Shown: positions 1 to 64,000 of the stretch, one piece after another
Layout of the letters: every line of letters starts with the position of its first letter
How positions within the stretch are numbered: position 1 is the stretch's first letter
Source: Opitutus terrae PB90-1
GTDB lineage: Bacteria; Verrucomicrobiota; Verrucomicrobiia; Opitutales; Opitutaceae
Length of the DNA stretch: 64,000 bases
Reading direction: 5' to 3'
Assembly: GCF_000019965.1 (NCBI RefSeq)
Contig: NC_010571.1
Location: forward strand, 2,551,001-2,615,000
Notes under the pieces: generated by a model
Databases searched by the model: none
What the model was told of the DNA's origin: nothing
The model's input: only the letters and a program-made list of their open reading frames with translations
Translations under genes and position numbers: made by a program

Positions 1-2404
1 CAAGCAACGTTCGCTGACGGACGCGACGGTGTTCGACTTCTACAACAACCTGCTCGACGGCCCGAACAAACGGGAGTGGCAGGATTTCAGGCACTACACG
101 ATCAGTCTGGCGCAGACGTTCTTTGATGACCGCCTCGGCTTCGATATCTCGTACAACAAGGAGGACTACAAGAACGGCCAGCTCAGCCTGCTCTCCGCCG
201 GACGCCAGGCGATCTACATCGATATCAACCGCGTCTATGGTGACGGTACGCCGGCGGGGCGAGACGGAGAGCCGTTCGCCGACGGTACGCCGAATCCCAA
301 CGTCGGCCGGGCGTTTGTCTCGGACGACGGACAGGGCGGCAACAATTCCTATCACAGCACTTGGGAGAACGCCCGGTTGACGGCATTTGCGACGCATGAC
401 TTCACCCGTGGCGGCAACCGCAACTGGGTGACGCGCGCCCTCGGCCAGCACACCCTCACGGCGCTGCTCGGGAAGGATCGGCAGACTACGGACAACCGCG
501 GGTGGATCCAGTACGCGACCGACGACGTGTATCGCGAGTTCGTGAATCTCCCGGATGTGAACGCGAAGTTCAACAACGGCGCCTTCGTGCCGAGCACGGT
601 GATTTATCTCGGGCCGTCGCTGATAAGTCGCAATTCCGCCTCCGGTGCTTTCCTGCCGCGCCCGCAGAACATCTCCACGCCGAGATCCGGCACGGTGCGC
701 ACCTTCGACTCGCATTGGAATCGTTCCACTGTTCCCGGGAACGCGAACTACGTCGATCCGGCGGCGGCGTGGAACAACGAATACTACACCCCGAACAATC
801 TGAGGGACGGTACCCCGGTGGGAGCCTACGTGTCGACGCAGTCGGAGAATCCGGGGAACTATGTCGGCTGGCGCGACGTGCCGATGCGGCTCTATCAGTC
901 GGAGCAAGGCTACCGCGATTATCTGACGACGGCGGCCCGACTCACGAAGTCGACGGTCAGCTCAAAAGTGGCCGTGTGGCAGGCGAAATTCTGGGATAAT
1001 GCACTCGTCGGCACCTACGGCGTGCGCAAAGACGTCGCGAAGTCGTGGCAGCACTCGCAGGATCTCAACAGCGCCTCGAGCGACCGGTACGGACACCTGA
1101 ACCTCGGTTCGGATGTCTACCGGCTCAATGATGACTACGATACCCGGCTGGACATCACGTCACGCAGCTGGAGCGCCGTGGCCCACCTGACCCAGTTCAT
1201 CGGCGACCGCTCGCCCGTGCGCGTGAGCCTGTATTACAGCAAGTCGGAGAACTTCCAACCGGCGGCCAATCGCGTCGACGTCTACGGTGTGGCGATCGGT
1301 GCGCCCTCCGGCGAGACGACCGACAAGGGCATCCTGCTGGAAACGCGCGACGGCAAATATTCGTTCAAGATCAACAAGTATGAAACCAAGTCGCTCAACC
1401 AAACCAGCACGTCGCTCACCAACACCTGGTTCATCGGCGCTTCGCAGGTGTGGTCCGGCAACTGGGTGAACATCTTCGAATACGACATCCGGGATGGGAA
1501 TAACATCACCGGTCGCGATGCGAATCCGAGTCCGACCAACACCCGTTACAACTACGGTCAGGCTCCGGGCGAGACGCTGGAGGACGCGCAGGCGCGCGAA
1601 GCCCGCGTGATCGCCGCCTGGCGTACCTGGCAGCGCAGCGTGGATCCGCGCTTCTACGCGGCGTGGCAGATCAACCTGAACGACAACACCCGGGACATCA
1701 CCTCGACCAATCCCAACGGGTTCAGCGTCACGGAAGACAGCATTTCGAAAGGCTACGAGTTCGAATTCAGCGCGCTGCCGACCAAAAATTGGCGTGTGAC
1801 GCTGAACGCGACCAAGACCGAGGCAGTCCGCACCAACATCGGCGGCACGAACCTGACCGGTTTCATCAACGCTTATGAGACGGCGCTGCGGACGACGCCC
1901 GCTGGCGACCTGCGCATCTGGTGGGGTGGCGCGGGCAACGAGACGGCGTTGTTCCAATGGAACAACAATGTCGGCTCCGAGTACGCCCAGCGCCGCCTGC
2001 AGGAAGGCACCAACGCTCCGGAATTGCGCGAATGGCGCTTCAACGCCGTGTCGAACTACGACTTCGATGAAGGGAGGCTGAAAGGCTTCAACGTCGGCGT
2101 CGGTGTGCGTTACGAGTCCGATATCGTCATCGGTTACCGGCCGATCCCGAGCACGGTTCAAGGGCAGGCCAACTTCGATCTGGCGAATCCGTTCAAGGGC
2201 CCGGCCGAAACGAATTGGGATTTCTGGCTGGGCTACACGCGCAAGCTGACGCGGAACATCGATTGGCAAATCCAGCTGAATGTCCGAAATGCGTTTGTCG
2301 GTGACGAGCTGATCCCGGTGACCACTCAACCGGATGGATCGCCCGCCGGCTTCCGCATCCGGCCGCCCCAAACCTGGACGCTGACGAATACGCTCAACTT
2401 CTAG
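1..2404 (+). CDS. TonB-dependent outer-membrane receptor, C-terminal part (5' end outside window)
   Basis: The reading frame is open from base 2 and has no start inside the window, so only the last ~800 residues are present. The segment is rich in aromatic, Asn, Thr and Arg residues in alternating beta-strand patterns and ends in NTLNF. A terminal Phe is the usual last residue of BAM-inserted barrels. The visible part should therefore be the 22-strand barrel of a SusC/FecA-like receptor; the plug and signal peptide lie upstream. Such receptors import oligosaccharides, siderophores or cobalamin using TonB energy; the substrate cannot be read from the barrel. No SusD-like partner follows. The stop codon lies inside an imperfect inverted repeat (2401-2545), and two hairpin terminators follow. 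Confident as TonB receptor; substrate unknown. Confidence 0.85.
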   Translation, partial: KQRSLTDATVFDFYNNLLDGPNKREWQDFRHYTISLAQTFFDDRLGFDISYNKEDYKNGQLSLLSAGRQAIYIDINRVYGDGTPAGRDGEPFADGTPNPNVGRAFVSDDGQGGNNSYHSTWENARLTAFATHDFTRGGNRNWVTRALGQHTLTALLGKDRQTTDNRGWIQYATDDVYREFVNLPDVNAKFNNGAFVPSTVIYLGPSLISRNSASGAFLPRPQNISTPRSGTVRTFDSHWNRSTVPGNANYVDPAAAWNNEYYTPNNLRDGTPVGAYVSTQSENPGNYVGWRDVPMRLYQSEQGYRDYLTTAARLTKSTVSSKVAVWQAKFWDNALVGTYGVRKDVAKSWQHSQDLNSASSDRYGHLNLGSDVYRLNDDYDTRLDITSRSWSAVAHLTQFIGDRSPVRVSLYYSKSENFQPAANRVDVYGVAIGAPSGETTDKGILLETRDGKYSFKINKYETKSLNQTSTSLTNTWFIGASQVWSGNWVNIFEYDIRDGNNITGRDANPSPTNTRYNYGQAPGETLEDAQAREARVIAAWRTWQRSVDPRFYAAWQINLNDNTRDITSTNPNGFSVTEDSISKGYEFEFSALPTKNWRVTLNATKTEAVRTNIGGTNLTGFINAYETALRTTPAGDLRIWWGGAGNETALFQWNNNVGSEYAQRRLQEGTNAPELREWRFNAVSNYDFDEGRLKGFNVGVGVRYESDIVIGYRPIPSTVQGQANFDLANPFKGPAETNWDFWLGYTRKLTRNIDWQIQLNVRNAFVGDELIPVTTQPDGSPAGFRIRPPQTWTLTNTLNF

Positions 2405-2545
2405 TCCGGAAATTTCATGAACAGGCGTGAAGCTCAGTCCGAAATTTCCGTCCGCCTGCGGCGGAGCGACCTCGTCGCGGCTAGCCCCGACAGAGTCGGC
2501 CCGGAGGGCGGGTATTTCCTGAGTTTCATGAAATATCCGGGCTAG
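2401..2545. repeat. Imperfect palindrome, 21-bp terminal inverted repeats, overlapping the receptor stop codon
   Basis: Bases 2401-2421 and 2525-2545 are inverted copies matching at 19 of 21 positions (core TTCATGAAAT). A second inner pair (CTCAG...CTGAG with GAAAT and CGCC blocks) continues the symmetry, so the whole 145 bp could fold into one long imperfect hairpin. The TAG stop of the receptor lies within the left arm. It could be a MITE-like element or a structured 3' UTR. Confidence 0.6.
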
Positions 2546-2570
2546 TGCGGCCCAGGTTTGGTCCCGGCAC

Positions 2571-2606
2571 GCGCCTGCGGCTTCGGCCGCAGGCGCTTCT
2601 TTTTCT
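2571..2606 (+). terminator. Rho-independent terminator with TTCG tetraloop
   Basis: An 11-bp perfect GC-rich stem (2571-2581 with 2586-2596) closes a TTCG loop and is followed by the T-rich run TTCTTTTTCT. It lies 170 bp after the receptor stop, so it most likely ends that transcript. Confidence 0.85.
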
Positions 2607-2689
2607 GACTAACGGGTACGCGGATACAGGCGCGGAAGGAACTCCCTGCCGCATCTGGTTTCTTTAGCCCGCTGAAATACTGGATTGTG

Positions 2690-2744
2690 ACAGCGGCGGT
2701 CGCCGCTGTGGGGAGACCCGGGCGGGTGCCCGGGTCTTTATTTT
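2690..2744 (+). terminator. Tandem hairpins ending in a second plus-strand terminator
   Basis: A 9-bp hairpin (2690-2709) is followed by a 10-bp perfect stem (2714-2723 with 2728-2737, loop GGGT) and TTATTTT. The tail is on the plus strand, but the next gene is on the minus strand and ends at 2757. This is therefore either a back-up stop for the receptor or the end of a short transcript between the two terminators. Confidence 0.75.
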
Positions 2745-2756
2745 GCGGGGGCCGAG

Positions 2757-5183
2757 CTATTCGGAGCGCAGCGCGACGATCGGATCGACGCGGGTGGCGC
2801 GCAGGGCCGGCACCCAGCAGGCGAGCGCGGCCACGGCGATCAGGAGCAGCGAAACGATGAGGAAGGTGACCGCGTCGAATGGACTCACGCCATAGAGGAA
2901 ACTGGTCAGCGCCTGGGTGACTCCGACGGCCAACACGAGTCCGGCCAAGGTGCCGAGCAGGGCCAGCCCGAGACCGTGCCGGAGCACCTGCCAGATTACA
3001 TTGCCCGGCTTCGCGCCGAGGGCCATGCGCACGCCGAACTCCTGCGTCCGCTGCGCGACGCCGTAAGCGATCACGGCGTAGACGCCCATCGCGGCGAGCA
3101 GCAGCGCGACGCTGCCGAGGAAAACGAGCAAGGCCGACGCGAGCCGGTGCGGGAACAGGACCATCGACGAATACGCGGCGAGCGGCATGGCTTGGAGCAT
3201 TTCCACGCCGGGATCGAGTTCCCGGAACGTTCGGCGCAGGGTGGAGGTGAACCCCGCGGGATCGGCGGCGGTGCGGACGCACAGCGCGAGGTCGAGATCG
3301 GGCACCCCTTGCTGGTACGGGAGGTAGTAGAACGGCCGCGCCGTTTCCTGCAGCCGGTTGTATTTGCCGGTCTTGGCCACGCCCACGATCGTCACCCAGG
3401 TGCTGTTGCTGCGGAAGCGACGGCCCAGCGGATCCTGTCCGGGCCAGAAACGCTGCGCAAACGCCTCGTTGACGATCGCGACCGGCGCGCTGGCATCATC
3501 GCGGTCGGTGAAATCGCGGCCGGCGAGCAGCGGGATGCGCATCGCGGCGAAGTAACGGGGCGAGACGATGACGAGTTCGTAAGTCGTGTCTTCGCCTTCG
3601 GGGCGTTCGTAGCCCTCCACGAACACGCCGGAACCTTTGCAGCCGGAGAGCCCCAACGGGAACCAACTGGCCCACGCGGCCTCTTCGACCCCGGGGAGCG
3701 CCGCCACCCGCTCGCGAGCCTGACGATAGAAGGCAGGGCCGGTCTCGCGGGTGTAGCCATTCATCCCGATGCGAAAGTCGGCCGTCAAAACATGATCGGG
3801 CTCGAAGCCGATATCGATGCGCTGCGCCTGCCGCAGCCCTTTGACGCACAGCCCGGCGCTGATCAACAGCGCGAGTGCAATGGCGACCTCGGCGATGACG
3901 AGCGCGGCGCGCAACCGGTGATGGACCGCGCCGCCGCCCGACGAGGAACGGCCGCCTTCCTTGAGCACCGTGAAGAGATCCGGGCGCGTGGCCTGCAGCG
4001 CGGGAAAGAGACCGAACGCGAGCGCGGTGCCGAGCGTGAGCAGTACGGTGAGCGCGAGCGTTCCCGGATCGAGTGGAAAGTGCAGTTGGGCGGCGCGGGC
4101 GAGGTCCTCCGGCAGGAACAGCGGCGCGGCGTCCGTGGCCCAGCTGGCCATCAGCACGCCGAGCCCGCCGCCGAGCGCGGCCAACAGCACGCTCTCGGTG
4201 AGCAGTTGCCGCACAATCCGCGCACGACTGGCGCCCGACGCCAGCCGGATGGCGATCTCCTTCTGCCGGCTCATCGCCCGGGCGAGCAGCAGGTTCGCGA
4301 CATTGGCCCAGACGATCAACAGCACACCGCCGCTCACCGCCAGCAGCAGCCACAGCGCGGGCGCCATCACCGTCGGCGTGCCCCACGGCGTCTCGGACAG
4401 CGGGAGCACCTGGTGATGCGCATAACCATTGGTGGTGGGATACTCGCGGGCCATGCGCGCGTCGAAGGTCGTGATCGCGGCCCGGGCCTGCTCGAGCGTG
4501 ACGCCCGGCTGGAGCCGGGCGAGATTGAGCCAGCCGCGGGCGCTGCGTGACGTCAGAAAACCGGTCCCCTGATTCCGCACTTCCCAGATCATCGAGGCGG
4601 GCGCCCAGACGTCGAACGACGCAGGCGCGAGCGTGCCCGGGAACGAGTCAGGCACGACCCCGACGATCGTAAAGCTGTGACGATTGAGATCGACCACCTG
4701 GCCGAGCACGGCCGGATCCGCGCCGAACCGGCGGCGCCACAGCTGCTCGCTGATGAGGAGTACGGGATTGCCGCCGGGTTTTTGGTCCTCTTCGGGCAGG
4801 AACGTCCGGCCGAGCAGTGGTTGCACGCCGAGCAGTTCGAAGAAATTGGCGGTGACGATTTGTGCCTGCAGCCATTCGGGTTGGCGTTCGACCGTGAGGC
4901 AGGCCGGTGTTGGCATGTGTGCCAGCGTGCCGGCGAATACCTCGCGCATCGTCGCGATGTCGCGCAGATCGGGCAGCGAGGCGTTGCCGCCGCCCTGATT
5001 GGAGACGATCACGACCATCTCCTCGGAGTGCGCGACGCCCGGCAGCGGGTTCAGCACGACGGCACGCAGCCAGCAGAGCACGGTGGCGTTGGCCCCGATG
5101 CCGAACGCGAGGGAGAGAATCACCACCAGCGTGAAGCCGGGCGTTTTCAACAACTGACGACAGGCGAAGCGGAGATCTTGCAT
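2757..5183 (-). CDS. ADOP-type ABC transporter permease (MacB/FtsX family)
   Basis: 808 residues with the duplicated layout of 'acidobacterial duplicated orphan permeases': an N-terminal membrane helix (~15-40), a MacB-like periplasmic domain (~45-250), an FtsX three-helix unit (~275-400), a second periplasmic domain (~430-660) and a second FtsX unit (~685-808). The pattern EIAIRLASGASRARIVRQLL and its second copy EFGVRMALGAKPGNVIWQVL are typical FtsX signatures. No ATPase gene is adjacent, which is normal for the family. These permeases are thought to move peptides, lipoproteins or drugs, or to act as mechanotransmitters; the substrate is unknown. Purine-rich GAGAGCC/GAGCTGAGAG repeats lie just upstream (5190-5222). 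Confidence 0.9.
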   Translation of the reverse strand: MQDLRFACRQLLKTPGFTLVVILSLAFGIGANATVLCWLRAVVLNPLPGVAHSEEMVVIVSNQGGGNASLPDLRDIATMREVFAGTLAHMPTPACLTVERQPEWLQAQIVTANFFELLGVQPLLGRTFLPEEDQKPGGNPVLLISEQLWRRRFGADPAVLGQVVDLNRHSFTIVGVVPDSFPGTLAPASFDVWAPASMIWEVRNQGTGFLTSRSARGWLNLARLQPGVTLEQARAAITTFDARMAREYPTTNGYAHHQVLPLSETPWGTPTVMAPALWLLLAVSGGVLLIVWANVANLLLARAMSRQKEIAIRLASGASRARIVRQLLTESVLLAALGGGLGVLMASWATDAAPLFLPEDLARAAQLHFPLDPGTLALTVLLTLGTALAFGLFPALQATRPDLFTVLKEGGRSSSGGGAVHHRLRAALVIAEVAIALALLISAGLCVKGLRQAQRIDIGFEPDHVLTADFRIGMNGYTRETGPAFYRQARERVAALPGVEEAAWASWFPLGLSGCKGSGVFVEGYERPEGEDTTYELVIVSPRYFAAMRIPLLAGRDFTDRDDASAPVAIVNEAFAQRFWPGQDPLGRRFRSNSTWVTIVGVAKTGKYNRLQETARPFYYLPYQQGVPDLDLALCVRTAADPAGFTSTLRRTFRELDPGVEMLQAMPLAAYSSMVLFPHRLASALLVFLGSVALLLAAMGVYAVIAYGVAQRTQEFGVRMALGAKPGNVIWQVLRHGLGLALLGTLAGLVLAVGVTQALTSFLYGVSPFDAVTFLIVSLLLIAVAALACWVPALRATRVDPIVALRSE

Positions 5184-5234
5184 ATGCGAGGAGCCGAGAG
5201 CCGAGAATCCAGAGCTGAGAGGGGACCGACCGGA

Positions 5235-5621
5235 TCAAGCTGTGCGCGGCTGTGAAGAGCGCCGCAACAGCAGGGCGCCGAGATAAAGCCCGCCGGTCAC
5301 GAGGCAGGTTAGATAGATTGCCGGCCGCGCGTGCGGCGCCACTACGAACTCCGCGACCGCCCGCAGCAGGTAGAGGCCGCTGCCGAGCACCAGCACCGCG
5401 GTGCCGAGCCGACTGGTCAGGATCTCCTCGGCGCGGAGCAGCGAGGCATAGGTTAAAAACAGGATAAACAGCGCTCCGCCGCCGTTGAACATCTCCAGCA
5501 GTGCACGCAATCCCGGCGCGACCTGCAGGTGATGCAGCTGCCACCCCATGTAGAGGTGAAATAGAAAGAAAAGCCCGTTGGCGACGCCGCTGGCGAGCAG
5601 AAGGACCTTGGCCGTTTTCAT
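5235..5621 (-). CDS. Small four-helix membrane protein of unknown function
   Basis: 128 residues with four hydrophobic segments (~5-25, 45-65, 73-93, 98-118) and a short polar C-terminus. It lies between two ADOP permease genes on the same strand, 51 bp before one and 37 bp after the other, so it is probably co-transcribed with both. I do not recognise a family. Its place suggests an accessory subunit of the permeases, but nothing in the sequence proves that. Confidence 0.7.
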   Translation of the reverse strand: MKTAKVLLLASGVANGLFFLFHLYMGWQLHHLQVAPGLRALLEMFNGGGALFILFLTYASLLRAEEILTSRLGTAVLVLGSGLYLLRAVAEFVVAPHARPAIYLTCLVTGGLYLGALLLRRSSQPRTA

Positions 5622-5658
5622 GAGTGAAGCTGGAAAGTCATGCGAACGGCCAACGGAG

Positions 5659-8076
5659 TTAGTCCGTTCGGAGGGCGATCAACGGATCGATCCGCGCGGC
5701 CCGAATCGAAGGCAGGATGCACGCGATCATCGAGATGACGGCGAACAATCCGGCCACGCCGAGATAGATGAGCGGATCAAACGGTTCAACGGCGAACAGG
5801 AGCGACTGGATCAGCCGCGCGGTCGCTGCGGCCGCTGCGAGTCCGACGGCCAGTCCGAGTCCGACGAGTTTCAGTCCGCCCTGCAGGATCAGCCGCACCA
5901 CCTGGCCGGGCCGCGCGCCGAGCGCCATCCGGATGCCGATTTCGCCCGTGCGCTGGGCGACGGTGTAGGCGAGCACGGAGTAGAGCCCGATCGCGGACAG
6001 CACGAGCGCGATCGCGGCGAAGAGTGAGGTGAGCGAGGCGACGATCCGCTGCACGCCGAGACTTTGCTGCACGGCGGTCGACATCGTCTGGAAAAACGAG
6101 ATCGGCTGGTCCTTATCGACTGAAGCGACCGCCGTGCGCAGGATCGGCTGCAGCGCGTCCGCGTCGCCCTCGACGCGCGCCATCACCGACATGCCGGGCC
6201 GGCCGAGTTGCCGCATCGGCAGGAAGATTTGGTCGGGCGCGGGCGCGTTCAATCCGTTCGCTTTCACGTCACCCACGATGCCGACGATCTCGATTTGCAC
6301 ATTGGCGTCCCGACCGCGCAGGAGCACCTTGCCGAGCGGGTTTTCGCCGGGGAAGAGCCGCCGGGCGAACGACTCGTTGATGATGCCGACGCCGGGCGCG
6401 CCTTCGCGATCCTGCGGGTTGAACCTGCGGCCCTCGCGCAGCGGGATCTGCAGCACTTGGAAGTAGTCGTCGCTGACGATGCACAATCCGGCGAGCGGAC
6501 GCTGCGACAGTGGCAGAATCGGACGGCCGCCGACGCTGTAGGGCGAGACCGGGTTGACGCCGCCCAGCGGCACGCCGATCGCCGCCGCGGCCGCTTTGAC
6601 CTGCGGCACTGTTTGCAGCCGCTCGATCACCTGCTGGAAGAATTGTGCCTGCTCGGCGTTCGTCTTGTAGCGGCCGGCCGGGATGCCGACGAACGCCGTG
6701 GCGACGCCGTGCGCGTCGAAACCGGGCGGCGTCCGCTGCAGACGCAGGAAGCTCATCAGCAGCAGCGTGGAACCGACGAGCAGCGTCACCGAAAGCGCGA
6801 CCTCCACGACCACGAGCGACGCGCGGAACCGACCGCCGCGCGTTCCGCCGGGCGCGCCGCGCGCGGTGTCCTTGAGCGTTTCCGCGAGGTCCTGACGCGA
6901 CGCCTGCAACGCCGGTGCGAGCCCGACGAGCAGCGCGCTCACCAGCGTGATGCCGAAGGTGAACGCCACGGCGGGCCAATCGAGCGTGAGCGTGGTGTTG
7001 GGCGGCAGCTGGGAGGCGATGGTCGACTGGACGGCGGACAGCGCCCACAGCGAGAAGAGGATTCCGAGGGCGCCGGCGAAAAACGAAAACACGATGCTCT
7101 CCAACACGAACTGGCGCACGATGGTGCGGCGCGTGGCGCCGAGCGATTGCCGCACCGCGATCTCCTTGTGGCGGGCCGAGAGCCGGCCGAGGAAAAGGCT
7201 CGCGACGTTGGCGCAGGCGATCAGCAGCACGAAGCCGACCGCGCCGAGCAGCGTGTAGAACGTCGGCCGGAGATTGCCGACGAGGGTGTCGGTGTAGAAG
7301 CGCGCTTCCGAAAGATTCTGCGCGTCGAGGTAGGTGCTGTAGCGCTCCGCGTAACTCTTGCTCAACGCGGTGAGCTCGGCGTTCGCCTGCTCGAGCGACA
7401 CGCCGGGCTTCAGCCGCGCAATCGGCTGCATGAAACTCGCGCCGCGCTCGACCTGATCGGGCGTGAGTCCGGGGTTTTCGAAGACGCGCGGTGCGAAGAG
7501 CTGCGTCGCGCTGAAGGGATTGCTGAGCCGCGGCGGCATCACCCCGATCACCTGCCACGAGCGGCCGTCGAGCTGAATGGTTTCGCCCACGACGCTCTCG
7601 CGTCCGCCGAAGCGCGTTTGCCAGAACTCGTGGCTGAGCAGGCAGACGGCGGGACCGTTGGGCGCGTCCTCCTCGGGGGTGAAGTTGCGGCCGAGCAGCG
7701 GCTGCACGCCGAGCGTGGGGAAGAAACTGGCCGTGACGCGGAGTCCGTTGAGCTGCTCGGGATCGCCGTTGCCGGTGAGCGTGAAGTTGCTGAACGCGCT
7801 GTTGCCGACCTGCGCGAACGAGCGGACGTTCGCCGCGATCTCGCGATAGCGCGGCCAGGCGACGGCCGGCGCATTGAAGTTGAGACTGTTGTTGACCGAC
7901 CAGATCGCGACGAGCGAGGACGGCTGCGGCAGCGTGACGGGATTCAGCACGAGCTGGTTGAAGATGCTGAACAGCGCGGTGTTCGCGCCGATGCCGACCG
8001 CGATCGTCAGCACGGCAACGAAGGTGAAGCCGGGGGATTTGAGCAGCGCGCGAAAAGCGTAGCGAAGATCGAGCAT
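5659..8076 (-). CDS. ADOP-type ABC transporter permease (second copy)
   Basis: 805 residues with the same duplicated MacB-periplasmic plus FtsX architecture as the gene at 2757-5183. The N-terminal helix follows MLDLRYAFRALLKSPGF, and FtsX signatures occur near residue 270-330 (EIAVRQSLGATRRTIVRQFV) and near the C-terminus (EIGIRMALGARPGQVVRLIL). I start it at the ATG at 8076, because ADOPs begin with M-x-D-L-R. An in-frame ATG at 8124 would add 16 residues unlike the family. No PadR-type regulator, which often accompanies ADOPs, is visible beside it. Confidence 0.9.
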   Translation of the reverse strand: MLDLRYAFRALLKSPGFTFVAVLTIAVGIGANTALFSIFNQLVLNPVTLPQPSSLVAIWSVNNSLNFNAPAVAWPRYREIAANVRSFAQVGNSAFSNFTLTGNGDPEQLNGLRVTASFFPTLGVQPLLGRNFTPEEDAPNGPAVCLLSHEFWQTRFGGRESVVGETIQLDGRSWQVIGVMPPRLSNPFSATQLFAPRVFENPGLTPDQVERGASFMQPIARLKPGVSLEQANAELTALSKSYAERYSTYLDAQNLSEARFYTDTLVGNLRPTFYTLLGAVGFVLLIACANVASLFLGRLSARHKEIAVRQSLGATRRTIVRQFVLESIVFSFFAGALGILFSLWALSAVQSTIASQLPPNTTLTLDWPAVAFTFGITLVSALLVGLAPALQASRQDLAETLKDTARGAPGGTRGGRFRASLVVVEVALSVTLLVGSTLLLMSFLRLQRTPPGFDAHGVATAFVGIPAGRYKTNAEQAQFFQQVIERLQTVPQVKAAAAAIGVPLGGVNPVSPYSVGGRPILPLSQRPLAGLCIVSDDYFQVLQIPLREGRRFNPQDREGAPGVGIINESFARRLFPGENPLGKVLLRGRDANVQIEIVGIVGDVKANGLNAPAPDQIFLPMRQLGRPGMSVMARVEGDADALQPILRTAVASVDKDQPISFFQTMSTAVQQSLGVQRIVASLTSLFAAIALVLSAIGLYSVLAYTVAQRTGEIGIRMALGARPGQVVRLILQGGLKLVGLGLAVGLAAAAATARLIQSLLFAVEPFDPLIYLGVAGLFAVISMIACILPSIRAARIDPLIALRTD

Positions 8077-8493
8077 GATGAGGCGGGGAATGGAGTGTGT
8101 CGGGTCCGCGATCGCAGGCGGCATGCCCGGAAACGAGCGGGTTACGCAGGGCCGCTGAAAATCAGCGGGTTAAAATTCATCAGACGCGAGACGCGGGGAA
8201 CCGGGCGTTCGAAAATGAAACCTCGTCGTCCCACGCGCGGGACGCGTGCTTGGACGTGGCAAGGGCGTCCGCCGACGAGGGTTGGGCTCGCGCGGCCGCA
8301 CCGCTGGCGACGCGGCGCTCCACGCACACGGGCGGGAGACGCCCGTGCCACTCCAGTCCTGTTCAAAACCGGTAAAAGCCGGCGGGTGGCGATGCGGTCC
8401 GCTACAGTTTCGCGGCGAGGGAACGATAGCCGATGGCATCCAGCCGAAGAAACCCGATGACGCCATACGGCAAAACTCCCATAGGACCTCCAG
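8077..8493. other. Gene-free divergent intergenic region with degenerate palindromes
   Basis: No credible gene is seen in 417 bp between the divergent permease and the 8494 gene, so promoters for both should lie here. It contains a hairpin CACGGGCG/CGCCCGTG (8327-8334 with 8340-8347). It also holds GC-rich blocks such as GCGACGCGGCGCTCC that resemble decayed copies of the palindromic elements found cleanly elsewhere in the window. Confidence 0.5.
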
Positions 8494-11196
8494 ATGACGC
8501 TTCATTTTGGCCGCTCCTTGGTCGCGGCTTGTCTCCTCGCTGGGCTGGTGCGCTGCGCGACCGCGGCGATAACTGATTCACGACTCGTCAACCTTTCCAC
8601 CCGCGGATTCGTCGGCACCGGCGATGACGTGCTGATCGCGGGATTCGTGGTCAACGGCACCGGATCGAAAGAGGTGCTGATCCGGGCGGTTGGGCCGTCG
8701 CTGGCTCAGGCCGGGCTGGCCGGCGCGCTGACCCAGCCGCGACTGCAGGTGTTCGACAGCACCGGACGGCTGATCGCGACCCAGGAACGCTGGGATCCGA
8801 CGCTGAAGCCGGTGTTCGCGCAAATCGGCGCGTCGCCGTTCGCGGAAAACAGCCTTGATGCCGCGCTCCGACTGACGCTCGCGGCGGGTCACTACACCGT
8901 GCACGTCTCCGGCATCGATGGTCCGCGCGGAATTGCGCTCGTCGAGGTTTACGAGATCAACGGCGCGCCGCGACTGCTCAATCTCTCCACGCGCGGCCGG
9001 ATCGAATCCGGCGACGGCGTGTTGATTGCCGGTTTGGTGATTTCCGGTCAGGGGCCACGCCGCGTTCTGCTGCGCGCGGGCGGGCCCGCCTTGACGAAGG
9101 CCGGGCTCAACACCGTGGTGCCGGATCCGGTGCTCACGCTCTTCGACCAGCAAGGCCGCGTGGTCGCGAGCAACGACGACTGGTGCGACAGCGACTACTC
9201 GACCGAAGTGGCCATGGCCTCGTCCGTGACCGGCGCTTATGCGTTCCCCGACGCGAGCTACGACTCGGCGCTGCTGATCGATCTGCCGCCGGGTGCCTAT
9301 TCGATGCACGTGAGCGGACTCGAGAATCGCTGCGGCATCGCGCTGCTCGAAGTGTACGATGTCACCGCTGCGACCGGTGCGACGGCGACCTCGATGAACT
9401 CGGCGGCGGTCAAGGCCGAAGGCGCCAGTTCGCGGCGGAAGAATCCGAAGCCGGCGCCCGATCCGAACTCGCGCATCGGCACGCCCTACAGCGCATCGGC
9501 CCTGAGCTGGGCGCGTGCCGACGTCAGCGCCCGGCTCGGGCCGACGTTCGCCGAGCTGAATCCCGGCGCGGCGGACGATCGGCCGACGTTGTTCAAGCAG
9601 GAATCGAAGATCGCCGGCGGCAAGTATTACGTGCGGATCAATCCCTACGAACTCGGCGAGCCGGGAACCTACAACGACTATTGGAGCGACACCGGCCAGG
9701 TCGGCTACATCCCCAACGATCCGGCGAACGATCCCGGACTCGATCGCGTGCAGGTGTACGCCTACTACAACCGCGTGTTTGCGATCAGCCCGCGGCCCGA
9801 CGTGGCCAGCGGCCGGCTGCACTCGGACCCGCAGACGCGCGAGCCGCGTTACCTCGAGCTCAATGGCGGCACGCCGATGCAGCCGGTAGCCATGGTGCGC
9901 AGCTACGGCATGCAGCAGAACGAGCAGCTCGTGATTTACCGCGACGGGCTATTCGCGGTCGCAGGCATGCAGACGAGCCGCGGCGGTGACGAGAAGCCGT
10001 ATCCGGGTTTCAAATTTCCCCAGCACAAGGTGCCGCGCGGGATCGCCGTGACCACGAGCCTGGAGTTCGCGCTGGTGACAATCTGGGACACCGAGCGGCG
10101 ACAGGGGCAGCTCGCGGTCGTCGCGCTCGAGGGCAAATTCCTGCCGTTCCACACGTGGCCGTACATGGGGCTGCCGAACCAGGGCAGTTTTTCGGATTTC
10201 AAGCTGCTCGGGTACATCGATCTGCCGATGAAATCGCCCGAAGCGGTCGCGGCCGCCAGCAATGGACTGTGGCGCGGCCCCTCCTCCACGGATGGCCGGG
10301 TGTTGAGCGAGATCGATCTCGCCACCGACGGTCACCGCAAGCTCGTCTACGACGGGGCATGGCAGGCGGTGGTCGCGAAAAGCGGCTACGCGCTGGTGAG
10401 CTCCACCGAGGACAACAAGATCGCGGTCGTCGATCTCACCCCGCTGTTCAGCTACATGCGCGAAAGTTACCTGAGCTCCGGGGACAGCTTCCGCCGCACG
10501 CTCGCGGAGCGCGGCGCCGCGCCGACGCAGTTTCCCCAAACATTCGAGGTCAATCCCGCCATCAAGCCGAAAGTCATCTGGGAAACGCCGGTGAGCGAGC
10601 CGACCGCGGTGCTCGCCGGACAGAAGATCGATCGCTGGACGAAGGATCGGTTCAAGGCGTATGTCGCTTCGCGCGACGGCACGGTGCGAATCCTCGATGT
10701 GTCGCCGCTGATGGCGCGCAGCAGCTGGGAGACGCGCGGGCAGCTCGAGATCATGGGCCAGTTTCAAGTGGGCCGAAATCCGGTCGCGATGGCGTTGTCG
10801 CGCCACGGCGCGAAAGACCTGCCGCTGATCCCGAATGGCAGCGACGGCGCGCAACTCGCACCGGATCCGTTCAACAATCTGTTTTACGTGGCGTGTCGCG
10901 GCGAACGCTCGATCGACGCCGTCGTGACGTGGCAGGGCCAGGGGCAGGTTTACCGCCGGATCAAGGATGCGCGGATGGGCGATCCGGTCGCGGTGAGCGT
11001 GGCGATTCGCGGCAACATCGTGAGCGTCGCGGATTTTGCGGGGCAAAAGCTGCTGAGCTTCCGGATGGGCACGCTGAACGATGCGAAGAACGACAAGGTC
11101 TATCCGCCGGGTGATCCGCGTTACCCGTATGAATTCGCCGGTGAGATGAAGCTGCTGGGCTCACCGTTCCTGGTGAACTCGGCGAACACGAACTGA
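8494..11196 (+). CDS. Secreted protein with two N-terminal LSTRG modules and a propeller-like C-terminal region
   Basis: 900 residues. A signal peptide covers ~1-25. Two tandem copies of a ~125-residue module follow (29-153 and 157-290). Each opens with R-L-x-N-L-S-T-R-G, then G-x-G-D-x-x-L-I-A-G and a conserved G-P-S/A-L, and closes with GIALxEVY. The remaining ~600 residues hold repeated blade-like strands (YVASRDGTVRILDVSPL, NNLFYVACRGERSIDAVV) resembling a YVTN/quinoprotein-type beta-propeller. No catalytic motif was recognised. The same module occurs twice at the C-terminus of the GH115 protein at 14280-18320, so it is probably a surface or binding module. A strong terminator follows. 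Confidence 0.75.
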   Translation: MTLHFGRSLVAACLLAGLVRCATAAITDSRLVNLSTRGFVGTGDDVLIAGFVVNGTGSKEVLIRAVGPSLAQAGLAGALTQPRLQVFDSTGRLIATQERWDPTLKPVFAQIGASPFAENSLDAALRLTLAAGHYTVHVSGIDGPRGIALVEVYEINGAPRLLNLSTRGRIESGDGVLIAGLVISGQGPRRVLLRAGGPALTKAGLNTVVPDPVLTLFDQQGRVVASNDDWCDSDYSTEVAMASSVTGAYAFPDASYDSALLIDLPPGAYSMHVSGLENRCGIALLEVYDVTAATGATATSMNSAAVKAEGASSRRKNPKPAPDPNSRIGTPYSASALSWARADVSARLGPTFAELNPGAADDRPTLFKQESKIAGGKYYVRINPYELGEPGTYNDYWSDTGQVGYIPNDPANDPGLDRVQVYAYYNRVFAISPRPDVASGRLHSDPQTREPRYLELNGGTPMQPVAMVRSYGMQQNEQLVIYRDGLFAVAGMQTSRGGDEKPYPGFKFPQHKVPRGIAVTTSLEFALVTIWDTERRQGQLAVVALEGKFLPFHTWPYMGLPNQGSFSDFKLLGYIDLPMKSPEAVAAASNGLWRGPSSTDGRVLSEIDLATDGHRKLVYDGAWQAVVAKSGYALVSSTEDNKIAVVDLTPLFSYMRESYLSSGDSFRRTLAERGAAPTQFPQTFEVNPAIKPKVIWETPVSEPTAVLAGQKIDRWTKDRFKAYVASRDGTVRILDVSPLMARSSWETRGQLEIMGQFQVGRNPVAMALSRHGAKDLPLIPNGSDGAQLAPDPFNNLFYVACRGERSIDAVVTWQGQGQVYRRIKDARMGDPVAVSVAIRGNIVSVADFAGQKLLSFRMGTLNDAKNDKVYPPGDPRYPYEFAGEMKLLGSPFLVNSANTN

Positions 11197-11231
11197 CGCA
11201 GCGACCAGATTTGTTAGGAGACAGGGTGGTT

Positions 11232-11267
11232 GGCAGGGCCGGGTGGTGCCGGCCCTGCCTTTTTTTT
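11232..11267 (+). terminator. Strong rho-independent terminator
   Basis: An 11-bp perfect stem (11232-11242 with 11249-11259), loop GTGGTG, and eight consecutive T. It lies 35 bp after the stop of the 8494-11196 gene. Confidence 0.95.
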
Positions 11268-11362
11268 CCAAGCGCGGAGGAATGGTCGGGCGACCGCGGA
11301 GCGTGAGCTTCATTCGCGGCTTGTCTTCGGGGCGCGGCTGCTTCGCTCTGGCGAGCACTGGC

Positions 11363-11794
11363 ATGAAGCAATCGATCGGGCTGGTTTCGCTGCTGGTACG
11401 TGACTACGACGAAGCGCTGGACTTTTTCGTCGGCCGCCTCGGGTTTGCGAAGGTGGAGGACCGATGGATCGAAACGCAGTCGAAGCGTTGGGTCGTGGTC
11501 GAGCCGCGCGGCGGGGGCGGTTGCCGGCTGCTCCTCGCCCGAGCGACGACCCCGGAGCAGCAGGCGCGCGTGGGCGATCAGGCGGGAGGACGCGTCTGGC
11601 TTTTTCTCCACACCGACGATTTTCGCCGCGATTATGAGGACTTTCTCGCCCGGGGCGTCGCATTCGTGCGCGCTCCGCGGGAGGAGGCTTACGGCACCGT
11701 TGCGGTGTTCGAAGACCTCTACGGCAACCGGTGGGATTTGCTGCAGCCACGCGAGCCGGCGAGTGAGTGCGCGGCTGGTCCTGGGCCCGGCTGA
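11363..11794 (+). CDS. VOC-superfamily (glyoxalase/bleomycin-resistance-like) protein
   Basis: 143 residues from the ATG at 11363. The start is chosen because the VOC fold begins at once with KQSIGLVSLLVRDYDEALDF and the upstream in-frame codons cross the terminator. The beta-alpha-beta-beta-beta pattern is complete: DYDEALDFFVGRLGF near the start, RWVVVEPRG, a second half with VWLFLHTDDF, and a closing VFEDLYGNRWDLLQP containing the Glu that usually ligates metal. The short C-terminal tail is Gly/Pro-rich. Members include glyoxalases, dioxygenases and antibiotic-binding proteins; the substrate is not predictable. A short gap separates it from the Tat-exported gene on the same strand. Confidence 0.85.
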   Translation: MKQSIGLVSLLVRDYDEALDFFVGRLGFAKVEDRWIETQSKRWVVVEPRGGGGCRLLLARATTPEQQARVGDQAGGRVWLFLHTDDFRRDYEDFLARGVAFVRAPREEAYGTVAVFEDLYGNRWDLLQPREPASECAAGPGPG

Positions 11795-11853
11795 GGTGAT
11801 GGCTGCCTTCCGCGTTGCGCGCGGCGGGTGAGTGGTTTGAGCTGCGTCCTCTG

Positions 11854-14175
11854 ATGAGCGACGCCCGGTCACGCGATTTTTCGCGCCGCCAGTTCCTGCA
11901 GCAACTCGCGGGCGCGGCGGCGCTGGTAACGTTGGCCGACTGGCGGCTCGTCGCCGGTGAAGGAACCGCCGGCAAGGCCGCCGTCGCGCAACCCTGGTAT
12001 CAGCGCGCGCTGCGCTGGGGGCAGACGAATCTCACCGAGATCGACGTGGAGCGATTCGACACCGTGTGGTGGCGCGAACACTGGCGGCGCACCGCGGTGC
12101 AGGGCGTGGTGATCAACGCTGGTGGCATCGTGGCGTATTATCCGACCTCCGTGCCGCTGCACCGGCGGGCGGCGCACATGAACGGCCGTGATCTGTTCGG
12201 CGAACTGACGGCGGCGGCCCACGCGGACGGACTCGCGGTGTTTGCGCGGATGGACTCGAACCGCGCGGACGCGACGTTCTATCAGGCGCATCCGGACTGG
12301 TTCGCGCGCGATGCGAATGGCGAGCCTTACCGGGCCACGGGGCTCTACGTGGCGTGCGTGAACAGCCCGTATTACCACGAGCACATTCCGGCGATCCTGC
12401 ACGAGGTGGCGACGCGCTACCGTCCGGAGGGGTTCACCGACAACAACTGGAACGGCCCGATGCGGGATCAGCCGTGTTTTTGCGGGAACTGCGAGCAGCT
12501 GTTTCGCGCGCGCACGGGCGCGGCGATTCCGCGGCAGCCCGACTGGAACTCGCCGCTCTATCGCGAATGGATCCGGTGGAATTACGAACGGAGAACGGAG
12601 ATCTGGGAGCAGTTCAACCACGCCACGCGCCAGGCTGGTGGACCGGAGTGCCTGTGGGTTGGCATGATGGCGGGATCGCAGAACTGGCAGGCGCGGGTGT
12701 TCCGCGACGATCGCGAGATTTACCGCCGCACCGAGCTGGTGATGCTGGACGATCAACGACGGTTCGATCCGGAGGGGTTTCAGCACAACGGCGAGATCGG
12801 TGCACGGATCCGCGGCGTCGGTGGCTGGGACAAGGTGATCCCGGAAAGCATGGCGATGTACCACCTCACCGAGCATAACTTCCGGCTCGCGGCGAAACCG
12901 GAACCCGAGGTGCGATTGTGGTTTCTGGAAGGCGTCGCGGGTGGAGTGCAGCCATGGTGGCATCACGTCGGCTCGGATCAGCAGGATCGTCGGATGCTGC
13001 AAACGGCCGAGCCGCTTTGGCAATGGCATCGCCGCAACGAAGCCTATCTCGTCCACCGCCGGCCGCGCGTCACGGTGGGATTGGTCTGGTCGCAGCGGAA
13101 CATGGACTTCTTTGGCCGCGACGACGGCGGCGCGCACGTCGACGATCCGTGGAATGGCTGGATGCAGGCGCTGATCCGCGCGCGGATTCCCTACGTGCCG
13201 GTGCACGTCGACGACCTCGATCGCGAAGTCGGGGCGCTCGGCTTGAAGCTGCTGATCCTGCCGAATCTCGGGGCAATGTCGGATCCGCAAGTCGCGGCCG
13301 TGCGGCGATTCGTCGCGGCGGGCGGCAACCTGCTCGCGACCGGGCTCAGCTCGCTCAGCGACGAGTGGGGCGAGGCGCGCGACGATTTTGCGTTGGCCGA
13401 CGTGCTGGGCGTGCACCTGCCGCCGCGGCATGCGTTTCGCGACGAGCCGGTGCGCACGCGCTGGGCGAAACGCTGGACGCAAACCTATCTGCGGCTGCAT
13501 CCGGAACTGCGCGCCGGCATCCCGGGACCGCGCAGCGGCGACGAGCCCGAGATCGCAGGCGAGCGGCACGAGGTCCTGCGGGGATTTGAGCAAACGGACA
13601 TCCTGGCGTTCGGCGGGATGCTCGAACCGCTCGCGGTGGAGCCAGGGGGCGTGGTGCCGCTCACGTTCGTGCCCGCCGTGCCCACGTCGCCGGTGGAATC
13701 CGTCTGGATGCACGAGCCGCGGACGGACATCCCCGGCCTCGTCCTGCGTGAGAACGCCGCCGGCGGACGGATCGCGTATTTGCCGGCGGATCTCGATCGT
13801 CGGTTCGCACGTGAGAATCTCCCAGATCACGGCGACCTGCTCGCGAATCTCGTCCGCTGGACGTCGCGCGGCGACATTCCGCTGAAGGTCGAGGGCGCCG
13901 GGCTTATCCATTGTCATCTCTATCAGCAATCGGCCCCGGACCGGCTCGTGCTGCATCTGGTGAACCTGACCAACGCCGGCACGTGGCGGACGCCCGTGCA
14001 CGAATTGATCGCGGTCGGACCGTTCATGGTATCGGTGCGGTTCGCAACGAGATCGAAGCCGGAGAATCTCGTCTCGCTTGTCAGCGGCGAACGCCGCACG
14101 TTCGAGCAAACGGGCGAGTGGGTGAAGTTCGAGGTGACGCGGATCGTCGATCACGAGGTGTTCGTGATCAGCTGA
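11854..14175 (+). CDS. Tat-exported glycosyl-hydrolase-like protein (hypothetical GH family 6 / beta-galactosidase-trimerisation type)
   Basis: 773 residues from the ATG at 11854, which places a twin-arginine signal at the very N-terminus (SRRQFLQQLAGAAAL). The catalytic region resembles the TIM-barrel 'hypothetical glycosyl hydrolase 6' group. It shows RAAHMNGRDLFGELTAAAH, FARMDSNRAD, ACVNSPYYHEHIPAILHEV and GFTDNNWNGP, followed by CFCGNCEQLF. A later Rossmann-like part (VTVGLVWSQRNMDFF and LKLLILPNLGAMSDPQVAAV) fits a beta-galactosidase trimerisation domain, with a beta-rich C-terminus. It should act folded, outside the cytoplasm, on a plant or algal glycan. The substrate is unknown. It converges with the GH115 gene. 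Confidence 0.75.
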   Translation: MSDARSRDFSRRQFLQQLAGAAALVTLADWRLVAGEGTAGKAAVAQPWYQRALRWGQTNLTEIDVERFDTVWWREHWRRTAVQGVVINAGGIVAYYPTSVPLHRRAAHMNGRDLFGELTAAAHADGLAVFARMDSNRADATFYQAHPDWFARDANGEPYRATGLYVACVNSPYYHEHIPAILHEVATRYRPEGFTDNNWNGPMRDQPCFCGNCEQLFRARTGAAIPRQPDWNSPLYREWIRWNYERRTEIWEQFNHATRQAGGPECLWVGMMAGSQNWQARVFRDDREIYRRTELVMLDDQRRFDPEGFQHNGEIGARIRGVGGWDKVIPESMAMYHLTEHNFRLAAKPEPEVRLWFLEGVAGGVQPWWHHVGSDQQDRRMLQTAEPLWQWHRRNEAYLVHRRPRVTVGLVWSQRNMDFFGRDDGGAHVDDPWNGWMQALIRARIPYVPVHVDDLDREVGALGLKLLILPNLGAMSDPQVAAVRRFVAAGGNLLATGLSSLSDEWGEARDDFALADVLGVHLPPRHAFRDEPVRTRWAKRWTQTYLRLHPELRAGIPGPRSGDEPEIAGERHEVLRGFEQTDILAFGGMLEPLAVEPGGVVPLTFVPAVPTSPVESVWMHEPRTDIPGLVLRENAAGGRIAYLPADLDRRFARENLPDHGDLLANLVRWTSRGDIPLKVEGAGLIHCHLYQQSAPDRLVLHLVNLTNAGTWRTPVHELIAVGPFMVSVRFATRSKPENLVSLVSGERRTFEQTGEWVKFEVTRIVDHEVFVIS

Positions 14176-14279
14176 CGCATACGCGCGTTTGCTTGCTCTG
14201 AGGCTGCGTTTCAGCCGGTGGAGGGAGGCGTCCGGCGAGCTGGATCGTGTGGCTCGCGGGCGGCTCGCTCGACCGTCCG

Positions 14280-17200
14280 TCACGGCATCGCGTAAACCTC
14301 GAGCAGCGCCACGCCCATCGTGTCGTCAGCTCCGCGAACGTGCGCCGAGTAAACGCCCGGTGCGACGCTGATCATCAGCGCGGCATCATGCGAGCCGAGC
14401 GGCAGCGGCGAGGAACCGAGTTCGGTGAACGTGGCGGGCAGCGGGCCGGAGCTGTCCCAGTCGTCGTTCTCGGCGATGGGCGAGCCATACGCGTTGTAGA
14501 CAGTCAGCTCCGGATCGGGGAGGACGCCGGAAACGTCGCTTGGCAGCGAAGGCCCGACACCGCGAATGAGGAAACGTTTTGGCGCGTCGCCCGACAGCAC
14601 GAAGCCGACGATCAGAATCTCGTCGCCAACGCCGACCTGGTTCCGCACGGAAAAATTGGTGAACCGCACGCCGCTCTCGATCGCATCGGCGTCGAACGCT
14701 TCGACGAGCGCGATGCCAGTCGTGCCGCCGAGTCCGCGGCCGTGCGCCGAGTAAACGCCGGCCGGGAGCGCCGCGACCAGCGCCGCGTCGCGCGAGCCGT
14801 CGAGCAGCGGGCCCGCTCCCAGCCGCGCGAACAACGCCGGGGACGCGGCCGTTTCGCTGGCCCAGTCGTTGTTCTGGCGGACGCTCGTTGACTCACGAAA
14901 CAACTCCAGCTCGGGATCCACCAGCGTACCCGGTACGCCGTAGGTCGCGAGGGTGGGACCCTTGTTGCGAAGCAGCACCGTTTTGTTGCCGGTGCCAGCG
15001 AGCACGAAGCCCATGATCAGCGTCTGATCGCCGGTGCCCGCCTTGCCGCGCACGGAGATGTTCATCACGCGGCTCGTGCCGACGCGCACCGTCGCGGCAG
15101 CCGAGGTCACGCTGCCACCCGGATTCGTGACGACGACGCGATACAGACCAGCGTCGGTCGCAGCGAAACCGGTGAGCGTGAGTGTGGAACTCGTCGCGCC
15201 GGGGAGATCCGTGCCGTCTTTCTGCCACTGATAGGTGAACGGTCCGTGGCCCGCGGCCTCGACGGTGAGCGTCGCTGTGCTGCCGAGCGCGACCGCCTGC
15301 GATTGCGGAGCGGTGGAGACGGTGGCGGGCGGCGGCACCGGGGCGAAATAACTTTCCGTCGGACCGAGATAGCTCGGCCGCGCACCGCCGAAATCGACCA
15401 GCAGTTTCTGCACGACGACGCCGGGATCGATCATCCAAACCTTGAGCGTGTGCGTGCCAGCGGCGGTGAACGCGTGCGTCGATCGGCCGAACCGCGCGTT
15501 GGCGCGCACGCTTTCCTCCCAGTCGGCGTTGCCGTTCTGCGCGCGATACCCCGCAGGCACCAGCGTGACGACGTGCGGCGTTTCGTCGTCGACAGAGATC
15601 GCGTAGCGCAGCGGTCGGCCGGGCAGGAAGTTCAGCGTCGGTCCGACGGTGACCGTGACGTTCGCCGGGCCGGTCGAGAACGTGTGCATCTGGTATTCGA
15701 GGCACGGCGCGTTCGTGCCGGGAATGGCGGGTTCGGCGTCGACCGGACCGGTGGCGCGCAGACCGGAAAGCGTGTGCCCGTAGTCTTCGATCTTCAGCCA
15801 ATGCCGATCACCGCTCGCGCGGTTCGCGGTGAAATGCTCGGCTTCGATGGCGACGAACCCCGCGCTTTCCGCGAACCCGATCAGCGTGTCGCGGCTGACG
15901 CCCGCAGGGTTGAGCGCTTCGACGGCAACGGTGACCTCCGCGCCGGCGCCGGTGATCCGCACCGTGCCGGTCGCCGAGCCGGCGGGCACGGCCGACCAGT
16001 CAATGCTCACGGCGAGCCGACGATCGGCGCCGACCGAGCCGGTGGTTTCGCTGAGCACGATCCACGGCGCGCTCGCAGTCGCGGTGAAGGCGAATGCGTC
16101 CGTGCCTTTGTTAAACACCTCGATCCAGCGTATCTGCCGGTTGAGCGCATCGAACCGCGGCAGCGCCGGCTGGCCGGCGGTGCCGGGCCACGCGGACGCT
16201 GAGCCCTCGATCGCGACGCCGAGCGCAGCCGCCGCTGCCGGCGTGGGTTCAACGAGCGGAATCGCACGCAAGCTATCGGTCGGCGGATCCTGCCAATTGA
16301 GGTAGCCGAGGTGGGTCTGATCCATGAAGTGCGCCCAGCGGCCGCCGGCGAACGTGGTGTTGAAATTGTTCTTCAGCGCCATGTCTTGCGCGAACAGCTC
16401 GCGCACGCGCGCCGCCTGCGCGGCGGTGCTCGCGCGACCTTGCGCGGCGTAGAGCGCATTGCGACCGGCGGTGACGTAGAGGTCGTTCACCAGCGCGCAG
16501 GATTTCACGGCAAAGTACACGGTCTGGTAAAACGCGTCGCGTTTGCTCGCGGGCAGCGCGTTCAACACCGCTTCCGCGCGAGTGGCGAGGGCGTTGTAGT
16601 CTGCGACGACGGTTTCCGCCTCGCGGTCGTTCACCAGGCTGTAGGTGGTCGGCGAGAGCAGCTCGGGTTTGCGCCGGGCATTGTAGCGCGTGTAACGGGT
16701 CACGATGTCGGCGATTTCCGCGGCGTGCTCTCCACCGAACTCTCGTGCGGCCCAGCCGCGCGTGAAATCGTCGGTGTTCGATTCGGTCCAGTGCTGCGCG
16801 TCCCAGCCGAGGCTGAGGAAATACTCGATCGGCAGCTCGTAGCTTTTGTTCAGATGGCCGACGTTCACGATCCAGATCCGGTCGGCGCCATACTGTTTCG
16901 CCAGCGCCATCTGATCCCAGATCTTCGGCAGTGGGCTGGTGTTGATCCACTGATAGCTGCGCGGGCCGCCGTGGTAATCGAAATGATAGTAAATGCCGGC
17001 GCCGCCCGGGCGAGCGCGCTCGTCCGCAGTGGGAACGCGGCGGAGATCACCCCAGTTATCCTCGGCCCAGAGCAGCGTGACATCGTCGGGTACGCGCATG
17101 CCGGCCTCGTAGTAATCCTGCACTTCCTTGTAGAGGCACCATACCTGCGGTACGCGGGTGACGTCGGGGTTCACCTCGTCGGCGAGAATCGTGCGCTGCA

Positions 17201-18320
17201 CGCGGACGATCTCCTCGAGCAGTGCGCGGTTGGCTTCGGGTCCGCCCGGCGCCATCTCGGTGTCGTTGGCGCCACGGAGGCCCATGGTGATAATGCTTTC
17301 GTAGTTCCGGTTGCGCCGGACACCTTCGCGCCAGAACGCCTGCAGCGTCGACGCCTGCGTGGCGTAGTTCCATGAGCCGAGGGTGGCGCCGTAGCGGCGA
17401 TCCCATTCCTTCTGCGCGCGCAGCATCGGCTCCTGGTGCGACGTGCCCATGACGATGCCGTATTCGTCGGCGAGCCGCGGGTTCTCCGGATCGTCTTCGT
17501 TGAACGCGTTGTTCCACATCGCGGGCCAGAGGTAGTTGGCCTTCATCCGCAGCAGCAGCTCGAAAATCCGCGTGTAGAACTCGCGGCCGTAGTTCGCGAT
17601 CCCGCCCGGCACCGGCGGATTCGTGCTCGGCGTGGCGGTGCCGTATTTCGCCAAGACCCAGTTCGTCAGCGACGGCGCCTCGTCGTTGAGGAAGATGCCG
17701 CGGTATTTTACAGACGGCTCGCCTTGGACATAGGCGGTTTCAAGCACGTAGACCTCGGAGCGCTTGGGCGGAGTGACATCGGCCCACCAGTGCCAGGGTG
17801 AGACGCCGAGCTGCTCGCAAAGATCGTAGATGCCGAAGATCGTGCCGCGTTTGTCGCTGCCGGCGATCACGATGGCGGTCCCGTTTGGCACCGCGCCGGG
17901 CAGACCCTGGATGAGAAACGACTCCCATTTGCCGCGGACGCGGGAGACGTCGATCTTTCCTTCCGCGATCAAGCGGTCGATCAATTGGCTGCGGCCGATC
18001 GTCCCGACGATGATCAGCCGCGTACCGGGATTGGCGGCGTCGTGCGTGATCGCGGGGGTGAGGTCGGTCACGCGCGCGATGTCGGTCTGCAAGTCGCCCG
18101 CGGCACGCACGACGCCGGGCCAGTCGGCGGTGTCGACGTAGATCGACGCCACGCGGCCGTCGCGTGCGAGCTCCATGATGTTGCCCATGCTGGGCTGGAA
18201 ATTCAGCAACGGGTGATTCGGAGTGTTCAGCGCGAACACCGCGAGAGGCTGGGCGAGGCATCCGGCGACGAGCGCGATCGCTCGCCGCAGGCAACGAGGG
18301 AGTCGGCGTGGCGAAGGCAT
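14280..18320 (-). CDS. GH115 family alpha-glucuronidase with Ig-like domain and two LSTRG modules
   Basis: 1346 residues from the ATG at 18320, chosen because it opens a classic signal peptide (SPRRLPRCLRR, hydrophobic core, cut after VFA); an in-frame ATG at 18368 is the alternative. The GH115 core (~40-700) shows SPWHWWADV, VKYRGIFLNDEAPSL, NYLWPAMWNNAF and LWAEDNWGDLRR, all typical of the family, followed by a GH115 C-terminal beta domain (to ~990). An Ig-like domain comes next (FTYQWQKDGTDLPGA, DAGLYRVVVTNPGG, ~1000-1080), then two copies of the ~125-residue LSTRG module (~1083-1208 and ~1218-1346). GH115 enzymes remove (4-O-methyl)glucuronic acid from xylan. The protein is probably secreted or surface-held. 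Confidence 0.85.
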   Translation of the reverse strand: MPSPRRLPRCLRRAIALVAGCLAQPLAVFALNTPNHPLLNFQPSMGNIMELARDGRVASIYVDTADWPGVVRAAGDLQTDIARVTDLTPAITHDAANPGTRLIIVGTIGRSQLIDRLIAEGKIDVSRVRGKWESFLIQGLPGAVPNGTAIVIAGSDKRGTIFGIYDLCEQLGVSPWHWWADVTPPKRSEVYVLETAYVQGEPSVKYRGIFLNDEAPSLTNWVLAKYGTATPSTNPPVPGGIANYGREFYTRIFELLLRMKANYLWPAMWNNAFNEDDPENPRLADEYGIVMGTSHQEPMLRAQKEWDRRYGATLGSWNYATQASTLQAFWREGVRRNRNYESIITMGLRGANDTEMAPGGPEANRALLEEIVRVQRTILADEVNPDVTRVPQVWCLYKEVQDYYEAGMRVPDDVTLLWAEDNWGDLRRVPTADERARPGGAGIYYHFDYHGGPRSYQWINTSPLPKIWDQMALAKQYGADRIWIVNVGHLNKSYELPIEYFLSLGWDAQHWTESNTDDFTRGWAAREFGGEHAAEIADIVTRYTRYNARRKPELLSPTTYSLVNDREAETVVADYNALATRAEAVLNALPASKRDAFYQTVYFAVKSCALVNDLYVTAGRNALYAAQGRASTAAQAARVRELFAQDMALKNNFNTTFAGGRWAHFMDQTHLGYLNWQDPPTDSLRAIPLVEPTPAAAAALGVAIEGSASAWPGTAGQPALPRFDALNRQIRWIEVFNKGTDAFAFTATASAPWIVLSETTGSVGADRRLAVSIDWSAVPAGSATGTVRITGAGAEVTVAVEALNPAGVSRDTLIGFAESAGFVAIEAEHFTANRASGDRHWLKIEDYGHTLSGLRATGPVDAEPAIPGTNAPCLEYQMHTFSTGPANVTVTVGPTLNFLPGRPLRYAISVDDETPHVVTLVPAGYRAQNGNADWEESVRANARFGRSTHAFTAAGTHTLKVWMIDPGVVVQKLLVDFGGARPSYLGPTESYFAPVPPPATVSTAPQSQAVALGSTATLTVEAAGHGPFTYQWQKDGTDLPGATSSTLTLTGFAATDAGLYRVVVTNPGGSVTSAAATVRVGTSRVMNISVRGKAGTGDQTLIMGFVLAGTGNKTVLLRNKGPTLATYGVPGTLVDPELELFRESTSVRQNNDWASETAASPALFARLGAGPLLDGSRDAALVAALPAGVYSAHGRGLGGTTGIALVEAFDADAIESGVRFTNFSVRNQVGVGDEILIVGFVLSGDAPKRFLIRGVGPSLPSDVSGVLPDPELTVYNAYGSPIAENDDWDSSGPLPATFTELGSSPLPLGSHDAALMISVAPGVYSAHVRGADDTMGVALLEVYAMP

Positions 18321-18613
18321 GACGGCGGACGGGTTGGGGAAGACGGTCACGGAGGAGGCCAGGGGCATAAACCCAGTCTACGCGAAACCCCGCACCCTGA
18401 CCTTAGCGAATCCATTCAGATTATCGAATGCCGCAGCAACGCGCATGTTCCCACCCAAGCGACATCGTTCCCTGTGCTCAGGCACAGGGCTGCAATTGGA
18501 TCTGAATAGAGATGTCGCCAAGCTGCAGTCCGCCGTGCTCTTCGCCACCCGTCCTGCGCCAATGTTCGTCTTACGATCATTGGCATGGGACCGGCGGCGC
18601 AGGCCGCGCGGGG

Positions 18614-20944
18614 CTATCGCGCCTCGGTTCGTTCGAGCCGGTCGAGCCGCTCGCGCAGGCCGGGCAGGGTGGGGTCGAGCGCGAGCGCGGCTTTCCACGC
18701 CGCAATGCCATCCGCGCGGCGACCGCTGAGAATCAGCGCATAGCCGAGCTCGGCGCGAAGCGCGGCATCCTGTGGCTGCAGCTCGATGGCGCGCTGGTAG
18801 TGCTCCACGGCGGCGGCGAACTGCTGCCGCCGCGCGAAGGCCTGGGCGGCCGTTCGCTGCACGAGCGGGCTGTCGGGCGCCAGCTCCACGGCGCGCGTGA
18901 AACTCGCCGTTGCTTCGTCAGCCCGGCCCAGCTGCTCCGCCGCCCGCGCGAGTCCGAGGTGCGCTGTCGCGAGTTCGGGCGCGGAGCGGAGGGCGGCGCG
19001 AAAATGCGTCTCGGCCTCGGCGGGCTCACCGCGGCTGAGCAACAGGAGACCGAGTTCGGTGTGCGCTTCCGGATAGTCGGCGCGCAGCCGGAGCGCGTTG
19101 CGATGCGCAGTGATCGCGTCGTCGTCGCGGTCCAGCTGGGCCAGCGCCAGCCCAGCGCCGAAATGCGCGGCCGGTTCATCCGGATTGAGCGCGAGCGCGA
19201 CCTCGAACTGGGCGAGTCCGAGGTGTGCGCGTCCGTGCAGCGTGTGGTCCATGCCTTCGGCGATGCGTTGCTGCACGAGCTCGGGATGTCTCTGGCCCAC
19301 GGCGTGGAGATGTTGCTGCGCCCCGGGGTCGCGCTGGCGCAGCAGGAGTAATCCGAGTCGATACTCGGTGTCGCTGTCCTTCGGGTTCAGCTCCAGCACG
19401 CGGCGGTAAAGCTCGGCGGCGTCGCCGGCGTGGCCCTGACGTTCGAGCACGCTGGCGAGGGTGAACAGCGCCGTCCGGTTGCGCGGATTCAGCTCGAGTG
19501 CGCGGCGGCTGTGGATGGCCGCTTCCTCCAACTCGCTCTGCGTCGCGAGCGTGTAAGCGAGTAGCGCGTGTCCGACCTCGTTGCGCTCGGTGACCGCGAG
19601 CGCGTGCCGGAAAAGGGTCGTTGGATCGCGCCACACCGCTTGTTGCTCCCACGTGCGGATCGCACCGCCGAGCAGTACCGCGACGGCGGTCACCGCCGCG
19701 GTTTTACGCGCGAACGGTCGCGCGGCGAGCAGCGGGGCGAGAGTCCAGAGCAGCGCGAGCTGCAGGAGCAGGATCGGCGCGTAGGTGTAGCGGTCGGCCA
19801 TCGCTTGGAATCCGACCTGGATGAGTCCGAGCGCGGGGAGCAGCGCGACGAGAAAGCCGGCCCAGCCGACCAATACCCATGGCCGCGCGCGACGCTGCCA
19901 CCAGGCGACGGCGGTTACGACAACCACGAGCGCGGTCGCGCCCATGATGACGAGCCACGGCCAGTGACCGGGATGCGGATAGCAGACAGTGAGGTTGGCC
20001 GGCCAGAGGAACTTGCCGAGATAGCGGGCGATCGACACGACCGCGTTGCCGAGCCGCGCGCCGAACGGCAAATCGAGGACGAACGCGCCCTGCGTCTGCT
20101 GCATAAGCACGGTCACCGTGGCGATCGCGAGCGAGAGCGCGAGCAGCGGCACCTGTTCCAACAACAGCTGGCCGGTGCGGCGCCACATGGCGCGATCGAG
20201 CACGCTCAGATCGAGGCGGCGCAGCGGCCAGACGTTGAGTAGAAAGAGCACGCCCGGCAGCGTCACGAGCATCGGCTTGCACATCAGCCCGGCGAGAAAC
20301 AGCCCGAGCGTGAGCAGATAAAATGGCCAGGGGCGCGCAGGCGCGGATGGGATCGAGGGCGCACCCAGGTGCGCCTCCGCCGGAACGGCGTGCGGGTCGG
20401 TTTGCGACGGACGCAGGGACCGGCCGCTGTGAGCATCACGGCGCTGCGCATAGGCCGCGAACGCCCAGAGCGTGAGCAGAAAAAAGCAGCCGCTCATCAC
20501 GTCTTTGCGTTCGGTGATCCACACCACCGACTCGACGCGCAAGGGATGCCACGCGAACAGGGCCGCCGCGAACGCGGACGTCCACGGCGCGCCGGTCAAC
20601 CGCCGCAGCACGAGGAACGCGAGCACGGCGTTCAGCGCGTGCCACAGGACGCTGGTGAGGTGATGTCCGCCGGCGTTGTCGCGCCACAACTGCCAGTCGA
20701 GCATGTGCGACAGCCACGTGAGCGGATGCCAGTAGTCCGCCTGTCCGGTGAAGGCCCAGGCGAGGCTCTCCTTGGTGAAGCCGGCCTGAACGTGGACGTT
20801 GTTCGTCACGAAGGCGGGATCGTCGTAGTTGCTGAAGTCGTAGCTCAGCCCGCGGCTGAACAGCAGCACGGTGCAGGCGAAAAGCACGCAGCACACCGCC
20901 GCGGTGAGAAGCGAAGGCCGGACGGTGGGCGGGGAGAGTGACAC
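18614..20944 (-). CDS. Polytopic membrane protein with C-terminal TPR array (TMTC-like)
   Basis: 776 residues. The first ~440 hold about ten hydrophobic segments with the luminal-type motif SYDFSNYDDPAFVTNN and then HPLTWLSHMLDWQLW, AWHPLRVESVVWITERKDV, resembling the O-mannosyltransferase-like TMTC/PMT fold. The last ~330 are TPR units (NPRNRTALFTLASVLERQG, NPKDSDTEYRLGLLLL, EAHTELGLLLLSRGEPAEAE, LATAHLGLARAAEQLGRADE). Genes of this layout are frequent in Verrucomicrobia and Planctomycetes and are presumed glycosyltransferases; no activity can be assigned here. It is divergent from the esterase at 21086. The 245 bp between it and the GH115 start hold no clear gene or terminator. Confidence 0.8.
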   Translation of the reverse strand: MSLSPPTVRPSLLTAAVCCVLFACTVLLFSRGLSYDFSNYDDPAFVTNNVHVQAGFTKESLAWAFTGQADYWHPLTWLSHMLDWQLWRDNAGGHHLTSVLWHALNAVLAFLVLRRLTGAPWTSAFAAALFAWHPLRVESVVWITERKDVMSGCFFLLTLWAFAAYAQRRDAHSGRSLRPSQTDPHAVPAEAHLGAPSIPSAPARPWPFYLLTLGLFLAGLMCKPMLVTLPGVLFLLNVWPLRRLDLSVLDRAMWRRTGQLLLEQVPLLALSLAIATVTVLMQQTQGAFVLDLPFGARLGNAVVSIARYLGKFLWPANLTVCYPHPGHWPWLVIMGATALVVVVTAVAWWQRRARPWVLVGWAGFLVALLPALGLIQVGFQAMADRYTYAPILLLQLALLWTLAPLLAARPFARKTAAVTAVAVLLGGAIRTWEQQAVWRDPTTLFRHALAVTERNEVGHALLAYTLATQSELEEAAIHSRRALELNPRNRTALFTLASVLERQGHAGDAAELYRRVLELNPKDSDTEYRLGLLLLRQRDPGAQQHLHAVGQRHPELVQQRIAEGMDHTLHGRAHLGLAQFEVALALNPDEPAAHFGAGLALAQLDRDDDAITAHRNALRLRADYPEAHTELGLLLLSRGEPAEAETHFRAALRSAPELATAHLGLARAAEQLGRADEATASFTRAVELAPDSPLVQRTAAQAFARRQQFAAAVEHYQRAIELQPQDAALRAELGYALILSGRRADGIAAWKAALALDPTLPGLRERLDRLERTEAR

Positions 20945-21085
20945 CGATTCTGCTTAGCGGTCGGGGCGAACCGACTCCAATGTTTTTGTGGTGCACGGCC
21001 GTCGCGCGGACTGGAAGCGGTGCCGCGAAGGCGGGATCTGACGTTGCGGGTGGCGCTCGGGTCTGCTGCGCTGCGTTTCGCTTCT

Positions 21086-21991
21086 ATGAAGACGCTGCTT
21101 TCGTGCTGTGCCTTGGGCGTCGCAATCTGCGCGGTCGCGTTGGGTTCTCCGGAGCCGACGACGATCAAGCTCTGGCCGGGTCAGCCGCCGGGCGACACGA
21201 GAGGGCTTCCGCCTGAAGCCGATCTCAACCAGCCCTCGGACGGGCTGATCGCCGGCCGGAAGATCATCCGGCTCGGTAACGTGTCGGAGCCGACGGTGAC
21301 GATCTACTCGCCGGATCCGGCGAAAGCCACCGGCGCGGCGATCCTGGTCGCGCCGGGGGGCGGCTATCACATCCTCGCGATGGATCTCGAAGGCACGGAA
21401 GTGTGCGAGTGGCTGAACTCGATCGGTGTCACGGCCGCGCTGCTGAAATATCGCGTGCCAGCGCGGCCGGGACAGCCGCGCTATGCGGCGCCATTGCAGG
21501 ATGCGCAACGCGCGCTCGGGATCGTGCGGTCGCGGGCCGCGGAGTTCGGGATCGATCCGCAGCGGATCGGCGCGTTGGGGTTCTCGGCGGGCGCACATTT
21601 GTCGACGATGCTGGGCAATCAGCCGGACGAGCGCACGTATCCCGTGGTGGACGGTGCGGATGCGGTGAGCAGTCGGCCAAACTTTGTCGTGCTCGTTTAC
21701 CCGGGCGGACTGTCGCCGCGGGACACCGATGGCACCGTGCTCGCGCCGGAGGTGCACGTTGCCAAGGAGATCACGCCGCCGACGTTCATCACGATGGCGC
21801 AGGACGATCCGGTGCGGGTGGAGAATGCGTTGGTATATTACCGGGCGTTGAAGGCGGCGAACGTGCCGGTGGAAATGCACCTCTATCCGAAGGGCGGCCA
21901 CGGCTTCGGGCTGCGGCGCACACAGGTAACCGCGACCACCTGGCCGGATCGCGTGGTGGACTGGATGAAGGCGTCGGGGTGGTTGAAGTAG
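21086..21991 (+). CDS. Secreted alpha/beta-hydrolase, carbohydrate-esterase-like
   Basis: 301 residues from the ATG at 21086, which gives a signal peptide (KTLLSCCALGVAICAVALGS). The oxyanion motif APGGGYH comes first. The nucleophile is the Ser in GFSAGAH (~167), the acid is likely in AQDDPV (~239), and the His is in PKGGHGFGL (~271). This is the BD-FAE/acetyl-xylan-esterase-like branch often seen in polysaccharide loci. With GH115 and the TonB receptor nearby it could deacetylate xylan side chains, but they are not in one operon, so that link is inference. A pyrimidine/purine inverted tract follows the stop. Confidence 0.8.
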   Translation: MKTLLSCCALGVAICAVALGSPEPTTIKLWPGQPPGDTRGLPPEADLNQPSDGLIAGRKIIRLGNVSEPTVTIYSPDPAKATGAAILVAPGGGYHILAMDLEGTEVCEWLNSIGVTAALLKYRVPARPGQPRYAAPLQDAQRALGIVRSRAAEFGIDPQRIGALGFSAGAHLSTMLGNQPDERTYPVVDGADAVSSRPNFVVLVYPGGLSPRDTDGTVLAPEVHVAKEITPPTFITMAQDDPVRVENALVYYRALKAANVPVEMHLYPKGGHGFGLRRTQVTATTWPDRVVDWMKASGWLK

Positions 21992-22006
21992 GCGTCGCTC
22001 GGGGAT

Positions 22007-22113
22007 CTTCTCTTTCTCGTAATCGTAATCGTTCTCTCTCTCGTTCTCTCAATCCTCCTTCAACCGGGAGAACGAGAAAGAGAAAGAGAACGAGAACGAT
22101 TGAGGAGGGAGGG
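22007..22113. repeat. Pyrimidine tract switching to a purine tract (inverted simple-sequence element)
   Basis: Roughly 50 bp that are almost all pyrimidine (TTCTCTTTCTCGT..CGTTCTCTC) are followed, after CAACCGG, by about 45 bp almost all purine (GAGAACGAGAAAGAGAAAG). The two halves are imperfect inverted copies and could pair. It fills most of the gap between the esterase and the ACT-domain gene. Confidence 0.6.
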
Positions 22114-22170
22114 GGAGCCCATGTGCACTCCGGAATTGCCGTGCGGGCGGAGGGCGGCCACGGTCGCGTC

Positions 22171-22692
22171 ATGCTCGCAACCCTCGTGATGACCGTGATC
22201 GGTCCGGACCGGCCGGGCCTCGTGCAACTGGTGTCGGCCTGCATCGCGGATCACGGTGGCAACTGGCTCGAGAGCCGGATGTGCCGGCTGGGGGGACAAT
22301 TCGCCGGCATCGTGAGCGCCGAGGTGCCGGCGGAGCGGGCGGAGGAGTTGACGCGCGCGCTGGCCGGGCTCGAGCCGCAGGGGTTGAAGGTGATCCTCCA
22401 CACGGAGCGTGCGGCGATCGCGCCGGCGAACGGCAGCCTGGCAGAAATCGAACTCGTTGGGCACGACCGGCCCGGGATTTTGCGGAGCGTTTCCGCCGTG
22501 CTGGCGAAGCACAAACTCAACGTGGAGGATCTCGCGTCGGAGCGCGTCGCGGCGCCGATGGGCGGCGGCACGTTGTTTCAAGCGCGGGCAACGGTACTCG
22601 TGCCGGCCGGTGCGAGCCTCGCGGCGGTTCGCGCCGACCTCGAGGAGATCGCGGCCGATCTGATGGTGGATTTGAAGCTGCAGCCGAAGTGA
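22171..22692 (+). CDS. Double-ACT-domain regulator, GcvR-like
   Basis: 173 residues from the ATG at 22171. Upstream codons in the same frame run back through the simple-sequence tract and into the esterase in another frame, so they are not part of the protein. Two ACT domains follow in tandem: MTVIGPDRPGLVQLVSACIA (N-half) and IELVGHDRPGILRSVSAVLA (C-half, from ~90), each with the D-R-P-G ligand-loop motif. This is the layout of the glycine-cleavage repressor GcvR and relatives that bind amino acids. Whether it controls gcv genes here is unknown; none are nearby. Confidence 0.85.
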   Translation: MLATLVMTVIGPDRPGLVQLVSACIADHGGNWLESRMCRLGGQFAGIVSAEVPAERAEELTRALAGLEPQGLKVILHTERAAIAPANGSLAEIELVGHDRPGILRSVSAVLAKHKLNVEDLASERVAAPMGGGTLFQARATVLVPAGASLAAVRADLEEIAADLMVDLKLQPK

Positions 22693-22699
22693 GGCGGGG

Positions 22700-22795
22700 G
22701 GGCGGAGAGCCCAGAGCTGAGAGGCTAGAGCGGAGAGCGGGAAGAGATGAGAGTTGAGGGGTGAGAGTTGAGAGCCGGAGGCTGACGGCGAGCGG
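22700..22795. repeat. Degenerate GAGAGTTGA-type purine repeat tract
   Basis: Imperfect repeats of GAGAGCTGA, GAGAGTTGA and GAGAGCC fill the 3' flank of the ACT gene. The same vocabulary recurs at 5190, 27850, 35258, 46178, 47408 and (inverted) 46275 and 47850. Confidence 0.6.
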
Positions 22796-22809
22796 GCGAG
22801 CAGCTACAT

Positions 22810-22866
22810 TGTAGGCCAGGTCGGTGACCTGGCTGGATCGGAGCCACCTCAACGAGGTAGCCTACA
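22810..22866. repeat. Three-way-junction palindrome, divergent copy (TGTAGGC...GCCTACA)
   Basis: Outer arms TGTAGGC (22810-22816) and GCCTACA (22860-22866) are perfectly complementary and enclose two hairpins, CCAGGTC-GGT-GACCTGG and ACCTC-AACG-AGGT. The loops resemble those of the 24906 copy, but the stems differ. The right arm contains the stop codon of the minus-strand gene at 22862-23074. Confidence 0.7.
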
Positions 22867-23074
22867 GCCTGAACTTCTGCCGCAGGACGAGCCAGAGGAC
22901 GGCGGCGGCGATCAGATCGGTGGCGGCAACAAAAAGTCGCACGGGCAGCGGAATGCGCGGGACGAACCCGGCGATCGCGATTGCGCCGACGATCAGAACC
23001 ACGATCGCGATCTGCAGCACGCGACGCTGGCGGAGCAAGGTGGAATCTGGAGGAGGCGGCGATTCGAAGGACAT
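22862..23074 (-). CDS. Small two-helix membrane protein downstream of a histidine kinase
   Basis: 70 residues starting at the ATG at 23074, only 11 bp after the stop of the histidine kinase on the same strand, so co-transcription is very likely. After a polar start (SFESPPPPDS, then LLRQRR) come two hydrophobic helices (~19-37 and ~44-64) and a basic C-terminus (RQKFRL). No family is recognised. It could be a membrane anchor or modulator for the otherwise soluble kinase, which is inference from position. The TAG stop lies in a palindromic repeat arm. Confidence 0.6.
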   Translation of the reverse strand: MSFESPPPPDSTLLRQRRVLQIAIVVLIVGAIAIAGFVPRIPLPVRLFVAATDLIAAAVLWLVLRQKFRL

Positions 23075-23085
23075 GCCGGGATGGG

Positions 23086-24834
23086 CTAGCTTTTCGCCAG
23101 CGGGAGGGTGACGCGCATCGTGGTTCCGCTGGGGCCGGTGGCTCGAAGCGTGATTTCGCCATGATGGCTCTCGAGAATCCGCTTGGCGATCGCGAGCCCG
23201 AGTCCCGTGCCGCCGGTGCGTCCGGACAGGAACGAATCGAAAATCCGCGGGGCCAGTTCCGGCGCGATGCCGGCGCCGCTGTCGGTCACGTCGATCGTGA
23301 CCATGGAGACAGAGCCGCGGAGTTCCTGACCAACGGCGATCGACAGCTCGCGGCGCGCTGGCGGCGGCTCGGGAGTCGACGGGACGCTTGTGGCCGTCAT
23401 CGCCTCGGTGGCGTTGAAGATCAGATTGAGCAGAACCTGCTGGAGCTGGCCCTTGTGTGCGTCGACGACGAGTGGCTGCGCGGGAGCCTGGAAACTCAGG
23501 TGGATGTGCGCCTGCGCCAGCTTGGGGCGGACGAGCACGAGCGTGTCGGAGATCATGTCCGCGACTGACCAGCGCGAGTGCAGCGCGGCGGGCGCCTTGG
23601 CGAAGTTGAGCACGCGGGACACGATCGATTCGAGCTGATCGAGTTTCTCGTTGATCACGCGGACGTCGGTGCGCCGCGGATCGTCGGGCGGGAAATCGAG
23701 CCCGAGTCCGCCGTGGAGCAGCTTGATCACGGTGAGCGGATTCCGGATCTCGTGCGCGATCTCCGCCGCGAGCAGACCGAGCGTGGTGAGCTGTTCGCTC
23801 TTGCGCAGCTTTTCCTCGCTCTCGAACACGCGCGCGTAGAGCCGGGCGTTTTGGAGCGCCACGGCGCCCAGGCTCGCGAGGCTGGCGCAGGCGCGTTTCT
23901 CGTCGTCGTCGAACCGGTGCACGCGATCGAGAAACACCGCGAGCACGCCGAACACCTCGCCCTCGTGCAGCAGCGGAGTGTAGAGCGCGGAATGCAGCGT
24001 CGGGTCGTCGGGCAGATCGGCGAGCCCACCGAACCCGGGCGATTGCACGTCGGAGAATTCGACCTGCCGCTTCGTGTGAAAGGCCGCCGCGACGAGCGAG
24101 CTCTTGATCGGCAAGTCGCCGGCTGGAATTCCCGGCGTGGTTGCGTCCGCGTGATCCTGCGCCACGCAGCGGACGAGTGCAGCGTCCGCGGGTTGATGGA
24201 ACAGCGCGCAGCTGCGCCCCTGCATCATCTCGCGAGTATCGCGCGTGAGCGTGGCGAAGAGTTCCTGTTTCTCCAGCTTGGCCACGAGCGACTGGCCGGA
24301 GGAGAGCAGCGTTTCGAACTGCCGCGCCTTGGCCTGCAGGTGCCGGGTGCGCCAGAGCAGCAGGACGAGATGTGTCGTTTCCGCGGTGAGCTGCTCGAGC
24401 AGCGCGAGATCCTCGGCCGAGAACCCGCCACGGCGGTCGCTCTCGAGATTGGCCACGCCGATCACGCGTTCGCCGTCGCGCATGGGCACCGCCATTTCGC
24501 AGCGCGTGGCGGAGCGCTCGGCGATGTAGCGCGGCTCGGTGGAGACGTCCGGCACGAGCAGCGAGCGGGCGTTGAGGACGCACCAGCCGGTAATGCCGTG
24601 GCCGAGCTTCAAACCGGACGGATCAGCCGACGGCGGCAGACCGTGCTGGACCTCGTCTTCGAGCAGGCCGGTCGACGGGTTGAACAACGCGATCGAGCCG
24701 GCGTCGGCCTGGAATGTGGACACCAGCACCTCGAGCGCGTCGCGGAGCACCGAATGCGGATCCTCGGCCTGACGAGCGAGCGAGGTCAGCCGGTAGAGGG
24801 CGGAGAGGGCACGCGGATCGGCGGGCGTGGACAT
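23086..24834 (-). CDS. Soluble sensor histidine kinase with two GAF domains
   Basis: 582 residues from the ATG at 24834 (STPADPRALSALYRLTSLAR). GAF 1 (~15-165) contains GHGITGWCVLNARSLLVPDV. A helical linker leads to GAF 2 (~195-335: LHSALYTPLLHEGEVFGVLA). HisKA carries the phospho-acceptor His in AAEIAHEIRNPLTVIK (~359). The ATPase domain has the N-box (NLIFNATEAM), G1 (DSGAGIAPEL) and G2 (GGTGLGLAI). There is no transmembrane segment, so it should sense a cytoplasmic or diffusible ligand. It resembles NtrB-class kinases, and glnD lies directly upstream on the same strand, which hints at nitrogen control. No cognate regulator is adjacent. Confidence 0.9.
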   Translation of the reverse strand: MSTPADPRALSALYRLTSLARQAEDPHSVLRDALEVLVSTFQADAGSIALFNPSTGLLEDEVQHGLPPSADPSGLKLGHGITGWCVLNARSLLVPDVSTEPRYIAERSATRCEMAVPMRDGERVIGVANLESDRRGGFSAEDLALLEQLTAETTHLVLLLWRTRHLQAKARQFETLLSSGQSLVAKLEKQELFATLTRDTREMMQGRSCALFHQPADAALVRCVAQDHADATTPGIPAGDLPIKSSLVAAAFHTKRQVEFSDVQSPGFGGLADLPDDPTLHSALYTPLLHEGEVFGVLAVFLDRVHRFDDDEKRACASLASLGAVALQNARLYARVFESEEKLRKSEQLTTLGLLAAEIAHEIRNPLTVIKLLHGGLGLDFPPDDPRRTDVRVINEKLDQLESIVSRVLNFAKAPAALHSRWSVADMISDTLVLVRPKLAQAHIHLSFQAPAQPLVVDAHKGQLQQVLLNLIFNATEAMTATSVPSTPEPPPARRELSIAVGQELRGSVSMVTIDVTDSGAGIAPELAPRIFDSFLSGRTGGTGLGLAIAKRILESHHGEITLRATGPSGTTMRVTLPLAKS

Positions 24835-24905
24835 GGACGGAGCGAGAGTGAGCGGTCCGGAACCGAGGAACAAACCGAAATGTGCGCCACGGTTTCGCTG
24901 AACGC

Positions 24906-24956
24906 ATGTAGCCGGCCTCGTTGAGGCCGGGCCGGGGTCAACGACCCCGGCTACAT
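24906..24956. repeat. Three-way-junction palindrome, best copy (GTAGCC/GGCTAC family)
   Basis: A perfect 10-bp outer stem (24906-24915 with 24947-24956, ATGTAGCCGG/CCGGCTACAT) encloses two 6-bp hairpins with 3-nt loops: GGCCTC-GTT-GAGGCC and GGGGTC-AAC-GACCCC. The two inner hairpins are inverted versions of one another in loop and flanks. It lies between glnD and the kinase. Confidence 0.85.
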
Positions 24957-24976
24957 CCTGTAGCGCGCTGCCCCCG

Positions 24977-27790
24977 TCATACCGTCGCGACGGCGGCGGC
25001 TTCCGGCTTGATCGCTTCGGTCAGCGCGTCGCGGAGAACCTGCAGCCGCGGCGTGTCGATCGGTTGGCCCGCTTCGGAGCTCTCGATATAGAACGTGTCG
25101 ATCGCGACGCCGCGCTCCGTGCCGATCCGCGCGAACGTGATGTCGAAGCCTTGGTCGGAAATGATTTTGGCGAGCCGGTAGAGCAGACCGATCTGATCGC
25201 GGGCCTGGATCTCGACGATCGTGCGCTGCATGGCGAGTTCGTGATACACCTCGACGGTGGGCGGAAACGCGGTGTGCAGCGCCTCCCCGTTGACGACGCC
25301 GGTGTAGCGGCTGGCGGCGAGTTTCTTCGCCTGCGCGACGATATCGGGATAAAGATCCTTGTTCGAGACGAGCGCCGCCTCGATGGTGCGCGCAAAGGCT
25401 TCCTGCGCCGCGGCGCTCTGCACCACGCCGCGGCCCGGCTCGACGACGTAGAACGTGTCGATGGCGATGTGATCCGAACGCGAAATGATCTTCGCGCCGA
25501 GAATGCTCAGTCCCGCGACGCTGAACGCGCCGGCGAGTTTGTAGAAGAGGCCGGCGCGATCCCACGTGACGACATTGACGACGGTGAGGGATCGGTTGAG
25601 GTCGTCCTGCCATTCGATCACCGGCTTGAGCGAGCCGACGGAGTCGGCGGTGGTGATCGATTTGAGCAGCCGGTGCACCATCCGGATGTGGAGCGAGATT
25701 TCGTCGGGCTCGGTCTGGATGAAATAGCGGTCAGGAAGCAGGCCGAAATGCGCGACGATCTCTTCCGTGGCGACGCCCGGGATCGTGCGGGCGATGAGTT
25801 CCTGTTGGGTCATGTGCTTCTTCTTTTCGTAGTTGGCGTGAACGGCTTCGCCCAGGTTCAGGTGCTCCAAAGTGGCGAGGAAGAGGCGCGTGTGCAACGT
25901 GTCCTTGTAGCTGTTCCACAAGCTGGCCGCGGTGCCGCGGGCATCGCAGAACGTGTGGACGTACAGGTTCCGCAGACGCTCGGCATCGCCCACGATCTCG
26001 GCAAAAGCGGCGGCAGTTTGGGGGTCATCGACGTCCCGCTTCTGCCAGAATCGTGCCATCACCAGATGATTCTTGATGACGAACGTGACGAGTTCGCGGC
26101 CCTCGGGCGACACGCCGAGCCGCTCCAGAATCGGCGCGGCGAGCGCGGCCCCGGCCTCGGCGTGGCCTTTAATACCTTCCGACTTGCCGATGTCGTGCAA
26201 CAGCAGCGTCAGGTAAAGCAGCGCCGGATCGGAGGTTTCGTGCAGCGCCTGCCGGTATTTGAGGGTGATCGGTTCGGCTTCGGTGAAGATCAGGTCCAGC
26301 TGCCGGACCGCCTCGAGCGTGTGCACGTCGGCGGTGTAGCGATGATAAAACTCATGCTGCACCAGGCAGGTCAGCCCGGCGAACTCGGGGACAAATTTGT
26401 TCAGCACGCCGAGCTCGTGCATCAGGTTCAGCGCGGGAAACACCGCGCCCGGCTCGGACAGAATCGCGCGGAAGCTCACGTTGGCGTCCTGCGACGCGCG
26501 CACGTCGGGCGTCAGCAGGTGCAGCGACTGCCGGATCAGCGTGCCGAGATTGAAGTCCAGCTCGCAGTCGAGCTGCTGCCGGTGCCGGAACACGCGAATC
26601 AGCCGGACCGGGTCTTGCTCGAACACGGCGGGTGATTCCGCGGCGAGATCGCTGCCGCGCAGGACGAAGCCGTCGATCTTCTTCGTGCGGCGGAAGCGCG
26701 AGGCGAGCAGGCTGTCCCGGATCGAAATCTTTCCGCCCTTGGCGTCGCGACCGATCGTCAGCGCGAGCCGGCTCTCGATTAGCTTCGAGATCCGGAAGAT
26801 CGTTTGGGCGGACCGGTAGTAATCCTGCATGAAGTGCTCGACGCGCACGAGCAGGTTGGCCTCGGTGTAGCCGAGCTGGCGCGCGACGCGCGGCTGGTGG
26901 TCGAGATCGAGCAGGTCGGTGGCGCGGGAATTGATAAAGTGGAGCTCGTTACGGACCCGCAGCAGGAAGTCGTAGGCGCGGGTAAACGCGGCGAGCTCGT
27001 CGTGGCGAAGGTAGTTCTGGGTGGCGAGCTCCTCGATCTGGGTGATCCCGAGCTTCACGCGCGCCATCCACACGGCGTTCTGATAATCGCGCAGCCCGCC
27101 GACGCCGTTCTTCAGATCGGGTTCCTGCAGGAAAACGGTGTCGCCGTATTTGGCGCGGCGCTGGGCCTGATCGTCGAGCCGCGCGGCGATATAGCCCTTC
27201 GGGTCCTCGGTCGTGGAGAACGCGCGATACGCCTGCTCGAAGGTTTCGTAGAGCGAAGTCGAGCCCGCGGCGAGGCGCGACTCGAGCAGCGAGGTGAGGG
27301 TCTGGATGTCCTTGCGGGCCTCGGTGAAGACCTCGTCGACGTTGCGGATCGAGTGGCCGACCTTCAGTTTGCAGTCCCAGAGGGGGTAGAGGATCTCGTT
27401 GGTGAGGTGTTCGAGGAACGGCTTGATCGCGGCGGGCTTCGTTTTCGCCGGCAGGAGGAACATCACGTCGATATCGCTCAACGGGCTGAGTTCGCCGCGG
27501 CCATAGCCGCCGAGGGCGATCAGGGCGACGGCGACGGGCGGCTTGGCGGCGCCGGTCGCCTGCAGGTGGCTCAGCATGGCGGCGTCGAACAAGCGCAGCA
27601 GCATGTGATCGATCGTAGCCGACCAGGCGTGAACAATCTCCAGGCCGGAGGCGCCGGCCTTGTGCCGCTCGTGGAGCAGGTGTCTCTCGTTGGCGAGATA
27701 GGTCTTGCACGCGGCGAGCCGCTCCGCGCGCGTGGCGGCGCCAGTGAACGCCAGAGGATCTTCAGGTGCGACGGGGGTCGGAACGAACAT
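24977..27790 (-). CDS. glnD: Bifunctional uridylyltransferase/uridylyl-removing enzyme GlnD
   Basis: 937 residues. The nucleotidyltransferase motif GGYGRGELSPLSDIDVMFL is at 94-112 with catalytic Asp106 and Asp108. A helical GlnD linker and an HD hydrolase domain follow (LYLTLLLHDIGKSEGIKGHA, ~515-540). Two C-terminal ACT domains sense glutamine (VVTWDRAGLFYKLAGAFSVA near 730, IQARDQIGLLYRLAKIISDQ near 860). GlnD attaches UMP to PII under nitrogen limitation and removes it when glutamine is high. It stands upstream of the GAF kinase on the same strand, separated by a palindromic element. CTCAAC-type repeats (in its sense) precede it. Confidence 0.95.
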   Translation of the reverse strand: MFVPTPVAPEDPLAFTGAATRAERLAACKTYLANERHLLHERHKAGASGLEIVHAWSATIDHMLLRLFDAAMLSHLQATGAAKPPVAVALIALGGYGRGELSPLSDIDVMFLLPAKTKPAAIKPFLEHLTNEILYPLWDCKLKVGHSIRNVDEVFTEARKDIQTLTSLLESRLAAGSTSLYETFEQAYRAFSTTEDPKGYIAARLDDQAQRRAKYGDTVFLQEPDLKNGVGGLRDYQNAVWMARVKLGITQIEELATQNYLRHDELAAFTRAYDFLLRVRNELHFINSRATDLLDLDHQPRVARQLGYTEANLLVRVEHFMQDYYRSAQTIFRISKLIESRLALTIGRDAKGGKISIRDSLLASRFRRTKKIDGFVLRGSDLAAESPAVFEQDPVRLIRVFRHRQQLDCELDFNLGTLIRQSLHLLTPDVRASQDANVSFRAILSEPGAVFPALNLMHELGVLNKFVPEFAGLTCLVQHEFYHRYTADVHTLEAVRQLDLIFTEAEPITLKYRQALHETSDPALLYLTLLLHDIGKSEGIKGHAEAGAALAAPILERLGVSPEGRELVTFVIKNHLVMARFWQKRDVDDPQTAAAFAEIVGDAERLRNLYVHTFCDARGTAASLWNSYKDTLHTRLFLATLEHLNLGEAVHANYEKKKHMTQQELIARTIPGVATEEIVAHFGLLPDRYFIQTEPDEISLHIRMVHRLLKSITTADSVGSLKPVIEWQDDLNRSLTVVNVVTWDRAGLFYKLAGAFSVAGLSILGAKIISRSDHIAIDTFYVVEPGRGVVQSAAAQEAFARTIEAALVSNKDLYPDIVAQAKKLAASRYTGVVNGEALHTAFPPTVEVYHELAMQRTIVEIQARDQIGLLYRLAKIISDQGFDITFARIGTERGVAIDTFYIESSEAGQPIDTPRLQVLRDALTEAIKPEAAAVATV

Positions 27791-28167
27791 GGAAAGGGAA
27801 GAGCGGTTACTTTGCCCAAAAACGCGCGACGGGCGAGGGGAATTGAGAAGAAGCCAAGAGCTGAGAGTCCAGAGCGGAGAGCCGGGCGGGGAGTTGAGCG
27901 TTGAGGGTTGAGAGTTGAGAGGGGGTGGAGTTGAGAGATGAGGGTTGAGAGCGGGGAAGCTGAGCAGGCGGTTGGATCGAGAGTAGGGCGGAACCGCCGG
28001 GCCCGCCGGGGACGCGCCGGGCGGAGCGATGCGCCCGGCTTCGCAAAACCTCGGCCATCAGGCGCTCAGCGCTGGACTCTGGGCGCTGGACGGGCTCGGG
28101 TCCGTTTAACCACTTGCCTCGGCTGCCGGCGGACGGTTTTCTCAGCGGTTTTAGCACCCGCAAGACC
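27791..28167. other. Gene-free divergent region with GAGAGTTGA repeat tract (27841-27961)
   Basis: 377 bp between divergent glnD and valS. The glnD-proximal part is filled with imperfect GTTGAGAG/GAGAGCC repeats on the plus strand, which read CTCAAC/GGCTCTC in the sense of glnD. The valS-proximal part is GC-rich with short palindromes (GCGCCGGGCGG, GCGCCCGGC). No clear -35/-10 pair or gene was found. Confidence 0.5.
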
Positions 28168-30900
<2,733 letters not shown>

Positions 30901-30960
30901 CGCGAGGCGGGCGGGACGCCGCGCTCCCACGCACGCGTCAGCGGACACGAAGGCGCGGAA

Positions 30961-31641
30961 TCAGCGGCCGGACTTCACCTTGAAATTCCTAATCTCGAGG
31001 TGACTTTTCACCGTGCGGAACGCGAACCAGCCGCTCGTCAGCGGCGCGGGATCACGGAACGTGAAAATCTTTTCGCCATCGCGCCAGTACTCCGCGACGC
31101 CGTCGTGCGCGACGAGCCGGATCCGGTAGGTTTGATTCGGCTTCAGAAGGAACTGCGCCTGGCTCAGGTCGTGCTCGGGCAGCAGCGGACGCGCTGCCGT
31201 GCCATCGTAGCGCCGGAACCGCGTGGTCGAATTCGTGTTGCCACCGTAGCCGACATAGTAGGTGAGCAGGGTGTCGTAATCGGCGAACTTGCCGCTTCGG
31301 TCATGGCCGGCGCCGAACGGGCATTGGTCCGGCGCGGCGGGATCCTGCGCCATCCAGAAACAGTTCAGGTCGGATACCCGATCGTTCGGCCCGCCGCGCG
31401 AGACCGCGGTGGCATCGTAGCTGATCTCCACCGGCGCGGTGAGCTTCGGGCGATACCAGACGGTGCAGCCCGCGGCGTCCTCGATCACCAGTGCATCGCC
31501 GTCAACCCGGACCGTGCCGCCGGGCATCTGCTCGACGACCCAGTTCTCCATGCTCCCCGTGGGCGACGCCGCGCAGGCGGTCAGTCCGCTGCAGCCGACG
31601 AGCAGTCCGAGGAGGCCAATGAATCGGGCGGGAGCGTGCAT
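30961..31641 (-). CDS. Lipoprotein resembling the DUF6250 family
   Basis: 226 residues from the ATG at 31641. The N-terminus has a hydrophobic stretch followed by the lipobox LVGC (Cys17), so the mature protein is probably lipid-anchored. The body is beta-rich and jelly-roll-like, with YRPKLTAPVEISYDATAV, NCFWMAQDP, YYVGYGGNTNSTTRFRRYDG, LLKPNQTYRIRLVAHDG and a closing GWFAFRTVKSHLEIRNFKV. That pattern resembles DUF6250/concanavalin-like domains found beside polysaccharide-degrading enzymes. The function is probably glycan binding or a lyase-type scaffold; this is inferred. Divergent from the response regulator gene. Confidence 0.7.
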   Translation of the reverse strand: MHAPARFIGLLGLLVGCSGLTACAASPTGSMENWVVEQMPGGTVRVDGDALVIEDAAGCTVWYRPKLTAPVEISYDATAVSRGGPNDRVSDLNCFWMAQDPAAPDQCPFGAGHDRSGKFADYDTLLTYYVGYGGNTNSTTRFRRYDGTAARPLLPEHDLSQAQFLLKPNQTYRIRLVAHDGVAEYWRDGEKIFTFRDPAPLTSGWFAFRTVKSHLEIRNFKVKSGR

Positions 31642-31711
31642 GTGGTACTCATCCCACGCCGCGCCGCGGCGGGCAAACGAGGATGTGTTCAAACCGATTG
31701 AGCCGCGCGGG

Positions 31712-31741
31712 TTGAGCGCGGAGCTACGGTGCCGATATAAG
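31712..31741 (+). promoter_or_regulatory. Candidate sigma-70-type promoter for the response-regulator gene
   Basis: TTGAGC (31712-31717), an 18-bp spacer and TATAAG (31736-31741) match the vegetative consensus at 4 of 6 and 5 of 6. It would leave a leader of about 110 nt before the ATG at 31862; that leader contains a short CCCAA-ACGA-TTGGG hairpin. Confidence 0.4.
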
Positions 31742-31861
31742 AATCGCTGGACCTTTACGCCCAACCCCCCGACGATGCGGCGGCTGCGACCGTACTCCCA
31801 AACGATTGGGCTGTCGGGCTGCGGCGGTCGCCGGTCCTTTCGCTCCCACGAATACCTCCCA

Positions 31862-33076
31862 ATGAAGATACTGATTGCTGATGACGAACCCGTTGCCCGG
31901 CGGGTGCTGATGGGATTTCTGGAAAAGGAAAAATACGAAGTGGTGGTGGCGGAAGACGGCCAGGCTGCGTTGAAGCTGCTCAGCGCGCCGGAGGCGCCGA
32001 CGATTGCGATTCTTGACTGGATGATGCCCGGACTGAACGGGCTGCAGGTTTGCCGGCGGATTCGGACCACCAACCTCAAGATTCGACCCTATGTGATGAT
32101 GGTGAGCGCGAAGAGCGGCGCGAACGACATCACCTCGGCGCTGGACGCGGGCGCGGACGACTACATTTCAAAACCTTTCAATCCGGGTGAACTGATGGCG
32201 CGGCTGCGGGTCGCGCGGCGCTCGATCGAGTATCAGGTCGAACTGCAGAACCACATCACGCAGCTCGAATCGCTCGCGCAGCGGTACAACCTGCTGGGCG
32301 AGATCGCGGCGGCGCAGAGTGCGCGGGCGCGCTCCGGCACGATGCCGCCGATTCCGGATCCGGACGCGGCGGATGCGAAGCTCGGCCCGGGCGGGGAGCG
32401 CATCGATGCGATCATGATCCGCTCGATTTCCGATCTTGGGCTTGGTCGCGCGGTGAAGGCGCAGATCGACCACGGGAACGTGCACCGGCCGCTGGCGTTC
32501 ACGACGTGGGCCGGGGTGGTTTACCTGAAAGAGCAGGTTTGGATAGATCTGCTGCTTGAGGTGGACGCGGCGGCCGCAGGCGCGATGTTCCAAAAGATGC
32601 TGAAGCGCACCGCGGCGTCGCATCGTGAGACGCTGGATTTCCTCGCGGAGACGCAGACGATCATCAGCGCGGCGTTCCGCAACGAGGCGCAGAGCCGCGG
32701 CGGTGATGCGATCACGCCGATTCTGTCGCGGGCGTTGCGCACCGGCGAGGCGCATCATCGCGTCATGCCGGTGCCGCCGGAACGCGAGACGCACACGTAC
32801 GCGCTGCAAGGCTACGCGGTCCGGCTTACGGTCGTGCGCCGCCCCGATTGCATCGAACTGAAGACAGCGGGACAGCTGTCGGAGTCGGACATCCTGGCCG
32901 AGCCGTTCCCGCCCCCGGAAGTGAGCGATCTGCCGCTGTTGAGCCAAGGCGTGGTGCTCAGCGATCGGTTCATCGAAAAACTGTCCTCGATGGCGGAGTC
33001 GGAGTTGAAGACGCTGCTGGTCCCGGTCATCCGGGCCTCGCCGCTGGCAAACTATTTCATGCACGGCGACGAGTGA
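31862..33076 (+). CDS. Response regulator with an unassigned, possibly CheX/CheC-like C-terminal domain
   Basis: 404 residues from the ATG at 31862 (KILIADDEPVARRVLMGFLE). The receiver domain (1-~120) is complete: acidic pair Asp7/Asp8, phosphorylation site Asp52 (LDWMMPG), Ser82 and Lys104 (ISKPF). A short coiled coil follows (YQVELQNHITQLESLAQRYN, ~127-150). The remaining ~240 residues have no DNA-binding or enzymatic motif that I recognise. LLLEVDAAAAGAMFQKMLKR and ETLDFLAETQTIISAAFRNE resemble the alpha/beta layout of CheX/CheC/FliY phosphatases, but the characteristic E-x2-N pair is not intact. No kinase is adjacent. Upstream codons in this frame overlap the divergent lipoprotein and are excluded. 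Confidence 0.8.
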   Translation: MKILIADDEPVARRVLMGFLEKEKYEVVVAEDGQAALKLLSAPEAPTIAILDWMMPGLNGLQVCRRIRTTNLKIRPYVMMVSAKSGANDITSALDAGADDYISKPFNPGELMARLRVARRSIEYQVELQNHITQLESLAQRYNLLGEIAAAQSARARSGTMPPIPDPDAADAKLGPGGERIDAIMIRSISDLGLGRAVKAQIDHGNVHRPLAFTTWAGVVYLKEQVWIDLLLEVDAAAAGAMFQKMLKRTAASHRETLDFLAETQTIISAAFRNEAQSRGGDAITPILSRALRTGEAHHRVMPVPPERETHTYALQGYAVRLTVVRRPDCIELKTAGQLSESDILAEPFPPPEVSDLPLLSQGVVLSDRFIEKLSSMAESELKTLLVPVIRASPLANYFMHGDE

Positions 33077-33083
33077 GCGGGGA

Positions 33084-33156
33084 GGTAGGGACGGCTCTCC
33101 GAGCCGTCCGGGAAGTCGCCGATTGCTCGCGGACGCCACGAAGTGGCGTCCCTACC
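33084..33156. repeat. Three-way-junction palindrome, GGTAGGGAC family
   Basis: A 9-bp outer stem (33084-33092 with 33148-33156, GGTAGGGAC/GTCCCTACC) encloses two 9-bp hairpins with 3-nt loops: GGACGGCTC-TCC-GAGCCGTCC (33089-33109) and GGACGCCAC-GAA-GTGGCGTCC (33131-33151). It has the same architecture as 24906-24956 but different sequence. It lies 8 bp after the response-regulator stop. Confidence 0.85.
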
Positions 33157-33220
33157 AATGAAGCCGCGTGAGGGAGGGCGCAGCAAGACTGCGCCCCGAC
33201 CAAGCGAGGTTGTGCTGGAG

Positions 33221-33344
33221 CCGCGACGCCCTCGTCGCGGCAGCCGGAGCGGCGCAGCATGATGTAGCTGGGCTCGCTGAGCCCGGCCGGCCGGGGTCAA
33301 CGACCCCGGCTACAACAAGGCCGACGCGACGGGGGCGTCGCGTC
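33221..33344. repeat. Composite palindrome: GTAGCC-family unit nested between halves of a GCGACGCCCTCG-family unit
   Basis: Left half CCGCGACG-CCCT-CGTCGCGG (33221-33240), then a GTAGC..GGCTACA three-way element (33263-33314, one mismatch in the outer stem), then the right half GACGCGACG-GGGG-CGTCGCGTC (33323-33344). Uninterrupted copies of the outer family occur at 59141 and 62729. Confidence 0.75.
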
Positions 33345-33412
33345 TGCAGAAGGGCGGCGAGGGTTGGCTCCGAAATTGGGCCCGGCGGGGTCGGGAGACT
33401 CCGCCCTACGCA

Positions 33413-35254
33413 TCAGGCGGTTTCGAGAATCTTGTAGAGTCGGGCGACCATGGCGGTCGCGTCGTCGAGCAGGCCGGCACTGATCAGCGCGTTGTCGAGA
33501 ATCTGTTCGGCAACGAGCTTGGCCTTATCCGGCGCAGCGGTGTGCGTTTCGAAGAGCCGCTTGATCACGGCCGAGCGCGGATTGATCTCGAGGTTCACGC
33601 GCAGCGGCGACTCGGCGCCATCCTTGTTCAGCGCCTTCATCATGCGGCGCATGTGCGGCGACATGAACTTGTCGGCATTCAGTGCGAGCGCCGGGGAATC
33701 GACGAGCCGATCGCTGGCTTTCACCTCGGCGACGCGCTCGCCCAGCGTGTCCTTCAGCCAGCTCGTGAGCTTCTTGGTGTCGTCCTCGCTCAGCGCGCCC
33801 TCGGGCTTCGGCAGGTCGGACAGCTTGACGTCGGCGTGATCGGCGGCAGTGAGCTTTTTGCCGTCGAACTCGCGCAGGCTGTTCATCACATACTCATCGA
33901 CTGACTCGTAGCAGAAGAGCACCTCGAGATTGCGCGCCTTGAACCCTTCGAGATACGGGCCGCTTTCGATCGCCGCGCGGTTCGGGCCGAAGAGATAATA
34001 AATCTCCTTCTGCTCGCTGCCCATCCGGGTGACGTAGTCGGCGAGACTGGTGGTCTTGCCCTTCTCGGTCAGCGACGACTCGAACCGGAGCAGCTTCGCG
34101 AGCTGGTCCTTGTGCGTGAAGTCGACGGCGGCGCCCTCCTTCAGGAAGAAGCCAAACTCGGCGTAAAACTCGTTGTAGGCGTCGACGCGGTTCTTCGCCT
34201 CGTCCTCGAGAAATTTCAGGAAGCGCTTCGTGATGACCTTGTTCAGCTTCTCGATCAGCGCCTTGTCCTGCATCGTCTCGCGCGAGATGTTGAGCGGCAG
34301 GTCCTCGCTATCGACGACGCCCTTAAGGAACCGCAGCCACTCGGGGAGCAGGTGCTTGGGCTTGGCGTCGATCATCACCTTCCGGCAGTAGAGCGCGACC
34401 GACGGCTCGAGCCGCGAGAACCCGAGCTTTTCCGTGTTTTCCTTCGGTACGAACAGCAGCGCGTTGATCGCGAGCGGCGCGTCGGCGGAGAAGTGCAGCC
34501 GCAGCCGCGGCTCGTCGAACGCGTGCGCCTGGAACTTGTAGAACTCGGTGTATTCCTCGTCCTTGATCTCGTTTTTGTTGCGGAGCCACAGGGCCTGGAC
34601 GGTGTTGACGCGCTTGCCGTTCAGGTTGATCGGGAACGACACGAACGCGCTGTAGCGCTCGAGGATCTCCTTGATCCGCCAGTCTTGGGAAAATTCCGAG
34701 CACTCGTCCTTCAGCTCGATCACGATCTTCGCGCCGCGGCGCTCGCCGCTGCTTTCCTCGATCGAATAGTTGCCGGCGCCTTCGCTGGTCCAGAGCTGGC
34801 CGGTTTCGTCTTTCCGCCACGAGTGCGTGTAGACCTTGACCGACTTGGCGACCATGAACGCGGAGTAGAAGCCGACGCCGAACTGGCCGATCAGACTGGT
34901 GTTCTTCTGCTCGCTTTCGGCCAGCGCCTTCAGAAACGCCTTGGAGCCGGAGTGCGCGATCGTGCCGAGATTCTCGACCAGCTCCTGCCGGGTCATGCCA
35001 ATGCCAAAGTCCTGGATCGTGATCGTCTTCGCCTTGTCGTCGGTGGTGACGTTGATCTCCAGCGTGAGCGTGTCGTCGTAGATCTCCTTTTCCGTGAGCT
35101 GCAGGTGGCGCAGCTTCTCCAGTGCGTCGGAGGCGTTGGACACCAGCTCGCGCACGAAGATTTCCTTCTCCGTGTAGAGCGAGTGGGTGACAATATCGAG
35201 GAGCTGGGCGATCTCGGCCTGGAACTCGAATTTTTGCGGTGCCGTGGTGGACAT
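33413..35254 (-). CDS. htpG: Chaperone HtpG (Hsp90)
   Basis: 613 residues, full length for the family. The N-terminal GHKL ATPase shows FVRELVSNASDALEKLR, IQDFGIGMTRQELVENLGTI and GQFGVGFYSAFMVA. The middle domain has LPLNISRETMQ and LYCRKVMI, and the C-terminal dimerisation domain ends at the stop. HtpG is an ATP-dependent cytosolic chaperone that works after DnaK. GTTGAGAGCTGAG repeats lie directly 5' of the start (35258 onward), reading CTCAGCTCTCAAC in its sense. Confidence 0.97.
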   Translation of the reverse strand: MSTTAPQKFEFQAEIAQLLDIVTHSLYTEKEIFVRELVSNASDALEKLRHLQLTEKEIYDDTLTLEINVTTDDKAKTITIQDFGIGMTRQELVENLGTIAHSGSKAFLKALAESEQKNTSLIGQFGVGFYSAFMVAKSVKVYTHSWRKDETGQLWTSEGAGNYSIEESSGERRGAKIVIELKDECSEFSQDWRIKEILERYSAFVSFPINLNGKRVNTVQALWLRNKNEIKDEEYTEFYKFQAHAFDEPRLRLHFSADAPLAINALLFVPKENTEKLGFSRLEPSVALYCRKVMIDAKPKHLLPEWLRFLKGVVDSEDLPLNISRETMQDKALIEKLNKVITKRFLKFLEDEAKNRVDAYNEFYAEFGFFLKEGAAVDFTHKDQLAKLLRFESSLTEKGKTTSLADYVTRMGSEQKEIYYLFGPNRAAIESGPYLEGFKARNLEVLFCYESVDEYVMNSLREFDGKKLTAADHADVKLSDLPKPEGALSEDDTKKLTSWLKDTLGERVAEVKASDRLVDSPALALNADKFMSPHMRRMMKALNKDGAESPLRVNLEINPRSAVIKRLFETHTAAPDKAKLVAEQILDNALISAGLLDDATAMVARLYKILETA

Positions 35255-35257
35255 GGG

Positions 35258-35335
35258 AGGGGAGTTGAGAGCTGAGGGTTGAGAGCTGAGAGCCGGAGGC
35301 CCTGAGCTTGTCGAAGGGCTGAGAGCTGAGCGTCT
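35258..35335. repeat. GAGAGCTGA-type tract with an embedded CTTGTCGAAG palindrome
   Basis: GTTGAGAGCTGAG units continue from the htpG start to about 35335. They are interrupted at 35299-35319 by GCCCTGAGCTTGTCGAAGGG plus one C, a short imperfect hairpin. To my knowledge its core (CTTCGACAAGCTCAG read on the other strand) is a sequence seen dispersed in many unrelated bacterial genomes. The rest of the gap to 35570 holds GC-rich partial palindromes (CACGCACATCCTGCCCGTGG) and no gene. Confidence 0.55.
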
Positions 35336-35570
35336 AGAGCTATAAAAGAAAAGAGCCCGCTAGTTTAGCGGCGGTGGGAAAAAATCAAGCAGCAGGATGG
35401 GAAGGCCAAAGCAGCGTCGGCCGCACGTGGCACGCACATCCTGCCCGTGGCGGGTGCGGTTGACCTGGCGCCTACGGGCGAGACGTGGCCACAAACCCCA
35501 CGGGCGGGACGCCTGGGCCACGTTGGCGGCCGGGAACGCGCCGGCGATTCGCCTGTCCGCGGCGCGCCCC

Positions 35571-37937
<2,367 letters not shown>

Positions 37938-38253
37938 GCCTCCGAGTTGGTGCGTTGACCGCCGCCGCGGTCCGTTGACCGTGCCGCGGCTGCGGCGGTT
38001 TCCGCGTGGCTGAAGACGCGACCGATCGTCAGCCCTGCGGCACCCGGGAGGTCGGCGATTCCCCCTCGGGCGGCTACCGGGCATTATCTTATGCGGTCCA
38101 CGCGAATCCGCCGCCGCCATTTTCCTGCGATGGAGGAACTGTGCCGCGCGGTACCCAACTAAGCCGGGCGGGTTGCGGGCCGCGCCACAGCGGTCCGGCC
38201 GGCCGACTGGCGGCCTGGCGGAATTTCCCGGCGCGCGGCCCAACACACCTTTC
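37938..38253. other. 316-bp gap between glgX and treZ
   Basis: No gene is seen. Near the glgX stop, CCGCCGCCGCGG and CCGCGG..GCGGCGG (about 37960-38000) are inverted copies around a repeated GTTGACCG, a possible weak hairpin without a T-run. The gap is long for an operon, so treZY may have its own promoter. Confidence 0.4.
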
Positions 38254-40170
38254 ATGGAAACTTCGATCGACGTTGCCATTCGACCCGGCGCGCACGTGCA
38301 ACCGCGCGGAGTGCGGTACTGCGTCTGGGCGCCTGACCACGAACGGCTGGCGGTGCAGGTCCGGCGGGCCGACGGCACCGTGGCCCGGCTGCCCCTCGAG
38401 CCTCAGCCGGAGGGTTATCACGTCGGCGAAGACGCCATCGGCGCGGCGGGTAATCGCTACATCATCGAACTGAGCGATGGCACGTTGCGGCCCGACCCGG
38501 CTTCGCGGTTTCAACCGGAGGGCGTGCATGGCTGGTCGGAGTGCATCGATCCGCACGAGTATCGCTGGCGGTGCACCGGCTGGCGTCGACCCGGCTGGCG
38601 CGGCCAGTCGATCTATGAGCTGCATGTGGGCACGTTCACGCGCGAGGGCACGTTTCAGTCGGCGGCCCGCCGGCTGGAGCACATCGCCGCGTTGGGCGTG
38701 CGCGCGATCGAGCTCATGCCCGTCGCGGATTTTCCCGGCAGCCGCAATTGGGGCTACGACGGCGTGGCGCTCTACGCGCCGGCGCGCTGCTATGGCCGGC
38801 CGGACGATCTGCGGGCGTTCGTCGACGCGGCGCACGAGCACGGACTCGCGGTGATTCTCGACGTCGTCTACAACCACCTCGGTCCCGATGGCAATTACCT
38901 GAGCCAGTTCGGCCGCGCCTACTTCAATCCGGAGCACCACACGCCCTGGGGCCAGGCGTTGAACTTCGACGGACCCGACAACCGGCCGGTGCGCGATTAT
39001 TTTCTCCACAACGCCGTCGCCTGGCTCGACGAATTCCGCTTCGACGGACTACGGCTCGACGCGACGCACGCGATCCGCGATGACTCGCCGCGGCACCTGC
39101 TCGCCGAGCTCGCCGACGTGGCGCAGGAGCGCGGCGCCTTCCTGATCGCGGAGGACGAGCGCAACTCGTGCGACATCCTGCGGCGGCCCGACGGCGCCGG
39201 CGCGGGGCTCGACGCCGCGTGGGCCGACGATTTTCACCACCAGGTGCGGGTGGCGCTGACGGGGGTGCAGGACGCGTATTTCAAGAATTACGCCGGCTCG
39301 CCCGAGCAGGTGGCTGCGACCTTGCGGCACGGCTGGTTTTATCGCGGGCAGCCGTATCCCTCCTGGAAGGGCCGGCCCCGCGGCGAACCCTGCGATCACC
39401 TCTCTCCCCACGCGTTCGTCCTGTGTATCGAGAACCACGACCAGGTCGGCAATCGCGGGCGCGGCGAGCGGCTGGAACACCTGATCGCGCCCGCGGCTTT
39501 TCGCGCCGCCTCGGGGCTGCTGTGTCTCGCGCCTTATCCGCTGCTGATCTTCATGGGCCAGGAGTGGGCGGCGAGCGCGCCGTTTCTGTTCTTCACCGAT
39601 CACGCGGGTGAGCTGGGCACCAAGGTGTCGGAAGGCCGGCGCAAGGAGTTTTCGGAGTTTGCGCGCGATCACGCCTCAGGCCTCGGCACGGTGCCCGATC
39701 CGCAGGCGCTGGAGACGTTCACGCGTTCGAAACTGTCTTGGGACGAACTGCGGCTCAGTCCGTACGCGACCGTGCTGCACCTGTATCGCGCCTGCTTGCG
39801 GGAGCGCGGCGCGTGGCTTGAGGAGGTCGCGGCGGATCGGGCGCGCTGGTCGGTCGAGGCCCTCGAGCGCGCCGTGGCGATTCGCTATCGTCCCGCCGCG
39901 GGCCCGGAGCGGCTGGTGCTGACCTCGCTCGAGGGCGGCGCGCGGCTGTCACTCCAGGCGGATTCCCGGCTGCGACCGCCGGCCGGTCACAGCTGGCAGC
40001 TGGCGCTCGACAGCAATGCGAGTTGGATCGAAACCGCCGCGGGCGCGCCCCCGGAACGCGTGGTGACCTGTGCCACGTCGGCGCTGCCGGGGGTGGATAC
40101 GCTGGTGTTCACGGCGCCGGCGACCTTGTTGCTGGTCGCGCGGCCGACGGAGGAGCGGGTGCGATCGTGA
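38254..40170 (+). CDS. treZ: Malto-oligosyltrehalose trehalohydrolase TreZ
   Basis: 638 residues from the ATG at 38254. An N-terminal CBM48-like domain (PRGVRYCVWAPDHERLAVQV) precedes the GH13 barrel. Visible motifs are YELHVGTFTREGTFQSA, DVVYNHLGPDGNYL, the nucleophile Asp in FDGLRLDATHAI (~268), the acid Glu in FLIAEDERN (~300) and CIENHDQVGN. TreZ cuts trehalose off the maltooligosyl-trehalose made by TreY. Its TGA stop overlaps the GTG start of treY, so the two are translationally coupled. Confidence 0.95.
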   Translation: METSIDVAIRPGAHVQPRGVRYCVWAPDHERLAVQVRRADGTVARLPLEPQPEGYHVGEDAIGAAGNRYIIELSDGTLRPDPASRFQPEGVHGWSECIDPHEYRWRCTGWRRPGWRGQSIYELHVGTFTREGTFQSAARRLEHIAALGVRAIELMPVADFPGSRNWGYDGVALYAPARCYGRPDDLRAFVDAAHEHGLAVILDVVYNHLGPDGNYLSQFGRAYFNPEHHTPWGQALNFDGPDNRPVRDYFLHNAVAWLDEFRFDGLRLDATHAIRDDSPRHLLAELADVAQERGAFLIAEDERNSCDILRRPDGAGAGLDAAWADDFHHQVRVALTGVQDAYFKNYAGSPEQVAATLRHGWFYRGQPYPSWKGRPRGEPCDHLSPHAFVLCIENHDQVGNRGRGERLEHLIAPAAFRAASGLLCLAPYPLLIFMGQEWAASAPFLFFTDHAGELGTKVSEGRRKEFSEFARDHASGLGTVPDPQALETFTRSKLSWDELRLSPYATVLHLYRACLRERGAWLEEVAADRARWSVEALERAVAIRYRPAAGPERLVLTSLEGGARLSLQADSRLRPPAGHSWQLALDSNASWIETAAGAPPERVVTCATSALPGVDTLVFTAPATLLLVARPTEERVRS

Positions 40171-43016
40171 GCAATCCGATGCAGGCGCGGCGCATCCCCG
40201 TGGCCACCTACCGACTGCAATTGCGGCGCGAGTTTCCGTTCGCCGCCGCGGAGGCGGTGATCGCGCATGCGCACGCGTTCGGCATTTCCGACTATTACGT
40301 TTCGCCGATCCTGCTCTCCACACCGGGCAGTTCGCACGGCTATGACGTAACCGATTACCGTTTGATCAATCCGGAGCTCGGCGGTCGCGAGGGCTTTAGT
40401 CGACTGCACGACGCCCTGCGCGCGCGGCAGATGGGCCTGGTGCTCGACTTCGTGCCGAATCACATGGGGATCAACGCGCCGGGCCTGTTGAACACCTGGT
40501 GGCGCGACGTGCTGCAGAATGGCGTGCATTCGCGCTACGCGGGGTTTTTCGATATCGACTGGAGCGGCACCGGCGAGGGCGCGGCGCAGGTGCTGGTGCC
40601 GATCCTCGACGATCACTATGGCCGCGTGCTCGAGGCGGGGCGGCTGGCGCTCCGCTGCGAACGGGGCGTCATCGGCGTGCACTATGGCGACATGCAGTTT
40701 CCGGTGCGGCCGCAGACGTACCAATCGTTGTTGAACGCGGCCGCGGAGTCGATGCCGGCGGCGGCCCAGCTGCGGGAGCTGGCGGAGGAATTCGGCGCTC
40801 TGCCGCGGGCCGAGGCCACCGAGGATTTCGAGAGGGCGGCGGAGCGGACCAAACGCGTGGCGGAATTGAAACGCCGGCTGGGAACGCTGCTCGAGCAGCA
40901 GCCCGCGGCGCGCGCGGCGCTTGAGGAGCGGTTGCACGCGCTGGAAGGGCGGACCGGCGAGCCGCGCAGCTTCGATGCGCTCGACGAGGTGATCTCGCAG
41001 CAGCACTACCGACTGGCCTACTGGCGCGCGGGGCAGCACGAAACAAATTACCGGCGGTTTTTCGCGATCGACACGCTGATTGGATTGCGGATGGAGGAGC
41101 CGGAGGTGTTCGAGGAAACCCACGCCTTGCTCTCGCGCCTGCTGGTGGAAGGCACCGTGACCGGACTGCGGATCGATCACATCGACGGCTTGCGGCAGCC
41201 GCAGCGGTACCTCGAGCGCTTGCAGGCGCTCGCGATGCGAACCGGTGACGAAGCGCGCGATCCGCTCTATGTGCTGGTGGAAAAGATCCTGGCCGACCAC
41301 GAACCGCTCCCGGTCGAGTGGCCGACGCACGGCACCACGGGCTACGAGTTCATCGCGCAGATCGCCGGTGTGCTCGTGGATCCCCAGGCCGAGCGCTATT
41401 TCAGCGAACACTATGCCGAATTCACCGGCGAAACGGCGGCGTTCGAGGATGTCGTGTACCAAAAAAAGCTGCTGGTGCTCGAAGAGCTGTTCGCCAACGC
41501 GGTGCTCAAGCTGGCGACCGACCTGACGGACCTGGTGCGCAGCGAACGTCGCTGGCGGGACGTGTCGCGCAACGAGCTCACGGTCGCAGTGCGCGAAGTG
41601 ATGGCGGCCCATGGAGTTTATCGCACGTATCGTCGGGGGCCGGCGCCGATGGAGGCGCGTGACCGGCGCGTCGTGGAGCAGGCGAGTGCGATCGCGATCG
41701 CGCGCAATCCGCGGCTCGGCGCGGCGCCGATCGAGCTCGTGCGCGACGTGCTCACCGGCGATTTCCCGCCGGAGGATCCGGCCGAGGCCGAGCGCGCCGC
41801 GCAACCGACGCAGGCGCTGCGCGCGCGGCTGGCCGACTGGGTGTTGAGCTTTCAACAATACACCGGCGCGATCATGGCGAAGGCGGTCGAAGACACCGCG
41901 TTTTACACCTACAGCCGGTTCATCGCGTTGAACGAGGTCGGCGGCAATCCCGGCCGGTTCGGCGGCACCGTGGCAGGATTTCACGCGGCGAATGAGGAGC
42001 GGCTGCGGCGCACGCCGCACGCGCTGCTCGCGCTCGCCACGCACGACACGAAGCTCGGGGAGGATGCGCGGGCCCGGCTCTACGCGCTGTCGGAGCTCCC
42101 GCACGAATGGCACGAGAGTCTGCAGGAATGGCGGCAGATGAACCAGCGGCACAAGACCATGGTCGATGGTCGCGCCGCGCCGGATGCGAACGAGGAATAT
42201 CGGCTGTATCAGATCCTGCTGGCGGCGTGGCCGGCGGACGACGCCGATCCGGACGATGGTTTCCGCGAGCGGATTCGCGAGCACCTGCGCAAGGCCGTCA
42301 ACGAGGCGAAGCGCAACACCACCTGGGTGCAGCCCAACGAACGCTGGATCGAGGCGGGCGATCGCTTCGTGGACGCATTGCTGTCGTTGGAGAGCGGCCG
42401 CGAGTTCCTGGCGAGCTTCCGGCCGCGTGCGGGGCGGCTCGCGCATCTCGGGTTGGTGAACACCCTCACGCAGACGGTGCTGAAAATCACGTCGCCGGGC
42501 GTGCCGGATTTTTATCAGGGCACGGAGCTGTGGGATTTGAGCCTGGTGGATCCCGACAACCGGCGCCCGGTGGACTTCGACCTGCGCAGCCGGCTCACGC
42601 AGAAACCGCTCGACGGACTGCGTTGGGCCGAGCTGTTCCGGGATTGGCGCAGCGGGGAGATCAAGCTGCAGATCGCGCGCGCGCTGCTGCAGTTCCGTGG
42701 AACGCACCGCGAGCTGTTTCAGCAGGGCGAGTATTGGCCGCTGCAGACGAGGGGACGTTTTCGCGACAAGGTGGTCGCGTTTGCCCGCGTGATCGGCGAG
42801 GAGGCGATGCTCGTGGTCGCGCCGCGGTTGACGAGTGCACTCGGGTGTCCGCCGCTGGGGCTGGTGTGGGACGACACCACGCTCGTGCTCCCGACAGGCG
42901 GGGGGAAGCGCTGGCGCGATGTCGTGACCGGCTGCGAGCACGCGGGTGAGGCGGGCGAGCTGCGGCTCAGCGAGCTCCTGGCCGAGCTGCCGTTCGCGGT
43001 GCTGGCGAGTGGTTGA
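40167..43016 (+). CDS. treY: Maltooligosyl trehalose synthase TreY
   Basis: 949 residues from the GTG at 40167, which overlaps the treZ stop as GTGA and has one of the few good Shine-Dalgarno sites here (GGAGGAG, 40149-40155, 11 nt ahead). Motifs are IPVATYRLQLRREFPFAAAE, SRHGYD-like SSHGYDVTDY, LVLDFVPNHMGIN, the catalytic Asp in TGLRIDHIDGLRQP (~337), the Glu in VEKILADHEPLP (~371) and LATHDTKLGEDARARL. It isomerises the reducing-end alpha-1,4 bond of maltodextrins to alpha,alpha-1,1. With GlgX and TreZ it forms a complete glycogen-to-trehalose path, useful under osmotic or desiccation stress. A downstream palindrome array separates it from convergent livF. Confidence 0.95.
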   Translation: MSNPMQARRIPVATYRLQLRREFPFAAAEAVIAHAHAFGISDYYVSPILLSTPGSSHGYDVTDYRLINPELGGREGFSRLHDALRARQMGLVLDFVPNHMGINAPGLLNTWWRDVLQNGVHSRYAGFFDIDWSGTGEGAAQVLVPILDDHYGRVLEAGRLALRCERGVIGVHYGDMQFPVRPQTYQSLLNAAAESMPAAAQLRELAEEFGALPRAEATEDFERAAERTKRVAELKRRLGTLLEQQPAARAALEERLHALEGRTGEPRSFDALDEVISQQHYRLAYWRAGQHETNYRRFFAIDTLIGLRMEEPEVFEETHALLSRLLVEGTVTGLRIDHIDGLRQPQRYLERLQALAMRTGDEARDPLYVLVEKILADHEPLPVEWPTHGTTGYEFIAQIAGVLVDPQAERYFSEHYAEFTGETAAFEDVVYQKKLLVLEELFANAVLKLATDLTDLVRSERRWRDVSRNELTVAVREVMAAHGVYRTYRRGPAPMEARDRRVVEQASAIAIARNPRLGAAPIELVRDVLTGDFPPEDPAEAERAAQPTQALRARLADWVLSFQQYTGAIMAKAVEDTAFYTYSRFIALNEVGGNPGRFGGTVAGFHAANEERLRRTPHALLALATHDTKLGEDARARLYALSELPHEWHESLQEWRQMNQRHKTMVDGRAAPDANEEYRLYQILLAAWPADDADPDDGFRERIREHLRKAVNEAKRNTTWVQPNERWIEAGDRFVDALLSLESGREFLASFRPRAGRLAHLGLVNTLTQTVLKITSPGVPDFYQGTELWDLSLVDPDNRRPVDFDLRSRLTQKPLDGLRWAELFRDWRSGEIKLQIARALLQFRGTHRELFQQGEYWPLQTRGRFRDKVVAFARVIGEEAMLVVAPRLTSALGCPPLGLVWDDTTLVLPTGGGKRWRDVVTGCEHAGEAGELRLSELLAELPFAVLASG

Positions 43017-43034
43017 ACAGAAGCGAAGGCTAGA

Positions 43035-43134
43035 GTAGGGGCGCAGACTTGCTGCGCCCGCGATCACGAAACCTAAGGGCGTAGCAAGCTGCGCCCCTAC
43101 CCGCGTGGTGGCACGGGCATCTTGCCCGTGCCAC
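43035..43134. repeat. Three-way-junction palindrome plus a separate perfect 12-bp hairpin
   Basis: The first unit has a 12-bp perfect outer stem (43035-43046 with 43089-43100, GTAGGGGCGCAG/CTGCGCCCCTAC) that competes with two inner GGGCGCAG/CTGCGCCC-type hairpins. The second unit is a perfect 12-bp stem with loop TCT (43108-43119 with 43123-43134). It lies between convergent treY and livF. Neither strand shows a T-run, so it does not look like a simple terminator. Confidence 0.8.
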
Positions 43135-43139
43135 GCTCT

Positions 43140-43847
43140 TCACCCGCCCAGGTAGGTCGCTTTGAGCCGCGGGTCGGTGCGGAGATGTTTGCTCTCGCCC
43201 TGCATCGCAATCCGGCCGGTCTCGAGCACGAAGGCGTAGGACGAGACGTCGAGCGCGAGATTCGCGTTCTGCTCCACGAGCAGGATGGTGATCCCGTGCT
43301 CGCGGTTGATCTCCACGATCTTCTCGAAAATCGTGCTGATCAGTCGTGGCGCGATGCCGAGCGACGGCTCGTCGAGCATCAGGAACTTCGGGCTGCCCAT
43401 GAGCGCGCGACCGATCGCGAGCATCTGCTGTTCGCCGCCGGAAAGGGTCCCGGCCATCTGCTTCAGCCGTTCCTTCAACCGCGGAAACACGCCGAAAACA
43501 TACTCGCGGTTCTTCTGCACGAGATCGGTGTCGTGCAGCAGGTAGGCGCCCATCGCGAGGTTTTCCGCCACGGTGAGGTTGGAAAAAATCATCCGGCCCT
43601 CCGGCACATGGCCGAGCCCGCGGGCCACGATCCGGTGCGACGGCGTGGCGGTGATGTCTTCTTCATCGAAGACGATTCGCCCGGCCTTCGGCCGCAGCAG
43701 TCCGGAAATGGTGCGCAGCGTGGTGGTCTTGCCCGCGCCGTTGCCGCCGATGAGGGTGACGATCGCGCCCGCGGGAATCTGAAACGAGAGACCCGACAGC
43801 GCCGTGATGGCACCATAGGAAACCTGGAGATCGGTGACTTGGAGCAT
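43140..43847 (-). CDS. livF: Branched-chain amino-acid ABC transporter ATPase LivF
   Basis: 235 residues from the ATG at 43847 (LQVTDLQVSYGAITALSGLS). Walker A is GGNGAGKTT, the Q-loop region is RPKAGRIVFDEEDITATP, the signature is LSGGEQQML and Walker B is LMLDEPSLGIAP. It is one of two ATPases driving the Liv importer and is the last gene of the operon. The start codon lies in one arm of a short inverted repeat (43846-43926). Confidence 0.93.
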   Translation of the reverse strand: MLQVTDLQVSYGAITALSGLSFQIPAGAIVTLIGGNGAGKTTTLRTISGLLRPKAGRIVFDEEDITATPSHRIVARGLGHVPEGRMIFSNLTVAENLAMGAYLLHDTDLVQKNREYVFGVFPRLKERLKQMAGTLSGGEQQMLAIGRALMGSPKFLMLDEPSLGIAPRLISTIFEKIVEINREHGITILLVEQNANLALDVSSYAFVLETGRIAMQGESKHLRTDPRLKATYLGG

Positions 43848-43926
43848 TTTCGATTTCTGATTTCCGATTTCCGATTTCGGACCGGCGGCGAGCACGATCG
43901 AAAATCGAGATTCGAAAATCGAAAAT
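43846..43926. repeat. Inverted GATTTCCGATTT / CGAAAATCGAAAAT tract
   Basis: The arms ATTTTCGATTT (43846-43856) and AAATCGAAAAT (43916-43926) are perfectly complementary, and inside them GATTTC units face GAAATC-like units. The tract fills the livG-livF gap and covers the livF start codon, so folding could limit livF translation. Confidence 0.55.
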
Positions 43927-43933
43927 TATGTCG

Positions 43934-44725
43934 TCAGTGGTGCGTCAGCGAACGCTGGTGCTCCTCGCCGAGGTAGGCTTCGATCACCTTTGGATCCGAC
44001 TGGATCGCGGCGGGATCGCCCTCGGCGATCTTGATGCCGTAGTCGAGCACGGCGATGCGCTGGCACACGCCCATGACGACCTTCATGGAGTGCTCGACGA
44101 GCAGGATCGAGAGCGCGAATTCTTTTTGGATGCGCTGGATCAGCCGGATGAGCTCGACCTTTTCCGTCGGGTTCATGCCGGCGGCGGGTTCGTCGAGCAG
44201 CAGCAGTTTTGGTTTCGTGGCCAGGCCGCGGACGATTTCGAGCCGGCGCTGCTCGCCGTAGGGGAGCGACTGCGCTGGCGCATCGCGAAAGCGCCGCAGG
44301 TTGAAAATCTCCAGCAGCTCTTCCGTGCGGCGGGTGATGGCCGCCTCGTCCTCGGTAAACGCGCGGAGCCGGAGCAGCGTGTGCAGCGGCCCGGTGCGCC
44401 GGTGGAGATTGCACGCGGCGCGGACGTTGTCGAAGACCGAGAGGCTGCCAAAAAGTCGGATGTTCTGGAACGTGCGGGCGATGCCGCGGGCGACGATGTC
44501 ATGGACTTTCAGCCCGGCGAGATCGCGGCCGCGAAACCGCACGGCGCCGTCGGTCGGCTGGTAAACGCCGGTGATGAGATTGAACACCGTGGTTTTGCCG
44601 GCGCCGTTCGGACCGATGAGGCCGACGAGTTCGTTCTCGCCGACGACGAAGTCCACGGCGTTGACGGCGGTGAGTCCGCCGAACCGGATCGTGGCCTTGT
44701 CGAGCTGGAGCAGCGGTGCGGTCAC
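43934..44725 (-). CDS. livG: Branched-chain amino-acid ABC transporter ATPase LivG
   Basis: 263 residues starting with GTG at 44725; the GTG overlaps the TGA of the PH-domain gene (GTGA). The start fits the family opening (TAPLLQLDKATIRFGGLTAV). Walker A is GPNGAGKTT, the signature LPYGEQRRLEIVRGL, Walker B LLLDEPAAGMNP, and the LivG-specific insertion and C-terminal DYGIKIAEGDPAAIQ are present. Partner of LivF in the importer. Reading further upstream in this frame only crosses the PH gene out of frame and is not coding. Confidence 0.93.
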   Translation of the reverse strand: MTAPLLQLDKATIRFGGLTAVNAVDFVVGENELVGLIGPNGAGKTTVFNLITGVYQPTDGAVRFRGRDLAGLKVHDIVARGIARTFQNIRLFGSLSVFDNVRAACNLHRRTGPLHTLLRLRAFTEDEAAITRRTEELLEIFNLRRFRDAPAQSLPYGEQRRLEIVRGLATKPKLLLLDEPAAGMNPTEKVELIRLIQRIQKEFALSILLVEHSMKVVMGVCQRIAVLDYGIKIAEGDPAAIQSDPKVIEAYLGEEHQRSLTHH

Positions 44726-45207
44726 GGCGAGTTGATCTCGAGATCGCGCACGCCGCGCGCCTGGCGCATCCGTTCGGTGTGGGTGCGCACCTGGTCTTTC
44801 AACCACGCCACCCGCGGGACCGCGCGAAGCACCACCTGTTCGTTCGAGCGATCGGCGGTTTCGAGCACGAGGTGGCCGCGACCGACCAGGCGGAGCCAGA
44901 ACGGCTCGACGAGCGCGTAGTCGCGGACGCGGTAGAGTTCGAGCTCGGTGGTGTGGCGCGAAAGGATGCCCGCGCGCGTGCGGATTCGCTGCGTGGTGAT
45001 CTCGTAGACGTGATAGCGCGTTTGCAGCCAGCGGATGAAAAGCGCGAGCACCGGTACGGCCAGCGCGAGCAGCACGAGCGGACCGGCGGCGGTAAAAAAA
45101 TAGGCGGCGACGATCGCGGCGGTGACGACGAGCCAGAACACATACGCGCCGAAGTTGGTCCACTGCGACGGCGAGCCCTGCCAGATCACGGTTTCTTCCT
45201 CGTTCAT
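44722..45207 (-). CDS. Bacterial PH-domain (YdbS-like) membrane protein inside the liv operon
   Basis: 161 residues. Two adjacent hydrophobic segments (~20-38 and ~40-60) follow the polar MNEEETVIWQGSPSQW. A bacterial PH domain of the YdbS/bPH2 type then spans ~65-150 (YHVYEITTQRIRTRAGIL, TTELELYRVRDYALVEPF, GHLVLETADRS). Its ATG overlaps the livM stop (ATGA) and its TGA overlaps the livG start (GTGA), so it is translationally coupled on both sides. PH genes are not part of known Liv systems. It may be a membrane-associated partner of the transporter or a passenger; no experimental link is known to me. Confidence 0.8.
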   Translation of the reverse strand: MNEEETVIWQGSPSQWTNFGAYVFWLVVTAAIVAAYFFTAAGPLVLLALAVPVLALFIRWLQTRYHVYEITTQRIRTRAGILSRHTTELELYRVRDYALVEPFWLRLVGRGHLVLETADRSNEQVVLRAVPRVAWLKDQVRTHTERMRQARGVRDLEINSP

Positions 45208-46160
45208 GGGGCGGTTTTGTTTCTGCGGCCGAGAGAGTAGCGAAGGTTAAACAACCCCTGCGGGCGCGCCAGCATCAGCACGATCAGGAGAAACGAGTAG
45301 ATGACCATCCGGTATTCCGCGACGGGCCGGAGCACCTCCGGCAGCAGCGTCAGCAGCGCCGCGGCGAGCACGACGCCGAGCGTGTTGCCCATGCCGCCGA
45401 GAATCACCATCACCACGATCTCGATGCTCTTGGTGAAATCGAAACCGGTCGGCGTGATGGTCATCTTGAAATGGCCGTAGAGTCCGCCGGCGATGCCGGC
45501 GAAGAACGCGCCGACCACGAACGCGACGATCTTGTAGCGCGTGGTGTTGAGTCCGACCGCCTCGGCGGCGACCTCGTCGTCATGCGTCGCGAGGAATCCG
45601 CGGCCATAGGTGGAGGTGACCAGGCAGGCCACCACGAAGAGGGTGATCGCGACGAACGCGAGCACCCAGAAAATGGTCGTGTAGGGCGGGATGCCGTTGA
45701 GCCCGAGCGCACCGCCGAGTACTTCCACGTTCTGGAACACGACGCGGATGATCTCGCCGAAGCCGAGCGTGACGAGCGCGAGGTAGTCGCCTCGCAGTCG
45801 CAGAGAGGGCACGCCGACGAGCAGGCCGGTGAAGGCGGCGGCCAGCCCGCCGACGATCAGCGCGCCGAGGAAGAGCAGGCTCTGCTGCCAGAGCGTGCCG
45901 CCGTCCTCGCCGAGCAGTCGCGGGCCGAGGAAGAGCGTCACGGCGGCAGCGAGATACGCGCCGACCGACATGAACCCGGCGTGGCCCAGCGAGAACTGGC
46001 CGGTGTAGCCGTTCACCAGATTGAGCGAGACGGCGAGGATGATGTTGATCCCGACGCCGATCAGTACGTCGAGGTGATACGGGTCGATGTGGTCCGAGAA
46101 AAAGTGGACGCCGAAAGCCACGAGCAGGCCGGCCAGGAGTGCGAGGTGAGGCTTGGGCAT
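45204..46160 (-). CDS. livM: Branched-chain amino-acid ABC transporter permease LivM
   Basis: 318 residues with about nine hydrophobic helices. Family motifs are INIILAVSLNLVNGYTGQFSLG-type (near 37-58, ending GHAGFMSVGAYL), LRGDYLALVTLGFGEIIRV (~135) and GGMGNTLGVVLAAALLTLLPE (~260). It forms the membrane channel with LivH. Its start is preceded at 18 bp by an inverted GTTGAG-repeat element (46178-46301), and its stop overlaps the PH gene. Confidence 0.93.
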   Translation of the reverse strand: MPKPHLALLAGLLVAFGVHFFSDHIDPYHLDVLIGVGINIILAVSLNLVNGYTGQFSLGHAGFMSVGAYLAAAVTLFLGPRLLGEDGGTLWQQSLLFLGALIVGGLAAAFTGLLVGVPSLRLRGDYLALVTLGFGEIIRVVFQNVEVLGGALGLNGIPPYTTIFWVLAFVAITLFVVACLVTSTYGRGFLATHDDEVAAEAVGLNTTRYKIVAFVVGAFFAGIAGGLYGHFKMTITPTGFDFTKSIEIVVMVILGGMGNTLGVVLAAALLTLLPEVLRPVAEYRMVIYSFLLIVLMLARPQGLFNLRYSLGRRNKTAP

Positions 46161-46177
46161 GGGGGACGGGCGGACTA

Positions 46178-46301
46178 GTTGAGGGTTGAGAGTTGAGGGT
46201 TGAGAGGAGCGATCGCCTGAGCGAGCGATGCTGCGCGACGGCGTCTGGTGCCAGCTGACGCTTGCGTGCCGTCACTCAACCCTGAACTCTCAACTCTCAA
46301 C
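46178..46301. repeat. Inverted GTTGAG-repeat element without a gene ('empty' unit)
   Basis: Arms 46178-46204 and 46275-46301 are inverted copies matching at 25 of 27 positions, built of GTTGAGG/GTTGAGA heptamers. The 70-bp interior is GC-rich with short palindromes and no ORF. It fills the livH-livM gap. Arms of the same sequence enclose the S23 gene at 47408-47878. Confidence 0.7.
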
Positions 46302-46308
46302 GTCCTGC

Positions 46309-47397
46309 TCATACCTTCTCCACGGTGAACTTGCCCAGCAGGCCGGCGGGACGGAAGAGCAGGATCACGATCAGCACGGCGAACGCGATCGCGTCCTTGT
46401 AGGTGGACCACTGGCTGCCGCCGATGAATGTCTCGACGGTGCCGAGCAGGAGTCCGCCAAGCGCCGCGCCCGGAATGTTGCCGATTCCGCCGAGAATCGC
46501 GGCGACGAAGGCCTTCAGTCCCGGCATCACGCCCATCAACGGATCGATCGACGGATAGTTCAGCGCGTAGAGCACGCCGCCGGCGCCGGCGAGCGCGGAG
46601 CCGAGCGCGAAGGTGAACGCGACGACGACGTTGTTGTTCACGCCGACCAGTTCGGCGGCCGCGGGGTTGAGCGAAACCGCGCGCATGGCGGTGCCGATCT
46701 TGGTCCGAAAAACGATGAACTGCAGCAGGACCATCAACACGCACGCGACGCCCATCACGAACAGCTGGTTGGTCGAGATGGTCAGTTCGCCCAGGTGAAA
46801 GTTGGCCGAGGGGAACACCTGCGGAAACGTGCGCGGCGCGGCGCCAAAGATGAGCTGACCGCTGAATTCGAGCAGCAGCGACACGCCGATCGCGGTGATG
46901 AGGACGTTCAGTGTGGGGGCGCCGCCAGCGGTGCGTTGGAGGATGAGTTTCCAGCCCGTGCGATCGATCAGCCAGGCGCCGGCTTCCGCTGCGCCCCAGC
47001 ACAGCAGCAGCCGCAACGCCGAACCGTAGCTCGGGTCGGTCAACCCGCGCGTGAAATAGAATACGGCGCCGCCGCCGCCGAGCGCGCCGAGCAACGTGAC
47101 CAGATTGAATTCCGTCGGCACGCGCAGCGGACGGTAGGCGGTGCGCTCGATCCGCATGCCGAGCAAGGCGCAGCCGGCCATCGCGACTGCGAGCACGATG
47201 AATCCGCCCCACATCGTGCCTTCAGGAAGGAGGTGGCCGAGGTAGTAGCCGATGAACGCGCCGACCATGAAGACGTCGGAATGCGCGAAATTGATGAACC
47301 GCAGCACGCCGTAGACCATGGTGTAGCCCAGCGCGATCAGCGCATAGATCGCCCCGAGCGACAGCCCGTTCAGCAGTTGTTGGAGGAATTCGGACAG
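46309..47397 (-). CDS. livH: Branched-chain amino-acid ABC transporter permease LivH, non-canonical start
   Basis: Family members open with a helix reading like LQQLLNGLSLGAIYALIALG, and that helix is present in frame, but no ATG, GTG or TTG precedes it. The nearest plausible initiator is a CTG at 47395-47397 (362 residues). The first ATG (47319) would cut into the conserved TMVYGVLRFINFAHSD motif. The C-terminal half is standard (LNVLITAIGVSLLLEFSG, NPAAAELVGVNNN, FVAAILGGIGNIPGAALGG). About 70 residues with two extra hydrophobic stretches are inserted between AYRPLR and that half. The missing start lies directly beside the repeat arm at 47408. It could be a CTG start, a damaged gene or a sequence error. 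Confidence 0.8.
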   Translation of the reverse strand: MSEFLQQLLNGLSLGAIYALIALGYTMVYGVLRFINFAHSDVFMVGAFIGYYLGHLLPEGTMWGGFIVLAVAMAGCALLGMRIERTAYRPLRVPTEFNLVTLLGALGGGGAVFYFTRGLTDPSYGSALRLLLCWGAAEAGAWLIDRTGWKLILQRTAGGAPTLNVLITAIGVSLLLEFSGQLIFGAAPRTFPQVFPSANFHLGELTISTNQLFVMGVACVLMVLLQFIVFRTKIGTAMRAVSLNPAAAELVGVNNNVVVAFTFALGSALAGAGGVLYALNYPSIDPLMGVMPGLKAFVAAILGGIGNIPGAALGGLLLGTVETFIGGSQWSTYKDAIAFAVLIVILLFRPAGLLGKFTVEKV

Positions 47398-47407
47398 GGG
47401 AGGCGAA

Positions 47408-47880
<473 letters not shown>

Positions 47881-47898
47881 GGCGGCGCTTCGCGCCGC

Positions 47899-49023
47899 CT
47901 ACGGCGCGACGGTCTTATGGAACGTGAGCTTGCCGTCGCGGATGGCGATGATCGCGGCCGGCTTCGAGGCGTCGCGGTTCTGGTCGATCGTCGTCACGCC
48001 GGTGATCCCGGCGAAATTCTTCGTCGCCGCGAGTGCGTCCCGCAGCTTGGGTCCAGCCGTGCTGCCGGCGCGCCGGAGCGCATCGACCAGTACGTAGGCG
48101 GCGTCGTAGCCCAGCGCTGCGAAGGCGTCCGGGTTCTCCGCGCCCCAGCGCTGCCTGAACCGCTGCACGAACGCCTGCACCTTGGGATCCTGGTTCTCCG
48201 GCGAGAAATGGGTCGAGTAATAGCAGCCGTTCAGCGCGTCGCCGCCGATCTCGAGGAGTTGGTCGGCGACCCAGCCGTCACCGCCGATGAATGGAATCTG
48301 CAGCCCGAGCTCCCGCGCCTGCCGGACGATCAGCGCCGCTTCGGTGTAGTAGCCCGGGACGAAAACGACATCGACGTTGGCGGCCTTGATCGCCGTGAGC
48401 TGCGCGCGGAAGTCCTTGTCGCCTTCCTGATACTTCTGCTCGATCGCGACCTCGCCGCCGGCGGCGGTGAACGTGTCGCGGAAAAATTTCGCCAAGCCGA
48501 CGCTGTAGGCGTTGGAGACGCTGGAGAGGATCGCGACTTTCCGCGCTTTCAGGTCCTCATGCGCGAACTTGGCCATCACGGTGCCTTGGAACGGATCGAT
48601 GAAACACACGCGGAAGACGTAGCTGCCCGTTTGCGTGACTTTCGGATTCGTGGCCGCAGGTGCGATCATCGGAATGCGGTACGCCTGCGCGAGCGGCGCC
48701 GCTTCGAGGGCGCGACCCGAGGCGACTTCACCGAGCAGCGCGATGACCTTGTCGCGGGCGATCAGCTTTTTCACCACCGTGGCGGACTCGCCAGGCCGGG
48801 TCTGGTTGTCCTCGCTGATCAGCTCGAGCGGGCGGTCGAGCACGCCGCCGGCGGCGTTGATCTCCTCGATCGCGAGCACGATGCCCTTGTGCGAGGACTG
48901 GCCGAAACTGGCCTCCTTGCCGGTGAGCGAAGCGTATTCGCCGACCTTGATCGGCTCGGCGGCCCAAGCACTGAGCGAGCAGAACGTGAACGCTGAAACC
49001 AAAAGAAGGCGGGGGAGCTTCAT
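47899..49023 (-). CDS. livK: Branched-chain amino-acid ABC transporter binding protein (second tandem copy)
   Basis: 374 residues with a signal peptide (KLPRLLLVSAFTFCSLSAWA). The type-I periplasmic binding fold shows EPIKVGEYASLTGKEASFGQ, INAAGGVLDRPLELISED, ALLGEVASGRALEAAP, NPKVTQTGSYVFRVCFIDPFQ and YQEGDKDFRAQLTAIKAANV. It delivers ligand to LivHM. It is highly similar along its whole length to the gene at 49075-50229. Pocket-region differences (PGYYTEAAL, GGDGW) from its neighbour suggest a different ligand preference, which is inference. Confidence 0.92.
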   Translation of the reverse strand: MKLPRLLLVSAFTFCSLSAWAAEPIKVGEYASLTGKEASFGQSSHKGIVLAIEEINAAGGVLDRPLELISEDNQTRPGESATVVKKLIARDKVIALLGEVASGRALEAAPLAQAYRIPMIAPAATNPKVTQTGSYVFRVCFIDPFQGTVMAKFAHEDLKARKVAILSSVSNAYSVGLAKFFRDTFTAAGGEVAIEQKYQEGDKDFRAQLTAIKAANVDVVFVPGYYTEAALIVRQARELGLQIPFIGGDGWVADQLLEIGGDALNGCYYSTHFSPENQDPKVQAFVQRFRQRWGAENPDAFAALGYDAAYVLVDALRRAGSTAGPKLRDALAATKNFAGITGVTTIDQNRDASKPAAIIAIRDGKLTFHKTVAP

Positions 49024-49074
49024 GGGAAAGGGCGGTTCAGGAGCACAGGGGAAAATGGGCGCGGCGTGCGAATC

Positions 49075-50229
49075 TCACGGCGCGAGCGGCGCCCGCTCCA
49101 TGGTCTGGACATACTGGAACTGGCCGTGCTTGACCGTGATGACGACGGCGCTCTTCGAAGCGTCGCGGTTCTTGTCGATCGTGATCGTGCCCGTGACCGC
49201 TTCGAAGTTCCGAGTCTGGGCCAGCGCGTCGCGGATCGCCTTGGGCTCGGCGGAGCCGGCGCGGCGGATGGCGTCGGCCAACACGAGCACCGAATCGTAG
49301 CCGAGCGACGCGTTGGAGTCCGGGGCGTAGCCGGCGCCCCAGCGCTGGCGGTAAGCGCGGACAAAGTCCTGCACGCGCGGCGCCGGATCGGTCGGCGTAT
49401 AGTGCGAGCAGAGGAAGACGCCCTCCACGGCCTTGCCGCCGAGCTCGATCAGCGCCTCGGCTTCCCAGCTGTCGGCGCCGAACATCGGCACGGTGATCCC
49501 GAGATCGCGCGCCTGTTTCACCATCAACGCGCCTTCGTTGTAGTAGCCGGGATTGAAAATCGCGTCGACGCCCGCGGCGCGGATCGCCGTGAGCTGCGCC
49601 TTGAAATCCTTGTCGCCCTCCTGATAGCGCTGCTCCGCCACAATCGTCCCGCCGCCGGCGACGATGGCTTCCTTGAAGTATTTGGCGAGACCGACGCTGT
49701 AGGCGGAGGAGGCGCTGACCATCAGTCCGAGCCGTTTGGCCTTGAGCGTCTCGAGCGCGAACTTCGCCATCACGGGTCCTTGAAACGGATCGATGAAGCA
49801 GACGCGGAAAATGTAATCGCCGGTTTCGGTGACCTTGGGGTTGGTCGAAGCCGGCGTGACCATCGGGACCTTGAGCCGCTGGCAGATCGGCGCGCCTTCG
49901 AGCGAACGGCTCGAGGCCACCTCGCCGAGGATCGCGACGACCTTGTCGCGCGAAATGAGCTTGCGGACGGCGGTGCCGCTCTCGCCGGCCTTCGACTGCG
50001 TATCCTCGGTGATGAGCTGGAGCGGACGGCCGAGCACGCCGCCGGCGGCGTTGATGGTTTCGACCGCGAGGACGGTGCCTTGGTGCGAGGACTGGCCGAG
50101 GCTGGCCTCCTTGCCGGTCAGCGAGGCGTATTCGCCGATTTTGATCGGCTCGGCTTCGGCTCGCGCGGTGGCGATGAGAGCGGCCGCGGCGAGGCTGCAG
50201 AACAACGGGCGCAAAAAGGAGGGGGGCAT
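49075..50229 (-). CDS. livK: Branched-chain amino-acid ABC transporter binding protein (first gene of operon)
   Basis: 384 residues from the ATG at 50229 with a signal peptide (PPSFLRPLFCSLAAAALIATARA). Same fold and motifs as its neighbour: EPIKIGEYASLTGKEASLGQ, AILGEVASSRSLEGAP, NPKVTETGDYIFRVCFIDPF, YQEGDKDFKAQLTAIRAAGV, with PGYYNEGAL and GADSW in the pocket region. It heads the minus-strand operon livK-livK-S23-livH-livM-PH-livG-livF and is divergent from the LptF/G gene. The 112-bp divergent gap should hold both promoters; I could not assign them. Confidence 0.92.
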   Translation of the reverse strand: MPPSFLRPLFCSLAAAALIATARAEAEPIKIGEYASLTGKEASLGQSSHQGTVLAVETINAAGGVLGRPLQLITEDTQSKAGESGTAVRKLISRDKVVAILGEVASSRSLEGAPICQRLKVPMVTPASTNPKVTETGDYIFRVCFIDPFQGPVMAKFALETLKAKRLGLMVSASSAYSVGLAKYFKEAIVAGGGTIVAEQRYQEGDKDFKAQLTAIRAAGVDAIFNPGYYNEGALMVKQARDLGITVPMFGADSWEAEALIELGGKAVEGVFLCSHYTPTDPAPRVQDFVRAYRQRWGAGYAPDSNASLGYDSVLVLADAIRRAGSAEPKAIRDALAQTRNFEAVTGTITIDKNRDASKSAVVITVKHGQFQYVQTMERAPLAP

Positions 50230-50341
50230 GGACGAGAAAGGGCGACGAACGCCGCACACAACGCGAGGCGCAGCGGGTTTTCAACCAAGGTTTTTTTGCG
50301 TCGCCAAAGATCCACTTAGGTTCTCGCATGGCGAGGACCTC

Positions 50342-51451
50342 TTGAACCTCTACGACCGGCATCTGCTGCGGGAATGGCTGGCGATCCTCGGACTCGTGCT
50401 CTGCGCGACCGTGGGGCTGCTGCTCGTGCAAGTGCTCTACGACGACTTCCGCGATTTGCGGGAACTCGGCGCCCGCGGACTCGACCTGTGGATGTATCTC
50501 TTCGTGACCGTGCCGATGTATCTCGCGCTCGTGTTGCCGCTGGCGCTGCTGGTCTCGTTGATGTTCGTGCTGGGCAAGCTGCATCGCGCGAACGAATTCA
50601 CGGCGCTGCGTGCCGCGGGCGTGAGCCTGCTGCGGATCACCGCACCGGTCTGGATCGTCGGTATGTTCGCCTGCGGGCTTTCCTGGTGGTTGAACACGAC
50701 GGTGGTGCCCTGGTCGGTGGACGAATCGGCGGCGCTGCGGGACACGATGCGTTTCCGCAAGGAATCGAACCTGATGCCGCCCGACCGCGTGAGCGCGGTC
50801 TACAGCGTGGGCTTCGACAACCCGCGCGCGGACCGGATGTGGTTTTTCAACCGGTATAGCAAGTGGACGCAGAAGGCCTACGGCGTGACCGTCTCGATCA
50901 TGGACGAGCACCGCCGCGAGCTGCAGCGGATCGTGGCGGAGCAGGCGTGGTTCGAAGCGGAGCGGGGCTGGACATTCCGCAACGGTCGCGAGCTGACGTT
51001 CCGCCCCGACACCGGTGAACTGGAATCGACGGTGCCCTTTACCGAGCGGGTCGAAGCGCAGTTCCGCGAAGATCCGAAGCTGATGCTGCTGATTGACCGC
51101 AAGCCGACCGATCTATCGCTGCCGCAGTTGCGCCGGCTGATCGACTATTACGCGATTGAGGAGAATCCGAAGGGAACGCCTTATGCCGTGCGCTATTTCG
51201 GGCTGGTGGCGGACACGCTGGCGCCGCTGATCGTGATCGCGATCGCGATTCCGTTCGCCGTCACCGGCGTGCGCGTGAACGCGGCGATCGGCGTCTCGAA
51301 ATCGATCGGGTTGTTTATGCTCTACTACATCTTCTCGAACATCGCCTCGGCGCTCGCGGCGAAACAGCTGGTTGATCCGATGACCGCGGCGTGGGTGCCG
51401 AACATCGGCATGGCGCTCGTCGCCGGCTGGTTTTTCGTGCGGCTGCGCTGA
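50342..51451 (+). CDS. LptF/LptG-family (YjgP/YjgQ) permease
   Basis: 369 residues from a TTG at 50342, the last codon before the family opening NLYDRHLLREWLAILGLVL; GAGG lies just ahead of it. Membrane helices occur at ~12-35, 55-80 and 100-120, a periplasmic beta-jellyroll spans ~125-265, and three C-terminal helices follow (VADTLAPLIVIAIAIPFAVTG, SIGLFMLYYIFSNIASALAA, GMALVAGWFFVRL). LptF and LptG form the membrane part of the LPS-extracting LptB2FG complex. Only one is present here, so the partner must lie elsewhere and F or G cannot be chosen safely. Confidence 0.88.
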   Translation: MNLYDRHLLREWLAILGLVLCATVGLLLVQVLYDDFRDLRELGARGLDLWMYLFVTVPMYLALVLPLALLVSLMFVLGKLHRANEFTALRAAGVSLLRITAPVWIVGMFACGLSWWLNTTVVPWSVDESAALRDTMRFRKESNLMPPDRVSAVYSVGFDNPRADRMWFFNRYSKWTQKAYGVTVSIMDEHRRELQRIVAEQAWFEAERGWTFRNGRELTFRPDTGELESTVPFTERVEAQFREDPKLMLLIDRKPTDLSLPQLRRLIDYYAIEENPKGTPYAVRYFGLVADTLAPLIVIAIAIPFAVTGVRVNAAIGVSKSIGLFMLYYIFSNIASALAAKQLVDPMTAAWVPNIGMALVAGWFFVRLR

Positions 51452-51521
51452 GCAAGCCCTGTGAGTTGGACGATCCTGCGGCGTGGCGCCGGCGTCCGGG
51501 CGGTTTCCGTTTTATTGACCG

Positions 51522-52295
51522 CTACGTGCGAAGGTAGGAGGCGCCGTTGATATCGACGATGCAGCCAGTCATGGCCGCGGGCGCATCGAGTGCGCAGAAC
51601 GCGGCGGTGCGGGCGATTTCCTCGACAGTGGCGACGCGACCGAGCGGATGGTCGGCGAGAATCGCCTCGCCATCGGGTCCGGTGAGATGGTCGGCGGCCA
51701 TGTCGGTCTCCACCCAGCCCGGTGCGAGGCAGTAGACATAGACCGCTTGGGGCGCGAGCGCCTTCGCGAGCGACTGGCTGAGAGCGTTGAGCCCGGCTTT
51801 GCTCGCGCCGTAGGCGGGCGACTTGGGCTCCCCGCGAAAGGCGCCGCGGGAGGAAACGTTGACGATGCGGCCACGACCGAATCGCGGCTCGAACAACTCG
51901 CGTCCGGCCATCGCGCGGGCGGCGAGATAGGAGAGAGTCGCGGGGCCCATGAGATTGGTCGACAGCGTGCGACGCCAACTGTCCTGCCAGGCGGTAAGGT
52001 CCGTGGTGAGCGGCGGATGTGGCGCAAAGACCCCGGCATTGTTGACGAGAATATCGATGCCGCCGAGTGCACCCACGGATTCGTTCCAGAGCCGCTCGGC
52101 GTCGGCCTCGCAGCCAATGTCGGCGGCGAGTGCGATGTGCCCCTGACCGGCGAGGCTGGCGAGCGTGGCTTCGGCGGCTGTGTGGTTGTCGCGGTAGTGA
52201 ACCGCTACGCGGCAGCTGCGGGCCGCGAGTTGCTGCGCGATCGCGCGACCAATGCCGCGCGATCCGCCGGTCACCAAAGCACGCAGAGAGTTCAT
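51522..52295 (-). CDS. Short-chain dehydrogenase/reductase, FabG-like
   Basis: 257 residues from the ATG at 52295 (NSLRALVTGGSRGIGRAIAQ). The cofactor motif TGGSRGIGR, the NNAG motif (DILVNNAGVFA), the catalytic Ser in NVSSRG and the Tyr-x3-Lys pair in AYGASKAGLNALS are present. The Arg and Tyr after the Gly-rich loop (VAVHYRDN) suggest NADPH. Closest in style to 3-oxoacyl-ACP reductases and related sugar or steroid oxidoreductases; the substrate is not predictable. Not in an obvious operon. Confidence 0.88.
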   Translation of the reverse strand: MNSLRALVTGGSRGIGRAIAQQLAARSCRVAVHYRDNHTAAEATLASLAGQGHIALAADIGCEADAERLWNESVGALGGIDILVNNAGVFAPHPPLTTDLTAWQDSWRRTLSTNLMGPATLSYLAARAMAGRELFEPRFGRGRIVNVSSRGAFRGEPKSPAYGASKAGLNALSQSLAKALAPQAVYVYCLAPGWVETDMAADHLTGPDGEAILADHPLGRVATVEEIARTAAFCALDAPAAMTGCIVDINGASYLRT

Positions 52296-52412
52296 GGGTC
52301 CACTCGGCGACAGGGGGGCCAGCCCGGCAATCGGATAATCGCGGCGGACCGGCTGTGGCGGTGGGTTTGGATCGGCGGTGTGCGTGGGCACCCGACCAGC
52401 GGTTGGACCTGC

Positions 52413-52517
52413 AGGCTAGAGCCGGGCTGTAGCCAGCCGGTGACCCGGCAGCGCCTCGGCATGAGCCTACTCCCCACCCGCAAAAACCACCCACTGACTC
52501 GCCTTCAGCTCTAGCCT
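52413..52517. repeat. Inverted AGGCTAGAGC / GCTCTAGCCT element
   Basis: Two perfect 10-bp arms (52413-52422 and 52508-52517) flank an interior with the nested palindrome GCCGGGCTG..CAGCCGG. It occupies the gap between the SDR and the SeqA-like gene and touches the latter's stop codon. The word GGCTAGAG also precedes the repeats at 22720 and 43028. Confidence 0.5.
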
Positions 52518-52518
52518 T

Positions 52519-53025
52519 TTAGTTTTGAAACAAGCGGCCGTGGCGCGCGGGGCGGCGCATGCCGATGGCGGCGCAGGCGAACTCGATCGCCGCTTCGCGA
52601 TAGCCGACAAACTCCATCACCCGCGCCAGGAAGCGGCGCTTGGTGGCCGTGTCGATGTTCATGATCGCCCAATAACACGTGCCGTCGATCTGCCGGGCCT
52701 GGTTGTGCCGGCAGGTCTCGAGGATCTCCTCGCGGCTCAGTCCGAGGTATTTCCGGCCGCCCTCCAGACTGCGGATGAACTCACCAAAATCTGCGGGGTG
52801 CTTGGTTGCGAGCCACCCGAGCAGCGCGAGATATTTCTCCGCGTCGGTGAACTTGGAGCGGAACTCGACGCTGGTGATGAACGCTGCGATGGGCTCGGCG
52901 GCATCGGGCGCGGACTCGGGAAGGTTGAGGAGCGACGCGAGCACCTCATCGGGCGTGCGATGAAATCCGGTGGCGAGATTCTGCAGCGCATCGTAAACTT
53001 GCTCGCTGATCTCGATTTTTTTCAC
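52519..53025 (-). CDS. SeqA-like protein (candidate hemimethylated-GATC binding replication regulator)
   Basis: 168 residues from the GTG at 53025. The N-terminal ~35 residues (KKIEISEQVYDALQNLATG) match the oligomerisation domain of E. coli SeqA (remembered as KTIEVDDELYSYIASHTKH). After a short linker the C-terminal domain (~58-155) follows SeqA through AEKYLALLGWL, SLEGGRKYLGL, DGTCYWAIMNIDTATKRR and VMEFVGYREAAIEFACAAIG. By this alignment Asn123 corresponds to SeqA Asn150, while Asp125 replaces Asn152, two residues that contact methylated GATC. Length is close to the enteric 181. SeqA sequesters oriC and dnaA after replication in Dam-positive gammaproteobacteria, so finding it here is unexpected. 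Upstream codons before the GTG look non-coding. Confidence 0.75.
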   Translation of the reverse strand: MKKIEISEQVYDALQNLATGFHRTPDEVLASLLNLPESAPDAAEPIAAFITSVEFRSKFTDAEKYLALLGWLATKHPADFGEFIRSLEGGRKYLGLSREEILETCRHNQARQIDGTCYWAIMNIDTATKRRFLARVMEFVGYREAAIEFACAAIGMRRPARHGRLFQN

Positions 53026-53195
53026 AGGGGAAGTTGAACCGGTTTGCCCGGTGTCGCCAATGCCACGGCGACGAACCCACGAAAACGCGCGTTCAACCGC
53101 AACGCCGGTGCGACGAAACGATGCAGGTCGCGGAGAGAAGCCGAGATGCGCGAGCACGCGAGAAAGTGTAAACCTTTTCCCCAGACCGGCGTCTT

Positions 53196-53753
53196 ATGGA
53201 CCAAATGAAAACGCTCCTTGTTACCCTTTCCGTGGCCGTGGCCGGCGTGAGCGCAGCAAGTGCGCAGTATTACCGCCCTTCCATCGTGCGTGACACGACG
53301 GTGGTGGGCGCGGTCGCTGGTGCGCTGATCGGCGGGCACAACAACGATCATTGGGCGGAAGGCGCCCTCATCGGAGCCGCAGCGGGAGCGCTGGTGGGCG
53401 CGGCCGTCGAGCAGTCGCAGCCGGTGGTTTATCACTCGAATGTGATCGCGCCGGTCGCCGTGGTGCCGAACGCCCCGGTGGTGGGCGCGCCGGCGCCGGC
53501 GGTCGTCTATGTGAACCAGCCCGCGCCGCAGGTCGTTTACGTCGATCCCTATCCGCGGACCGTGGTAATCGGGCGGCCGATCGTGCATTTCTCGACGGGC
53601 TGGGGCTATGGCTACCCGCGCTGGGGGTATGGCCACTACCATTATTCCCGTCCCGCCCCGCGGGGTCATCACTGGAGTTCCCGCGGCCACTATGGTCCGC
53701 ATCGCGGCGACAACCGGGGCTGGCGAGGAAACGATCGGCACCACCGGCGTTGA
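53196..53753 (+). CDS. Secreted glycine-zipper protein with Val/Pro and His/Gly-rich tail
   Basis: 185 residues (an in-frame ATG at 53205 is an equally good start). A signal peptide ends at ASAQ. A glycine-zipper segment follows (TTVVGAVAGALIGG..AEGALIGAAAGALVGAAV), a membrane-inserting or oligomerising motif common in outer-membrane-associated proteins. The middle is Val/Pro-rich (QPAPQVVYVDPYPRTVVIG) and the C-terminus is rich in Gly, Tyr, His and Arg (YGYPRWGYGHYHYSRP). The function is unknown; cell-envelope location is likely. A terminator follows 25 bp after the stop. Confidence 0.75.
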   Translation: MDQMKTLLVTLSVAVAGVSAASAQYYRPSIVRDTTVVGAVAGALIGGHNNDHWAEGALIGAAAGALVGAAVEQSQPVVYHSNVIAPVAVVPNAPVVGAPAPAVVYVNQPAPQVVYVDPYPRTVVIGRPIVHFSTGWGYGYPRWGYGHYHYSRPAPRGHHWSSRGHYGPHRGDNRGWRGNDRHHRR

Positions 53754-53775
53754 ACCGGCCGATTGACCTCAGAAC

Positions 53776-54006
53776 TCAACCCCGCTGCGGCGGGGTTTTC
53801 ATTTTCCCCGGGCGGAGTTCCGTGGCGTTGAGGCCGTAATCCGTGAAGTCGTTCAGGATGCCGGGGTGGGCGCGATCCTGTTTGTAGATTTGCAGGATGC
53901 GCGCGTGCTCCTGGTCGCTCGTCGGGAAAATTTTCGGCGGCACGCCGGGTAGAAAAATTCCGGTATAGGATCGCCGCCGGTCGACGAGTCGACGAATCAC
54001 GATCAT
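53776..54006 (-). CDS. Small gene translationally coupled to thpR, unknown function
   Basis: 76 residues beginning at the ATG at 54006, which overlaps the thpR stop codon as ATGA. The sequence reads IVIRRLVDRRRSYTGIFLPG, then PPKIFPTSDQEHARILQIY and NDFTDYGLNATELRPG. It is charged, has no membrane segment or signal, and looks like a real folded small protein rather than a shadow. No family is recognised. Its stop lies in the terminator hairpin of the convergent glycine-zipper gene. Confidence 0.6.
   Translation of the reverse strand: MIVIRRLVDRRRSYTGIFLPGVPPKIFPTSDQEHARILQIYKQDRAHPGILNDFTDYGLNATELRPGKMKTPPQRG
53778..53807. terminator. Terminator between convergent genes
   Basis: Stem AACCCCGC (53778-53785) with GCGGGGTT (53790-53797), loop TGCG, followed by TTCATTTT on the plus strand. 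It ends the glycine-zipper transcript. The stem also begins with AA, so the minus strand has a short T-pair after it, but plus is the clear direction. Confidence 0.8.
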
Positions 54007-54572
54007 GGGGCGGGCGGGGTGGAACCGGAGCCGAGCGGGAAGCGTTGCCGCAGGTGGTGGATGGCTCCGGCGGAATGGAGTTCGCTCGCGTAGAGCTCGA
54101 AGGCGTCCACCCGAAACGAAGGGCCGGCGAAATCGGCGTGGTGCCGCAGCCATTGCTGGACGCCGTTGCGTGCGCCGTCCTGACAGCGACCCAGCGTGAT
54201 GTGCGGATGAAACGTGCGCAGATCCGCGTCCAGCCCGCACGCGAGCACGGCGTCGTCGATTTTCTGGCGCAACTGATGCAGCCGTGGATGGCCCGAGCCG
54301 ACGCCGACCCAGATCACGCGCGGCGATGCTTTGGGCGGAAATGCGCCGACGCGTTCGACCGGGAGCAGAAACGGTTCGACCTGAATGGCAGCGAGCCGCG
54401 CGCAGAGCGGATCGATCTGTTCGACCGGGGTGTCGCCGAGAAATCGGAGCGTCAGGTGCAGCTGTTCATCGCGGGTCCAGCGCACTTCGCGCAGGGGGAC
54501 GGTGAGCGAGGCGACGAGATCCCGTACGGCTGGCGGCAGCGGAACGGCGATGAACAGGCGCTGCGTGTCCAT
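54003..54572 (-). CDS. thpR: RNA 2',3'-cyclic phosphodiesterase (2H family)
   Basis: 189 residues from the ATG at 54572 (DTQRLFIAVPLPPAVRDLVA). The two H-x-T/S-h motifs that define the 2H superfamily are HLTLRFLG (His39) and HPHITLGR (His ~124). ThpR/LigT opens 2',3'-cyclic phosphates on RNA and can ligate tRNA halves in vitro. A 76-residue gene follows with a 4-bp overlap. Confidence 0.92.
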   Translation of the reverse strand: MDTQRLFIAVPLPPAVRDLVASLTVPLREVRWTRDEQLHLTLRFLGDTPVEQIDPLCARLAAIQVEPFLLPVERVGAFPPKASPRVIWVGVGSGHPRLHQLRQKIDDAVLACGLDADLRTFHPHITLGRCQDGARNGVQQWLRHHADFAGPSFRVDAFELYASELHSAGAIHHLRQRFPLGSGSTPPAP

Positions 54573-54620
54573 GCTCGATAGGGAGGCACGGACGGAGCGG
54601 GTCGCAAGCACGCACGACGG

Positions 54621-54938
54621 CTATTTCGCGAGCAGCTTCAAACCGACCACGCCCACGACGATCAAGCCGAGGCAGACGAGCCGGCTGACCGAAACATCCT
54701 CGCCGAGTCGTACAATGCCGTAGATCGCTGTGCCTGCCGCGCCGATACCCGTCCACACGGCGTACGCGGTGCCGATCGGCAGTCCGCGCGCCGCGAGGGC
54801 GAGCAGCCCCATGCTCACCGCCATGGCGGCGAGGACGATCACGCTGGGCCAGAGCCGGCTAAAGCCATCGGTCGCCTTCAGCCCGCTAGCCCAGACGATT
54901 TCGAACGCCGCGGCGACGAAGAGGAAAAACCAATGCAT
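54621..54938 (-). CDS. SMR-family exporter, Gdx/SugE type
   Basis: 105 residues with four membrane helices. The invariant Glu13 lies in the first helix ([13 protein letters not shown]), followed by the Gdx-type motifs [32 protein letters not shown] and [13 protein letters not shown]. The W-A-x-G-L-K and [11 protein letters not shown] signatures favour guanidinium exporters (SugE/Gdx) over polyspecific EmrE. Guanidine riboswitches often precede such genes; none was recognised in the 315 bp upstream. Confidence 0.9.
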
Positions 54939-55253
54939 GGAAGGAAGGTGGAGATTTTGTCGGTGTGCCGCCAGCGCGAGGTTTCGCTGTCGCGCTGTAG
55001 TCGGGCGCGTTGAGCGTGGTTACACAAGCCATGGAGCCGCGACGCCCTTGTCGTGGCAGGAGAGCGGGACTTCGGTCGCGTTGTAGCCGGGCTCGTTGAG
55101 CCCGGCGCTGGGGTCGGCGACCCCGGCTACACGAAGCGGGATGCGACGGCGAGGCGGCTCGCTGGGAGCGCGGGCATCTTGCCCGCGTTTCAGTGTAAAG
55201 AGCGGCCGAGGACGGCCGCGCTCCCACGTAGCCGCACTCGGGCGCGTTCCCCG
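54939..55253. repeat. Gene-free stretch holding three palindromic elements (55037-55225)
   Basis: A half-unit of the GCGACGCCC family (CCGCGACG-CCCT-TGTCGTGG, 55037-55056) is followed by a GTAGCC three-way unit (55082-55131, hairpin loops GTT and GGC). A third unit (55164-55225) has outer arms GGGAGCG/CGCTCCC enclosing CGCGGGCA-TCT-TGCCCGCG and GCGGCCG-AGGA-CGGCCGC. No gene or promoter was recognised. Confidence 0.75.
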
Positions 55254-57029
55254 CTACTTCAGCAACATGTCCTTCACCGTCTTGCCCGCCGGAATCATCG
55301 GCAGCACGTGTTCGGTGTAGGGGACAATCACGTCGAGGACATACGGTCCGTCGTGGTCGAGCATCTCTTGAATCGCCGGCTTGAGGTCGCTCTTCAGGTG
55401 CACGCGGCGACCCTTGACGCCGAAACCTTCGGCGATCTGAACGAAATTGGGATAGAGCCCGCCGAGGTTGTCGGGACTACCGACGTTCGTCTCATCGCCG
55501 AGAATCGTGTTGCCGCGCACGCTGCCGTAGAACCGATCCTCCCACTGCACCACCATGCCGAGGTGCTGGTTGTTCAGGATCATCGCCTTCGCGTGAATCT
55601 TTTCGATCTTCGCGGTGGCGAGTTCCTGGATGTTCATCAGGAACGAGCCGTCGCCGTCGATATCAACCACCTGCTTGTCCGGCCGCGCGACCTTCGCGCC
55701 GAGCGCGGCGGGATAACCGAAGCCCATCGCACCGAGCCCGAGCGAACTGATGTAGTGGCGCGGCTGGTCGAAGCGGTAAAATTGCGCGGCCCACATCTGG
55801 TGCTGGCCGACGCCGGTCACGATGACCGCGTCACCCTTGGTCAGCTCGTAAAGCGCGGCGACCGCCTCCTGCGGGACGATGTGCTTGCTGGCCTCGAAGC
55901 GGAACGGGTGCTCCTTCTTCCATTTCGTGATCTGCGCGTGCCACGCGGCGGTATCCGGCGCCGTGAACCGATTCGCGACGGCGAGCTCGTTTAGTCGCGT
56001 CAACGCAAACTTGATGTCGCTGACGATCGGCAGGTGTACACGCTTGTTCTTGTTGTGCTCGGACGCGTCGATATCGATGTGCACGATCTTCGCGCCGCCG
56101 GCGAACTTGCTCGTGTCGCCCGTGATTCGGTCGTCGAACCGCGCGCCGAAGCAGAGGACGAGATCCGCCTCGTCGACGGCCCAGTTGCCGTAGGCCGAGC
56201 CGTGCATGCCGAACCACTGCATCGAGAGCGGATGCGTTTCCGGGAAGGCGCCGACGCCCATCAGCGTGGTGGCGACGGGAATGTTGGTCTTTTCCGCGAA
56301 GGCCTTCAGTTCGGCGTGGGCGTTGGCGGAAATGATGCCGCCGCCCACGTAGAGCACCGGGCGCTTCGCCTCAGCGACGAGCCCGAGCACCTGCTTGAGC
56401 TGCTCATCCGTGGCGTGCTGTGCGCCGGAGGCGTAGCTGTTGCGAAACTCGATCGCGGGCGGAAACACCGGCGTGAACCGGGTCTGCTGCACGTCCTTCG
56501 GCAGATCGATGAGCACCGGGCCGGGCCGGCCGCTGCGGGCGAGCTGGAACGCTTCCTTGAAGACGCGCGGCAGATCCTGGACGTTCATCACCAGGTAGGA
56601 GTGCTTCACGACCGGCAGCGTCATCCCGTAGATGTCGGTCTCCTGGAACGCCATTTTCCCGATGTATTTCGAATACACCTGGCCGGTGATCGCCACCAGC
56701 GGGATGGAGTCCATGAATGCGTCCGCGATCCCGGAGACGAGGTTGGTCGCGCCCGGGCCACTGGTGGCCATGCACACGCCGACCTTGCCCGTGGCGCGGG
56801 CGTAGCCGCCGGCGGCAAACGCGCCGCCTTGCTCGTGCCGCGGCAGGATGGTGCGGATCTTCTCCGTGCGCGCGAGCGCCTGGTGCAGCTCCTGCGAAGC
56901 GCCGCCGGGATAGGCGAAGATGACGTCGACCCCCTCGCGAATCAGGCACTCGACCACCGCTTCGGCGCCTTTCATTTCGCGGCCGATTTCGGGTTGCGGA
57001 AATGCAGTCGGTGAGGTCGTGGATTTCAT
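55254..57029 (-). CDS. ilvB: Acetolactate synthase, catalytic (large) subunit
   Basis: 591 residues from the ATG at 57029. ThDP-enzyme motifs are [20 protein letters not shown], the catalytic Glu66 in [48 protein letters not shown] and the ThDP-Mg loop [20 protein letters not shown]. It condenses pyruvate to acetolactate (Val/Leu) or with 2-oxobutyrate (Ile). The small regulatory subunit gene (ilvN) is not adjacent, although ilvBN are usually together. Upstream in-frame codons before 57029 do not look like the family. Confidence 0.93.
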
Positions 57030-57169
57030 AGGCAGGAAAGGTGGCGCAAAGGCGAGCAGGAGAAACCGCGCGAGGGGGGCTGGCAAGCCTGCGGATCGGT
57101 TAGGACAGGTGGCGAACCACGGGGAACTTCGATGTTGAGCGTCCCTTCCGGGAGGTTCACGCATCGTGC

Positions 57170-57952
57170 ATGCTGAAGTTGCTTTTTGTCGGGGACATCG
57201 TGGGCCGGCCGGGGCGGGATTTCGTGAACGAGCGGATGCGCCGGATCCGGATCGAGCACGGCATCGACTTCGTCGTCGCCAACGCGGAAAACTCCGCCGC
57301 GGGGGCGGGCATCACGGGGGCTATCGCGCGCTCGCTGCTGGAGGCCGGCATCGACGCGATCACGCTGGGCGATCACGTGTGGGACCAGCGCGGCTGGGAA
57401 TCGGAGATCACGCAGATCGAACGGGTCTGCCGGCCGGCGAATCTGCCGCGCGCCAATCCCGGCTGGGATCACCTGATCGTGGAAGCGCGCGGCTTTCGCG
57501 TCGCGGTGTTCACCGTGCTCGGGCGGCAGTTCATGGGCATCAAGGCGGACTGCCCGTTCCTCACCGCCGACCGGATGATCGAGCAGTTGCGCGCGCAGGC
57601 GGACGCGATCGTCGTCGAGATCCACGCCGAGGCGACTTCGGAGAAGCAGGCGCTGGGCTGGTATCTCGACGGCCGCGTCACCGCGGTGCTCGGAACGCAC
57701 ACGCACGTGCCGACCGCTGATGCGTGCATCCTGCCGAAAGGCACGGCTTTCATTTGCGACGTTGGGATGACCGGCGGCTATCGCGGCGTGCTGGGCCGGC
57801 AGATCGATCCAGTCGTGGCGAAATTCGTCGACGGCATGCCGCGGCGGTTTGAGATCGCGACGGAAGATGTGCGGCTCTCCGGTGCGCTCATCGAGATCGG
57901 CGCCTCGAGGGCGGCCGCGGAGAAGATCGAGCTGCTGACGGTGAGAGGATGA
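57170..57952 (+). CDS. YmdB-type metallophosphoesterase (TIGR00282-like)
   Basis: 260 residues. The metal-binding set is visible: [14 protein letters not shown] (Asp9), [44 protein letters not shown] and [18 protein letters not shown]. Members hydrolyse 2',3'- or 3',5'-cyclic nucleotides; the Bacillus enzyme YmdB affects biofilm and sporulation decisions. It is divergent from ilvB and converges with accA. Confidence 0.9.
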
Positions 57953-58005
57953 TCCGAAGGACGAAGCGCGAAATTCGAAATCAACACGAAGCCCGAAGGC
58001 TCGAA

Positions 58006-58022
58006 CCGCCGCGCTGCGGCGG
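58006..58022. terminator. Weak hairpin between convergent ymdB-type gene and accA
   Basis: A 7-bp stem (CCGCCGC/GCGGCGG, loop GCT) ends 3 bp from the accA stop, and a second small hairpin (AGCCTTCGGGCT, minus strand) follows in accA's direction. There is no real T-run, so intrinsic termination is uncertain. Confidence 0.35.
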
Positions 58023-58024
58023 CG

Positions 58025-59005
58025 CTATACGTGCGCCACGCCGGCTTCCTCGAACACGCCGAGGTGCCGGTAGCGTTGGTAGCGGGTGTCGAGCAGCTGG
58101 TCGCCTGGCAGTTGACGCAGTTCGCCGAGATGACGCTGCAGCGACGTTTTCAATGCGGCGGCGGCGACGGCGACACCGTTGTGCGCGCCGCCCATCGGCT
58201 CGGGGATCACTTCGTCGATGACGCCGAGTTCCTTGAGCTTGGCGGCATTCAGCTTGAGCGCCTCGGCGGCGAGCGGGGCGGCGGCGCGATCCTTCCAGAG
58301 AATAGCGGCGCAGCCTTCCGGGGAGATGACGGAGTAGTAGCTGTTCTCGAAAATCAGCACGCGATCGGTGACGCCGATGCCGAGCGCGCCGCCGGAGCCG
58401 CCTTCGCCCACGACCACCGCGATCGAGGGGACACGCAGCAATGCCATCTCGCGCAGGTTCACCGCGATCGCCTCGGACACGTGCCGCGCCTCCGATTCGA
58501 CGCCGGGATACGCTCCGGGCGTGTCGATGAACGTGATCACCGGCAGGCCGAACTTTTCCGCGAGGCGCATCAGGCGGAGCGCCTTCCGGTAGCCCTCCGG
58601 CTGAGGCATGCCGAAATTGCGCAGGATGTTTTCCTTGGTGTCGCGGCCCTTCTGCTGGGCGATGATCATCACCGACTCGCCTTCGAAAAACGCAGTGCCA
58701 CCGACCAGCGCGCGGTCGTCGTTGTACTGGCGATCGCCATGCAGCTCCTGGAACTGCTCAAAGATCAGCTGAACGTAATCGAGCGCGTAGGGGCGCTTTG
58801 GGTGACGCGCAATCTGCACCCGTTGCCACGGCGTCAGGTTGGTATAGATCTCCCGCTGCGCATCGCCGATGCGCTTCTCGATCGCCGCCAGCTCGGCCGA
58901 GAGATTCACCTTCTGCTCGAGCGATTTTTGGTGGAGCGCGTCGAATTCCCGCGCGAGGTCCCGCAACGGTTTTTCGAACTCCAGCACATAGGCGGGCTTG
59001 TCCAT
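58025..59005 (-). CDS. accA: Acetyl-CoA carboxylase carboxyltransferase subunit alpha
   Basis: 326 residues from the ATG at 59005 (DKPAYVLEFEKPLRDLAREF). Typical AccA sequence includes RHPKRPYALDYVQLIFEQFQ, ELHGDRQYNDDRALVGG, FIDTPGAYPGVESEARHVSE and VVGEGGSGGALGIGVTDRVL. With AccD it transfers CO2 from biotin to acetyl-CoA, the first step of fatty-acid synthesis. accD is not in the window. A palindrome array (59085-59193) lies upstream. Confidence 0.96.
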   Translation of the reverse strand: MDKPAYVLEFEKPLRDLAREFDALHQKSLEQKVNLSAELAAIEKRIGDAQREIYTNLTPWQRVQIARHPKRPYALDYVQLIFEQFQELHGDRQYNDDRALVGGTAFFEGESVMIIAQQKGRDTKENILRNFGMPQPEGYRKALRLMRLAEKFGLPVITFIDTPGAYPGVESEARHVSEAIAVNLREMALLRVPSIAVVVGEGGSGGALGIGVTDRVLIFENSYYSVISPEGCAAILWKDRAAAPLAAEALKLNAAKLKELGVIDEVIPEPMGGAHNGVAVAAAALKTSLQRHLGELRQLPGDQLLDTRYQRYRHLGVFEEAGVAHV

Positions 59006-59084
59006 AGGCGGGGAAATTACGGAGCGGGGGCGAACCCTGTCAACCGGCGGCGCGGGTGGGCGGGGCGTTGGATGTGGTTTATGA

Positions 59085-59193
59085 TGTAGCCGGGCTCGTG
59101 GAGCCCGGGGCCGGGGTCGACGACCCCGGCTACACTGGTGCCGCGACGCCCTCGTCGCGGCTGCCACCACGACGCGACGAGGGCGTCGCGTCC
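59085..59193. repeat. GTAGCC three-way palindrome directly joined to a complete GCGACGCCCTCG palindrome
   Basis: The first unit (59085-59134) has outer stem TGTAGCCGGG/CCCGGCTACA-like with hairpin loops GTG and GAC-type. The second unit (59139-59193) consists of CCGCGACG-CCCT-CGTCGCGG and its inverted copy CGCGACG-AGGG-CGTCGCG. The two families abut with 4 bp between them. They fill the gap between accA and the carbonic anhydrase gene. Confidence 0.8.
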
Positions 59194-59234
59194 CCATCAG
59201 CTCGCCCGCGGGGACGGCGGGTTCCACCTGCGGA

Positions 59235-60110
59235 TCAGTGCTGCCGGTTGGACTCGGTCTTGCGCTGCCGCAGGCGTTTGCGGACCAACTCGGAGAAACT
59301 CGTGCCCGCGTCGTGGAGATAGGGCGGAGGGATGGCCGCGGGCGGCGGCGGAGGAGCAGCCGGCTCTGGTGCGGCAGGCGCGAGCGCGGCGGCGACGTGT
59401 TCGGCCTGGTGCAGCCAGTCTCGCGCGGTCGAGACGAATTCGCCGATCCTGGTTTCGGGCAGCTTCAGTTCGGACGTGGCGAAGTTGCCGATCTGCCCGA
59501 GGGTTTCGAGCGTCTGGTCCGCGCGCGCGAACAGCTCGCCGGCCGTGCCCGCCACGGTGGGTTCGGGTGCGGTGTAGCCGTTGGCCACCCATTCGAGCCC
59601 GCCCGTTTTTACGTCGAGCAGCAGTCCGTGCACCACGATCTTCGGGCCGATGAGCGGACTGGCGCGTACGCATTCGACGCCGCGCAGCACGTTCTGGCGC
59701 TCGGTGGCGAAGAGACCGAAATACTCCACCAGGTTGGGCGGGAGGCGGCTGCGATCGACGCCGAGTGCCGCGAGCCGGTCGAGTAACTGCAGGGTGGTGG
59801 TGTGGCCGACGAGGCAGTCGGTGTGGCCGATGATCGCGATCTCCCTGGCCCCCTTGACGGCGCAGGCAAGCGCGAGCGAGCGCATCGTGCTGCTGAGGGG
59901 ACCGGTGATGATCGCGCCGGCGTTGCGCAGCCAGATGAACTGCTCTTCGGGCACGCCGAGCACGTCGGGCAAAAGGTGGTTGAGTCGCGCGTCGATGCAG
60001 GTGAGCGCCGCGATCGGCAGGGCCGACGTCACTTCAGCCGGCACCCGCGCGCCGCGCTCACCGTTGAGCCAGCGTTGATTGGCGGCGAGGATCGCTTCGA
60101 AGAGGCGCAT
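59235..60110 (-). CDS. Beta-class carbonic anhydrase with Pro-rich C-terminal extension
   Basis: 291 residues. Zinc ligands are Cys38 (LTCIDARL), His96 and Cys99 (IIGHTDC), and the Asp40-Arg42 dyad is present. RNAGAIITG completes the family core (1-~200). It interconverts CO2 and bicarbonate. Beyond ~215 comes a helical segment, then an Ala/Pro-rich linker (APAAPEPAAPPPPPAAIPP) and a basic end (SELVRKRLRQRK), which is unusual for the family and could direct binding to a partner or membrane. accA, which consumes bicarbonate through the carboxylase, is the next gene downstream on the same strand. Confidence 0.88.
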   Translation of the reverse strand: MRLFEAILAANQRWLNGERGARVPAEVTSALPIAALTCIDARLNHLLPDVLGVPEEQFIWLRNAGAIITGPLSSTMRSLALACAVKGAREIAIIGHTDCLVGHTTTLQLLDRLAALGVDRSRLPPNLVEYFGLFATERQNVLRGVECVRASPLIGPKIVVHGLLLDVKTGGLEWVANGYTAPEPTVAGTAGELFARADQTLETLGQIGNFATSELKLPETRIGEFVSTARDWLHQAEHVAAALAPAAPEPAAPPPPPAAIPPPYLHDAGTSFSELVRKRLRQRKTESNRQH

Positions 60111-60119
60111 ATCGCGACG

Positions 60120-60305
60120 TCAGTCTTCCTCCGGCATGAGAAACCAGAGAGCGAGATAGAGGAGGATGCCAGGAAACGCGACGCTGAGCAGCGAAAGCAA
60201 CACGTAGACGACACGCAGGCGGCCGGCGGGCCAGCCGAGATGCTGCGCGAGTCCACCGCAAACGCCGGCGATCATCTTGTCCGACCCAGAACGGGTGAGT
60301 TTCAT
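60120..60305 (-). CDS. PspC-domain membrane protein
   Basis: 61 residues, essentially one PspC domain: KLTRSGSDKMIAGVCGGLAQ, then HLGWPAGRLRVVYVLLSLLS and a second hydrophobic part ending LYLALWFLMPEED. Stand-alone PspC proteins sit in the inner membrane and are linked to envelope stress. It is 9 bp upstream of the carbonic anhydrase and may share its transcript; the flotillin gene precedes it. Confidence 0.88.
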   Translation of the reverse strand: MKLTRSGSDKMIAGVCGGLAQHLGWPAGRLRVVYVLLSLLSVAFPGILLYLALWFLMPEED

Positions 60306-60357
60306 GGGTAGGTGAGACGTGAGGCGGAGGCTTCGCGGGGATGTTTCGCTTAGCGAC

Positions 60358-61971
60358 TCATCCGCGCTTCGGCGTCGTGGGCTCGATGGTCAGGTTGAGC
60401 GGCGGGACGACGGGAACCACCGGCACCTTCACCGGCTCGTCCTTGGCCATCGCCTGCTTCAACGCCGGCACCTGCTCCAGCAGTTTTTCAAATTTTACGC
60501 CGGTGAGGCTCTCGAGCACGGGCGGCAGCTGGGCGAGAATCTGGGTGATGTCACCGGTGAGCTTGCTCGCACCGCCGCCGATACCGTTGCCGGAATTGAT
60601 GATCACCATCTTCTCGGTCTTCGCGAGCGGCTCGCTGATCTTGCCGGCGATTTCCGGCAGCACGCGCGCGATCAGTTCGATCACCGCGGCCTGGTTGTAG
60701 TGCTTGAACGATTCGGCCTTCTGGCGCATCGCCTCGGCCTGTGCGTGACCCTGCGCCTCGATGATCGCGGCCTCGGCGAGACCGCGCGCCTTGTTCGCCT
60801 CGGCTTCGGCGAGACCCGTGGCTTTGGCCACGTCGGCGTTGGCGAAGCCGGTGGCTTTCGCCGCGGAGGCGGCGCCGGCGGCTTCGGCTTCGAGTTGGAA
60901 CTTGCGGGCGTTTGCGAGCGTTTCGACCTTGTAGCGTTCGGCATCGGCCGGCTTGTGAACGCTCGCGTCGAGCTCGCGTTCACGCCGCAGGATTTCCTGC
61001 TGCTGCAGCTCGATCTGCTTTTGCTTCTCGATGATCTGCACCTGCACCTCTTCGGCCTTCACCAGCTGGCCGGTCTTGAATTTCTGGAGATCGTAGGCGA
61101 GGTCGGCCTCCGCCTTCTTCTGGTTCACTGCGGCCTGATACTGTGCGACGTTGGACTGATAGTCGCGCTGCGCCTCGGCGATGCGCGTGTCGGCGAGGAA
61201 CTTCGCCTCCTGACCGGCCTGCGTGGCCTGGGCCGACTTGATCATCGCGTCGCGATCGGCCTCGGCCTGCGCGATGATGGCGTCTCGCTTCACCTGGGCG
61301 ATGCGGGGTTTGCCCAACGCATCGAGGTAACCCTGCGTGTCGCGAATGTCGCGGATCGTGAAGCTCACGATGCCGAGTCCCATGTTCGCCATGTCGCCGG
61401 CGGCGACCTCCTGCACCTTGGAGGCGAAGGCATCGCGGTTTTGGTAAATCTCCTCGACGGTCATCGTGCCGAGGATGGCGCGGAGGTGGCCCTCGAGCGT
61501 CTGCGTCGCGATGTTGCGGATCTCGTCGGTGCTCTTGCCGAGGAACTGTTCGGACGCCGTGGCGATCGCGACGTCGTCGCCCTTGACCTTGATCTGCGCA
61601 ACGCCGTCGACCTTCACCGGCACGCCCTTGCTCGTGTAGACCTCGGGCGTCTGCACGTCGATGGTGAGCAGTTCGAGCGAGAGGACGTCGACTTTTTCGA
61701 GCACCGGCCAGACGAGCACGCCGCCGCCCTTGACGATGCGGTAACCGACGTGGCGCGCGCTGCCGTCGGGATCGACGACGCGGCGCTTGCGGCCGGAGAT
61801 GACGAGCACCTGGTTGGGGCCGACCTTCGTGTAGCGGCTGGCGAAGATGCCGCCGAGGATGAACACGAGGATGACGACCACGGCGCCAAAGGCGATGGCC
61901 TTGAGCCAGGGAACGTCCGTGCCGCTGGCAGCGGCGAGATAAAGCGGGGCGGAGGTAGTCAGCGCATGCAT
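60358..61971 (-). CDS. Flotillin-like SPFH/band-7 protein
   Basis: 537 residues from the ATG at 61971. A single N-terminal membrane helix (AIAFGAVVVILVFILGGIFA) is followed by the SPFH domain (RYTKVGPNQVLVISGRK, GYRIVKGGGVLVWPVLEKVD, LEGHLRAILGTMTVEEIYQN). A long Ala/Glu-rich coiled coil (~240-430) has repeats such as GLAEAEANKARGLAEAA. A flotillin C-terminal region (VIINSGNGIGGGASKLTGDI) and a Pro/Val-rich tail complete it. Flotillins organise membrane microdomains. The nfeD gene directly upstream on the same strand is the classical partner. Confidence 0.92.
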   Translation of the reverse strand: MHALTTSAPLYLAAASGTDVPWLKAIAFGAVVVILVFILGGIFASRYTKVGPNQVLVISGRKRRVVDPDGSARHVGYRIVKGGGVLVWPVLEKVDVLSLELLTIDVQTPEVYTSKGVPVKVDGVAQIKVKGDDVAIATASEQFLGKSTDEIRNIATQTLEGHLRAILGTMTVEEIYQNRDAFASKVQEVAAGDMANMGLGIVSFTIRDIRDTQGYLDALGKPRIAQVKRDAIIAQAEADRDAMIKSAQATQAGQEAKFLADTRIAEAQRDYQSNVAQYQAAVNQKKAEADLAYDLQKFKTGQLVKAEEVQVQIIEKQKQIELQQQEILRRERELDASVHKPADAERYKVETLANARKFQLEAEAAGAASAAKATGFANADVAKATGLAEAEANKARGLAEAAIIEAQGHAQAEAMRQKAESFKHYNQAAVIELIARVLPEIAGKISEPLAKTEKMVIINSGNGIGGGASKLTGDITQILAQLPPVLESLTGVKFEKLLEQVPALKQAMAKDEPVKVPVVPVVPPLNLTIEPTTPKRG

Positions 61972-62012
61972 GGGAGGCGGGGGAAGAGGAGGTGAAATCT
62001 GGCCGGGGAGAA

Positions 62013-62573
62013 TCAACTCACGCGTTCGACATAGAACTGCGTGCTGACGATGCGCGTGATCCGCACCGTCTCGCCCGTGCTGATGGGCACGCCTTTTTCT
62101 GAGCGCGCGGGCGCCGTGTAGCGGCTGTTTGCCTGCACATAAGCGATTTCGCCGACACCGTTCTCCGGGATCGGCGTGATCAGCGACGCGGTGTGGCCGA
62201 CGATCGAGGCCACCTGGCCTTCGCTCGACGCCTGCGAGCGGCTGAAGACGGCGTTGAAGAGCCAGAGGACGGCGAACGCGATGCAGATGGCGCCCGCGAT
62301 CGAGAGCGGCGCGCTGATCCAGACGGAGGAAGTGCCCTCGATGCCGCTGAACACGATGCCGAGTCCACCGAACGCGGTGACAAAGCAGGCGAGCACCATC
62401 GGACTGAAGAACGAGATGCCCGGGATCCCGGAGTTATCGAAGCCGGCTTCGGCGTGCCCGCCGGTGCCGACGTCGCCGCCGTCGTGCCCGTCGAATGCGT
62501 GTCCCGCCAGCGCACTGATCAACGTGAACAGCAGACCGGCCACCAGACACACCGCGTAGAAGAGGGTCGTCAT
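62013..62573 (-). CDS. NfeD-like membrane protein (short type with OB domain)
   Basis: 186 residues from the ATG at 62573. A first helix (TLFYAVCLVAGLLFTLISAL) is followed by a Gly/His/Asp-rich loop (HAFDGHDGGDVGTGGHAEAG), two to three more helices and a C-terminal OB-like beta domain (GQVASIVGHTASLITPIPEN to the end). It lacks the ClpP-like protease part of long NfeD. The 41-bp gap to the flotillin gene supports a two-gene operon, where NfeD is thought to help flotillin assemble. Confidence 0.85.
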   Translation of the reverse strand: MTTLFYAVCLVAGLLFTLISALAGHAFDGHDGGDVGTGGHAEAGFDNSGIPGISFFSPMVLACFVTAFGGLGIVFSGIEGTSSVWISAPLSIAGAICIAFAVLWLFNAVFSRSQASSEGQVASIVGHTASLITPIPENGVGEIAYVQANSRYTAPARSEKGVPISTGETVRITRIVSTQFYVERVS

Positions 62574-62903
62574 AGGATCGCCAACGCTCGGGGGTTGCGG
62601 GCGTGCGCGATCCAACCACCGCGGCGCGAGCCGAGCAAGCGAAAGCCGGTGGCAACTGGACGAACGGCAGCGTGGCGGGTCGAGCGGCGCACAGTCGGGG
62701 CGGTGCGGCCGAGGGAAGGAACTGTTTGATGGGGCCGCGACGCCCTCGTCGCGGTTTTTTGCCTGAACGCGACGAGGGCGTCGCGTCCCCATTGGAGTGC
62801 GAACAGGGTAGGGCGTGACCGATGGGCCCGCCGAGAATACCTCGATTTGTCGCTCGTCTTTCCGGCCCGCCCCGCGGTCGGGCCCTACCGTTTCAATCGC
62901 GCG
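62574..62903. repeat. Gene-free stretch with a complete ATGGGG..GCGACGCCCTCG palindrome (62729-62782)
   Basis: A 54-bp element has outer arms ATGGGG/CCCCAT and two inverted hairpin units (CCGCGACG-CCCT-CGTCGCGG and CGCGACG-AGGG-CGTCGCG) around TTTTTTGCCTGAA. The six T after the left hairpin give it the look of a plus-strand terminator, but no plus-strand gene ends here. The rest of the 330 bp holds no recognised gene. Confidence 0.75.
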
Positions 62904-63254
62904 TCAGCTGTCGCCGGACGGATTCTTCAACTGCTCCTTCCAACTCTGGATCTTCGCCTGCGCACCGAAGTGCTCGGCGCGCGCCTTGTCGCCGCGCTCC
63001 ATCCAGATCCGCGAAAGGGTCGTGTTGATGAACAGGTCGCCTGGACGCAGTGCGTGCGCGCGTTCCGCCGCCGCCAACGCGTCATCGAGCCGGCGCAGCG
63101 AAAAGTTCACCTCGGCCAGCGCATGCCACGCTTCGAACGACTCCGGCGCGGCGCTCGTGGCACGGCCGAGTTTCGCGAGCGCGGCCTCGGTTTCGCCCAC
63201 CGCATAGTCGGCCGTGGCGTCCTCGATCAGGCTCTGCAGTTCGTCGGGAGTCAT
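62904..63254 (-). CDS. Small TPR-repeat protein
   Basis: 116 residues. The N-terminus (TPDELQSLIEDATADYAVGE) runs into about two and a half TPR units (EAALAKLGRATSAAPESFEA, WHALAEVNFSLRRLDDALAA, AHALRPGDLFINTTLSRIWM). A short Lys/Glu-rich end follows (AQAKIQSWKEQLKNPS). There is no signal or membrane segment, so it is probably a cytoplasmic scaffold for protein contacts. Partner unknown. Confidence 0.82.
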   Translation of the reverse strand: MTPDELQSLIEDATADYAVGETEAALAKLGRATSAAPESFEAWHALAEVNFSLRRLDDALAAAERAHALRPGDLFINTTLSRIWMERGDKARAEHFGAQAKIQSWKEQLKNPSGDS

Positions 63255-63337
63255 TCGCTAGGTGCGGGATTAGCAATGGCTGGCAGACTGAGCCCACAAC
63301 GCAACGAACGGCCAACGCCGATCGGAGTAACCAGGGA

Positions 63338-63415
63338 ACCACAGATTTCGCCGAGGATCACGGATTCTATGCCCGCACTAATCATGGATCCGTGCTCCTT
63401 CGTGTCATCCGTGGT
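63338..63415. repeat. Inverted ACCACAGAT...ATCCGTGGT element
   Basis: The left arm (63338-63371) and right arm (63383-63415) are inverted relatives sharing ACCAC-GAT, AGGA-CACGGAT and ATG blocks, with an 11-bp spacer. It fills the gap between the YceI gene stop and the TPR gene start. I recall similar CACGGAT-rich palindromes between genes of other Verrucomicrobia and Planctomycetes. Confidence 0.55.
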
Positions 63416-63431
63416 AGTTCGAGGGTTCGGG

Positions 63432-64000
63432 TTACGACTTTTTGCCCGCCTCGATATTGATCTTCACCGTGACCTCGTCGCCGAGGGTTTTGGCGAGCAT
63501 CGCCGGACCGCTCACGCCGAAGTCGGATTTCTTGATCGTGGTCGTCGCTTCCCAGCCGGAGAGCTGCGCGCCGCGCGCGCCTTCGCCGAACCCAAGCAGG
63601 TTGGTTTGGAGCACGACCTCCTTCGTCACGCCGTGCAGCGTCAGGTCGCCGACGATGTCGAAGGTATCCTCGCCCGTCTTCTTCCAGCTCTTGCTCTTGA
63701 AGCTGGCGGTGCCGTGGTTCGCCACGTCGAAGAAGTCGGGGCTCTTGAGGTGATTGTCACGTTTCTCGTTGGCCGTGTTCACCGAGCCGACATCGATGGT
63801 GGCCTCGACGGAGCTGTGCTCGAGATTGTCGCGATCAACCGTGATGGTGCCGCTGAACTTGGTGAACGTGCCTGGCACCTTGCTGACGAAATGCCGGATG
63901 CTGAAGCCGAGCGACGAATGCACCGGGTCGATCGTGTAGGTCTCGACGGCGGCAATGCTGGATTGAACGAACCCGACCGCGAGCGCGGCCAGGGCAGTGA
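63432..64000 (-). CDS. YceI-family periplasmic lipid-binding protein, N-terminus outside window
   Basis: The frame stays open to base 64000 on the minus strand, so the start lies beyond the edge. The visible N-terminal part is the end of a signal peptide (TALAALAVGFVQSSIAAVE) followed by the YceI opening TYTIDPVHSSLGFSIRHF. Family strands follow (KFSGTITVDRDNLEHSSVEA, NEKRDNHLKSPDFFDVANHG, GDLTLHGVTKEVVL) and a closing DEVTVKINIEAGKKS. YceI proteins form a lipocalin-like barrel that binds polyprenyl or quinone-like lipids. A GTG within the frame at 63923 is not the start because it cuts the fold. Confidence 0.92.
   Translation of the reverse strand, partial: TALAALAVGFVQSSIAAVETYTIDPVHSSLGFSIRHFVSKVPGTFTKFSGTITVDRDNLEHSSVEATIDVGSVNTANEKRDNHLKSPDFFDVANHGTASFKSKSWKKTGEDTFDIVGDLTLHGVTKEVVLQTNLLGFGEGARGAQLSGWEATTTIKKSDFGVSGPAMLAKTLGDEVTVKINIEAGKKS

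Follow-up and report, generated by a model that had tools for sequence, protein, structure and literature searches.

The GTAG-tagged palindromes of the analysed window (64,000 nt, bases 2,551,001-2,615,000 of the single-contig, 5,957,605-bp genome of Opitutus terrae) are very probably REPINs, i.e., two head-to-head GTAG-tagged REP hairpins, non-autonomous repeats of a RAYT, whose arms are heterotypic in every main-family pair found with a spacer shorter than 10 nt. The elements themselves are already known, since parts of Di Nocera 2013 (PMC3733652) report a strong enrichment of this species in GTAG repeats of several families, including GTAG-17, -19 and -20; the new point is the spacer-dependent pairing rule. 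On balance, we lean toward a general form of this rule: REPs less than about 10 nt apart may not share a stem, whichever types are present, and farther apart they combine freely. The heterodimer preference noted by Di Nocera 2013 would then be due to selection against perfect palindromes that lack a spacer instead of to distinct ends, and this selection would keep several stem types in one RAYT family. In parts of that paper, the preference "has no obvious explanation" and is not discussed in terms of spacer length (PMC3733652). The pairing rule makes this open remark testable, would explain why one transposase keeps several stem types, and allows the effect of spacer length on the survival of inverted repeats in bacterial chromosomes to be followed in a natural experiment. 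No paper linking REP heterotypy with spacer length was found in the part of the literature searched, which included few subscription journals.

GTAG elements of the window and their genomic copies

The original prediction described a common plan, with a GTAG start, a CTAC close and two enclosed hairpins, and exact mapping placed such an element at 7/7 of the named sites. The "superfamily" that it proposed is the GTAG super-family published in Di Nocera 2013, as described in parts of that work (PMC3733652). Each half of a main-family element reads GTAG-CCGG-xx-TC-NNN-GA-x'x'-CCGG, in which the GTAG tag is followed by a stem of 8 bp with a loop of 3 nt, and the centre xx distinguishes stem types A (GG), B (GC) and C (CC). 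The halves are arranged head-to-head with GTAG outermost. Among the 34 exact copies of the genome, the units are 46-75 bp long and the spacer is 1 or 2 nt in 24. In these features the main family resembles GTAG-17 of O. terrae, whose head-to-head dimers have 1-2 bp between partners according to parts of Di Nocera 2013 (PMC3733652), and we infer from orientation and spacer length that the two are the same family.

Four of the seven window elements (24908, 33264, 55083 and 59086) belong to the main family, with the stem CCGG-xx-TC and a three-base loop, and two of these four have one mismatched stem pair in a single arm. The REPIN at 24908..24954 (+ strand) joins a type C arm (GGCCTC) to a type A arm (GGGGTC) across a 1-nt spacer; its left REP arm (24908..24930, + strand) consists of GTAG and a hairpin with 8 stem pairs and a loop of 3 nt, and the right one (24932..24954, - strand) is inverted. 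The other three main-family REPINs, all on the + strand, pair a type B arm with a type A arm: 33264..33313 (spacer 4 nt, one stem mismatch in the B arm), 55083..55130 (spacer 2 nt, one stem mismatch in the A arm) and 59086..59133 (spacer 2 nt). The remaining elements, also on the + strand, are (i) a REPIN of a related, variant family at 22811..22865, with arms GTAGGCCAGGTC and GTAGGCTACCTC, the second imperfect, (ii) a REPIN of another GTAG family at 33085..33155, with arms GTAGGGACGGCTC and GTAGGGACGCCAC and a 21-nt spacer, and (iii) a homotypic REP pair of another GTAG family at 43035..43100, with GTAGGGGCGCAG on both arms and a 17-nt spacer, which is predicted with RNA parameters to fold as one long hairpin.

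The genome was scanned with exact patterns and reversed-pattern controls. The main family had 34 exact two-arm matches (control 0) and the second family (GTAGGGC...) 27 matches (control 0), so that the original prediction withstood the possibility, which it had itself raised, of copies being no commoner than chance. A looser outer pattern matched 65 times versus 36 in its control, and the outer ends by themselves are therefore weak evidence. In a 2.06-Mb sample, 182 of 8,350 GTAG sites were followed by a perfect hairpin (7 bp or longer). Nine permuted tags were tried; eight of them yielded 29-78 hairpins at 4,860-20,013 sites each, and TAGG yielded 92 at 3,327 sites, a rate above that of GTAG, probably because TAGG sits within GTAGG-tagged repeats. 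GTAG thus lies directly 5' of a short perfect hairpin in many copies, as in GTAG-tagged REPs. Mechanically called REPs less than 120 bp apart formed 41 head-to-head (HH), 5 HT and 1 TT neighbours, a few of which are chance or overlapping cases, and inverted head-to-head pairs, as in REPINs, numbered 34 exact.

Stem bases change together on both sides, as had been predicted: in 90 GTAGCC hairpins, preselected for at least 6/8 paired positions (a selection that favours pairing), 672 of 720 cells were Watson-Crick, versus 532 on average and 559 at most in 1,000 shuffles of the 3' halves. The pair at positions 10/18 was C-G in 41 hairpins, G-C in 36 and A-T in three, the remainder being non-Watson-Crick. 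A T immediately precedes GTAG in 58 of the 61 perfect GTAGCC arms counted, versus 242 of 946 non-hairpin GTAGCC sites. Both arms had an equal loop in 9/34 main-family pairs of O. terrae, versus 7.4 expected (P 0.30). The predicted three-way junction fared less well: with DNA parameters, an A-B model pair with a 1-nt spacer reached -19.0 kcal/mol when closed by GTAG:CTAC and -19.5 kcal/mol as two hairpins. Closure thus gives model pairs no added stability, a closed three-way junction is not predicted, and in our reading each REP carries GTAG unpaired, as a tag, instead of using it to close a junction.

Two other groups of repeats were observed in the window. GTGG-tagged hairpins, GTGGCACGGGC...GCCCGTG, at positions 8327-8351 and 43105-43134 represent a further REP family; such hairpins also lie on the flanks of a Y1 transposase at one locus of a relative (L137), and GTGG occurs in most GTAG-20 elements of O. 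terrae, as stated in parts of Di Nocera 2013 (PMC3733652). Inverted repeats CGCGACGCCCTCGTCGCG, with arms of 16-18 bp, spacers of 9-31 and no GTAG tag, are located at 59142 and 62736, and recur in the genome sample (L057, L059, L066, L077, L087 and L091).

RAYT genes and their REP flanks

Four matches to Y1_Tnp at E 0.01 or better were found in the genome, one of them under the Pfam cut-off, and none lies within the 64-kb window, in agreement with the earlier remark that it holds no RAYT gene. A RAYT is encoded 20 kb left of the window (C1:2530429-2530881). Its protein scores 101.1 bits against NF047646 (REP-associated tyrosine transposase; cut-off 80), and its closest solved structure is PDB 4er8, annotated "TnpArep" (E 1.5e-8). 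Upstream of this gene lies a main-family B-A REPIN, and an A-type REP of the main family follows downstream; the search suggested in the original prediction, for a RAYT flanked by the same element, was thus successful, and its REPIN/RAYT reading is upheld. In locus L007, the tags of cognate REPs at 1313, 1364 and 1965 flank the RAYT gene at 1447-1902, which is the arrangement of a REPtron. The second REPtron (C1:3173326-3173685) has three family-2 REPs alongside. The strongest Y1_Tnp match of the genome is at C1:576594, and no such REP hairpin was found in its 3.3-kb locus (L005). Further RAYT-like matches are located at C1:5903718-5904098 and C1:5390158-5390331, the latter (L008) under the NCBIfam cut-off. 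By the NF047646 score, the genome encodes a Y1 transposase of the RAYT type.

RAYT relatives were found in 32 of 56 other genomes (33/57 counting O. terrae itself). Among the best 80 of 311 loci, retrieved in a search with a four-sequence alignment, 62 loci had a mechanically called GT[AG]G hairpin within 600 bp. In the 60 RAYT loci with full upstream flanks, a hairpin was present near the gene in 48, versus seven in equally long stretches, approximately, farther away. A nine-sequence RAYT alignment has invariant HUH histidines and an invariant tyrosine, which we take to be the catalytic residues. By analogy with other RAYTs, the transposase would bind REP hairpins in single-stranded DNA through their GTAG tag, cut close by and in this way spread copies.

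Pseudomonas REPINs, attributed to Bertels and Rainey in 2011, are reportedly REP doublets; the O. terrae elements are likewise REP doublets that form dispersed units. Insertion sequences of the IS200/IS605 group have hairpin ends, and the resemblance extends to the Y1 transposase family (Pfam PF01797). Unlike them, the O. terrae repeats are gene-free and the transposase gene lies away from most copies; a transposase inside the mobile unit is not found, as 46-75 bp leaves no room for a gene. Compared with the REP/BIME system of E. coli (y and z REPs, TnpAREP), as presented in parts of PMC8266576, the shared features are GTAG-tagged inverted pairs of differing REP types and a nearby Y1 transposase. 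The E. coli REPs are longer and have bulged stems, whereas those of O. terrae are perfect 8-bp palindromes joined to GTAG and resemble the "group 3" REPs of the same source, as far as parts of it describe them.

Stem type and spacer length

The 34 exact pairs of O. terrae comprise 24 AB, 7 AC and 3 BC pairs and none that is homotypic; random pairing of the same arms gave a mean of 12.9 homotypic pairs and reached zero in 0 of 200,000 shuffles. In a search of 150 host-family genomes, homotypic pairs had wide spacers only, among the matches listed. The limit between spacers of 9 and 10 nt was set after this search and before the counts in 252 host-family genomes, a set that includes O. terrae and overlaps with the earlier one. 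With spacers of 0-9 nt, no A-A pair was found in the 252 genomes, and A was paired with B or C in 128 cases in 29 genomes. With spacers of 10-40 nt, there were 71 A-A pairs in 15 genomes and 57 pairs of A with B or C in 18 genomes; the B/C pattern lets in a few imperfect arms. A search for B/C pairs with spacers of 0-30 nt added three short B-C pairs and six long homotypic ones (1 BB, 5 CC). When pooled over the 252 genomes, mostly draft assemblies, 131/131 pairs with spacers of 0-9 nt are heterotypic and 77/134 with spacers of at least 10 nt are homotypic (P 3e-30, for copies that are related by descent and not independent).

Stratification by genome, using the four-search counts of the eight genomes that hold both short and A-A pairs, gave P of about 1e-9; genome G024, which has 27 of the 71 A-A pairs and no short pair, is uninformative in this test. 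Within a single genome, G113, the long pairs comprise 8 AA, 8 AC and 5 CC (the CC count spans spacers to 30 nt, the other counts to 40 nt), a mix close to random pairing, under which 10.5 heterotypic pairs are expected, and all ten short pairs are AC (P 0.001). For stems of any sequence, counted in the O. terrae sample and 109 RAYT loci with arms within 4/8 differences (a set overlapping the O. terrae counts), the same stem was found on both arms in 0/25 pairs with spacers of 0-9 nt versus 16/83 with spacers of 10-60 nt (P 0.02). In 387 genomes of the phylum, host-family members included, two short-spacer pairs were found outside the host family among the matches listed (for G376, five of seven), in G599 and G282; both are heterotypic, and they are too few to extend the rule beyond the host family. 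Parts of Di Nocera 2013 (PMC3733652) report that GTAG-1 of P. putida and P. entomophila forms mostly homodimers, and that most dimers have spacers of 20-100 bp. The pairing rule agrees with the idea that perfect palindromes lacking a spacer are avoided, and it speaks against left and right ends of fixed identity.

Possible causes of the pairing rule

If the arms of a spacerless pair were identical, the pair would form a near-perfect palindrome of at least 46 bp, and this is presumably why the arms differ. Our preferred cause, to which we give an even chance, is that such palindromes are lost by hairpin-provoked deletion or nuclease attack. Parts of Di Nocera 2013 (PMC3733652) suggest that heterodimers may escape palindrome clearance, and parts of a review (PMC7999016) state that palindromes are riskier to the genome when spacers are shorter and arms more similar. 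The O. terrae genome contains perfect palindromes of other kinds (arms 16-21 bp, spacers 0-2 nt), and such palindromes are thus not simply forbidden; the exclusion may apply only to arms that are long and GC-rich, or may depend on RAYT action. The 56 exact arms of the sample included no double-foot collapse product. Folding energy as the only cause was considered and rejected: in predicted equilibrium folding of homotypic model pairs, the margin in favour of the long hairpin is -12.5 kcal/mol at spacer 1 and -12.6 kcal/mol at spacer 25, and these near-equal values are insufficient to predict a spacer threshold.

A tentative alternative places the failure in the RAYT substrate: in single-stranded DNA, a short-spacer homotypic pair would snap into one long hairpin, with its GTAG tags paired, and could not be copied, whereas wide pairs would fold locally first. 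At spacer 1, model pairs with identical arms prefer the long hairpin by 12.5 kcal/mol; the preference is 4.9 for A-B and 5.1 for B-C, and for A-C the long hairpin is disfavoured by 1.5. Other RAYTs need the GTAG tag, and REP is bound and inverted REP is not, according to parts of PMC8266576. The explanation must, however, assume a kinetic effect, since homotypic pairs at spacer 25 prefer the long hairpin alike, yet A-A pairs at 10-40 nt are common, and since A-B, the commonest pair of O. terrae, also prefers it in the model.

In the usual view each REPIN is copied as a unit, and the short pairs could descend from a heterotypic founder copied whole, with the absence of homotypic ones being a matter of history. 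This seems doubtful to us. It agrees with the prevalence of A-B among O. terrae pairs and with several relatives (e.g., G144 and G113) in which the short pairs are only A-C, among the matches listed. Against it, AB, AC and BC pairs (24, 7 and 3) occur together in one genome with no homotypic product, which implies that arms have changed type, and short homotypic pairs are likewise absent from the 29 genomes in which short A-B/C pairs were found and from other stem families.

Fixed end identity, i.e., arms acting as non-equivalent left and right ends as in IS200/IS605, with one of each needed, was first favoured from the RAYT flanks and was dropped when homotypic long-spacer pairs were found; we now regard it as unlikely. 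It would suit family 2, in which GGCCGGCG is paired with GGC[CT]GCCG in 27/27 pairs, and the strand-specific REP stems around several RAYT genes, e.g., at L114, L115 (one variant copy) and L202; at other RAYT genes (L140, L142, L144 and L152), however, the same stem occurs on both strands. The homotypic A-A, B-B and C-C pairs at spacers of at least 10 nt and the 3/34 B-C pairs that lack an A arm also speak against it. Relative to the inferred lagging-strand template, the A arm is on the 3' side in 25 of 33 O. terrae pairs (Fisher P 0.0024 between replichores, assigned from coarse GC skew), but this bias was noted post hoc, weakens to P 0.14 after thinning to one pair per 50 kb, and is absent in family 2 (P 0.70). 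The side of the main-family A arm by replichore (16:7 versus 1:9; P 0.14 when thinned) is suggestive of strand-specific insertion.

An RNA role, in which the shape is kept for terminators, mRNA 3'-end stabilisers or protein-binding sites, is improbable. The stop codon of a Pfam-matching ORF lies 8-220 bp before six of the seven window elements, and one element is 22 bp past the stop of the GlnD ORF (ORF ends are mechanical in both cases); REPs are located mostly downstream of coding regions, as stated in parts of Di Nocera 2013 (PMC3733652). On the other side, no Rfam family reached its gathering score in the 64-kb window, and a terminator would need none of the REP hallmarks present here, namely GTAG conservation, head-to-head pairing and the flanking of RAYT genes. 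Technical loss of perfect palindromes in cloning or assembly, leaving homotypic short pairs unseen, would suit the fragmented assemblies that make up most of the genomes, but is highly improbable given that the shortfall of homotypic pairs is found in the single-contig genome of O. terrae, the assembly of which contains perfect palindromes of 34-43 bp (0-2-nt spacers).

Other palindromic sequences were also recorded. AT-richer palindromes, such as TTTCACGTA/TACGTGAAA and GTGTTACA/TGTAACAC, are possibly operator sites (L033:1266, L107:14511, L077:18251 and C1:2536195-2536229), and long inverted repeats of AGAACGAGAACGA-like units are located at L036:2722, L038:2262 and L096:10742.
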